In this document: positions 1 to 35,412 of the stretch, piece after piece | How positions within the stretch are numbered: the first letter of the stretch is position 1 | Layout of the letters: every line of letters starts with the position of its first letter | Virus record (IMG/VR): IMGVR_UViG_3300044733_000736 | Span: 1-35,412 of that record | DNA from: a virus | Length of the DNA: 35,412 nt | Strand: one strand, 5' to 3' | Translations under genes and position numbers: made by a program | The notes under the pieces: generated by a model | The model's database searches: none | Told to the model about the DNA's origin: nothing | What the model saw: the letters and a program-made list of their open reading frames with translations, nothing else

Positions 1-127
1 TGCCGCTTGCGTCGTTGATTTGGGCAATCACTGGTGTAGTGATCGTTGGCGAGCCTGACAGCACTACGTTGGTTGTGCCTGTGGAGGTTGTGACTCCGGT
101 GCCGCCGTTGGCGACTGGCAAGGTTCC
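1..127. repeat. Terminal direct repeat, left copy (assembly overlap)
   Basis: These 127 bases are identical to the last 127 bases of the window (35286-35412). Both copies lie inside the tail-fibre reading frame, so they are not a regulatory end. A length of exactly 127 equals a commonly used maximum assembly k-mer, so I read this as the overlap left when a circular graph is linearised. It is not evidence of a phage-packaged terminal repeat. Confidence 0.95.
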
Positions 128-3112
128 AGTTACGCCTGTCGTTAGCGGTAGACCTGTCGCGTTAGTTAGCGTAGCCGATGACGGCGTGCCAAGTGCTGGC
201 GTAACTAAAGTCGGCGAGGTCGAAAAAACTAGATTGGTCGAGGTCGTTCCTGTCGCACCCGCAGCCGTGAAGCCAGATATATTATTAAACGCCGCGATCC
301 CTGCGCTCGTTGCGTTCGTCCCGCCTAATGCAACCGTGACCGGAGCCGTGAGCGAGAACACCGTGCCAGTGAGCGTAAGCCCAGTAGAAGCGGTGTATGA
401 TCCCGCGCCGCTAAACTGTGACCAAGGTAATGCCGTCGTGCCTAGCGTGCCACCAGCGTTCGCCGTGCAAACGTAGCCAGTGTCCGCGTTGACCGTGCCT
501 GTCTCAATAAAAGTAAAAGCCGAGGTTAACTCGTCCCAAGTATCCGCGTCGGTCGTGCGCGTCCACGAACCAGCAGCGCAGAGGTAAATACCGTTGTTCT
601 GCGAGAGCGACTGATTCTTAACCAGCACGCGGTTGCCTGCAATAATTGCAATACCGTCAATCGTCTGCGTCCCACTGAGCGTGATGTCAGCCGTCGTCGC
701 TGCAACGCAACTAGCCTTCGCATCTAGACCCTGCGCGACGGTGTCGACGTAGAGTTTGTTGGCGATGTCAGTCGATGCACTGGGCGTAGTCGAGATCGTT
801 CCAGCAGTCGCGGTTAAATTCGCAATCGTCCCAAGTGAGGTCAGCGATGAAGCCGTGACGCCTGATGCCAGCGTGTTGCCGGTAAGCGTGCCAGCCGGAG
901 CAATTACCGCCGCAGTCGTGATCGAGGTCGTCAGACCCTTGGCGTTAATCGTTACGACTGGAATTGCCGTGCTGCCGCCTGTCGTCCCCGCCGTAGCGAC
1001 GGTGGCGAGCGTTCCCGCCGCCGTGACGTTCCCGCTGCCATCGAAGCTCGGTGAGGTATAAGCCAGATCGCCTGTGATCGCGATTGTGCGACCTGTCGCG
1101 AGAGCCGTTGCGGTTGCCGCGTTACCAGTCGTGCTGCCGGACGATCCGCTGACGTTGCCGGTTACGTTGCCTGTAAGATCCGCTGAAATTGTTCCTGCGC
1201 TAAAGTTGCCGGACGCATCACGAGCCACGATTGCGGATGCGGTGTTAGCATTAGTTGCAGTCGTCGCCGAGTTGCTAACCTTGAGTGCGGTTGCAATAGT
1301 ATCCAGCTTAGTGTCTACGATGGCCGCGCTTGCGTTGATGTCAGCGTTGACAATGACACCTGCTGCAATCGAAGTGGCATTGCCCACGCTGGTCACGTCG
1401 CCAGTCAAATTAGCGTTCGTGGTTACATTTGATGCGGTTCCAGTTAGGTTTGCCGTAATCGTTCCAGCTATAAAATTACCTGATGCGTCACGCGCTACAA
1501 TAGCAGATGCCGTGTTTGCGCTCGCTGCTGTGGTTGCCGAGTTGCTGACCTTTGAAGCGGTCGAGATCGTCGCGAGTTTTGTGTCTACGATTGCAGCCGA
1601 AGCGCTGATGTCGGCATCAACAATGCTAGTCGCTAGATTTAGTTTGCTGTAAGCAATAGCTGCGCTCGCGTTTACGTCAGCATTTACAATCACGCCGGAC
1701 GCAATTGAGGTTGCATTCCCGACGCTTGTTACATCGCCGGTCAGATTTGCGTTTGTGCTAACATTGCCAGCGGTAAGACCTGCTGCCGTGCCAGTGATGT
1801 TCGTTCCCACCAGCGCAGAAGGTGTGCCGAGGGCTGGAGTGACTAAGGTCGGAGAAGTTGCGAACACGAGCGCACCGCTGCCCGTTTCGTCGCTGATTAC
1901 GCCAGCAAGTTCCGCTGACGTTGTCGCCGCTAAAGCCGAGAGCTTGTCAGTCGTAACGACGAGCGTCTTGTTTGCTGGAATCGTCGTGCCGTTCAGAATT
2001 GTTGTGCTGCTCGATGAGAGAGTAGTAGCAGCAACGGTCGAAGGGTTACTCGCGCCGATCGCCGTGTTAGTGATGCCGACCGCAGAATAATCCGTGGAAA
2101 CTCCAACGACGGAACCGACGCGACCGAACACGCTCGAAACCTTGTCTGTGTTATCGACTTTCGTCCAAGTGCTAGTGCCGAAGATCGCCCAGTCCCCAAT
2201 TTCCCAGTCGGTTACACCGTTGAGATTTGTTGAACCCGCAACGCTGACGATATAGAAAAAGCCAGTCGTGCCGACGCTCGATGTGAGTGTCGGTGTGTTT
2301 GTCGATGCGTTCCAAGAGCCTTGAAAGTTTACGCCGCCAGTTGCCGTAACCGTAATCGAGCCAGCACCATTCGTGATGGATATACCGTTACCGGCAGTCA
2401 GCGTCGACTTGACGTAATCTTGACCGTTACCGATCAGAGTTTCTCCATTGCTTGGAGTTCCAGTAAGTTCCGTGATCGAAGTGATGCCAGCACCGACACC
2501 ACCCTTCGACGAGTTGAGCGTCCACGCCGTCGAGTTCATCGTCGGCTTTTCCGTGGTCGTCTCGTTTGCGATGAAGCTGTTGCCGTTAATCGACACGAGA
2601 TCGAGCTTGTTATACGTCTCGCCGATCTGCCACTTGCCGCGAGGATTCAAGCTCGCTGGCTCCGCAAATTCTTTCCGCAGTTGGTCGATTTGATTCGCTC
2701 GCGGGAAACGTGAAAGCTCATCGAGGACGATCTCTTTGACCGCTGAAGGTAAAGCAATCGCAGCCTCTGCGATCCGTGCCTCTGCCTTGATCAGCAGTCG
2801 ATCATTCTCCGCACGCTCATTCATCAACACCGAATACTTTTGCGCGGTCGTGTCCTCTAAACTGACTGCAAGTTCCGCAATCTTTTGCTTGAGCGAGTTG
2901 CCTAGGATGGCGTGTTCGCTCTGTGATGCGGTCAGTAAATAAGCCTGCAACTCCTCGCGCATCGCTGGCTCGATCTCATTCAGATTACGCTCGATCTCGA
3001 CCGAGAGATGCGTGCGAAGCTCCGGCAACGACTCAACGAGTTTGCGTAGTTCAACGCGCTGGATGATTGCCAGCTCGATTAGGTTGTCGATTTGAGTCTG
3101 CGTGTGGATCAT
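1..3112 (-). CDS. Long tail fibre protein, N-terminal part (gene continues across the join)
   Basis: The frame opens at ATG 3112, overlapping the portal stop as ATGA, and stays open to base 1; it continues at 35285 and ends at 33214, about 1,727 residues in all. Residues 1-155 are helical and charged with no obvious globular motif, a plausible virion-attachment stalk. Residues 156-199 (GKWQIGETYNKLDLV then a W at 197) resemble a small carbohydrate-binding fold of the CBM5/12 type. After that come low-complexity Thr/Ser/Ala/Gly repeats typical of phage fibres, including two related copies of a unit beginning NLTGDVTSVGNATSIA, near residues 453 and 564. A segment around residue 780 (LYVDTVAQGLDAKAS) is shared by many phage fibres. 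I infer receptor binding. Its place directly after portal, far from the J-like gene, is unusual. Confidence 0.9.
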   Translation of the reverse strand, partial: MIHTQTQIDNLIELAIIQRVELRKLVESLPELRTHLSVEIERNLNEIEPAMREELQAYLLTASQSEHAILGNSLKQKIAELAVSLEDTTAQKYSVLMNERAENDRLLIKAEARIAEAAIALPSAVKEIVLDELSRFPRANQIDQLRKEFAEPASLNPRGKWQIGETYNKLDLVSINGNSFIANETTTEKPTMNSTAWTLNSSKGGVGAGITSITELTGTPSNGETLIGNGQDYVKSTLTAGNGISITNGAGSITVTATGGVNFQGSWNASTNTPTLTSSVGTTGFFYIVSVAGSTNLNGVTDWEIGDWAIFGTSTWTKVDNTDKVSSVFGRVGSVVGVSTDYSAVGITNTAIGASNPSTVAATTLSSSSTTILNGTTIPANKTLVVTTDKLSALAATTSAELAGVISDETGSGALVFATSPTLVTPALGTPSALVGTNITGTAAGLTAGNVSTNANLTGDVTSVGNATSIASGVIVNADVNASAAIAYSKLNLATSIVDADISASAAIVDTKLATISTASKVSNSATTAASANTASAIVARDASGNFIAGTITANLTGTASNVTTNANLTGDVTSVGNATSIAAGVIVNADINASAAIVDTKLDTIATALKVSNSATTATNANTASAIVARDASGNFSAGTISADLTGNVTGNVSGSSGSTTGNAATATALATGRTIAITGDLAYTSPSFDGSGNVTAAGTLATVATAGTTGGSTAIPVVTINAKGLTTSITTAAVIAPAGTLTGNTLASGVTASSLTSLGTIANLTATAGTISTTPSASTDIANKLYVDTVAQGLDAKASCVAATTADITLSGTQTIDGIAIIAGNRVLVKNQSLSQNNGIYLCAAGSWTRTTDADTWDELTSAFTFIETGTVNADTGYVCTANAGGTLGTTALPWSQFSGAGSYTASTGLTLTGTVFSLTAPVTVALGGTNATSAGIAAFNNISGFTAAGATGTTSTNLVFSTSPTLVTPALGTPSSATLTNATGLPLTTGVTGTLPVANGGTGVTTSTGTTNVVLSGSPTITTPVIAQINDASG

Positions 3113-5286
3113 GTTATTTTGGTAAGTTCGATGATTGATTTTTCACCAATGATGCTAGCCTTGATTTCATCGACTCGCAGATTTTGCTTGCTGCGATAAT
3201 TCTGCACGGCGTCCAGCCACTCCTCTGGTGCTGGTGGTGTGATTGCCGCGAACGTCTGACGCACCTCTGCGGATGCCGCATTGATTTTCTGCGCGTCGGC
3301 TTGCTTGTTCAATCGCTCTACGATTGAGGTCGCCCAGACGTAACCTTCATCGCCACCCCAGCCGTTCCACGCTTGCCAGCCCTTGCCTTTTTCGTCCCAC
3401 GTCTCGCCCTGCTTGTCGGCCTCGTGCCGGTCAAAAAACGCTTTCATGCGCCGCACTGTGTCCTCGGACTGAGGGCGCTTATTCATCAGATCGCGAGCGC
3501 GAGCCAAGCCGACCGAGGTCATGCCGCGTTGTGATGCTGGCTTAGTATCACGCACCTTGAGTGCTTGCCTTGCGTTCTCTGCGATCGCGTTTGTCGGAAT
3601 GTAAGTGCCGTCGGCAAAGTTTATCGTGACGTGTTCTGATTCAAACGGCTGCAACGGTAACTCAGCCGGTGTATCTGTGGTTGTAACCTCGACTGGTTTT
3701 TCACTCTGTTGTGCGCTTGCGTTCTGCGCGTCTGCCGCTGCCGCACCGACGTTCTCACCCGCTGCCGCTGCCGCTGCCGGAGTCGATGGCAGTGAGTTGG
3801 TAACAAGCCGGATCGAAGTCTCCGGCACTTCGTATTTCGTAGAAAGTTCTTTAACGAAGCTCGCCTCGATTGCGATCTGCTCAAGCCGCGCAAAAGCATC
3901 CGTGCCTTCTTCAGCCGCGATCTCTTGCAGCGACTTCGCGCCTTGCCGGTTCTCGTTCATGTTCGCCGCAGACTCGCGACCGACATCGATCGAGAGCTTT
4001 GCAGGGAAACGCCACTCGCCCATCGTTGCGCGGCGCAAGGCTTGCACCATAGTCTCGCCAGCCAGCAACTTCGGTGGCGCGATCTCGTTGCGTGCAATCG
4101 CGTCCAGAATCACCGCGTCCTTGATTGGATCAAGAACCTTATCGACTAGCACGCCTTGATGCCGCGTGAACACGCGATCCGCTGCCGCAAATTCTGCGCG
4201 AACGCTTGGGCCTTTGTAGTCTTGCGTTCCGAATAAAACGCCTTCCGGCACGCCGACACCGAGAGCGATCTCGTGCATCAAGTGCTGAACAAAGCCAGCG
4301 AACGCTTGCGAAGGTCTCGACGGCATGACCTCGATCTTATCCGCGTTACCGAAATAACGGATCGTGCCGACCTCGCTAAGTTCATTCTTCTGCTGCTGTC
4401 CACTTGGCAGCGTGTTTGCGGGGGTAGGTTGAAATAAGTTGCGAGGATTTGCCGTGCCGCGATCTGTGAAAATTAAAGCAGCTTGCTGCGAAGCGAAACG
4501 GACACCCGCTTTTTCGGCTTCGAGGATTTCGTAGAGGCTACGCGCCGTCCTGATGGCCGCGTGGAAATCGGTGACTCCACGATACTGATCGACTCGGAAA
4601 GGGTCGAAGTAATGGCAAAACTGCGCCGCTGGAATATCTTCCGCGCCGAAGTAAACGCCGTTTTTATCGACTCTAAAAATGCGGTAAGCAATCGGTTGAC
4701 CATATTCATTTGTGATAATTCCTTGGGTATAGTTTTCTGCATCAAGTCCAGAATTGTTTGGATTGCCAATGCGCGTGCTTGGCACGAGTTGCAACTTGAG
4801 TTCCTCGCCTACGCGCCGGATCACGAATCCGCAATCGCCGTCAACTGGTCGCTCTTCGGCTGCAAGCTGCACGAGCTTCTTAAACGAATGCCGACCAGTT
4901 ACATCAGCGCGTTTGCACCAAGCGTGGAAGTATTCGCTGATCGTTGCGTTGTAAGCACGGTCACCTGTCGCCGGAGAATACTCGTGCGGCGTTAAATAGT
5001 TGCCAAACTTGCGACTGACCTCCCGCGCCTCCGGCAGATTCTCGACCAGATCGCGAGCTTCCCACATCATGACGATTCGACTGCGCTGCGTCTGGCTCGA
5101 CTCAGAAGGCAAGCCCATCGTTTTGGGCTGGTATATTCGCGAGCTTTGCGATGCGTTATATTCAAACAACGCCTTGCTCACGCGAGCCTCCAAACGCTTC
5201 AACGACCATTGCGGCGCGACATTATCCAGCGCACGCTCAATCCAAGGACGATTTTGCAGGACTTTTGAAGCGTCGAAGTTTTCCAT
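3109..5286 (-). CDS. Portal protein, lambda B-like, with extra C-terminal domain
   Basis: At 725 residues this is much longer than lambda gpB (533). Residues 1 to about 480 read as a lambda-family portal (PF05136 type): the N-terminal YNAS, the region RPVDGDCGFVIRR near residue 146, and GVPEGVLFGTQDYKGPSVR near 345. The portal forms the dodecameric DNA channel at the capsid vertex and the docking site for terminase and connectors. After an Ala-rich linker (about 503-520) comes a second domain with GMTSVGLARARDL and GKGWQAWNGWGGDEG (588-649), a motif pair I know from other phage head proteins. ATG 5286 has no Shine-Dalgarno; the gpW stop is just upstream. The stop overlaps the fibre start. Portal role is confident; the function of the fused domain is unknown. 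Confidence 0.93.
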   Translation of the reverse strand: MENFDASKVLQNRPWIERALDNVAPQWSLKRLEARVSKALFEYNASQSSRIYQPKTMGLPSESSQTQRSRIVMMWEARDLVENLPEAREVSRKFGNYLTPHEYSPATGDRAYNATISEYFHAWCKRADVTGRHSFKKLVQLAAEERPVDGDCGFVIRRVGEELKLQLVPSTRIGNPNNSGLDAENYTQGIITNEYGQPIAYRIFRVDKNGVYFGAEDIPAAQFCHYFDPFRVDQYRGVTDFHAAIRTARSLYEILEAEKAGVRFASQQAALIFTDRGTANPRNLFQPTPANTLPSGQQQKNELSEVGTIRYFGNADKIEVMPSRPSQAFAGFVQHLMHEIALGVGVPEGVLFGTQDYKGPSVRAEFAAADRVFTRHQGVLVDKVLDPIKDAVILDAIARNEIAPPKLLAGETMVQALRRATMGEWRFPAKLSIDVGRESAANMNENRQGAKSLQEIAAEEGTDAFARLEQIAIEASFVKELSTKYEVPETSIRLVTNSLPSTPAAAAAAGENVGAAAADAQNASAQQSEKPVEVTTTDTPAELPLQPFESEHVTINFADGTYIPTNAIAENARQALKVRDTKPASQRGMTSVGLARARDLMNKRPQSEDTVRRMKAFFDRHEADKQGETWDEKGKGWQAWNGWGGDEGYVWATSIVERLNKQADAQKINAASAEVRQTFAAITPPAPEEWLDAVQNYRSKQNLRVDEIKASIIGEKSIIELTKIT

Positions 5287-5289
5287 GTT

Positions 5290-5529
5290 TTATAGACCGT
5301 TAAAGCTCGCGAAGGTAACTGTATCGGTGCTTCCGTTGCCTTCGTCAATAGCGCCCTGCAACTGACCTAACATTTCATTGAGGCGACCTAAGTCGGCACG
5401 CGACACGCTTTTACCGTTCAGCGAGTAGCTCTGATTGAGCAAGCAAGCCTCGATTGCGGAGACCACTTTGGTTTTTAACGCGAGCAAAGTCGCTTGCTCA
5501 ATACCGATGAAAGGATTGTCGAGTGCCAT
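5290..5529 (-). CDS. gpW-like head-tail joining protein
   Basis: A small 79-residue protein with the gpW-type layout: a helix, a short beta turn (NGKSVSRADLGRLNEML) and a second helix. gpW binds the portal after packaging and prepares the head for the connector. It lies directly upstream of portal, the lambda W-B order. I chose ATG 5529; the longer frame from GTG 5541 adds only four residues and has no ribosome-binding sequence. Size, motif and context agree. Confidence 0.75.
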   Translation of the reverse strand: MALDNPFIGIEQATLLALKTKVVSAIEACLLNQSYSLNGKSVSRADLGRLNEMLGQLQGAIDEGNGSTDTVTFASFNGL

Positions 5530-5552
5530 GCAATAACGCACGGCGTGTCAAA

Positions 5553-6152
5553 TTAGACAGATACTGTTGATGGTGTAAAACGACCATCCTTGCGATAGCA
5601 GTCCGGCAATTTGAAATCAATTTTAGCTCCTTTCCTGCTATTAAGTGAAAATGGCAAAACCTGCAAATTGCGATGACAATGAGAGCCTCCGGCAGCTAAA
5701 GGAACGATGTGATCGACCGCGTGTCTGATGCCGGTGCAATAACTTACTCGATTTGCAATCTTGTAAAAACCATCAACGACCGATCGCCATGAGTCGGTCG
5801 GAACTGCTTTCATTTGTCTGGCTCTCCTAAGTTCTTCGACTGCTGTGCATTTATCCCTGTTTGCAGCTTTCCAACGCCTAATATTTTCAGCCGCTTTCAT
5901 AGGATTCTTTTTGAGCCATGAAAGGCTTTGTTCGCGTCTTTTTAATAGATTTTTATCTCTATCGTTTTTTCTCCAAACCTTCATTGCGTCTTTGTTTTTT
6001 GCCCTCCACGCCTTAAGTCTATCGTTCTTTAATTTTCGCATTTCTGCAAATTTCTCGGCTGAAACCCAGTATTCGTAGTCAATCTTTTTTTGATAACACC
6101 AGAACACCATGCCGTCCTCTCTAGTGTGACCCTGCTTTTGCTTTTCATTCAT
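5553..6152 (-). CDS. HNH endonuclease inserted between terminase and gpW
   Basis: The protein has 199 residues. The C-terminal half holds an HNH core: DH at 147-148, the GGSHCHRNLQ segment with N162, and N171/K174 in SLNSRKGAK. The N-terminal 130 residues are highly basic and helical, likely DNA binding. The start overlaps the TerL stop by 8 bases. The gene is clearly more A/T-rich than its neighbours (A/T runs around 5840-6080), which suggests separate acquisition. Free-standing homing endonucleases invade this spot; alternatively HNH proteins beside terminase can take part in cos cleavage. The isolated base composition makes me prefer a homing-type element. Confidence 0.88.
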   Translation of the reverse strand: MNEKQKQGHTREDGMVFWCYQKKIDYEYWVSAEKFAEMRKLKNDRLKAWRAKNKDAMKVWRKNDRDKNLLKRREQSLSWLKKNPMKAAENIRRWKAANRDKCTAVEELRRARQMKAVPTDSWRSVVDGFYKIANRVSYCTGIRHAVDHIVPLAAGGSHCHRNLQVLPFSLNSRKGAKIDFKLPDCYRKDGRFTPSTVSV

Positions 6153-7968
6153 ATTGGGATTTGCTCGGCGTAAATCTAATAATACCAGCGATTGTTGCCA
6201 TACAAAGCATCATTCCAGAAGTATCAAGTCCATGATTAGGTGCGTTGCTTTTTACCTCACGCCATTCAAACACGCCTGTCCTAATCTCAATCTTCGACTC
6301 GCCGCGCAAGTGTTCTAGGTAAAGCGCGTTCACATCGTCCGGCAATTCCCAGCGCAGGTCGCCTTTTCCTTCCAGCGCGATCTGTAAAACGTCCTTAAAA
6401 TAATCGCCCGACCAGTCATAGTAGTAAACGTCACCGCCTCGATAGTCGCTGATGCGTGGCTCGGAGTGCGGGAAGTTAATCAGCGTCCCGCTGTTCTCAT
6501 CGCGCATCGTCCAAGTCTTGCGACCGTGACCACGCATCCCGCGCCAGCCGAACTCAGCGCAATCGCGGTCAACCTCTGCCGGTCGATAGCCACGATCTTG
6601 CGTCGTGCAAGCATCCGCGACCTTGTATCGTATTTGCAAAGCACGCAGTTGATCGCGAGTCTCGACCCGACCGAAATATAGTTGCCGGTAGCGCGGCCCA
6701 GTTGACGAACTGAACGCCCCGATCTCAGCCCACCAGTGATCCTGCTGACGGTCGATTGCCATGAAGCGGATCGTCTCATTCTCGACCGGCTGACCCTGCG
6801 CGTAATCCTCGACCTTGTAGCCACTTGACTTGATCAGGATGTTCACCGCCTTGCGCTCAACAATCCACGGACGCGCCTCGCGCTTGGTTCTAAATTCAAT
6901 CTTCATACGCTCGTCACCGTTGCGAAGGTAATTGTTTTCGGCCTCGCAGAACTCCTCGACCAGAAACTGCATTGGTCGCGTGACCAGCGCCTCGATCCTA
7001 AAGCTCACGACCTCCTTCGGTGCGTCCTTACGCTGCGAAATGTAATGACCTGTATTACGCCAGTGCGCTCTTGTCATGTCCGTATCCGGCTGTTCGTGAC
7101 CGCAGTTGATGCAACGGAACCTAGCCGAGTCTGCCGCCTTTTTGACATCCCAAGTTTCGTCATCGCGCTGCGCGGTGCGATCCCAGACCACGCCACCTCG
7201 CCGACCGTCCTTCACCAGCGGAGGCTGATCGAAGATAATCGGATGCGGTTGCTTGCACTCTGGACAAAGCGCGTGCCATTCCTGCTGGTTGCCTGTGCGG
7301 TAGCTTACGTCCTCGACGTTGCCTGTCTCCGCGTCCATGACCGGCGCTTGTGACACGTTGTAAATCTTGGAGCGCCCGACCTCCTCGAATTTACTGACGC
7401 GAGCGATCGCGTGACCGTAGACTTCTTGCCATTTCGGTAACCAAATCTCGTCGTTGACCTTGTAACGGATCGACTGCGATTGCTGAGTCGAAAGGTTCGC
7501 CGTGTTCATGGTTAGAAAGAAACCACCGAAATAAATGTCGGTCGTCGTTCGCATCGGCCCAACTCGCGGCAGTAATCTTGCAACCGGCTTGCACCTTTCG
7601 AGTAACGGATTGAGTCGAGACTTCGCGTGCTTCTCGATCATCTCGTCGGTCTGCATCGTCCACGAGATCGGCCCTGCGTCGTTAGCGATCAGCCACGGTA
7701 TCCAGATGTCAGCGACAAGCGTGCCGCCGATCTGCACCGCCTTGCGGAAGTGGACACGCCGGATCAGCGGGTCTTGCAGCGCGTCGAAGATCGGGATGAG
7801 CCACGGCGTGATCCGCACGTTGAATGGGCCAGCGGTCGCGTAAGACTCCGGCAGGATGATGTGTCGCTTCGCCCAGTCATAGATCGTCGAACTGTCGCGC
7901 TCCGTAAATATGAAATCGGAGAGCAGCGCAGTTTGTTTTTTATAGCTCATCGAGGTCGCCATCGTCAT
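6145..7968 (-). CDS. Terminase large subunit, lambda GpA family
   Basis: ATP-driven DNA packaging motor and genome-end nuclease (PF05876 type), 607 residues from ATG 7968. I chose this start because AAGGA sits 5 bases upstream; the longer TTG 7995 start would overlap TerS more. Visible elements, counting from this start: a deviant Walker A region (RKAVQIGGT near residue 75) that keeps the leading Lys but not the usual GK, an acidic Walker B-like NDEIW, a zinc-knuckle pair CPEC and CINC, and the nuclease-like MAIDRQQDHWW. GpA-type enzymes cut at cos sites, so a cos site should exist upstream. The gene overlaps TerS by 29 bases. Confidence 0.93.
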   Translation of the reverse strand: MTMATSMSYKKQTALLSDFIFTERDSSTIYDWAKRHIILPESYATAGPFNVRITPWLIPIFDALQDPLIRRVHFRKAVQIGGTLVADIWIPWLIANDAGPISWTMQTDEMIEKHAKSRLNPLLERCKPVARLLPRVGPMRTTTDIYFGGFFLTMNTANLSTQQSQSIRYKVNDEIWLPKWQEVYGHAIARVSKFEEVGRSKIYNVSQAPVMDAETGNVEDVSYRTGNQQEWHALCPECKQPHPIIFDQPPLVKDGRRGGVVWDRTAQRDDETWDVKKAADSARFRCINCGHEQPDTDMTRAHWRNTGHYISQRKDAPKEVVSFRIEALVTRPMQFLVEEFCEAENNYLRNGDERMKIEFRTKREARPWIVERKAVNILIKSSGYKVEDYAQGQPVENETIRFMAIDRQQDHWWAEIGAFSSSTGPRYRQLYFGRVETRDQLRALQIRYKVADACTTQDRGYRPAEVDRDCAEFGWRGMRGHGRKTWTMRDENSGTLINFPHSEPRISDYRGGDVYYYDWSGDYFKDVLQIALEGKGDLRWELPDDVNALYLEHLRGESKIEIRTGVFEWREVKSNAPNHGLDTSGMMLCMATIAGIIRFTPSKSQYE

Positions 7969-8590
7969 TCGTTTCCTTGATCGCCTCCGTCTCAAAGTTC
8001 GCGATGTTATTTGCCAGCACCTCCCGAATCTCGTCGTGCATCAAGCGACCTTCCGCGCAAATCTCTGCCGCGTTCTTGCCAAGAAAACGCTGGCCGGATT
8101 CGACCTCAAGTTTGAGTCGCAGCAGCATATCCATTTTATGCGCCAGCGTTTTGAGCATCGCTCGGACGACCTCGGTTTCGACGACCTCTGCACGTTCGCG
8201 TGCGATCTTAAGATCACGAATCTCGATGTCGCGGCGCATCATTTGCGCTTTGAGTTCAGCGAGGGTCTTAGTCGCAACGTCCTTGCCGATCAGATTCTCG
8301 CCGCAAAACTTTTGCCATGCCGCTAAATTCTCACGCTTGCCGTCCTCGTGCTTTGCCGGAGCGTTCGCAAACCGATTCCGTGCGTCGTAGATCGCTTGCC
8401 GCGTTAGACCGAGTTCCCTTGCGAGTGTGCTTAAATCTTTAACCCAGCCGTCAGATTTCTCGTTCTGATATTCGTTGAGCGCCTTGCGCTCAGAACCAGT
8501 CAGCGTCTTGCCAGCCTTAAGTTTTGTCGCGATGTTAGCGACGTTGGCGCGTGCTAGGATTTCTGCGGGTGATTGCGGGGTGTTGGTCAT
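7940..8590 (-). CDS. Terminase small subunit-like DNA-binding protein
   Basis: A 216-residue protein directly upstream of TerL. A helix-turn-helix is visible at about residues 52-73 (DLSTLARELGLTRQAIYDA), followed by a long charged helical stretch (about 110-200) suited to oligomerisation and TerL contact. Small subunits recognise the packaging site and stimulate the TerL ATPase. The start overlaps the methyltransferase stop as ATGA. The call rests on the HTH, the size and the position; I see no family-specific signature. Confidence 0.78.
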   Translation of the reverse strand: MTNTPQSPAEILARANVANIATKLKAGKTLTGSERKALNEYQNEKSDGWVKDLSTLARELGLTRQAIYDARNRFANAPAKHEDGKRENLAAWQKFCGENLIGKDVATKTLAELKAQMMRRDIEIRDLKIARERAEVVETEVVRAMLKTLAHKMDMLLRLKLEVESGQRFLGKNAAEICAEGRLMHDEIREVLANNIANFETEAIKETNDDGDLDEL

Positions 8591-9750
8591 GTAATCCGAT
8601 TTTCAAGCACGGCTTTTTTGCCTGTAAGATTTTCCCAGCGTTGCACGATCACGTCGCAGTAGGCTGGACTGATTTCCATGCCGTAACACTTGCGGCCCAG
8701 TTGCTCAGCAGCGATGAGCGTTGTGCCGGAGCCTAGGAATGGGTCGTAGACAATCCCACCAACAAGGGATAGCAATTCGACAACAAGCTGAACCGGCTTT
8801 TGATTAGGATGAACACGGCTTTTTGTGTCTGCGCCTTGCATTCCGTGATGCCCAGACCAAGTTATTCTAAACACGCGGCGTTTGTGTGCATGTTTTGACC
8901 AGCAAAGTTCAAAACAATTCCCTGCAACACTGTCAAGATTCATGCCCGCGTCGTTCCAACGCTTGTCCCACACGAACCAACCGCCGCCGTCTGGCAACCC
9001 GTGCCTATAATAATCTGCACCCCACCAAAATTGTGATTCGCAATGAGGAGTCGTCTGCATTGCGGCGATCGCCACGCCTGTTGATTCGTCGCCAATAACC
9101 GCATTGAACCTAGCGCCTGTTTTGCGGTGCGAAGGGTCGGCGAGAAACATGCCGTCAAAGTGTGTGTCCACGTTCATGCCATAAGGAGGGTCGGCGTGTA
9201 TTGCGCCGATATCTTGCCCGTTCATCAACCTCGCCACGTCATCAACCTTTGTCGAGTCGCCGCACATCACGCGATGCTCTCCAAGAATCCAGAGGTCGCC
9301 CGTCTTAGTGATCGGATCGACCGGCGTTTCCGGCACTTCGTCCTCCGTAATCACAGCAAAGTCTTTTGATATTTTTTCTAAATCGTCTTGAGCAAATCCA
9401 AGCTCTTCTAAATCAACATTGGCATCCGCAAGCGACTTTAAGACGCCTGCAAGATCGTCGCTCCACTCCGCAAGTTCCGCGCTCCGATTATCTGCAATCG
9501 CAAACGCAGTAGCCTCGACACCAATGAGCGCCGTTCGCACCGCCGCAATCTCCGTCCAGCCTAGTTCCTGCGCCGCCGTCATCGTTCCGTTTCCAGCGAT
9601 CACGATTCCCTTCGCGTCCACGACGATTGGTTTCTGCTGACCGAACTTGCGGAGGCTGGCTTTGATCGCGTCGAGGTTTTTACGGTCGTGCTTTCGCACG
9701 TTAGCCGGATCGAGCGAGAGGTCGGATATTTTTATGCGGTCGATTTGCAT
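8587..9750 (-). CDS. ParB-domain DNA methyltransferase (N4-cytosine/N6-adenine, beta class)
   Basis: A 387-residue fusion. Residues 1-100 form a ParB/Srx-like domain (LDPANVRKHD, then VIAGNGTMTAAQELG). The methylase follows, with catalytic DPPY at 187-190 preceding the SAM-binding DPFLGSGTT at 336-344, the order of the beta class. It methylates exocyclic amino groups; the target sequence cannot be read from the protein. No restriction enzyme is adjacent, so it is an orphan, probably protecting phage DNA from host restriction or marking DNA for packaging. It sits between the putative cos region and TerS. The start at ATG 9750 has an A/T-rich leader with no SD. Confidence 0.93.
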   Translation of the reverse strand: MQIDRIKISDLSLDPANVRKHDRKNLDAIKASLRKFGQQKPIVVDAKGIVIAGNGTMTAAQELGWTEIAAVRTALIGVEATAFAIADNRSAELAEWSDDLAGVLKSLADANVDLEELGFAQDDLEKISKDFAVITEDEVPETPVDPITKTGDLWILGEHRVMCGDSTKVDDVARLMNGQDIGAIHADPPYGMNVDTHFDGMFLADPSHRKTGARFNAVIGDESTGVAIAAMQTTPHCESQFWWGADYYRHGLPDGGGWFVWDKRWNDAGMNLDSVAGNCFELCWSKHAHKRRVFRITWSGHHGMQGADTKSRVHPNQKPVQLVVELLSLVGGIVYDPFLGSGTTLIAAEQLGRKCYGMEISPAYCDVIVQRWENLTGKKAVLENRIT

Positions 9751-9777
9751 TTGTAAATTTAGGTCGTTTGAAATTAG

Positions 9778-10032
9778 CTAGAAAACGGGACGAGGTCTCG
9801 TAACCCCCGACGTGTAAAAATTGTAAAAAGATTCCTTACCCCCCCTCCCCCATAGGCTTACGCAAGCGCCAAAAACACCTACCCTTCGGATTTTACCCCT
9901 AGCGTTTAAGCCTCGTTCCGTCGCCCTGACCTCGACCCCATCAGAAACGCCAACGGCTTCGATTCTAGGCCATCCGACGATTAGCGAGCCTCTCCAGACG
10001 CTGGGCTGGTTTAACGCGCCTAGGATGCTCAC
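9778..10032 (-). CDS. Doubtful small ORF over the putative packaging region
   Basis: An 84-codon frame starts at GTG 10032, overlapping the previous stop as GTGA. The translation (for example GRGGKESFYNFYTSG) has no recognisable domain, and the DNA below it contains a long G/C homopolymer-like run and tandem short repeats better explained as a cis-acting site. It may not be translated. Confidence 0.25.
   Translation of the reverse strand: MSILGALNQPSVWRGSLIVGWPRIEAVGVSDGVEVRATERGLNARGKIRRVGVFGACVSLWGRGGKESFYNFYTSGVTRPRPVF
9781..9860. other. Candidate cos/packaging site
   Basis: The sequence upstream of the terminase block holds three features expected at a cos site. An imperfect dyad lies at 9785-9807, with perfect arms ACGAG and CTCGT around GT. 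A tandem pair TGTAAAAAT/TGTAAAAAG lies at 9813-9829. A pyrimidine tract, CCCCCCCTCCCCC, lies at about 9839-9851. GpA-type terminases cut staggered nicks at dyad sites just upstream of the terminase genes. Location is inferred; no nick site is proven. Confidence 0.35.
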
Positions 10033-10463
10033 GCCTTGCCCTCGCTGATCGACCTAAGTTGGTCTGCTGAGGACATCTTGTCCTCGTGATGCTCGCTCAT
10101 CTCCCGATACTCGCTCAACAACGCGGCCAACTCAGGGAACACGAAGCCGATTCTTTTGACCTCCTGACCGAACTGCCAGTGCATCGCCTGCCTAGTGATG
10201 CCTCGCTCCTTAGCCAGCCTCTCATACGATTCCATTACCCCAGCCGTCTGACCTGATCCAAGCTCAGTCGCCAGCTTGAAAGCGTAGGGTGATAGGTCGG
10301 CCAGCGTCGCTAACCTCCGACACAGATCAGCGCCTGAGTTCAACTTGATCTCATCCATCTCGATGAGCCTAGCGAACACCTCGCTCGTGACCGTCGCGGC
10401 CTCGCTTGCGCCATCGTAGCTCATGCGTGCAACCGGCACGCTGTTGATCGTGTAGGTGATCAA
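10029..10463 (-). CDS. HTH protein of unknown role
   Basis: The frame encodes 144 residues from TTG 10463, which overlaps the upstream stop as TTGA; ATG at codon 14 is the alternative start. Residues about 80-105 (YERLAKERGITRQAMHWQF) look like a helix-turn-helix. The C-terminus is charged. It lies between the replication genes and the packaging block. It could be a regulator or a DNA-binding packaging accessory; nothing in the sequence decides. Confidence 0.6.
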   Translation of the reverse strand: MITYTINSVPVARMSYDGASEAATVTSEVFARLIEMDEIKLNSGADLCRRLATLADLSPYAFKLATELGSGQTAGVMESYERLAKERGITRQAMHWQFGQEVKRIGFVFPELAALLSEYREMSEHHEDKMSSADQLRSISEGKA

Positions 10464-10726
10464 ATTAGTCCGTGCGTTGGATCGTAAATAAGCTGCTTGA
10501 GATCGTCGCTAATCTCGATGTCGTCCATGCCGGTGAGCGCCAGTTGACCCATCGAATCGCGCTGCTGGATCATAAGAATCACTGCTTTGACTTTCTTAAC
10601 GCGCTCGGAGTATTCCCTTACGACTAACTTACGCTGCACCTCAAGCGTCGTGATCGCTCGATTCGCTTTGCTGACGAACCTGAGCGCATTCAATTCCTTC
10701 AACTCGCTAACGTGTTTAGTTTCCAT
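10460..10726 (-). CDS. Small charged helical protein, unknown
   Basis: Eighty-eight residues from ATG 10726; an in-frame TTG at 10789 would add 21 residues but has no ribosome-binding sequence. The centre is helical and basic (VQRKLVVREYSERVKKVK, about residues 29-46). The C-terminus is acidic. No family recognised. Its stop overlaps the next frame. Confidence 0.55.
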   Translation of the reverse strand: METKHVSELKELNALRFVSKANRAITTLEVQRKLVVREYSERVKKVKAVILMIQQRDSMGQLALTGMDDIEISDDLKQLIYDPTHGLI

Positions 10727-10826
10727 GTTTTGTTTTTCTGCGGTCTGCCAGCCTTGATCGACGACGTGAGTCGCTGATGCTTTTTCCAAGCGTGCTGGCT
10801 TATGTTTTTTGGTTTGGTTTCTTGTT

Positions 10827-11384
10827 TCACAAAGTTGCTGAGTATCGCTCGATGAGCATCATGCCGTTGTTTCGGTTAGTCGTGTAAACCAAGCGCCATT
10901 CGGAATGCGCCGTGAGCCAGTCCGTGATCGCTTGCACGATTCCCATGCCGCCATCCTCGCCGCGTTCACCGAACGTGTGCGTGTCGTGGAATCCAATCCA
11001 CTTACGCGCTCGATCTCCGTGCAGTCGCAACTCTTGCGTGACCTGCGCGTAGGTGTGCTGCGTGTCGATGAACAAAAAATCCGTTTCATCAATCGCAGGA
11101 ATATCGAGCGTGCTTGCGTGCGTGAATTTCCAATCAACAGTCGTGTTCGGTGCAAAAGCGTTATGCACGCCATGCGGATCATTCAGATCGTAACTTCTCA
11201 GCGTCGCGTTTTTATTCTGCTCAAGCGCGTTGAGAAAAGCTACGGTGCTGTGACCAGTCCGCACACCGAACTCGGTGACCTGATCGCACTGCGTTGCAAG
11301 AAATCCAAGCACCGGCAGATGCTCTGCGATATCGCTTTTCGATTCGCACAAACGTAAAAACAAATCATTTAACTTTCTTTGCAT
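10827..11384 (-). CDS. Class I SAM-dependent methyltransferase (Methyltransf_24-like)
   Basis: A 185-residue Rossmann-type methyltransferase. The SAM-binding glycine loop is TEFGVRTGHSTVAFL (about 37-51), followed by an acidic strand end (RSYDLND) and the later motif FIDTQHTYAQVTQE plus GFHDTHTFG. This resembles small O-methyltransferases of the CmcI/Methyltransf_24 type that act on sugars or small molecules, and unlike a DNA methylase there is no DPPY. The substrate is unknown. A link to glycan modification by the two phage glycosyltransferases is possible but unproven, because the genes are 15 kb apart. The ATG overlaps the end of the upstream gene by 20 bases. Confidence 0.8.
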   Translation of the reverse strand: MQRKLNDLFLRLCESKSDIAEHLPVLGFLATQCDQVTEFGVRTGHSTVAFLNALEQNKNATLRSYDLNDPHGVHNAFAPNTTVDWKFTHASTLDIPAIDETDFLFIDTQHTYAQVTQELRLHGDRARKWIGFHDTHTFGERGEDGGMGIVQAITDWLTAHSEWRLVYTTNRNNGMMLIERYSATL

Positions 11385-11640
11385 CTATTTGCCTTCTGCT
11401 CGACGCCAGAATGATTTGCAATCTTTTTTTACAACGGTGACCGCCGCCGCGTGCGTTGCGTGCGTTGATTCGACCCGCGATTAGGTCGCGGATGATCTTG
11501 TGAACGCCTTCTCGCCAGCGCGTGCGCGGATAAAACTGCTGCCAGATGTATTTCGCTTGCCGCGTTAACGGAACGTGATGCCAAGGATCGTGCGTCACCG
11601 CGTTCATGTCTCCGGCCTCGCGTCGTTCTTCGATGCTCAT
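11365..11640 (-). CDS. Basic small protein, unknown
   Basis: Ninety-one residues, strongly basic at the C-terminus (ARGGGHRCKKRLQ), with no domain I recognise. The start overlaps the replication gene as ATGA, and the 3' end overlaps the methyltransferase start. A nucleic-acid-binding role would fit the charge, but this is a guess. Confidence 0.6.
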   Translation of the reverse strand: MSIEERREAGDMNAVTHDPWHHVPLTRQAKYIWQQFYPRTRWREGVHKIIRDLIAGRINARNARGGGHRCKKRLQIILASSRRQIDAKKVK

Positions 11641-12509
11641 GTTGCGACCCTCCCTTCGATGAGCCGCTGCGCCTCGATAGGCAACTCAGCCCACGTCCTC
11701 GCCTCTTTCTCGCCTCCGGCTGAGTAGACGCTGTCGGGGTATTCTCGATCCAAGACCTGCTTCCAGCCCACGATCTCGGTCGATCTAGCTGCTGGCGATG
11801 GCCGGAACGTCGAGACGAACGCGCTGGTCATCGGCTTCTCGACCTTGTTCAGCCAGTTCAAACAGAACCTCCGCGAGAACTTACGTCGCCGCGTGTCAGC
11901 CCAAAGCCTCGCCTTGGCGATCTCGCGTGCCACGTCGATGCCGCTGAAAGCTGGGTCGGTCGTCAACGAGCCTAGCCAAATCGAATCGACAGCCGAAGCG
12001 GTCGACGGCTTGGCCGACGATTCCGCGTCACCGTTTTCCCCACACCCCTTTCTCTTCTCCTTCTCCTTCTCCTTCTCCTTCCGTTGGGCCTCCACCCCCA
12101 AGTGGAACTCGTTTGACTTGGGTTCGACCCCCAAGTGAACGTCATTTGACTTGGCCCCATTGGTTTTTGCAGCGTCGATTTTGACCTGCGTTTTGGCACG
12201 TCCACCTCGTGCGGAAGCCTCGCGTCTGTCTCGCACTTCTCTTTCTTTATCAGCGGGATAGTTCCAGATCAAAAGATCGTCGCCGTCCCAATGGAGTAAC
12301 GGTGACGCCTTGTTTATTTCCTCGACCGTGACGCCGCAGGTTTGCTGCCATTGCCGGTCTCGCCACATTTCGCAATTACGGATGCGACCACCGTTTTCCT
12401 GTTCCGCGCAATAAACAATCACGTTTAGCCAAGTTGCGCGTGCGATCGGTTCGCAGCCCACATATTCTTCGGCGCGGATGAATTTAGTTTCGAGGTTAAG
12501 CCAGTTCAT
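11637..12509 (-). CDS. Replisome-organiser/helicase-loader-like protein
   Basis: I place the start at ATG 12509 (MNWLNLETKF), which forms ATGA with the preceding micro-ORF stop; 290 residues. The N-terminal 90 residues look like a winged-helix domain common in phage replication proteins (ATWLNVIVYCAEQENGGRI, then LLHWDGDDLLIW). The middle is a low-complexity linker with a KEKEKEKE run at about 12058-12082. The C-terminal part is a second small helical domain (RRRKFSRRFCLNWLNKVEK). This N-linker-C layout matches phage origin-binding or helicase-loader proteins. The gene lies among recombination genes, and no DnaB-type helicase or polymerase is encoded, so host replication enzymes are probably recruited. 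Confidence 0.6.
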   Translation of the reverse strand: MNWLNLETKFIRAEEYVGCEPIARATWLNVIVYCAEQENGGRIRNCEMWRDRQWQQTCGVTVEEINKASPLLHWDGDDLLIWNYPADKEREVRDRREASARGGRAKTQVKIDAAKTNGAKSNDVHLGVEPKSNEFHLGVEAQRKEKEKEKEKRKGCGENGDAESSAKPSTASAVDSIWLGSLTTDPAFSGIDVAREIAKARLWADTRRRKFSRRFCLNWLNKVEKPMTSAFVSTFRPSPAARSTEIVGWKQVLDREYPDSVYSAGGEKEARTWAELPIEAQRLIEGRVAT

Positions 12510-12577
12510 TTCCAGCCTTTTTTCCAACCGAGTGCTGCCATCAGATCAGACCATAGTTTTTTGATTATTATTTTCAT
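12506..12577 (-). CDS. 23-residue micro-ORF before the replication gene
   Basis: ATG 12577 opens MKIIIKKLWSDLMAALGWK and ends in TGA that overlaps the ATG of the replication gene (ATGA at 12509-12506). The coupling suggests a leader peptide or a small amphipathic protein; its Lys/Leu/Trp pattern could form an amphipathic helix. Confidence 0.45.
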   Translation of the reverse strand: MKIIIKKLWSDLMAALGWKKGWK

Positions 12578-12702
12578 GTTTCGTTTACTACCTTTAGGGG
12601 TTGTTTTGCCTTTATACCTTACGAGGAGTTAATTTACTCAGCGTGCTGATTTCTTTACACGTTTTTCTAACGTGATAAGTTTTATGGGTTTATTTATCAG
12701 GT
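12578..12702. promoter_or_regulatory. A/T-rich gap with inverted repeat
   Basis: A 125-bp noncoding stretch between RusA and the replication micro-ORF. It contains a perfect inverted repeat CACGTT-TTTCT-AACGTG at 12658-12674 and A/T-rich flanks. There is no T-run, so it is not an intrinsic terminator. An operator, RNA-processing site or part of an origin next to the initiator-like gene are all possible. Confidence 0.35.
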
Positions 12703-13173
12703 TCACGCCTCGACCTCCTTAATAACCATCAGCACCGAGGATTTGCCGATCACAAATCTTTTCGAGATCAGCAGCGTGACCACCTGCGAGTCGTCGCGCC
12801 AAATCTTACCGCATCGAGTTACGCGGTCGAGGATTAGCTTAGCGAGGTTATCGCAGTCCGGCTTACTTATTTTCGCGACAGGTGCTTTCGAGTTCAGCTT
12901 CCCGCTTTTGCTTAAATGCGATTTCGGTCGATTGAAATCAAAAACCATCGCGACGTTGAACGCTGTCGTTGCCGAGCCGACCACCATTTTCTCGCCCAGT
13001 TCTTCAATCGCCTCGTCGATTGTTTCCTTAAGCGCAGCATCGACCGCCGCCTTCCAAGCGTCAGCCGTGTCGCTGTCATACATTCGCGCCGAGTATTTAT
13101 TGCCGAATTTCATCGCGTAGGCTCTTGCCCTCGGCTGCGCTTTCGGTTCTCCGAAGATTTCTAATGTGATCAT
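12703..13173 (-). CDS. rusA: RusA-family Holliday junction resolvase
   Basis: One hundred fifty-six residues, the usual RusA size. The family signature is clear: KPDCDNLAKLILD at 104-116 with acidic residues D106, D108 and D116, and WRDDSQV at 125-131 with D127 and D128. RusA cuts four-way junctions symmetrically, here likely resolving recombination intermediates made by the RecT/exonuclease pair before packaging. The start overlaps the previous stop as ATGA within a tight run of coupled genes. Confidence 0.93.
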   Translation of the reverse strand: MITLEIFGEPKAQPRARAYAMKFGNKYSARMYDSDTADAWKAAVDAALKETIDEAIEELGEKMVVGSATTAFNVAMVFDFNRPKSHLSKSGKLNSKAPVAKISKPDCDNLAKLILDRVTRCGKIWRDDSQVVTLLISKRFVIGKSSVLMVIKEVEA

Positions 13174-13382
13174 TTCTGTAATCTCCTTAACATGAGATGC
13201 TCGATCTCTTCGGTAGTGATATACGCCTTAACGTATTTCTTGATGAGGCGCGAGTGAATTACTTTGTCGCATACGCCGAGTGCAAACGCGATCTCTCGCG
13301 GTGAGTGGAATCGGTCAAGTCGTGCGTAGATTTCCGCATCGACCTGCTGCTGCTGAATTCTGTTTCGTTTTGTTTTTTTCAT
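13170..13382 (-). CDS. Small HTH-like protein
   Basis: Seventy residues. FHSPREIAFALGVCDKVIHSRL (about 30-51) has the spacing of a helix-turn-helix, after a basic N-terminus (MKKTKRNRIQQQQ). Joined by ATGA overlaps on both sides. It may be a small regulator or a DNA-recruiting accessory to RusA. Confidence 0.6.
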   Translation of the reverse strand: MKKTKRNRIQQQQVDAEIYARLDRFHSPREIAFALGVCDKVIHSRLIKKYVKAYITTEEIEHLMLRRLQK

Positions 13383-13651
13383 TTGAGTTCAAAGATTGCT
13401 ACTGGTCTGCCGTGCGATTCGCTCCGGCTTGAGTTTGAGTAACCGACCTTGCGCCAGAGCTTGCGAAGGAATACCGCGCCCATCACTCGCGGATCGACCT
13501 CGACCGGCGGTGGACAAACGCGGCGCACGTCGTTGATCGTAACCGTGCCGCCGTTGCAGCCGATGGTGTATGCTGCCGAGCGAGCTTGTTCCAGCCACTC
13601 GGTTCGAGTTGCTTCATAAAGCGGAAGCACGCTTTGCTCGAATAGGTTCAT
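13379..13651 (-). CDS. Small winged-helix-like phage protein, unknown
   Basis: Ninety residues. The C-terminal half (DPRVMGAVFLRKLWRKVGY, then SHGRPVAIFELK) follows a pattern I associate with small phage winged-helix proteins of unknown role: a basic helix followed by a beta hairpin ending in GRP-hydrophobic-F. Positioned in the recombination cassette with ATGA overlaps to both neighbours. Confidence 0.6.
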   Translation of the reverse strand: MNLFEQSVLPLYEATRTEWLEQARSAAYTIGCNGGTVTINDVRRVCPPPVEVDPRVMGAVFLRKLWRKVGYSNSSRSESHGRPVAIFELK

Positions 13652-13836
13652 GCTAACATTTCCCCTTTTTTATTATACACGCGAACCTTTCCTGTTTTCG
13701 TAACATAAACATGAACCTCGTCTCGTGGAGTTGTAACAGTTAAATCAATCCAACCTGATTTAGGACAGGAGCAGCATCGCTCGATCTTTGCTGACCCCCA
13801 ATTAAATCCGACTTCTGTATTTATGTGGTCGCTCAT
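13648..13836 (-). CDS. 62-residue unknown protein with cysteine pair
   Basis: A short beta-rich protein (WIDLTVTTPRDEVHVYVTK) with the cluster CCSCP near residue 21 that might bind a metal. No family recognised. Both ends overlap neighbouring genes as ATGA, which supports translation. Confidence 0.6.
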   Translation of the reverse strand: MSDHINTEVGFNWGSAKIERCCSCPKSGWIDLTVTTPRDEVHVYVTKTGKVRVYNKKGEMLA

Positions 13837-14678
13837 TTGCCGCCCTCCTTATTCATCCCATACCACTTCGGCAACTTGATCTCGATCAAACCCTCGTCGA
13901 TATTCGGCCAACTGTTCTCCGAGTATGATTTGCGGAGACGAATTAAATCCTCGATGGTCTCATCCTGTCCGCGACCGATTGCCTCGTCGGTAAGTTTATA
14001 GACTGCTACCCCGAACGGTTCGCACTTCTCGACCGCAACAAAGAAGAAGTCGAACACCGGCTGCTGCGTGACCTCGGTGATCAGAGGCAAATAGAACCCC
14101 GCCTGTCGATGGTAACCGTAGCCGAAGCACGCTCGCTCGAAGTTGCGAAACGCATCGCTGTCTAAACTCTCGACCGTCTTGAGGTCGACAACGTAAGGTC
14201 GACCCAGCGAAAATTCGCAGCCGGTCTCGTTGTAGTAATCCGTGCGACATTGCAAAGCGACGAGCGCATTGTTTTGCGGCACGCGCCACGTCTGCTCGCT
14301 CTTTCCTCCGCTGAGTAAGATCGAGGCGAGCTTATGCTCGTTGATTGCCGAATACATCTTGTCGCAGTCGGCCATGTCCTCGGCGCTGAGCATGGTCTTA
14401 CCAGCGTGCTGCGCCTCAAACGCGGCGAACTCAATCTTACCCTCTTTCGTGCGACGGTCGATTTCCGGCTTGACGATGTATCGCCACCCGAATTGATCTT
14501 GCTCTAGGACGGCGCAGTGAACCGCGCTGCCGATCTTGTTCGCGAGCGTTGCCTCTGGTGCCGGAACCGCACCGCTGATATAACGCCGATAATACATTTG
14601 CGGACGCCGACGGTAGCACTCCAACTTGGAATGAGACACAGCACGGTGCGCGTGATATTCTTGGATCGTCTCGCTCAT
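13833..14678 (-). CDS. PD-(D/E)XK exonuclease, exonuclease VIII C-terminal-like
   Basis: A 281-residue nuclease (PDDEXK_12 type). Core residues: H54 in GSAVH, D147 in CRTDYY, D165-x-K167 in VVDLKT, and the YHRQAGFYL helix at 189-197, whose YxxQ pattern is typical of RecB/RecE-type nucleases. It would degrade one strand of duplex ends to give the 3' single strand used by RecT, encoded two genes downstream in the same cassette. The N-terminal SHSKLECYRRRPQMYYRRY is the usual entry helix. Starts by ATGA overlap. Confidence 0.9.
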   Translation of the reverse strand: MSETIQEYHAHRAVSHSKLECYRRRPQMYYRRYISGAVPAPEATLANKIGSAVHCAVLEQDQFGWRYIVKPEIDRRTKEGKIEFAAFEAQHAGKTMLSAEDMADCDKMYSAINEHKLASILLSGGKSEQTWRVPQNNALVALQCRTDYYNETGCEFSLGRPYVVDLKTVESLDSDAFRNFERACFGYGYHRQAGFYLPLITEVTQQPVFDFFFVAVEKCEPFGVAVYKLTDEAIGRGQDETIEDLIRLRKSYSENSWPNIDEGLIEIKLPKWYGMNKEGGK

Positions 14679-14980
14679 GCTTTATCCTCCACGTCGGGCA
14701 GACCGAGCTTGCTTTGCAGCGGGTCGATCTCTTCGGCGCTCTCGTCCTTGTAGCGCACCGACCAACTGATCTTCACGCTGATCTCCGGCGCAGATGAAAG
14801 CGTGTCGAACTCGATGGCGAGCGTGACCTTTGCTTTCGGCTCCGCAAGCGTGTCGTCGTCGATGAAAGAATCCTCCGCGCTCTTGCAGATCGAGCGAAAG
14901 TGTTTCTCCAGCAACTCGCGAACCTGTGCGATGGTGCTTTCAATAATTGCGTCACGTTTAATTTCGTTGTCGTTTTTCAT
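14675..14980 (-). CDS. Unknown small acidic protein between exonuclease and RecT
   Basis: One hundred one residues, acidic. N-terminal helix (IAQVRELLEKHFRSICKSAE) and a C-terminal beta segment with SWSVRYKDESAEEIDPLQSK. Such proteins commonly sit next to RecT-type genes in phages, but their role is not known to me. It is coupled to both neighbours by ATGA overlaps and could be an exonuclease or annealase accessory. Confidence 0.65.
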   Translation of the reverse strand: MKNDNEIKRDAIIESTIAQVRELLEKHFRSICKSAEDSFIDDDTLAEPKAKVTLAIEFDTLSSAPEISVKISWSVRYKDESAEEIDPLQSKLGLPDVEDKA

Positions 14981-15642
14981 TTCGCGCCCTCCTCGTTGAC
15001 CGCCGCGCTAAGACCGCCAGCGACCTTCTCGCTTAACGGAGTGACGTTGCGCTCGACTGGAATGTCGCGAGATTCCTCGACCGTGCGGAGACCCTTGAGG
15101 ATGTCGCCGAACTGATCGCGAAGTAGGAAGCCGCGTGCGCGGAACTTTAACATCCTTCTAGGGTAATCCGTCCACGGCCCAGACTTGCCCCAGAGCTTGG
15201 CAGACTTTGCATCGGCGACTGTGAAGGTTTCCGAAGCCGCGTCGAAGCCGTTACGTTGAACGGTCACCGTCCAGCCTTGCGAGTCTTTACCGGCCTCGCC
15301 GATCTCCTTCTCGGAGTAGCTTACCAGTTGACCGCTGGCGCGAACGAGGGCGAGCGCAGCGTCACCGTAGATCGCAGGACGACCGTTGATGACCGCAGTA
15401 TTTTGCAACGCCGACATCGGCGTCATTCCCAACTCCATGCCGAGTTGGATTGCTATGAGAACCGATTCGGGTTTCTCCATGCCACGCGGTGCGAAGCCAG
15501 AAGCCACGACCGCGTTAGCGAATCTGTAAGCCTCATCGAGCGAGGCGAGTTGAACGCCCTGACCGCCAAAGGCGATCGGAGCTTTGATTTGAGCAGTTGG
15601 CTTTGCCACTGCGACCTCATTTTTTACATCTAGAGTTTCCAT
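14977..15642 (-). CDS. recT: RecT-family single-strand annealing protein
   Basis: Two hundred twenty-one residues. Family features: SLDEAYRFANAVVASGFAP (about 34-52), ESVLIAIQLGMELGMTPM, INGRPAIYGDAALALVRASG and WTDYPRRMLKFRARGFLLRD. RecT binds single-stranded DNA and anneals complementary strands. With the exonuclease and RusA it forms a complete recombination set. The leader has AGGA 9 bases before ATG 15642 and also the ACTAACATG context seen at other starts. A hairpin lies about 30 bases upstream in the leader. Confidence 0.93.
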   Translation of the reverse strand: METLDVKNEVAVAKPTAQIKAPIAFGGQGVQLASLDEAYRFANAVVASGFAPRGMEKPESVLIAIQLGMELGMTPMSALQNTAVINGRPAIYGDAALALVRASGQLVSYSEKEIGEAGKDSQGWTVTVQRNGFDAASETFTVADAKSAKLWGKSGPWTDYPRRMLKFRARGFLLRDQFGDILKGLRTVEESRDIPVERNVTPLSEKVAGGLSAAVNEEGAK

Positions 15643-15673
15643 GTTAGTTGATCCTGATTTGTTTTCGTTGTTT

Positions 15674-15712
15674 CCCCTCTCGCCTTAAATAAGCGGGAGG
15701 GGTTTTTTGTTT
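15674..15712 (+). terminator. Intrinsic terminator facing the plus direction
   Basis: Arms CCCCTCTCGC (15674-15683) and GCGGGAGGGG (15693-15702) pair over 10 bp with one U-G wobble. The loop is 9 bases and a T-rich tail (TTTTTTGTTT) follows on the plus strand. On the minus strand the wobble becomes a C-A mismatch and there is no T tail. It therefore stops plus-strand transcription although all genes around it are minus-strand. Confidence 0.6.
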
Positions 15713-15721
15713 ACCAAATTA

Positions 15722-16168
15722 TTAAAACGGAACCGACTCGTTTAATTCTGCATCGAGTTGCGCTTCGGTCGGCGCGGTAGGTTTAGGTTGCGCCTCAAAC
15801 AAGTTAGCCTTGAGTGTCCCGCGACGCTCGTGCCAGAGGAGTCGCGCAGCGTTGCGGAGATTGACATCGGCCTCGCGGGGCGGGAATGGTTTCCCATTGT
15901 TACCGATGCGAGGCTCTGGCTCTAGGCAATACCAGCCGAGTGATTTCTCGGAGAGCTTGCCGATCTCGACTCCAGCATTCTTACCAAAATGCACGGTGAC
16001 CAATTCGGGCTGCTCGACCGCGAAAGTAGGTTGAGGAATGTCCTCGCCTGTCTTGCCTGTGAGCGTGCGCGATGCGGCAGGAGCCGGAGTCGTCGAGCGA
16101 GTTGCGGTGAGCGCCTCGCGGATTGATTTAAGCTCGTTGAGGAGCGTCTGATATTGTTCGTCGGTCAT
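15722..16168 (-). CDS. DUF3820-like protein with disordered N-terminal linker
   Basis: From ATG 16168 (MTDEQYQTLLNELKSI) the protein has 148 residues; the longer upstream extension overlaps the previous gene without a start signal. After a helix and a Thr/Ala/Pro linker comes VHFGKNAGVEIGKLSEKSLGWY (about 60-81). This is the small module seen in DUF3820 and some exonuclease C-termini, a putative nucleic-acid-binding fold. Followed by RNAARLLWHERRG. It lies upstream of RecT and is probably a DNA-metabolism accessory. Confidence 0.6.
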   Translation of the reverse strand: MTDEQYQTLLNELKSIREALTATRSTTPAPAASRTLTGKTGEDIPQPTFAVEQPELVTVHFGKNAGVEIGKLSEKSLGWYCLEPEPRIGNNGKPFPPREADVNLRNAARLLWHERRGTLKANLFEAQPKPTAPTEAQLDAELNESVPF

Positions 16169-16172
16169 AAAA

Positions 16173-16439
16173 TTAACAAGCCTCAAGCGAAATACCATTG
16201 ATGAGAACACCCGCCACAATCTCAGCACCTTTTGATTTTGTTTTGGTTTGGATTTCTAAGTTCATCCCTCTCCTGCGTAGCCACGAAGCATTAGTTACTA
16301 TGCAATTTAGTCCGCGAGATTCGCGAAGTGCCTTGTCATATTTTAAGAAATACTTTTGAACGCGCAGGATAGGTAGACCTTCCTCGATCAAAAAATAAGT
16401 TAAAGCTCGATGCTCTGAATTTTGTTTGGATGTTATCAT
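16173..16439 (-). CDS. 88-residue unknown protein
   Basis: The true start is ATG 16439, which overlaps the lysozyme stop as ATGA; the longer upstream frame is only a shadow of lysozyme. The protein contains HRALTYFLIEEGLPILRVQK and a basic segment SWLRRRGMNLE. No family recognised. The tight coupling to lysozyme suggests co-expression and possibly a regulator or spanin-unrelated helper; no membrane segment or lipobox is visible. Confidence 0.55.
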   Translation of the reverse strand: MITSKQNSEHRALTYFLIEEGLPILRVQKYFLKYDKALRESRGLNCIVTNASWLRRRGMNLEIQTKTKSKGAEIVAGVLINGISLEAC

Positions 16440-16819
16440 TTTTTTAGAACCCGCATGACTTTTTGCGAGTAGGATTTGGTTGCTGGTTTGATGTTCCCTT
16501 TCGGGCCACCGTTGTGAATTCGTGCGAGCGTCGCAACGTCCCCCGACTCCCACGCTGCGGGAGCGTAGCGTTTGAGGTAAGACGTAACGACGCGCTTTGA
16601 GTATTCCAGATCGGCGCACCGCGAATACTCGCCACCGACACGCGAGTCTGCGTGATAGGAACGGTGGATTTGCAGAGGGCCGAGTGCTTTACCTTTGTCT
16701 CCCTTGATCCCTCCGAGCGCCCCGCCTGTCTCGACGGTATGGAGGGCTGCGAAGAAGGATGCGGGAGGCGCGGCGTGAGCGGTGATCACGAGCGCCGTGA
16801 ATAGTAGAATGGATTTCAT
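16436..16819 (-). CDS. Secreted lysozyme-like endolysin, i-type/destabilase-like
   Basis: A 127-residue enzyme with a signal peptide: MKSILLFTALVITAHA, with an AHA/AP cleavage site near residue 16. E30 in LHTVETGG is the likely catalytic acid. GPLQIHRSYHAD (47-58), RCADLEYSKRVV, the YLKRY helix and ARIHNGGPKG (99-108) follow the pattern of i-type (destabilase-family) lysozymes, though only one cysteine remains of the many in animal forms. It would cleave peptidoglycan glycan strands and reach the periplasm through Sec. It lies in the early gene block instead of beside the holin. The start has a CCTAACATG context. Confidence 0.75.
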   Translation of the reverse strand: MKSILLFTALVITAHAAPPASFFAALHTVETGGALGGIKGDKGKALGPLQIHRSYHADSRVGGEYSRCADLEYSKRVVTSYLKRYAPAAWESGDVATLARIHNGGPKGNIKPATKSYSQKVMRVLKK

Positions 16820-16838
16820 GTTAGGAGGTTGTTAGTTT

Positions 16839-17039
16839 TTATGCTAATGCTTCGATACGCACTGTCTCGCGCCGAGTTGCGCGAACGCTGCCAGTATCTA
16901 AGCGCCAGTGCGGACTGCGCGACCGTTGAGCTTTGAACCATAGTATCTCTTGATACCCGCTAGATGTGCGGTCGTTCACGGCTTCAATTTTTCCGTCCTT
17001 AATAAGTTGGTCGAAACGAGCTTGAGTGTAGGATTTCAT
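16839..17039 (-). CDS. 66-residue unknown basic protein
   Basis: MKSYTQARFDQLIKDG, then a basic region rich in Arg and Ser. No recognisable domain. The start is CCTAATATG, where TAA is the stop of the preceding gene. Probably real because of this tight placement and the shared context. Confidence 0.5.
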   Translation of the reverse strand: MKSYTQARFDQLIKDGKIEAVNDRTSSGYQEILWFKAQRSRSPHWRLDTGSVRATRRETVRIEALA

Positions 17040-17040
17040 A

Positions 17041-17334
17041 TTAGGCGCTGATTGAAGTTTTAGCTAAGACAGAAACGCCGCAGCAGTTTGAAATGCTGAT
17101 GCAGTCCATTCCGTCTCGTGAAAAGGTTTCGAAATAATCCCGACCCGATCCGACTAACCAAATGTCGCTAATGCCGTAGGTGTGTTCCATGTGAATGTCG
17201 GTCGTCTCGATCGGCATGAATCTGTCGTTGCGTATCGAAACGGTATTGCCGTCACCATATTCCTGCCGGTATCCGATGAACAAATTCTCGGTTTCTTTGA
17301 TGAACTTTTTGAACGTTGTTTTGGTCGCTTTCAT
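17041..17334 (-). CDS. 97-residue unknown protein, first gene of the early block
   Basis: The N-terminus (MKATKTTFKKFIKETENLF) is basic and helical; the rest is beta-rich with IWLVGSGRDYFETF and a Cys pair (NCCGV). I recall similar small proteins with WLVG-RDYF in other phages, all of unknown role. It is the first gene after the 195-bp gap that follows the J-like gene, so it likely heads an early transcript. No SD is seen before ATG 17334. Confidence 0.55.
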   Translation of the reverse strand: MKATKTTFKKFIKETENLFIGYRQEYGDGNTVSIRNDRFMPIETTDIHMEHTYGISDIWLVGSGRDYFETFSRDGMDCISISNCCGVSVLAKTSISA

Positions 17335-17383
17335 ATTTGAGGGTTTTTGTCTCGGGGTTATTTCCCTTCGATGTGATCAACGA

Positions 17384-17411
17384 ATACTATTCCTAGATTA
17401 GTTAAAGACAA
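17384..17411 (-). promoter_or_regulatory. Candidate sigma70-type promoter for the early block
   Basis: On the minus strand, TTGTCT (17411-17406) and TAGTAT (17389-17384) are separated by 16 bases, 50 bases upstream of ATG 17334. Each box matches four of six consensus positions, so this is only a candidate. Confidence 0.3.
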
Positions 17412-17440
17412 TTCGTTCACTATTTTCCCTGCCTTGTCCT

Positions 17441-17461
17441 AGTCTTTAAGTATCAAAGACT
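17441..17461. promoter_or_regulatory. Inverted repeat, possible operator
   Basis: Perfect arms AGTCTTT and AAAGACT around a 7-base centre, inside the 195-bp gap (17335-17529) between the J-like gene and the early block. Neither strand has a T-run after it, so an operator upstream of the candidate promoter is more likely than a terminator. Confidence 0.4.
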
Positions 17462-17529
17462 TACGAAAGGACCAAAGTTACCATGTGGGCGCGAAGCTAC
17501 GATCAAAACCTAAGACAAAATTAATTACA

Positions 17530-20500
17530 TCAACCCGACAGCGTCATGTCTGCGCTCTGACAATCAATCGTCGCGCCGCTGACCGTGCGGTATGCTTTGA
17601 TGGTATAAGAGTAGGAGACGTTCGCCGTCAGCCCCGTGTCAGCAAAACTCAAATTTTCGTTCGCCGAAGTTTCATACGCCGACAAATTAAAATTCGGGAA
17701 AAGTTTTATGACGGTTGAGTCGCGGAAAATTCTCACGGTCACGCCGGTATCTGCGACCGCGTCTAAGTTTTCCATCACGACATTCGCTACGACTAACACG
17801 ACGGTGTTCACCGGAGTTTTCGCCAACGTGACAACCGTAGACTGACCGCCGGAATTTAATCCGATGGTGCTGAACGATCCGCTGACCGAGGTCACTGCTG
17901 CACCGTTTGTGCCGTTAGTTCCGTTCGTGCCATTGGTGCCGTTCGTGCCGTTTGCACCATCTTCGACCAACTTCGTTACCGCAGCCCACTCGCCACTCGT
18001 GATCGTGTCGCTTGCAGTCGTGCTGCTCGCGGTCGCAAATGTAACCCAGCACGGCTGACCGTTCACCGTTGGTATGTATTGTGTCCACGGCGAGAGCGAT
18101 CCACTTAGCACGCCAGTTGAGAAAGTGAAGGTGAGCGTAGAACTTGGAACCGCAGGTGATGTTGCACTGCGCTGATAAATTAAAGCCGACGCGACGTTCA
18201 ATCCTGCCGCACCCGCCGCACCCGCTGCGCCATTCTCCGCGAGGATCACCGCAGTCGCCCACTCTGCTGCCGCGATCGTATCGGTCGCGCTCGTGCTAGA
18301 TGCAGTCGCCGTGCAAACGTAAATTGGATCAGTGCCTGCGGGAACGGTCTGCGTGTATGATCCAAGCGATCCGCTGAGCAAGCCGGTCGAGAAAGTAAAG
18401 GTTAGCGCACTCGCTGGCTGCGCTGGCTGCGTCGCGCTGCGCTGATAAAGAAAAGCAAAGGCGACGTTCGCGCCGTTTGATCCCGCCGCGCTCGCTTGCG
18501 CTGAAGCCACGGTTGACGCCGCTGATAAATTGCCGAGCGTGTCCTCTGCCTTCACAAAATAAAAGAAGGTTGTGCTGGCCGTGATCACGACATCGTTTCG
18601 ACCGCTGGCGAAACCGTTCCAGATCGTTGTTGATGCCGCAAAATTATTCGTCGTGGCTCGATATAAATAATAAGTAAAAATGTTTGGCTCCGTGTTGTCG
18701 TCCCAGTCGAGCGCGATCAGTCCCGCGCCTGATGCTGCTACTAGATTAGCGGGAGCCGATGGCGCGGTCGTGCTGCCAGTCACGTTCACGCTGCCGGTCA
18801 GGTAGCTTGTGCTAACGCCGAAGTAACTCTCGCCATAAAGCCGGACGTTATAGGTCAGACCGATCTTGATGTCGCCGCTGATGAAATCCTCGGTCGCCGT
18901 GCCTTCGTTGCGCGACCATGTGATGTAAGTCGTCGAGGCGCTCGGCTTATATTCCATCACGACCATGCCGCCGGACTGAATGAACTCGTCGCTCGGTGCG
19001 ACCCAGTTCGCCTTGATGCGCGAGGTTACCGTGCCGTCCTCTTGGATCAATTGCGTCGTGCCGTTCGCCGTTAGCGTGAGCGAGGTCGGAGCCGATGGAT
19101 TACGCGGGTCGATCAAGTTCGTGTTAGGCGCATCGGCGACGTAAATCTCGTCTGCCGTCGTCCACGAGTAAACGGTCGACGCGGTTTCTTTGAGCGTCAT
19201 GTCAACGTAGAGCAACGGTGGTTCGCCCTCGGTTGCAAAGTGCCACTCGATTACCTCAAACACTTTCGCGCTCCAGCCAAGTTTTGCGTTCGTGATCATC
19301 ACCGTGTCGCCTGCGCGAACCTGCATTGCTTCTAATCGGAAGCGTGCGCTGAAGGTAATCTCCTCGCGAGCGCGGCGCAACTCGATCACCGAAAGACGTT
19401 GAGCGCACGAGGGCGAAGTCGTGAACGGCAACACCACGTCGCGGAAGTAAACGATGTTGTTGTCCTCGCTGACGTAGGTCGCGGATGTGACCGCTGGAAA
19501 GTCCGTGACCTGCCAGTCGTTCGACTCGCTAACGTAAACGCCTTTGACCGAGTTAACGCGATCGCGTGCGCTGATCCGAGTCTGCACGTTGAGTGGGCCG
19601 ACGAAATGTTTCTCGGAAAGCGTAACGGTAGGCGTGCGATAGCTCGCTGCATATACGACTATCTTGCCGCCGGAGTAAGCAATCATACCGCCCATTGCGC
19701 TGAGTAGCTTGCCGATGTTCTCATCCGGCGCTGCGCTCGTAATGATCACGCCGTTAGCCTCGTAACGGTTTTCGTAGACTACCGGCGACGCTGGCAGAAT
19801 CTGCACCTGCTCGTCGCAAACATTTGCCGCAACCGTGATCGAAGTGTCATCAACCTCCGCGCTCGTCATCGCCATGCCGATGCTCGTGTTCAATAAATAA
19901 TCACGCACCGCGAGCGCAGGATTCGCAGAGTAAACCGTTGTCGTCGTGCGCGGGTCATAAACCTTTTTTCCCTTTACGACGCACGAAATATTCGGGATGC
20001 CGCCGACATAGATTTCAGCGTCCCATGTCAGTTTCGCGTAAATGTATGTAATGCCGTCTAAGCGATGCGCGGAAGTCCATTGCCCTGTGTCAGCGGTTAA
20101 GCCTGTCGTCGCAGCAATTAACGCCGCGTCAGCCGTCTGCGGAGTCGTTCCAAGATGCTTAACGATTGAAATCTTGTTAAGATATCTGCTGCCGCCATCG
20201 ACCGTGTTGCCGGAGCCTGTAATAATTTTCTCGTCGTTGAGATAAACGTCGCCGAGTTCTTCGCACTCATGACCGGCAATCGCAATCACGAGATGCAGGA
20301 ACTCGTTTTTTGTGCCAGTCGTCGAGATGTAAACGATCACGCCTGACGCTTTGCATTGACCGTAAATCACTTGCCTCGCTGAGATCGGCGAGCGCACCAT
20401 TTGCGAGCGAGTCGAGATTGATGAATCTGAAAAGCTCGGAGCTTTAGGCGCGAGCAGCTTTGACACCGCCATCGATGCAGCAGTAACCGCGACAAACTTC

Positions 20501-20574
20501 AGAATGGAAGCAACCGTAATTGCTTTTATTGCGACAACAATCTTAGTGAGTAAAAGGGGTAATGCCTGTGGCAT
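17530..20574 (-). CDS. Tail tip / host-specificity protein, J-like
   Basis: A 1,014-residue tail-tip protein. The N-terminal 45 residues are hydrophobic, and SARQVIYGQCKASGVIVYI near 65 is typical of gpJ-like tip-attachment proteins. Fibronectin-III-like segments follow (for example APSAPANLVAASGAGLIALDWDD near 605). Two homologous units of about 85 residues (LYQRSAT...FTFSTGLLSGSL at about 700-785 and 786-870) are each joined by Gly-rich linkers. The second ends in a collagen-like (GTN)n run at about 17908-17964, and a beta domain closes the protein. gpJ forms the tail tip and contacts the host receptor. It is the last gene of the tail block. Confidence 0.9.
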   Translation of the reverse strand: MPQALPLLLTKIVVAIKAITVASILKFVAVTAASMAVSKLLAPKAPSFSDSSISTRSQMVRSPISARQVIYGQCKASGVIVYISTTGTKNEFLHLVIAIAGHECEELGDVYLNDEKIITGSGNTVDGGSRYLNKISIVKHLGTTPQTADAALIAATTGLTADTGQWTSAHRLDGITYIYAKLTWDAEIYVGGIPNISCVVKGKKVYDPRTTTTVYSANPALAVRDYLLNTSIGMAMTSAEVDDTSITVAANVCDEQVQILPASPVVYENRYEANGVIITSAAPDENIGKLLSAMGGMIAYSGGKIVVYAASYRTPTVTLSEKHFVGPLNVQTRISARDRVNSVKGVYVSESNDWQVTDFPAVTSATYVSEDNNIVYFRDVVLPFTTSPSCAQRLSVIELRRAREEITFSARFRLEAMQVRAGDTVMITNAKLGWSAKVFEVIEWHFATEGEPPLLYVDMTLKETASTVYSWTTADEIYVADAPNTNLIDPRNPSAPTSLTLTANGTTQLIQEDGTVTSRIKANWVAPSDEFIQSGGMVVMEYKPSASTTYITWSRNEGTATEDFISGDIKIGLTYNVRLYGESYFGVSTSYLTGSVNVTGSTTAPSAPANLVAASGAGLIALDWDDNTEPNIFTYYLYRATTNNFAASTTIWNGFASGRNDVVITASTTFFYFVKAEDTLGNLSAASTVASAQASAAGSNGANVAFAFLYQRSATQPAQPASALTFTFSTGLLSGSLGSYTQTVPAGTDPIYVCTATASSTSATDTIAAAEWATAVILAENGAAGAAGAAGLNVASALIYQRSATSPAVPSSTLTFTFSTGVLSGSLSPWTQYIPTVNGQPCWVTFATASSTTASDTITSGEWAAVTKLVEDGANGTNGTNGTNGTNGTNGAAVTSVSGSFSTIGLNSGGQSTVVTLAKTPVNTVVLVVANVVMENLDAVADTGVTVRIFRDSTVIKLFPNFNLSAYETSANENLSFADTGLTANVSYSYTIKAYRTVSGATIDCQSADMTLSG

Positions 20575-20578
20575 AAAA

Positions 20579-21001
20579 TTAAAGTCTCCAGCAGGTTGAT
20601 TTCTTTTCTCCGTTTAGCGTATTAAAAAGCAATCCGCTAACTCCAACAAAAGCCGCTTCTGCGCCTACAACAACCCCGATGCAGTCGCCATCTCCGCAAT
20701 CGCTCACGATAATATCACCGCGCCGCGCCATTGATGACTCGATGCGCTCGATCCCGCATGGCTCTCCGTAGTTACGCACGATTCCGATAATGCCGCCGTG
20801 CTTCTTGATAAGTCGATGCGCTGAGATTGCGGAATGATATTGATCGCGCAGTTGAAACGCCGGATCAGTTCCAGTCGCACGCTTAATCCAGTCGCACGCA
20901 AACAAGCAACAATCGTTCTTCGCCCACGCGAACGGCTCGTGCCGACGCTCCTCGATGAAAGCGACTAGCTCGTCAGTCCAATTTTCTTTTCGAGTCATCA
21001 T
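20579..21001 (-). CDS. NlpC/P60-like tail assembly protein (DUF6950 type)
   Basis: One hundred forty residues. FAWAKNDCCLFACDWI at 24-39 contains the Cys expected as nucleophile of the NlpC/P60-like fold, and ARRGDIIVSDCGDG (about 91-104) is the usual beta segment that follows in these tail proteins. It resembles the gpK position of lambda: between the tip proteins and J. It may cleave peptides of peptidoglycan during entry, or be only structural. ATGA overlap with the upstream gene. Confidence 0.7.
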   Translation of the reverse strand: MMTRKENWTDELVAFIEERRHEPFAWAKNDCCLFACDWIKRATGTDPAFQLRDQYHSAISAHRLIKKHGGIIGIVRNYGEPCGIERIESSMARRGDIIVSDCGDGDCIGVVVGAEAAFVGVSGLLFNTLNGEKKSTCWRL

Positions 21002-21642
21002 GCGTATTCTGTTGGGCCATAGTCGCCGCCGCCATTACTCATTACTGGAGCAGCGAGCTTTTCATTGCCCCAGTAAATTTCTTTTTCTTGGATAGCATTG
21101 ACGTAAATTAAACCAAGATCGGCGATGGTTGCGCTGGCTCGTAACTGCAACTGCTCTTGATGTGTGTAACGAACCTCGCGAGGACGCCTAAAATCCATTA
21201 ACCGATTCTCAGCCGTCATCGTTAGCGTCTGCGATGTTCCGTCATCCGAGATATTCATCACGTCCATTCGACCAGAGAAGATCGTAATCGGTGTCGATAC
21301 CAGCGCCGCGCTTGAATTCAACGCACCGAATAGCACCGTGCAGTTTTTGCCTTGGTAATTTTCTGTAAGAGCTTCAGCAATTAGCGTTGTTGAAACACCT
21401 GAAAGTTCCAAAGAAATTCCGCGAGACGAAAGATCGGTCGTTTCCTCGATAGGTGAGATCGTTCCAAATTCACCAGTCCCCAAATAAGTGATCGAATTGT
21501 AGACCAGATTTCCATAACCACTCCAAAGATAAATCACCGGAGAAAACTCCAACGACGCTAACAAGATCGGTGTTAGTTGCGACGCGGAAACCTCCGTCAC
21601 CATGTCGTTGCTCAGTGATCTGCCAGCGGTTGTGATGCTCAT
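20998..21642 (-). CDS. Tail-tip protein (DUF2163-like)
   Basis: Two hundred fourteen residues, beta-rich. VIYLWSGYGNLVYNSITYLGTG and ISPIEETTDLSSRGISLELSG (about 37-85) follow the pattern of phage tail-hub proteins that sit before the NlpC/P60 and J-like genes. A role as gpL-like distal tail component is inferred from this pattern and order. Starts by ATGA overlap. Confidence 0.7.
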   Translation of the reverse strand: MSITTAGRSLSNDMVTEVSASQLTPILLASLEFSPVIYLWSGYGNLVYNSITYLGTGEFGTISPIEETTDLSSRGISLELSGVSTTLIAEALTENYQGKNCTVLFGALNSSAALVSTPITIFSGRMDVMNISDDGTSQTLTMTAENRLMDFRRPREVRYTHQEQLQLRASATIADLGLIYVNAIQEKEIYWGNEKLAAPVMSNGGGDYGPTEYA

Positions 21643-22220
21643 GACGCAATGTCCTCGACTACGCTAAAGCTCATGCCGTAAATGTTAGCTAACTCGATGC
21701 TCCATTGCGTCGATGGTTCCTGCAATCGAAACACGCCCTTTGCGTTGACCTTAGTGATAGGTGTGCTGACCGCGTAACTTGCACGCAATAACGGAAACAA
21801 ATCTACGCTCGATGACGAGTTCACTTGGATTACCTTGTAAAGCGAGGTCGAGATTTGAATCCAGTCGCCTACCGCGAAATTGCCAGTCGCGCCGCTGAAG
21901 CCGAGCGTCGTATCGTTAGCCGTCGCACTTGAAACCAGCAACGTGCCTGTTACGGCACCGCGAGGATTTGGATTTGCGTAATCTTGAAAGTAGAACGTGC
22001 CGCGTTGCGCTGCAAGCAGGAACCCGATCACCGCTTCCGCGTCGGCGCGCACCATCGGTGGACACTCAACCGAGCCAAGCCAGCCTTGACCAGTCCAGTT
22101 GTATTGCTGAGATTGCAGCGTGTAAGGCGATATATTCCGGCGCGTAGAACTCACGCCAGTAATCATTAGCTTAGACGCAACGAGCGCCGCCGGAGGTGTG
22201 AGTGGGTAGGAAATTGCCAT
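21639..22220 (-). CDS. Minor tail protein upstream of tip proteins
   Basis: One hundred ninety-three residues. The segment GQGWLGSVECPPMVRADAE and the phrase GTFYFQDYANPNP are typical of phage distal-tail proteins. It is rich in beta strands (LLVSSATANDTTLGFSG, VGDWIQISTSLYKVIQV). The order TMP, this gene, DUF2163-like, NlpC-like, J fits the tail tip of siphoviruses, so a gpM-like role is likely. No SD before ATG 22220. Confidence 0.68.
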   Translation of the reverse strand: MAISYPLTPPAALVASKLMITGVSSTRRNISPYTLQSQQYNWTGQGWLGSVECPPMVRADAEAVIGFLLAAQRGTFYFQDYANPNPRGAVTGTLLVSSATANDTTLGFSGATGNFAVGDWIQISTSLYKVIQVNSSSSVDLFPLLRASYAVSTPITKVNAKGVFRLQEPSTQWSIELANIYGMSFSVVEDIAS

Positions 22221-22228
22221 GATGTTTA

Positions 22229-23590
22229 TTAAGCAAACGCTGCACGGTAGCCACCACCGCGACGAACCATGTCGGGAATCTCCGCTTTGAGTAACTTGCG
22301 TTGCTGTTCAAGGATCGGCGCAAGATCGGAGCGAGACACGCCGGAGGCGATGTTGTAGGTCACGTTTACGTTTGTTCCACCAGCGCCACTAGAACCGCTG
22401 CCCATCTTGCTATTTGGAATGATTGAACCGCTGCTGTTTGGCACGAATAGCTCTGGGCCTTTCTCGCCAACGACATAAGGCGAGCCGGAAGATACTGGGC
22501 CACCCATCGCTCTACCTGTTAATGCCTTAAAAATTCCGCTTGCAAGTGGCGCTGTCACCATCTGTTGAAAAATCATCCGCATCAAATCTAAACCAAGCGC
22601 CTTAATTACTTCACTTAATTTTTGACCAGAAAAAATTGCGTCCTCGAAACCACTTGCTAAAATGTCGCCTGTATTCTTTGCAATTATTTGGAAATCAGTT
22701 TCAGCGACTTTTCGCTTTCCTATCGTTTTAACCAGTCGCTCTTGCAGTTCAGTCAACTTTTCAAATTGTGCCACTTCTTCTGCGGTTGCAGTCAAAATGT
22801 TAAACGAGCCGTCTTCCGGTAACACTGATTGTAGTGCTTCGATTTCAGCAGTTAGATCAATCACCTGTTGAATTATTTTAGCCTGTTGTTGCTCAGCGGA
22901 CATTTGCTCCATCTGAAAATTTTCGAAGGCTTCGTTTACAGCCAAAACCGATTTTTCGTAATCAACAAAAGCACTCTGAGCAATTTTGGTTTGTTCAGCG
23001 GTAATTTCTAACGTTTTTGCTTCACGATTTAACGCATCTAACTCAGCGGATAACGTAATATCTTTTGAGGCGCTGTTTACTCGTTCAATTTCTGCACCTA
23101 GACGCGCAAAAGCTTGAGAAGGAGTGTCCCCAATAGAATTCAACTGTTCTCTAAGTCTTAAAATTGTTTCAGTAACGTCGACGATTTTTGGTTTATCGCG
23201 ATCCAAGCGCAGTTGATCTGCAATTCCCGCTGAATCAACTTTTGTAACACCGGTAATCGCATCTTTTAATTCAAGAACACGATCTACTCCCAAAAGCAGC
23301 GTTTCTTTTAATGCCTTGAAAGCGTTGTCAATAAACCCCGTCGCACGAGTCAACTTGTCAATTTCTTCCTGAGTTTTTCCTAATTTTTGCGCGTTTGCTT
23401 CAGCTTCTTCAAGTGTTCGATTTATGCTTTTTCCAATTTGAATTATCGCTGTAAGCGCGATAAATCCCTTGAAACTTGCAACCACCGTTTTTGCGGTGGC
23501 GTTCATCTTTGTGAGCGAGTTCTGCACGCTCGCAAAAGCCTGCTTCGTCGCATCAACCGCTTTAAGAATAAATGTTGCTTCAGCGGCCAT
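22229..23590 (-). CDS. Tail tape measure protein (short)
   Basis: Four hundred fifty-three residues. The N-terminal half is helical with a hydrophobic patch (GFIALTAIIQIGKSI, near 42-56). The C-terminal end has GRAMGGPVSSGSPYVVGEKG and ELFVPNSSGSIIP, a terminal motif found in many tape measure proteins. TMP length sets the tail length; the common relation of about 0.15 nm per residue predicts a tail near 65-70 nm. The gene follows the chaperone pair, and the frameshifted chaperone reading overlaps its start by about 11 bases, as expected. Confidence 0.88.
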   Translation of the reverse strand: MAAEATFILKAVDATKQAFASVQNSLTKMNATAKTVVASFKGFIALTAIIQIGKSINRTLEEAEANAQKLGKTQEEIDKLTRATGFIDNAFKALKETLLLGVDRVLELKDAITGVTKVDSAGIADQLRLDRDKPKIVDVTETILRLREQLNSIGDTPSQAFARLGAEIERVNSASKDITLSAELDALNREAKTLEITAEQTKIAQSAFVDYEKSVLAVNEAFENFQMEQMSAEQQQAKIIQQVIDLTAEIEALQSVLPEDGSFNILTATAEEVAQFEKLTELQERLVKTIGKRKVAETDFQIIAKNTGDILASGFEDAIFSGQKLSEVIKALGLDLMRMIFQQMVTAPLASGIFKALTGRAMGGPVSSGSPYVVGEKGPELFVPNSSGSIIPNSKMGSGSSGAGGTNVNVTYNIASGVSRSDLAPILEQQRKLLKAEIPDMVRRGGGYRAAFA

Positions 23591-24061
23591 TTTTTTTGAG
23601 TCGATTTAGGTGATTTATATAAGCAAGCCAGCCGGATAACTCCTCGGCTGGCATTTCCAATACTTCATAAGCGAACTTGCCGAGTCGTTCCGCGATTGCG
23701 TAAACGGCGAGAAGGTCGGCTCCTTGCTCGCCGCCGATTAGTTTTTTAGATCATCAACTTTAGGAGAATCTTCGGAGAGAATAGCATTTGCGACGCGAGC
23801 AACCACGTTGCTGTCGGCTTTGTTGAGGAACGTGATCCGATGCTCGATGGTAAATAACTTAATGCCTTCAGCGTTGCACGCCTTGGCAATCAAGATGTCT
23901 ACCAACAATTCCATATCGTTGTCTTTCGACTTGCGATAAAGACGATTCTTTTCGCCCAGCGTAACTGGGGTAGAATAAATCTGCATTTTCCATTCTGGAA
24001 CGTCGATGCGCTTTGTGCCGAGCGACGTGAAGTGTTCCCGAACTAGGTCGATTGCGTCCAT
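23580..24061 (-). CDS. Tail assembly chaperone, -1 frameshift fusion (gpGT-like)
   Basis: If ribosomes slip back one base at A AAA AAC (23747-23741), translation passes the TAA at 23738 and continues for 53 codons to TGA at 23580-23582. The product has about 160 residues. The extension reads LIGGEQGADLLAVYAIAERL, later LEMPAEELSGWLAYINHLNR, an acidic helical domain as expected of the T part of gpGT. It overlaps the tape measure start. The T domain normally recruits tube subunits to the tape measure-chaperone complex. Confidence 0.82.
23705..23747 (-). promoter_or_regulatory. Programmed -1 frameshift signal
   Basis: Slippery heptamer A AAA AAC (23747-23741) in the correct phase. A 7-base spacer follows. 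Then comes a stem of 7 bp (CGGCGAG with CTCGCCG) extended after one bulged C by AAGG/CCTT with a 6-base loop. Heptamer, spacer and hairpin match the standard layout of bacterial -1 frameshift sites. Confidence 0.85.
23738..24061 (-). CDS. Tail assembly chaperone, short form (gpG-like)
   Basis: One hundred seven residues. It lies between the tube and tape measure genes, the fixed place for tail assembly chaperones, and is charged and helical (FTIEHRITFLNKADSNVVARV). It coats the tape measure while the tube polymerises and does not remain in the virion. ATG 24061 has a good SD (GAGGA 7 bases upstream), one of few in this genome. The terminal codons CTA AAA AAC precede the stop and form a slippery heptamer. 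Confidence 0.85.
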   Translation of the reverse strand: MDAIDLVREHFTSLGTKRIDVPEWKMQIYSTPVTLGEKNRLYRKSKDNDMELLVDILIAKACNAEGIKLFTIEHRITFLNKADSNVVARVANAILSEDSPKVDDLKN

Positions 24062-24076
24062 TGTTTGTTCCTCAGA

Positions 24077-24463
24077 TTAAGCCGTGACAGTTGACAGAAC
24101 GCCATTGCCCTCAAATGCGGTCGAAGCCTCGACCAGACCATCGAAGTTTGCGGTGACATCGAACTTGGTGACGATTGCGCTGCCGCTGTAATACACGTCA
24201 CCGGTCGTTGCCCCCTCTGGGTAGAGGTTAAGCGTCACGCTGCTGCCAATGGTCATTAGAAGCTGACCGGCATCGGCCTCATCCCAGAACATATCGCCGG
24301 AGACTGACCACATTTTCATGGTCGCGACCCGCGTGCGGTAGATGTCGCCGATAATAGAATCCTCAACGGTGTCAGAGGAATGTGAAAGCGAGTAATTTTT
24401 CAACTCGCCGATGGTGGTGCTAGAAATCTTTACGATCCCTTCGCGTCCTAGATGGTTTGCCAT
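24077..24463 (-). CDS. Major tail tube protein
   Basis: One hundred twenty-eight residues: MANHLGREGIVKISSTTIGE, then LKNYSLSHSSDTVEDSIIG and WSVSGDMFWDEADAGQ. These are signatures of the small siphovirus tube proteins that polymerise as hexameric rings around the tape measure. Position upstream of the chaperones confirms. The start ACTAATATG includes the stop of the preceding gene. Confidence 0.88.
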   Translation of the reverse strand: MANHLGREGIVKISSTTIGELKNYSLSHSSDTVEDSIIGDIYRTRVATMKMWSVSGDMFWDEADAGQLLMTIGSSVTLNLYPEGATTGDVYYSGSAIVTKFDVTANFDGLVEASTAFEGNGVLSTVTA

Positions 24464-24464
24464 A

Positions 24465-24896
24465 TTAGTCTTGGGTTAAGTAGATGCAGTTAAAAGTGTG
24501 ACGAGCGACGCCCCAGCGCCGATCTTCATCTGGCTCGATCACATAATCGACCGTTGTCAAATGTAGGTCGGAGCAGACGCCACCGAGGGTGGGATCGGCT
24601 AAAACAGCAGCCTCGACCGCTGCGCTGCCGGTATCGAATAGGTCGTCGATCAGGTAGGTTCCGCTTTCTGCGATGAAGTAATCGACCATCAAGGAAAGCT
24701 GCCGATATTGCACGCGATTCGATGGCGCTAGTGATCGCACCTCGATTTGCTCTTGCACGGCGTAGACCGCAGCCGACGGAAAACTGACGCTGGCAATCGT
24801 GTTGTTACGACCTTTAAGAATGTTAGCGGTGACAACTACGCTCGCGCCAGTCAAAGCGTTAGCAGTAGCGGTGCGGATGTTTGTGCGGATGCTCAT
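24465..24896 (-). CDS. Tail terminator / minor tail protein (gpU-like)
   Basis: One hundred forty-three residues, alpha/beta. Typical order position just upstream of the tube gene; the segment GGVCSDLHLTTVDYVIEPDE followed by DRRWGVARHTFNCIYLTQD closes the protein in the manner of tail terminator proteins. It would cap the tube and connect it to the head. It shares one base with the upstream gene (stop and start at 24896). Confidence 0.72.
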   Translation of the reverse strand: MSIRTNIRTATANALTGASVVVTANILKGRNNTIASVSFPSAAVYAVQEQIEVRSLAPSNRVQYRQLSLMVDYFIAESGTYLIDDLFDTGSAAVEAAVLADPTLGGVCSDLHLTTVDYVIEPDEDRRWGVARHTFNCIYLTQD

Positions 24897-25774
24897 TATT
24901 TATTGTAGTCGATTGTTCCATCGCCTCTAACTTTCGCGAATCCTAAATTGACCGCCTTGTTTCCATAGATGCGGTTTATTTTTTGTAAGGTAATTTTTTC
25001 TCTAGCGAGTAAAGCTCCGTCAACATAACGCTGAATGTTAGGAATCGAATTTTTCGTAGCTGTTGCAATCACATATGGGTTTGGCCCAAAATTGAAAGAC
25101 ACGCGACCAGATGATCTAGCGTGCTTCCTAATCCACGAAGGCACTCTGATTCCACACGCAATAGCAGCAGCAGCAAATCCGGACTTGTTCCAACCGACTC
25201 TGTTTTTTAAGATGCCGAAATAAGCATCTGCGCTTTGTTTGCTAACCCACATTTGATCTTGCACCCTCCATCGACCAATCGTGTTTTGCGATACTTGCCC
25301 AGTTCTGCCATATTTATTCCGATATAGTTTTCTAAACTTAGCCATTTCTCCTTTACTCGCTTCTGGGCGCCAGAATTTTGACATAATCTTCACGCTTCTG
25401 CTGCTATCATTATTTCCTAATCTTACGCGCAATGTTTCATGCGTGCGATTGCGCGGTTCTCTCAATCCTGATTCACCAATCGTTTGAAAAAGACCAATGG
25501 AACTACTCTTCGCCATTTTTGATCCACCGAACAAATCACTCTTGATCGCGTTGAATCCTTGCTCTTGTGCAGCTTTAGTCATTCCCGCGCCTCGCGGTTG
25601 TTTCTCTGGTTTTATATCCCCCTTTCCAGTCGTCGGAGGAATAATCAGCATTATATTTCTAGCAAGATTACCGCCCTCGGCTCTGATAACTTTGCCAAGA
25701 TCAACTTTTGCCGTAGCAGCTAATTGAGCAAGAAGCCCATTCAATTTTGCGGTGTTGAAATCAACCGTGATCAT
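24896..25774 (-). CDS. Tail completion / head-tail protein (gpZ- or gp10-like)
   Basis: From ATG 25774 (ATGA overlap with the connector stop) 292 residues; the frame could begin at 25786. N-terminal helix NTAKLNGLLAQLAATAK, the basic middle KPEKQPRGAGMTKAAQ, and a long C-terminal part. Many siphoviruses encode such a basic protein between the connector and the tail terminator, with a role in finishing the tail or joining it to the head. It is longer than the usual 150-200 residues. The assignment rests mostly on gene order. Confidence 0.6.
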   Translation of the reverse strand: MITVDFNTAKLNGLLAQLAATAKVDLGKVIRAEGGNLARNIMLIIPPTTGKGDIKPEKQPRGAGMTKAAQEQGFNAIKSDLFGGSKMAKSSSIGLFQTIGESGLREPRNRTHETLRVRLGNNDSSRSVKIMSKFWRPEASKGEMAKFRKLYRNKYGRTGQVSQNTIGRWRVQDQMWVSKQSADAYFGILKNRVGWNKSGFAAAAIACGIRVPSWIRKHARSSGRVSFNFGPNPYVIATATKNSIPNIQRYVDGALLAREKITLQKINRIYGNKAVNLGFAKVRGDGTIDYNK

Positions 25775-26091
25775 ATATTTTTGCACACGTCAATTTCACA
25801 ACCAGTCCCCTCGGCGTCTAACGTCACGCGCTCGACAAAGTAAGTCACGCCGGAACGCAGCAAGGTCTGCGACACCGCCGGAGTCGTTGCAATTTGGTCA
25901 GTCGTTAAGAAAATCGTGAACTTAGAATCCGCACGACGCTGATCCTCGAAGTCATCGAACGCATTACGAGCCGACGACCAGATGCCGGTCACCGTGTTGC
26001 CTTGGTAAGTGAACGTGATACCAGCTTGATCGAGGATGCCGAGATAGTCTGCGGCAAGCTGGGTGGGATCGAAGTCTCGGACGCTGCTCAT
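25771..26091 (-). CDS. Head-tail connector (gpFII-like)
   Basis: From ATG 26091, which forms ATGA with the glycosyltransferase stop, 106 residues (MSSVRDFDPTQLAADYLG). Beta-rich middle with FTYQGNTVTGIWSS and the strand LLRSGVTYFVERVTLDAEG, consistent with small head-tail adaptor proteins. Its position, at the head-to-tail gene boundary, supports this. A longer frame from 26118 has no start support. Confidence 0.65.
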   Translation of the reverse strand: MSSVRDFDPTQLAADYLGILDQAGITFTYQGNTVTGIWSSARNAFDDFEDQRRADSKFTIFLTTDQIATTPAVSQTLLRSGVTYFVERVTLDAEGTGCEIDVCKNI

Positions 26092-26771
26092 ACCATTGCT
26101 CCGTTTGTAAGAAACCACTTAGCGTGCAATTCTGGGCGATTCGCTTTAATCCACGGCTCGGCATCGTCTAAGCATTTTTTGACATCATCGCCGCAAGTCT
26201 GCGACCCGACGTGATGAACGTAAGCGCGGGAAATATAGTGATTCCGTTTCATGTCCAAGCATTGCACGTCGTCCGAGAACCAGTTGATCGGTGGGAAATC
26301 CACCCAAGCGCTGCGGGTAACCTGCGCGAAGATCGGCGCGATCACATCCGTGACAATTATTTGCGCCTCCGATTCGTATCTCAAAAAGTTAATCTTACCG
26401 ATTCCGCAGCGTATGTTCTGCGTGCCTCTTGCGTAATCAGATCGACACGCAACAATGCCGTGATCGCCAAACTTTTCTTTGATGAAAGAAACGTCGCAAG
26501 CGAGTGTCCTCCATGTAGTTGGAGTCAAAACGATGTCGTCATTTGCAATCACGATTTCATCGAAGCGTGCAAACGCAATCGCTGCCGCCGCGTTGTAAGC
26601 ATCGCCAAAATTGCGTGCGTCATTCGGCAGGTTAATCGTTTGGTGATTCGGCAACTTCAAGTCTGAGCCAGCGATATAAACCACCACATCACGCGGAACG
26701 TATTCCGAGATTGAGGCCAGCATGACCGGCAAGCACTTGCCGTGCGTCGTGCAAATTACAATCGCTTTCAC
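26088..26771 (-). CDS. Family 2-like glycosyltransferase (GT-A fold)
   Basis: Two hundred twenty-seven residues. N-terminal Rossmann-like strand (MKAIVICTTHGKCLPVMLAS) and the acidic metal-binding motif IVIANDDIVL with N77-D78-D79, preceded by NFGDAYNAAAAIA, typical of GT-A enzymes that transfer a nucleotide-sugar residue. The donor and acceptor are unknown. It is fused into the virion operon: ATGA overlaps on both sides, to the larger glycosyltransferase and to the head-tail connector. A virion protein is therefore a plausible acceptor, although host surface sugars are also possible. Confidence 0.75.
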   Translation of the reverse strand: MKAIVICTTHGKCLPVMLASISEYVPRDVVVYIAGSDLKLPNHQTINLPNDARNFGDAYNAAAAIAFARFDEIVIANDDIVLTPTTWRTLACDVSFIKEKFGDHGIVACRSDYARGTQNIRCGIGKINFLRYESEAQIIVTDVIAPIFAQVTRSAWVDFPPINWFSDDVQCLDMKRNHYISRAYVHHVGSQTCGDDVKKCLDDAEPWIKANRPELHAKWFLTNGAMV

Positions 26772-28288
26772 CGAATGAGCGTGATCCTTTCCACCGCCTC
26801 CAAGACCTCGCAGTCCGGCTCCGATGCGGTGAACACCTCGGCTTGCGCTCGATACTGTGCGCGAGAAATTATGCGCTGATCGACCTCCTTGATCTTGATC
26901 CTTAGTGGCGTAGAATTGAGGTCACGACCTGAGATCAAATCAAAAAGTTTTGAATCCCATTGCAACGCTGGCGCGTAGTTATCCCGCACCTCGATCAGTA
27001 GATTCCCACGCGCTTTCTTGCTGGCTGAATTGAGCGCGTCGTCGAGCGTTCCTTTCACGTTAACGTGCTGGAATTGCTTGACCATTACCGTGCTGGTTTC
27101 GTCGTCGGAGTTGATTGCAAAGATATGCTCAACGTGCGCCGGATCGGTCGCGGCATTTAGCCAAGCGTCACGGCAAGCCACCGCGTTTGAGGTGTTATCC
27201 TTGGTCGCGTGCAGAAGCGTGATCCTTGGCTCCTCTGTTTTATGGCAATGCATTTGGCGTATCTCAGCGAGCGTCGTGAAGCCGGAAAGCCGTGCCGCAC
27301 GCGCTGCCAAATCCCAGCCAGCCCAGTCATACCATTTGCGCTCGTGCGTCCACGGTCGATCCGCGACGCTCGGCACATCGAGCTTCAGCATAGTCTCAGC
27401 CCAGTAAGACGCTCGCTTGGCATCCTGCCTCTCAAAATGCAATAGTATCATAGTAGCAATCGCCTCGCGACACCAAGGGAAAACGCCGTGCGCTTGCAAA
27501 GCATACTGCATCGCCTCGCGGTTGATGCCGGAAATACGCGCTAAATTTAGCAACACCTCGTAACGGAACGAGCTTTCTAGATTCGGGAACGAGATCGCGA
27601 TCTTGCCGAACTGCTCTGCCGCCGGTCGATTGCCGTCGCAGTAATGTTCTTGGTGAATGTAAAAGTATTGCGTTGCCGATTCCGCGACCGACTTGCCAAG
27701 AATCTTCAAGTTCCGCTTTCGGTTCGCTCGCTTGATCACGTTGGGCGAGTGTATCCAAACCGGCTGCTGCCAGTCCTCGTGCTTATCGTTAGCGAGCAGG
27801 AGCAGGTTCTCGTGAACGTCGTGATGCCAGCGGCGTCCGGCTTCAAAGGTTGATCGCCGGATAACGCGCTCGCGAAGCAGCTTCTTGTTTGAGCCTCTGA
27901 CATCATACGGACAGCGTGCCATTAGAACGTCGTCCTTGGCGCTTTTAAGCGATTCGCGGAACATACTAGTCCCCTCGATCAGATCGTCGCAGTCAGCCCA
28001 CAAAAGCCAGTCGCCTGTGCCTTGAGCGAACGCCGCATTGCGAGCGTCCGAGAACGAATCGACGTGCGGCCATTTTTGTGCGGTCAGAGTGTTGATGTAT
28101 TCCGAGAACAGGAAATCCTTGCCGTTCTCGCCGCACCACGCACGCGCCTTATCCACGGTGTCGTCCGGCTCTTGACCACCGATAGCTCGCACCAGCGATA
28201 GCTCATCAAAGATCGGCTCAAACGAATTGAGCATTTGCAAGATGTGTTCCGATTCGTTGCCGCAAATAACGCAGAGAGATAGGCGCAT
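26768..28288 (-). CDS. Large glycosyltransferase, GT2 with helical and second GT-like domains
   Basis: Five hundred six residues. Domain 1 (1-190): RLSLCVICGNESEHIL and SDARNAAFAQGTGDWLLWAD at 80-99 carrying the acidic metal site D99-C-D101-D102, a GT2 pattern. Domain 2 (about 200-340) is helical, TPR-like (LLNLARISGINREAMQYALQ). Domain 3 (about 350-506) begins PRITLLHATKDN and contains HIFAINSDDET, a second GT-A-like core that looks shortened. Multi-domain enzymes of this kind extend or initiate glycans. The gene follows the capsid terminator and is translationally coupled to the smaller glycosyltransferase. Confidence 0.78.
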   Translation of the reverse strand: MRLSLCVICGNESEHILQMLNSFEPIFDELSLVRAIGGQEPDDTVDKARAWCGENGKDFLFSEYINTLTAQKWPHVDSFSDARNAAFAQGTGDWLLWADCDDLIEGTSMFRESLKSAKDDVLMARCPYDVRGSNKKLLRERVIRRSTFEAGRRWHHDVHENLLLLANDKHEDWQQPVWIHSPNVIKRANRKRNLKILGKSVAESATQYFYIHQEHYCDGNRPAAEQFGKIAISFPNLESSFRYEVLLNLARISGINREAMQYALQAHGVFPWCREAIATMILLHFERQDAKRASYWAETMLKLDVPSVADRPWTHERKWYDWAGWDLAARAARLSGFTTLAEIRQMHCHKTEEPRITLLHATKDNTSNAVACRDAWLNAATDPAHVEHIFAINSDDETSTVMVKQFQHVNVKGTLDDALNSASKKARGNLLIEVRDNYAPALQWDSKLFDLISGRDLNSTPLRIKIKEVDQRIISRAQYRAQAEVFTASEPDCEVLEAVERITLIR

Positions 28289-28306
28289 GAGGTATCATAC
28301 GAACCG

Positions 28307-28344
28307 TCAAAAACAGAAAGCCCCACGCAGTTAAGCGTGAGGCT
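28307..28344 (-). terminator. Intrinsic terminator after the major capsid gene
   Basis: On the minus strand arms AGCCTCACGC (28344-28335) and GCGTGGGGCT (28328-28319) pair over 10 bp with one wobble, loop TTAACT, followed by TTCTGTTTTTGA. It lies 25-60 bases after the capsid stop, so part of the transcripts should end here. The result would be high capsid and lower expression of the glycosyltransferases and tail genes. Confidence 0.75.
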
Positions 28345-28369
28345 CTGTTCACCAATTTAATTTAATAAA

Positions 28370-29335
28370 TTAACTGTATTGAGTGGTGACAAGCTGACCG
28401 GCATTGGAATTGACGATTTTCTCGGCAACATATTGCGAAGCGCGCACGATGTTCGATTTGATCGACTCCTCGCGGTAGGTGCTAACACCAAACGCAGGGC
28501 CATACTCCGACCAGTTCAAGGTAAACCCAGCGCCGCCGCCGAAGTAACCCGCGCTGCCCTCGGAGACTGAACCCACGAAGATGTAGGTATTCGCCCACGC
28601 ATTAGCGGCAGCGAACGCCACACCTTCAGGAGCCGAGTCATAGGAGGCGCGACCGACCAGCACCTCTTGCACGCCGAACACATCAGCCGCAGCCTGTGTC
28701 GAAGCGTTCAAGATCGTGTCGCTCGAAATGCCAGCGCCGCGTAAACGGTTCTGGAACTTCGTGCTGGCACGAATGCGCGTCCATACTGGGTAAGGAATGA
28801 CGACCTTTAGGTTAGACGCCGACTCACCCTTGGCGAGCAAGCGGTCAATGGCATCCTGCACGTCGAGACCTACGTCAAACGTGGCTAAGTTAGCGGTCGT
28901 GTAAGCCGTGCCAGAATTGGTCGCGGTGAACGTGCCGGAGTCAAAAATCTTCGCAGCAACGCGAAGCTCGTGACCAAGCATCAACTTGCGCTGAGCGAGT
29001 TTTGCGGCCATAACCTCGGCGTCGAAAAATCTCGATACGTCCAAACTCACCGTATCGTCTATAGGATTTTCCACACCGAATTCTTGGCATTGATAGGTTT
29101 CTTGATTGTAAGAGTTCGTCATGCGAGCGTAAGATGCACCGACCGCACGCTGTTTGATGTCGCTCTTGAGCAACTGACCTTCTTTGAGTTGGAAAGAAGG
29201 ATATTGACCGGCGCGAACAGGAACGTTCAGCACCGGCATGATCTTTGCCCCGATGAGTCCACTCTCCCATTCCTTGGACTGTTCGAGAACACCGGCGATA
29301 TCGCCACGAAACACTGCAGCAGAATTACTATACAT
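28370..29335 (-). CDS. Major capsid protein (HK97-fold type)
   Basis: Three hundred twenty-one residues. SNLKVVIPYPVWTRIRAS, FQNRLRG and the following ADVFGVQEVLVGRASYDS are the conserved P-domain region of phage capsid proteins, and GVSTYREESIKSNIVRASQ leads into the C-terminal strand. It assembles with the portal into the icosahedral shell and is processed or scaffolded by the protease gene product upstream. The start has no SD but the context AACTACCATG, shared with the holin. The gene is followed by a terminator. Confidence 0.93.
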   Translation of the reverse strand: MYSNSAAVFRGDIAGVLEQSKEWESGLIGAKIMPVLNVPVRAGQYPSFQLKEGQLLKSDIKQRAVGASYARMTNSYNQETYQCQEFGVENPIDDTVSLDVSRFFDAEVMAAKLAQRKLMLGHELRVAAKIFDSGTFTATNSGTAYTTANLATFDVGLDVQDAIDRLLAKGESASNLKVVIPYPVWTRIRASTKFQNRLRGAGISSDTILNASTQAAADVFGVQEVLVGRASYDSAPEGVAFAAANAWANTYIFVGSVSEGSAGYFGGGAGFTLNWSEYGPAFGVSTYREESIKSNIVRASQYVAEKIVNSNAGQLVTTQYS

Positions 29336-29348
29336 GGTAGTTTATAAA

Positions 29349-29699
29349 TTAAAGGTTACGAGGAAGGATTTCAACCACGGCATTCGCGTCAGACGCGGTG
29401 CTAAGTGATTTGCCAACGGTGACCGTGCCGGTGATGGCAACGAGGCCACCAGCGACAGCGAACAGAGTGTTGCCGACCGTTACTGGGCCAGCGAGCAAAG
29501 CGACTTTGATGGTATTGTTACCGAGGAAGCCAACGGTGACGTAGTCGCCGGAAGCTGCGTCGATTTGAGTAACGCCGTCAACAACACCGCCGGTAGCGCA
29601 AAGGCCAACGCCGAGGTTGCTGGAGATCGTCACGAGACGGAAAGCGGTCAAGGCTGAGTTAGCCAGAAACGTGCCGCTGTTAAGATATTGGGTAGACAT
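29349..29699 (-). CDS. Capsid decoration/cement-like protein (DUF2190 type)
   Basis: One hundred sixteen residues, beta-rich and Gly/Val/Thr-rich: GDYVTVGFLGNNTIKVALLA, then GNTLFAVAGGLVAITGTVTV. This resembles small capsid stabilisation proteins coded between the protease and capsid genes, as gpD in lambda. It would bind outside the shell. Start context ACTAATATG. Confidence 0.75.
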   Translation of the reverse strand: MSTQYLNSGTFLANSALTAFRLVTISSNLGVGLCATGGVVDGVTQIDAASGDYVTVGFLGNNTIKVALLAGPVTVGNTLFAVAGGLVAITGTVTVGKSLSTASDANAVVEILPRNL

Positions 29700-29711
29700 A
29701 TTAGTTTAGGA

Positions 29712-30680
29712 TTAGAGTTTGACGATTTCGCCAGACTGAACGCGGGCGCGATAGTCGGTGTATTCGGCAGAATGGTTTTTAACCGCGAACGAAATGGCAG
29801 CAGACTTGTTGCCCTTCAGCTCGACGGATTTGTCAGCGACGATTTGCTCGAAGCTGCGTTTGACTGCATCGGCTGGTTTAACAGCTTCAGCGGAAGCAAC
29901 AGGAGCAGCAGGAGCGCCGAACTGTTTGCTAAATTCACGGATGGCCGCGAGCGCACCTTCGTTAGCGGCGTTCGTGATCATGTCGTTCTTCGCTTTCATT
30001 TCAGCGACCTTCTCATCATCGGCTTCAACCTTACCGGCAGGAGCCATTGCGCTTTCCAGCTTGGAAAGGCGATCATTCATCGCCATCATAGCAGATTCAA
30101 TCATGCCACCGATGGACTTTTTATCATCTTCATTCATAGGATTATTATATTGTGGAGTGCCAGACGGTTCGTTCTTCGGCATCACGCTCTCAAGTTCCTT
30201 GAGTTTGCGACTAAAGAATCCGTCTGGATTGGCAGCGGGTTCGCTCACGAGGTCTACGGAGTAAATCTCAGAGCAACGCTGCAAAATGGTTTTTTTATCC
30301 GCGCCGACTTCACTTGGGCCGGAGAACGCAATCGAGAGACCGAACGTGTCGGGGATGCGCTGCGCGATTTCGAGGATGTAGGTGCGGTGCGGCGAGCTTT
30401 GCAGTAAGTGCAAATCGCCCAGCAACTTGTCGCCCTCGATCCGCATCGTGTCGATGTAGCCGATGATATCACCCGCACCGCCGGAGTGATCGAGTTTCAC
30501 CTTCAGACCGCCGGTATATAACTCGGCAGCGGTCTTAACCTGCTCAAGCGTCTTGCGATCAATCGCAACGCCGTGACCGAGGGCTGGGCCTACGGTAATG
30601 AGCGAAACGCCACGGATCACGCCAGCTTCGGCATCAATCTTGGAATCCGCTACGGCAGCAAATGAAATAATCGGGGTCAT
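29712..30680 (-). CDS. Capsid maturation protease fused to scaffold-like domain
   Basis: Three hundred twenty-two residues. Residues 1-160 form the protease: KVKLDHSGGAG with H65, DTFGLSIAFSG with S116, and IYSVDLVSEPAANPDGFF with D143, matching phage prohead serine proteases. Residues 180-322 are helical, acidic/basic, with a predicted coiled coil (IESAMMAMNDRLSKLESAM), like the scaffold part of lambda C/Nu3. An internal in-frame ATG at codon 182 (MNEDDKKSIGGMIES) could yield a separate scaffold but has no clear ribosome site. It is the first gene of the virion operon and lies next to the divergent promoter region. Confidence 0.88.
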   Translation of the reverse strand: MTPIISFAAVADSKIDAEAGVIRGVSLITVGPALGHGVAIDRKTLEQVKTAAELYTGGLKVKLDHSGGAGDIIGYIDTMRIEGDKLLGDLHLLQSSPHRTYILEIAQRIPDTFGLSIAFSGPSEVGADKKTILQRCSEIYSVDLVSEPAANPDGFFSRKLKELESVMPKNEPSGTPQYNNPMNEDDKKSIGGMIESAMMAMNDRLSKLESAMAPAGKVEADDEKVAEMKAKNDMITNAANEGALAAIREFSKQFGAPAAPVASAEAVKPADAVKRSFEQIVADKSVELKGNKSAAISFAVKNHSAEYTDYRARVQSGEIVKL

Positions 30681-30690
30681 CGTAAAGCGC

Positions 30691-30747
30691 CTCAGTTGTC
30701 AAATTTAACATCCGCACTATTATAAAGATGGACACGCGGCAACTGAG
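30691..30747. promoter_or_regulatory. Divergent promoter region with inverted repeat
   Basis: Arms CTCAGTTG (30691-30698) and CAACTGAG (30740-30747) are perfect inverted copies, 41 bases apart. They flank an A/T-rich core holding plus-strand TATTAT (30718-30723) and, overlapping it, minus-strand TATAAT (30724-30719). The region lies between the capsid protease (minus) and the phosphoesterase (plus). One arm overlaps the plus-strand -35. Confidence 0.55.
30696..30723 (+). promoter_or_regulatory. Sigma70-type promoter for the phosphoesterase gene
   Basis: TTGTCA (30696-30701) and TATTAT (30718-30723), each five of six to consensus, 16-base spacer, about 58 bases upstream of ATG 30781. The only plus-strand gene follows it. 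Confidence 0.6.
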
Positions 30748-30780
30748 ACCCGCGAAACGCTTCATGGGCAGTCAATCTTT

Positions 30781-31803
30781 ATGGCAGAGCGCAAAAAACG
30801 CTCTGCCTTTCTTATGCAAGAAATCGAATCCAAGATAATAAGAGACGCGCTGTTAAAATGGAATGATCTGCCGAGTCGCACGATTGCGCGAAAATTGATC
30901 GCTGATAATCCCGATGTCTGGCTTAAATCAAAATTAGAGAACGTGCGAACTAGCATCAGGTATCTGCGCGGCAAACAAGGTGCGAACAATTTAGCCAAAG
31001 CAGTAAGGTCTAATAAATTCGTTGAGAAGTCGGAGCCATCGCATTTCATCCCGCCCTCGGATGAATCCGATTTCATTCCGCACATCGTTAAGAACGAATT
31101 GAATCGTGACGCGAAGATCGCCGTGCTGGGCGACATCCACTTGCCGTATCATTCAGTCAAGGCGCTGCGTAACGTGTTCGCTCGACTGGATAAGTTTAAG
31201 CCGGACTTGATTATTTTGAACGGTGACACAATCGACTTCTATAAGCTGTCGCGCTTCATGAAAGACCCGCGCTGTCGATCTGTTAAAAAAGAGATCGAGA
31301 CGACGAATGATTTCTTGGACGCGCTCGATGAGCGTTATCCCAAAGCAAAAAAGATTTGGAAGGACGGCAACCACGAGGAACGTCTCGATCATTATGTGAT
31401 GAGCGCCGCGCCTGAGATTTACGATCTGAAGATTATCACGCTTACGGAACTGCTGCAACTCAAGGAACGTGGTTTCGATTACGTTAATGAGAAGCGTGCG
31501 ATCTACCTCGGCAACCTTACGGTGCTGCACGGTCACGAATACCCGACGCCGATGATCGGCCCAGTCAACGCAGCGCGTGGATTATTCATGCGAACGAAAG
31601 CGTCCTCGCTCGTGAATCATCACCATCAAGTTAGCGAACACGTCGAGAATGACGTTCGCGGCAAATCGATTGCAACGTGGTCACTCGGTTGCTTGTGCGA
31701 TTTGCATCCGATGTATTCGCGATACAATCGCTGGTCGCACGGTTACGCCGAAGTCACGCTGAGTGCTTCCGGCGAGTTCGTGGTCAGCAACATCAAGGTT
31801 TAA
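30781..31803 (+). CDS. HTH-metallophosphoesterase (calcineurin-like)
   Basis: The only plus-strand gene, 340 residues. Residues about 11-68 form an HTH-like domain (SRTIARKLIADNPDVW, then TSIRYLRGKQG). The catalytic domain carries all metal-binding motifs: GDIH (D118, H120), NGDTID (D149, D152), GNHEER (196-201), NHHH (279-282) and HGHE (250-253). Such enzymes hydrolyse phosphodiesters or phosphomonoesters of nucleotides, nucleic acids or proteins; the substrate is unknown. The HTH may target it to DNA. Start ATG 30781 has no SD. It lies between the holin and capsid modules, divergent to the capsid operon. It is likely a morphogenesis-independent accessory gene, possibly anti-defence. Confidence 0.85.
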   Translation: MAERKKRSAFLMQEIESKIIRDALLKWNDLPSRTIARKLIADNPDVWLKSKLENVRTSIRYLRGKQGANNLAKAVRSNKFVEKSEPSHFIPPSDESDFIPHIVKNELNRDAKIAVLGDIHLPYHSVKALRNVFARLDKFKPDLIILNGDTIDFYKLSRFMKDPRCRSVKKEIETTNDFLDALDERYPKAKKIWKDGNHEERLDHYVMSAAPEIYDLKIITLTELLQLKERGFDYVNEKRAIYLGNLTVLHGHEYPTPMIGPVNAARGLFMRTKASSLVNHHHQVSEHVENDVRGKSIATWSLGCLCDLHPMYSRYNRWSHGYAEVTLSASGEFVVSNIKV

Positions 31804-31825
31804 TCCGCTGCGGCGCGGTTAAACC
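31797..31825. repeat. Inverted repeat across convergent stop codons
   Basis: Perfect arms GGTTTAA (31797-31803) and TTAAACC (31819-31825) with a 15-base G/C-rich centre. Each arm includes a TAA: the stop of the plus-strand phosphoesterase and the stop of the minus-strand micro-ORF. No T-run follows, so termination would be weak; it may stabilise or end both converging transcripts. Confidence 0.5.
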
Positions 31826-31881
31826 ATCACGAGTTCCTGCTCGTCCTCGTCGTCCTCATCCTCATCAAATGGGCCGTTCAT
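31819..31881 (-). CDS. 20-residue acidic micro-ORF after the holin
   Basis: ATG 31881 encodes MNGPFDEDEDDEDEQELVMV and ends in TAA, five bases after the holin stop at 31887. The run of Asp/Glu is striking and the coding DNA is a simple GAY/GAR repeat. It could be a small regulatory peptide or chance. Confidence 0.35.
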   Translation of the reverse strand: MNGPFDEDEDDEDEQELVMV

Positions 31882-31886
31882 GTGAA

Positions 31887-32285
31887 TTATTTCTTACGGC
31901 TCATCCGATCACCGAACCACCACCCAATACAGTTGAAAGCGCAGAACTGAATCTCGTCGATCATCTCGGCTTGCTCAAGTGCGGTGACGCGGAAGAAAAC
32001 AAGCGTAACGAGTATCAGCAGTAGCAACGTGATCGCGGGTCGAAAGAGCGTGATAACATTAGCCGCCCACGGTGAGACGTTAGCCGGAGGAGTCGCCGCC
32101 TGTTGGCTCGCGGTGAACGCATCCCACTTAGCCTTATCGCTGGCGATACCAGCCATGACCGTTGCCTTCTCTAACTCGCGCTTATGATCCTGCCCAGCTT
32201 TGTAGTTCTCGAAGAAGCCGTTGCCGATGCGGAGCAAGACACCGAGTGCGCCACCGCCAAGTGCGTTTGTGAATAGGTCAAGCAT
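31887..32285 (-). CDS. Holin, three-TM type (GTA_holin_3TM-like)
   Basis: One hundred thirty-two residues. A weak N-terminal hydrophobic segment (ALGGGALGVLLRIGNGFF), a charged linker, a strong membrane helix (about 79-98, LFRPAITLLLLILVTLVFF) and a third (about 112-124) ending in WWFGDR. Layout and the closing W-FGDR match the three-TM phage holin family of gene-transfer agents. It would make the inner-membrane hole that releases or activates the endolysin. The start context AACTACCATG is the same as for the capsid gene. Confidence 0.8.
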   Translation of the reverse strand: MLDLFTNALGGGALGVLLRIGNGFFENYKAGQDHKRELEKATVMAGIASDKAKWDAFTASQQAATPPANVSPWAANVITLFRPAITLLLLILVTLVFFRVTALEQAEMIDEIQFCAFNCIGWWFGDRMSRKK

Positions 32286-32290
32286 GGTAG

Positions 32291-32827
32291 TTAAATGCCA
32301 AAGATTGCTTGTTGAAGTTTACGAAAACAGAAATACGGAAACCAAATAAATTTAGGCACGCGCTGCACGCGGTGACGAGTGTTGCAGACGAAAGGATATG
32401 TCGCATCCCATAGCCGTATCGTGATCTTGCCGCCACTCGACGAAGTGCAGTTCTTAATCTTGATCTCCTGCGTCGGTGGCCGTCCCGCATACCAGTAATT
32501 GTCATACTGCCCAAACTCTAACAAGCCATCGGCCAGCGAGTCTTGCAGCGTCCAGCCGTTAATACTGCCTTTCACCGTTACGCTTCCGCGAACCTTGCAA
32601 TTTGAGAAAGTATAAAGCGATCCGCGCACGCAATCAATCGCGTCCTCCTGCGAGCCGTCTGGAATATCCAGATCGACTACGTTCAGCACATTTACGTCTG
32701 AGCATTTGAACAGATCGTCGTAGTTTGAAGGAACAGCCGGAGCTTGCCAGTTGTCTGGCCCGATAATGCGGCCATCATACTCAGGCCCGCAGTAGCTTTT
32801 CCAGTTCGTGTCCTTCGTGCCACTCAT
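32291..32827 (-). CDS. 178-residue unknown protein in the lysis block
   Basis: I chose ATG 32827 (MSGTKDTNWKSYCGPEYDG), four bases from the preceding small gene's stop (TAGCATG), because the upstream Arg-rich extension overlaps that gene. Beta-strand-rich repeats (SLYTFSNCKVRGSVTVKGS, INGWTLQDSLADGLLEFG) suggest a short right-handed beta-helix, as in surface-binding or polysaccharide-binding phage proteins. The C-terminus is basic and aromatic. No catalytic motif seen. It lies between fibre/XhlA and holin genes. Confidence 0.6.
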   Translation of the reverse strand: MSGTKDTNWKSYCGPEYDGRIIGPDNWQAPAVPSNYDDLFKCSDVNVLNVVDLDIPDGSQEDAIDCVRGSLYTFSNCKVRGSVTVKGSINGWTLQDSLADGLLEFGQYDNYWYAGRPPTQEIKIKNCTSSSGGKITIRLWDATYPFVCNTRHRVQRVPKFIWFPYFCFRKLQQAIFGI

Positions 32828-32828
32828 G

Positions 32829-32981
32829 CTAGTCGCCCTTAGGTTCTTCCTTCGGTTTGAGTGCCTCCGCGATCTGCTCCGCACACTTGCGAATCAGTTC
32901 GTGCTGCTCTGCATTTAGCGGAGCCATGCGTGCTGCGTTATAGAGGTTATTGAGTGCCTGATCTAGTGTCATGTTGTTCAT
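32829..32981 (-). CDS. 50-residue small helical protein
   Basis: ATG 32981 opens MNNMTLDQALNNLYNAARMA and ends at TAG 32831-32829. It is helical throughout (NAEQHELIRKCAEQIAEALK), ending in a charged tail. It fills an otherwise empty gap, does not overlap a competing gene, and is followed four bases later by the next ATG. No family is recognised; similar short proteins lie beside lysis genes in other phages. Confidence 0.6.
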   Translation of the reverse strand: MNNMTLDQALNNLYNAARMAPLNAEQHELIRKCAEQIAEALKPKEEPKGD

Positions 32982-32995
32982 GTTGTATTTTATTG

Positions 32996-33217
32996 TTAGA
33001 CGTTACGTTTGATAATCCATGCGGTGATTGCCGAGATTACTGCCGCCAAAACCGCCACCTTCCCCCGAAGCTCGTTCTTAAAACTCTCCAGCATTGTCAC
33101 GCGACCGTTTGTTTTGATGCACTGCTGCAACACTTGCTCCAACACCTTGTCCTGCGCGTCCATGCGCGTCAGGATAGCGGATAGCTGAGCGTCAATGCTG
33201 AGAGGGTCGTAGCTCAT
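32996..33217 (-). CDS. XhlA-like small membrane protein
   Basis: Seventy-three residues with a helical N-terminus (ILTRMDAQDKVLEQVLQQC), an amphipathic middle (MLESFKNELRG) and one C-terminal membrane helix (KVAVLAAVISAITAWIIKR). This is the layout of XhlA-type haemolysin/holin accessory proteins that act with a holin. Starts by ATGA overlap with the fibre stop and is followed by the lysis genes. Specific family membership is inferred from topology only. Confidence 0.55.
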   Translation of the reverse strand: MSYDPLSIDAQLSAILTRMDAQDKVLEQVLQQCIKTNGRVTMLESFKNELRGKVAVLAAVISAITAWIIKRNV

Positions 33218-35412
33218 TTGGCTTCTAGGGCGGGTTCTGCTGGCTTGAGTGGCTCAACGATTGGGCGACCGTTTTCGTCCGTCCAGTCCGTGTCCATGAT
33301 GTGCGGGTCTTTGCGCTCGCCTATTACCATCCAGCTTACGTTGTCGGTGGATGCCGCATCTTGCGCTTCGATGGTAAGGATGTTGCCAGTCACTTTGCCG
33401 CGAATTGCGCCCCAGCCAGACTCGTTGCTGGTAAAGCATTGCACGTTGGCGCATAGCACCTCAAATGTGCCTTCCGTCATTGTGCTGTCCGTGTCGATGT
33501 TTACGGATGCCTTGCCGTCCACTAAGTTTATTTTGCCGCGATAGATGAGGTCGCACTTTGGCCCTTCGATGAAGGAGTGAACGAGTTGGTGAGTAGCAGA
33601 CTTAGATGGCAGCGGATGCTCGATGCGGAACGAGCCAGAACCTTTGGAGAGTGCGCCTGTGCAAGTAAGCGTGCCAATTACATAAAGGCCATCAACGCTA
33701 TTACGCCCAAAATATGCTTTGTCTGTTCCGTCTCGACCAAAAGTCAGCCCCCCCAGTGAATCATGTCCGACAGTCCAATACGTTCCTGACCCACGTTTAA
33801 TTTTTAAATAAGTATCAGCCGCTGTGCCACCAGAATTAAGAGTCAAAGCCTCACCAGTTGCCGCCGTGCTAATAGCACCTGTAGAGGTAGTAGTCCCAGT
33901 GACCGCGAGGCCAGTAGAATTAATACGGCCTCTCTCGGCCCCTCCTGTAGCAAAACCAATGTAGCCAGTTGCTCCAGTTGAATTACCAGATTGCGCCCAT
34001 AGTCCTCCATCATTAGAGACAGCAAATCCATACGCTTCCGTGCTAGAAACAGATACAAGTGTTAGTTTTTGCTGTTGATTTGTTGGTGTGCCTGCGTTTG
34101 CGTAACTACCATCAAGTGTCAGCCGCGTTGGAGTTGCCACAGGAGCTAAGCCAGCCGTGCCAATGGTAGCGTTACCGCTTGTTCCTACTGTGCCAGTGAC
34201 CGCGAGGCCAGTGCCATTGGTCATCGTGAGTATTGTCCCGCCCGATGTAACGCCAATTTTTAGCAGTCCAGTAGTTGCTTCGTTTGTAATGTTCCAACCA
34301 ATAATTCCAGTCTGTGCAATGTTGATAACCGAAGCAGTTCCGCTTGCCGTTGTATTTGATATTGATGATGTGGCCGACAAACTCCCTGTCACCGAGAGTG
34401 CAGTGGAATTCCAATTTCCAAGACTTGCATATCCATTACTTCTAAAAACAAAATTGGTTGTGTGATTACCGCCAAAGTAAAAATTGCCAGTACCCGCCCC
34501 AGTTCTTTCGGACGCCATCTCAAGAACATAGTCTGCTGTTGTTCCACTAGCTATTGTAAGATACGCACTAGCACTCCCTTTGTTTACCAAAGTAGCTACA
34601 GTGTCTCCAGAATTAGTAGTAGCAAAACGATTATAAGTTCCGTTGCTCGCTGTAACGACCCCTGTGATTGCGAGGCCGGTGGAGGAAACCGACGTAATCG
34701 TGCTGGTGTTAATCTTGGTATTAATTGCACCAAAAGACAACACCTCAAGCGAGTTACCAGCATTGGGTATATCACCAATTTGAATCAAATTGCCCGCCGT
34801 CATGCCGAGCGTATTCCGCGCAGTGCCACCTGATTCCTTAAATTGTAATGCCGTAGCATTAGCCATTGTTACAGCACTTGTTGCCGTAATCGTCGTCCCC
34901 GCAATCGTGCTAGGTGTGGTGCTGCCCAGCGTGCCGTTCAGAATCCCACCTGTGATAGTTTTGTTCGTCAGCGTGTCCGTTGTCGCTTTACCAACCAGCG
35001 TATCCGTCGCATCTGGCAACGAGAGCGTTCTGTCCACCGTCTGCGTGCTGCTCAACATTGTGCGCGTGTTCGTCGTGCCACCCGCAGCGTTGAACATGAT
35101 GCGCTTCGTGGCATCTGTTGAGTCTTGCACGTTGACGTAGCCTGACGCGCCCTTGCCAGCCAAATGCAGCCCAACAGAGGCATCTCCGCCACTGGCTGAG
35201 ATATGGACGGCACTGCCACTCGGGGCGTTTTCTATCGTGACCTCATTCACCGCACTAGCAATCGAGGCTAACTTCAAGGTCTCATTGCCGCTTGCGTCGT
35301 TGATTTGGGCAATCACTGGTGTAGTGATCGTTGGCGAGCCTGACAGCACTACGTTGGTTGTGCCTGTGGAGGTTGTGACTCCGGTGCCGCCGTTGGCGAC
35401 TGGCAAGGTTCC
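33214..35412 (-). CDS. Long tail fibre protein, C-terminal part
   Basis: This is the 3' part of the gene that starts at 3112; it should be joined at 35285/1, with 35286-35412 duplicating 1-127. An apparent TTG start at 35406 is an edge effect, because that codon is an internal Leu (TLPVANGGTG, about residue 998). The body consists of repeated beta-rich Ser/Thr/Gly segments such as STGLAVTGTV. The last 140 residues are less repetitive (FRIEHPLPSK, HSFIEGPKCDLIYRG, SWMVIGERKD). This terminal module is widespread in phage fibres and may support trimerisation or the tip; I infer this from recurrence, not from structure. The stop overlaps the next gene as ATGA. Confidence 0.9.
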   Translation of the reverse strand, partial: GTLPVANGGTGVTTSTGTTNVVLSGSPTITTPVIAQINDASGNETLKLASIASAVNEVTIENAPSGSAVHISASGGDASVGLHLAGKGASGYVNVQDSTDATKRIMFNAAGGTTNTRTMLSSTQTVDRTLSLPDATDTLVGKATTDTLTNKTITGGILNGTLGSTTPSTIAGTTITATSAVTMANATALQFKESGGTARNTLGMTAGNLIQIGDIPNAGNSLEVLSFGAINTKINTSTITSVSSTGLAITGVVTASNGTYNRFATTNSGDTVATLVNKGSASAYLTIASGTTADYVLEMASERTGAGTGNFYFGGNHTTNFVFRSNGYASLGNWNSTALSVTGSLSATSSISNTTASGTASVINIAQTGIIGWNITNEATTGLLKIGVTSGGTILTMTNGTGLAVTGTVGTSGNATIGTAGLAPVATPTRLTLDGSYANAGTPTNQQQKLTLVSVSSTEAYGFAVSNDGGLWAQSGNSTGATGYIGFATGGAERGRINSTGLAVTGTTTSTGAISTAATGEALTLNSGGTAADTYLKIKRGSGTYWTVGHDSLGGLTFGRDGTDKAYFGRNSVDGLYVIGTLTCTGALSKGSGSFRIEHPLPSKSATHQLVHSFIEGPKCDLIYRGKINLVDGKASVNIDTDSTMTEGTFEVLCANVQCFTSNESGWGAIRGKVTGNILTIEAQDAASTDNVSWMVIGERKDPHIMDTDWTDENGRPIVEPLKPAEPALEAK
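35286..35412. repeat. Terminal direct repeat, right copy (assembly overlap)
   Basis: This is the second copy of bases 1-127. Removing it and joining 35285 to 1 keeps the tail-fibre frame open, which supports a circular map of about 35,285 bp. The physical virion ends are more likely near the terminase genes. Confidence 0.95.

Follow-up and report, generated by a model that had tools for sequence, protein, structure and literature searches.

The window analysed here is the whole stretch of 35,412 nucleotides of IMG/VR virus record IMGVR_UViG_3300044733_000736, from an uncultured freshwater phage whose genome reads as that of a lambda-type siphovirus. A pair of minus-strand open reading frames, which we call GT1 (26768-28288) and GT2 (26088-26771), lies between its major capsid and head-closure genes. 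In the direction of this strand, the genes run from a protease candidate, assigned by position only (29712-30680), through a decoration-like protein (29349-29699) and the major capsid protein, which is the candidate acceptor discussed below (28370-29335; phrog_1005, 2e-34), to GT1, GT2 and a head-closure (Hc1-like) connector (25771-26091; phrog_82, 1.3e-5; PF05354, 1.6e-4), followed by a run of tail genes that ends with a homologue of the central tail fibre J (17530-20574). The portal, the large terminase and a possible small terminase occupy 3109-8590. This order, together with the capsid and connector matches, bears out the preliminary description of the locus, which placed two coupled glycosyltransferase genes between the major capsid gene and the head-tail connector. 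Nothing supports the actinobacteriophage context that the description had raised: the genome reads as lambda-type, and the sole hint of a host comes from a single metagenome bin of Betaproteobacteria. We found no prophage form of the phage, and scans of the window for tRNAs and Rfam families gave no matches.

Both junctions downstream of GT1 had been described as ATGA overlaps. This is correct for GT2 and head closure (26088-26091, minus strand), but the start/stop overlap of GT1 and GT2 (26768-26771, minus strand) is GTGA because the start codon of GT2 is GTG. The corresponding spacing is -4 in 78 of 78 relatives, and the GTGA overlap is predicted from the sequence to couple the translation of the two genes; the spacing between GT2 and head closure is -4 in 18 relatives and otherwise +2 or +16 nt. 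On the other side of GT1, the 81-nt gap that separates it from the capsid gene folds at -27.4 kcal/mol into a GC-rich, terminator-like hairpin followed by a T-tract (28309-28346, minus strand). The terminator reported earlier at this position is thus recovered by RNA folding, and a hairpin with a T-tract recurs after the capsid gene in all relatives folded, with differing stem sequences. It looks like an attenuating terminator, which would allow high expression of the capsid protein and lower expression of the enzymes.

We compared both genes with their counterparts in one relative, locus L005. For GT1 we obtained a dS of 0.28 and a dN of 0.006 (dN/dS ≈0.02), and for GT2 a dS of 0.23 and a dN of 0.016 (dN/dS ≈0.07). 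Since these ratios are far below 1, GT1 and GT2 are real, constrained genes and, judged by such substitution rates, under strong purifying selection. The two genes are 97-99% identical between the window and L005 (99% for GT1), whereas the adjoining capsid gene is 91% identical (dS 0.62), which fits recombination moving the cassette. The gene that follows head closure (24896-25786) is just 29% identical to that of L005, a sign of mosaic exchange around the cassette; in otherwise close relatives, alleles of this gene switch between about 28-30% and 46-82% identity.

GT1 encodes 506 amino acids from an ATG start. Its AlphaFold model (mean pLDDT 86) comprises an N-terminal GT-A catalytic domain (residues 1-180; 27749-28288, minus strand), helix pairs forming a TPR-like repeat domain (residues 183-350; 27239-27742, minus strand) and a second Rossmann-like domain (residues 354-505; 26774-27229, minus strand). 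The three domains attributed to this protein earlier are therefore present in the model, but the third is a truncated GT-A-like remnant without its catalytic motif, with RDNY in the window where homologues have SDDW. By contrast, the metal/donor motif DCDD of the first domain (residues 99-102; 27983-27994, minus strand) is among the residues invariant in an alignment of 17 divergent homologues and occurs in every distinct GT1 sequence tallied. On the window protein PF00535 (Glycos_transf_2) scores 22.4 bits (1.3e-4), just under the cut-off of 23.3 bits, and it exceeds that cut-off in the homologues of loci L061 (44.3 bits, 2.4e-11) and L180 (35.6 bits). Residues 1-341 also match phrog_13126, a beta-1,4-glycosyltransferase family (7.2e-13). 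The profile matches of the homologues and a GT-A model with a DXD-type motif place GT1 in the GT2/Glycos_transf_2 family.

Among solved proteins, a profile built from the 17 GT1 homologues retrieved one, GmaR (PDB 22ao/22ap; positions 3-202, E 2.5e-10), and hhalign gave a probability of 97.3% for GT1 against Listeria GmaR. In Listeria monocytogenes, GmaR is a flagellin O-GlcNAc transferase that also acts as an antirepressor; the proposed binding site for flagellin is its TPR domain (PMC9638930). The top Foldseek matches of the GT1 model were the peptide S-glycosyltransferases SunS and ThuS (2.1e-13), with TarS, SPY and O-GlcNAc transferase (OGT) among the lower ones; global TM scores were modest, at about 0.4-0.6. 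The profile match to GmaR and the best fold match to SunS/ThuS therefore indicate a protein acceptor for GT1. By homology and domain order, GT1 is classed from sequence and model as a GmaR/SunS-like GT-A plus TPR protein glycosyltransferase whose predicted role is to place the first sugar on a protein, and its helical-repeat domain likely binds the acceptor, by analogy with the domain order of GmaR (PMC9638930). One deposited record with a gmaR gene, OR848533.1 ('Listeria phage LM 4-14-1'; our L368), reads as the Listeria chromosomal motA-motB-gmaR-cheV region and probably entered the phage collection as bacterial contamination.

Neither Pfam nor PHROGs gives a match for the 227-amino-acid product of GT2. 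Its motifs NDD, W(F/Y)SDD and HHVGSQTCG are kept in 150 of 151 homologues, and the DXD-like NDD (residues 77-79; 26535-26543, minus strand) is invariant in the alignment. Foldseek relates its model (pLDDT 65, moderate) to the GT-A enzymes TarS (2.4e-5), GnT-I and SpsA, with TM scores of at most about 0.5. The small GT-A enzyme of the preliminary description thus retains conserved motifs and a fold match in its favour, though no family match and a model of moderate quality, and we consider GT2 likely to be a GT-A glycosyltransferase. For the donor-site residues, proposed earlier as a check, the conserved DCDD of the GT1 GT-A domain and the DXD-like NDD of GT2 are candidates; the motif of the GT1 C-terminal domain is lost.

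GT2 homologues also form another lineage, with 54-65% identity to the window GT2, in phages of a different type (L089-L159 and others, e.g. L250:8001-8684). There the gene has no capsid link and belongs to an apparent early recombination/nuclease operon, among genes that we take by eye to be NinB-like, Ref-like and YqaJ-like. In L089 and L148 the early-operon GT2 adjoins two other glycosyltransferase-like genes. This lineage shows that GT2-type enzymes serve outside virion operons too, and therefore that virions are not a necessary setting for GT2 chemistry. One phage of this type, L153, encodes a dTDP-4-dehydrorhamnose 3,5-epimerase (9579-10130, minus strand; PF00908, 1.6e-73), a hint that its glycosyltransferase may use dTDP-rhamnose. 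As a general partner, dTDP-rhamnose supply was discarded, PF00908 being present in 1 of 26 records (L153).

The phage group with the window-type capsid gene is common in IMG/VR, but a search of 50,697 deposited phage records found no relative of the capsid gene. An IMG/VR search with the capsid gene alone returned 80 loci, and GT1 stands next to the capsid gene in all those with enough downstream sequence; in the three loci without a GT1 match the contig ends 0-740 bases past the capsid gene. When a second search seeded by a divergent capsid and other fetched loci were included, the capsid gene was followed by GT1 in all of the distinct loci whose sequence runs on for 1.5 kb or more (134/134), a sample biased in that part of it was fetched with GT1 or GT2 queries, and with which the 80 capsid-only loci agree. 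The gap between capsid gene and GT1 is mostly 70-145 nt and reaches about 760-880 nt where an extra gene is inserted (L171:7019-7699, L036:2253-2982, L015:3445-4129). The insertion in L171, the sole one tested, is an HNH endonuclease, and at this gap the virion operon may offer a site for homing insertions. In L361, the N-terminal domain of GT1 is matched twice after the capsid gene, possibly through a duplication.

The slot between GT1 and head closure is variable. It holds GT2 in about half of the relatives, and in the others methyltransferases of the Methyltransf_23 or Methyltransf_24/TylF type, Glycos_transf_2 or DUF5672 proteins and unassigned reading frames, the glycosyltransferase and methyltransferase genes forming about 19 arrangements. 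To the earlier question whether relatives keep the gene pair at this locus, the answer is yes for GT1 and, for GT2, yes in about half of them; close relatives simply devoid of both genes were not found, since none lacks GT1 and those without GT2 carry other glycosyltransferase or methyltransferase genes. With the cassette constant beside the capsid gene and its second half swapped, the particles are probably decorated with variable sugars. The small SAM methyltransferase at 10827-11384, earlier named as a candidate that could cap such glycans, is present in 2 of 20 relatives and weakly similar to a slot methyltransferase of the same Pfam, and we dropped it as a partner of the cassette.

The content of the slot follows the state of GT1. 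Forms of GT1 with 560-577 amino acids have a complete second GT-A domain with SDDW and SDNEF motifs, and in the long GT1 of L061 Pfam gives two Glycos_transf_2 stretches. Those accompanied by GT2 have 460 or 506 amino acids, and in these the motif of the C-terminal domain is lost (e.g. EDG, RDN) and its end is missing. Counted over distinct GT1 sequences with enough space behind them, GT2 accompanies 68 of 68 short and 0 of 57 long forms; the four 506-residue forms, in which the motif filter had scored a C-terminal motif through an unrelated SDDE, do lack the domain end. Since GT2 is found solely where GT1 has no second catalytic domain, it probably replaces that domain. It does not look like a split-off piece of it: hhalign detected no homology between GT2 and the intact GT1 C-terminal domain (3%). 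On the capsid tree the GT2 arrangement must have arisen twice, but the GT1 tree weakly unites the GT2-bearing forms (66/88), so that we rejected two fully independent gains as a firm reading; the pattern reflects either two parallel replacements or the transfer of one short-GT1/GT2 unit, and the counts of 68/68 and 0/57 do not represent independent events.

We put at about 70% the probability that the GT1-GT2 locus is a virion-protein glycosylation cassette in which GT1 primes a capsid or tail protein and a swappable second step follows. What we infer of catalysis, donor, acceptor, expression level and benefit is this. In the cytoplasm, GT1 would draw on a host nucleotide-sugar and attach the first sugar to a side chain of a virion protein soon after its synthesis. 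The GT-A domain of the enzyme would perform the chemistry, with the acceptor held by the TPR-like helices, as is proposed for GmaR with flagellin. The likeliest acceptor would be the capsid protein encoded immediately upstream, whose C-terminal tail contains Thr/Ser and would be the first candidate region for a sugar, a tail protein being possible. GT2, translationally coupled to GT1, is predicted to extend the glycan by the next sugar or to stand in for the lost activity of the second GT-A domain, and in relatives without it the second step would fall to the intact second domain of GT1, together with the glycosyltransferases and SAM methyltransferases of the slot, so that the surface glycans would differ. 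Within the same late transcript, the hairpin would hold expression of the enzymes below that of the capsid protein. Variation of the coat may help the phage against adsorption traps, grazers or phage-binding defences.

The preliminary description had favoured a virion acceptor, and the case for it has grown stronger with the homology to GmaR, the SunS/ThuS fold, the universal linkage to the capsid gene and the recurrences beside unrelated capsids described below. The position of the genes itself suggests a virion acceptor, glycosyltransferase genes occupying the interval from capsid to head closure in all relatives whose sequence reaches far enough. This position, where late expression is expected, also weighs against a different target. 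In that reading, which we regard as unlikely, the enzymes would act on the LPS/O-antigen of the host or on one of its proteins, for instance a pilin, at a late stage of infection or during lysogeny, and so block superinfection or alter the surface. Phage glycosyltransferases do commonly alter the host surface, as in gtr serotype conversion, and SAM methyltransferases occupy the same slot in relatives. Moreover, GmaR-like enzymes target flagellin, a bacterial surface protein (PMC9638930). However, gtr O-antigen conversion modules combine a membrane glycosyltransferase with a flippase (GtrA/GtrB), and the cassette has neither; no membrane segment was predicted in GT1, GT2 or the slot proteins (maximum 19-residue hydropathy 1.51), which fits a cytosolic acceptor. 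O-antigen conversion is thus disfavoured, and a host protein is a possible target.

That the glycosyltransferases instead act on hypermodified bases of the phage DNA, as protection against restriction, is very improbable. Glycosylated bases are known in T4-like and other phages, according to the part of PMC12619734 that cites Pyle et al. 2024, and one GT2 lineage sits in the apparent early recombination operon, sometimes near apparent DNA methyltransferases. Systems of this kind include a base hydroxymethylase/thymidylate-synthase homologue, but a profile search for that family (PF00303) found none in the window and 26 related records, with positive controls. In addition, GT1 is closest to polypeptide transferases, and the genes lie in the late head operon, outside the replication module. 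We give the slightest chance to the proposal that GT1, GT2 or both are no longer catalytic and instead take part in head assembly or act as protein-binding regulators, for although the GT1 C-terminal domain is degraded and GmaR moonlights as an antirepressor (PMC9638930), the N-terminal DCDD is invariant, the GT2 motifs persist in all but one of the homologues, and the swapping of different glycosyltransferase and methyltransferase families in the slot fits chemistry better than scaffolding.

In every relative with enough sequence, a group common in IMG/VR pairs its capsid gene with a GmaR/SunS-like glycosyltransferase and exchanges the follow-on enzymes. We are evenly divided on the broader statement that widespread uncultured freshwater siphoviruses carry an obligatory capsid-glycosylation locus, with a fixed primer and an exchangeable second module that yields swappable 'coat serotypes', and in which the primer lost its second domain after gaining a stand-alone replacement. 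If the acceptor is the capsid protein, the locus offers an enzyme family, a defined site and a prediction about a variable phage coat that can be tested, as well as a natural enzyme set for protein glycan engineering.

Virion glycosylation encoded in the head operon is a known kind of system, best documented for tailed phages in a few mycobacteriophages; as far as our searches show, the enzyme family, the constant post-capsid position and a modular slot tied to domain loss are new. GmaR shares with GT1 a homologous GT-A domain at the N-terminus and TPR-like helices after it, but has a linker and an antirepressor domain where GT1 has its second GT-A domain, and acts on flagellin. SunS and ThuS, the glycocin S-glycosyltransferases, share the fold and a peptide acceptor; they are 14-18% identical to GT1, act on a bacteriocin peptide and, unlike GT1, carry no second GT-A remnant. 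In the Corndog and Che8 systems, as at the window locus, the glycosyltransferase genes lie in or with the virion operon. The layout, which had seemed without precedent, does have one in Corndog-type (cluster O) mycobacteriophages, whose order is portal, O-methyltransferase, three glycosyltransferase-region genes, protease and capsid. Passages of PMC11600133 and PMC12363180 that cite Freeman et al. 2023 report that these enzymes modify capsid and tail tube. Several glycosyltransferases and an O-methyltransferase inside the head operon are common ground, but in the Corndog-type phages, which have a different host, these genes are flanked by portal and protease instead of following the capsid gene. 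By hhalign we detected no homology of GT1 with Catdawg gp34 or of GT2 with gp35 and gp36 (probability <1%), in comparisons with single-sequence partners that leave room for a weak relationship.

Further parallels come from two uncultured Caudoviricetes from Manatee Spring with a GT1-family enzyme in the head/packaging region. The podovirus ctKR88 has a capsid gene of another family, phrog_1328, and, one gene further on, that of a phrog_13126 protein, followed by more glycosyltransferases and methyltransferases; its relative L371 has a similar layout of reading frames. In the siphovirus ctf1B273, a GT2-family enzyme homologous to GT1 lies between terminase and portal, with further glycosyltransferases in the region. 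ctKR88 differs from the window in its capsid family, its longer chain of glycosyltransferases and its bigger cassette. Since glycosyltransferase genes stand beside unrelated head genes in ctKR88, ctf1B273 and the Corndog-type phages, their coupling probably arose more than once, and this repeated association of glycan and head genes argues for a virion acceptor.
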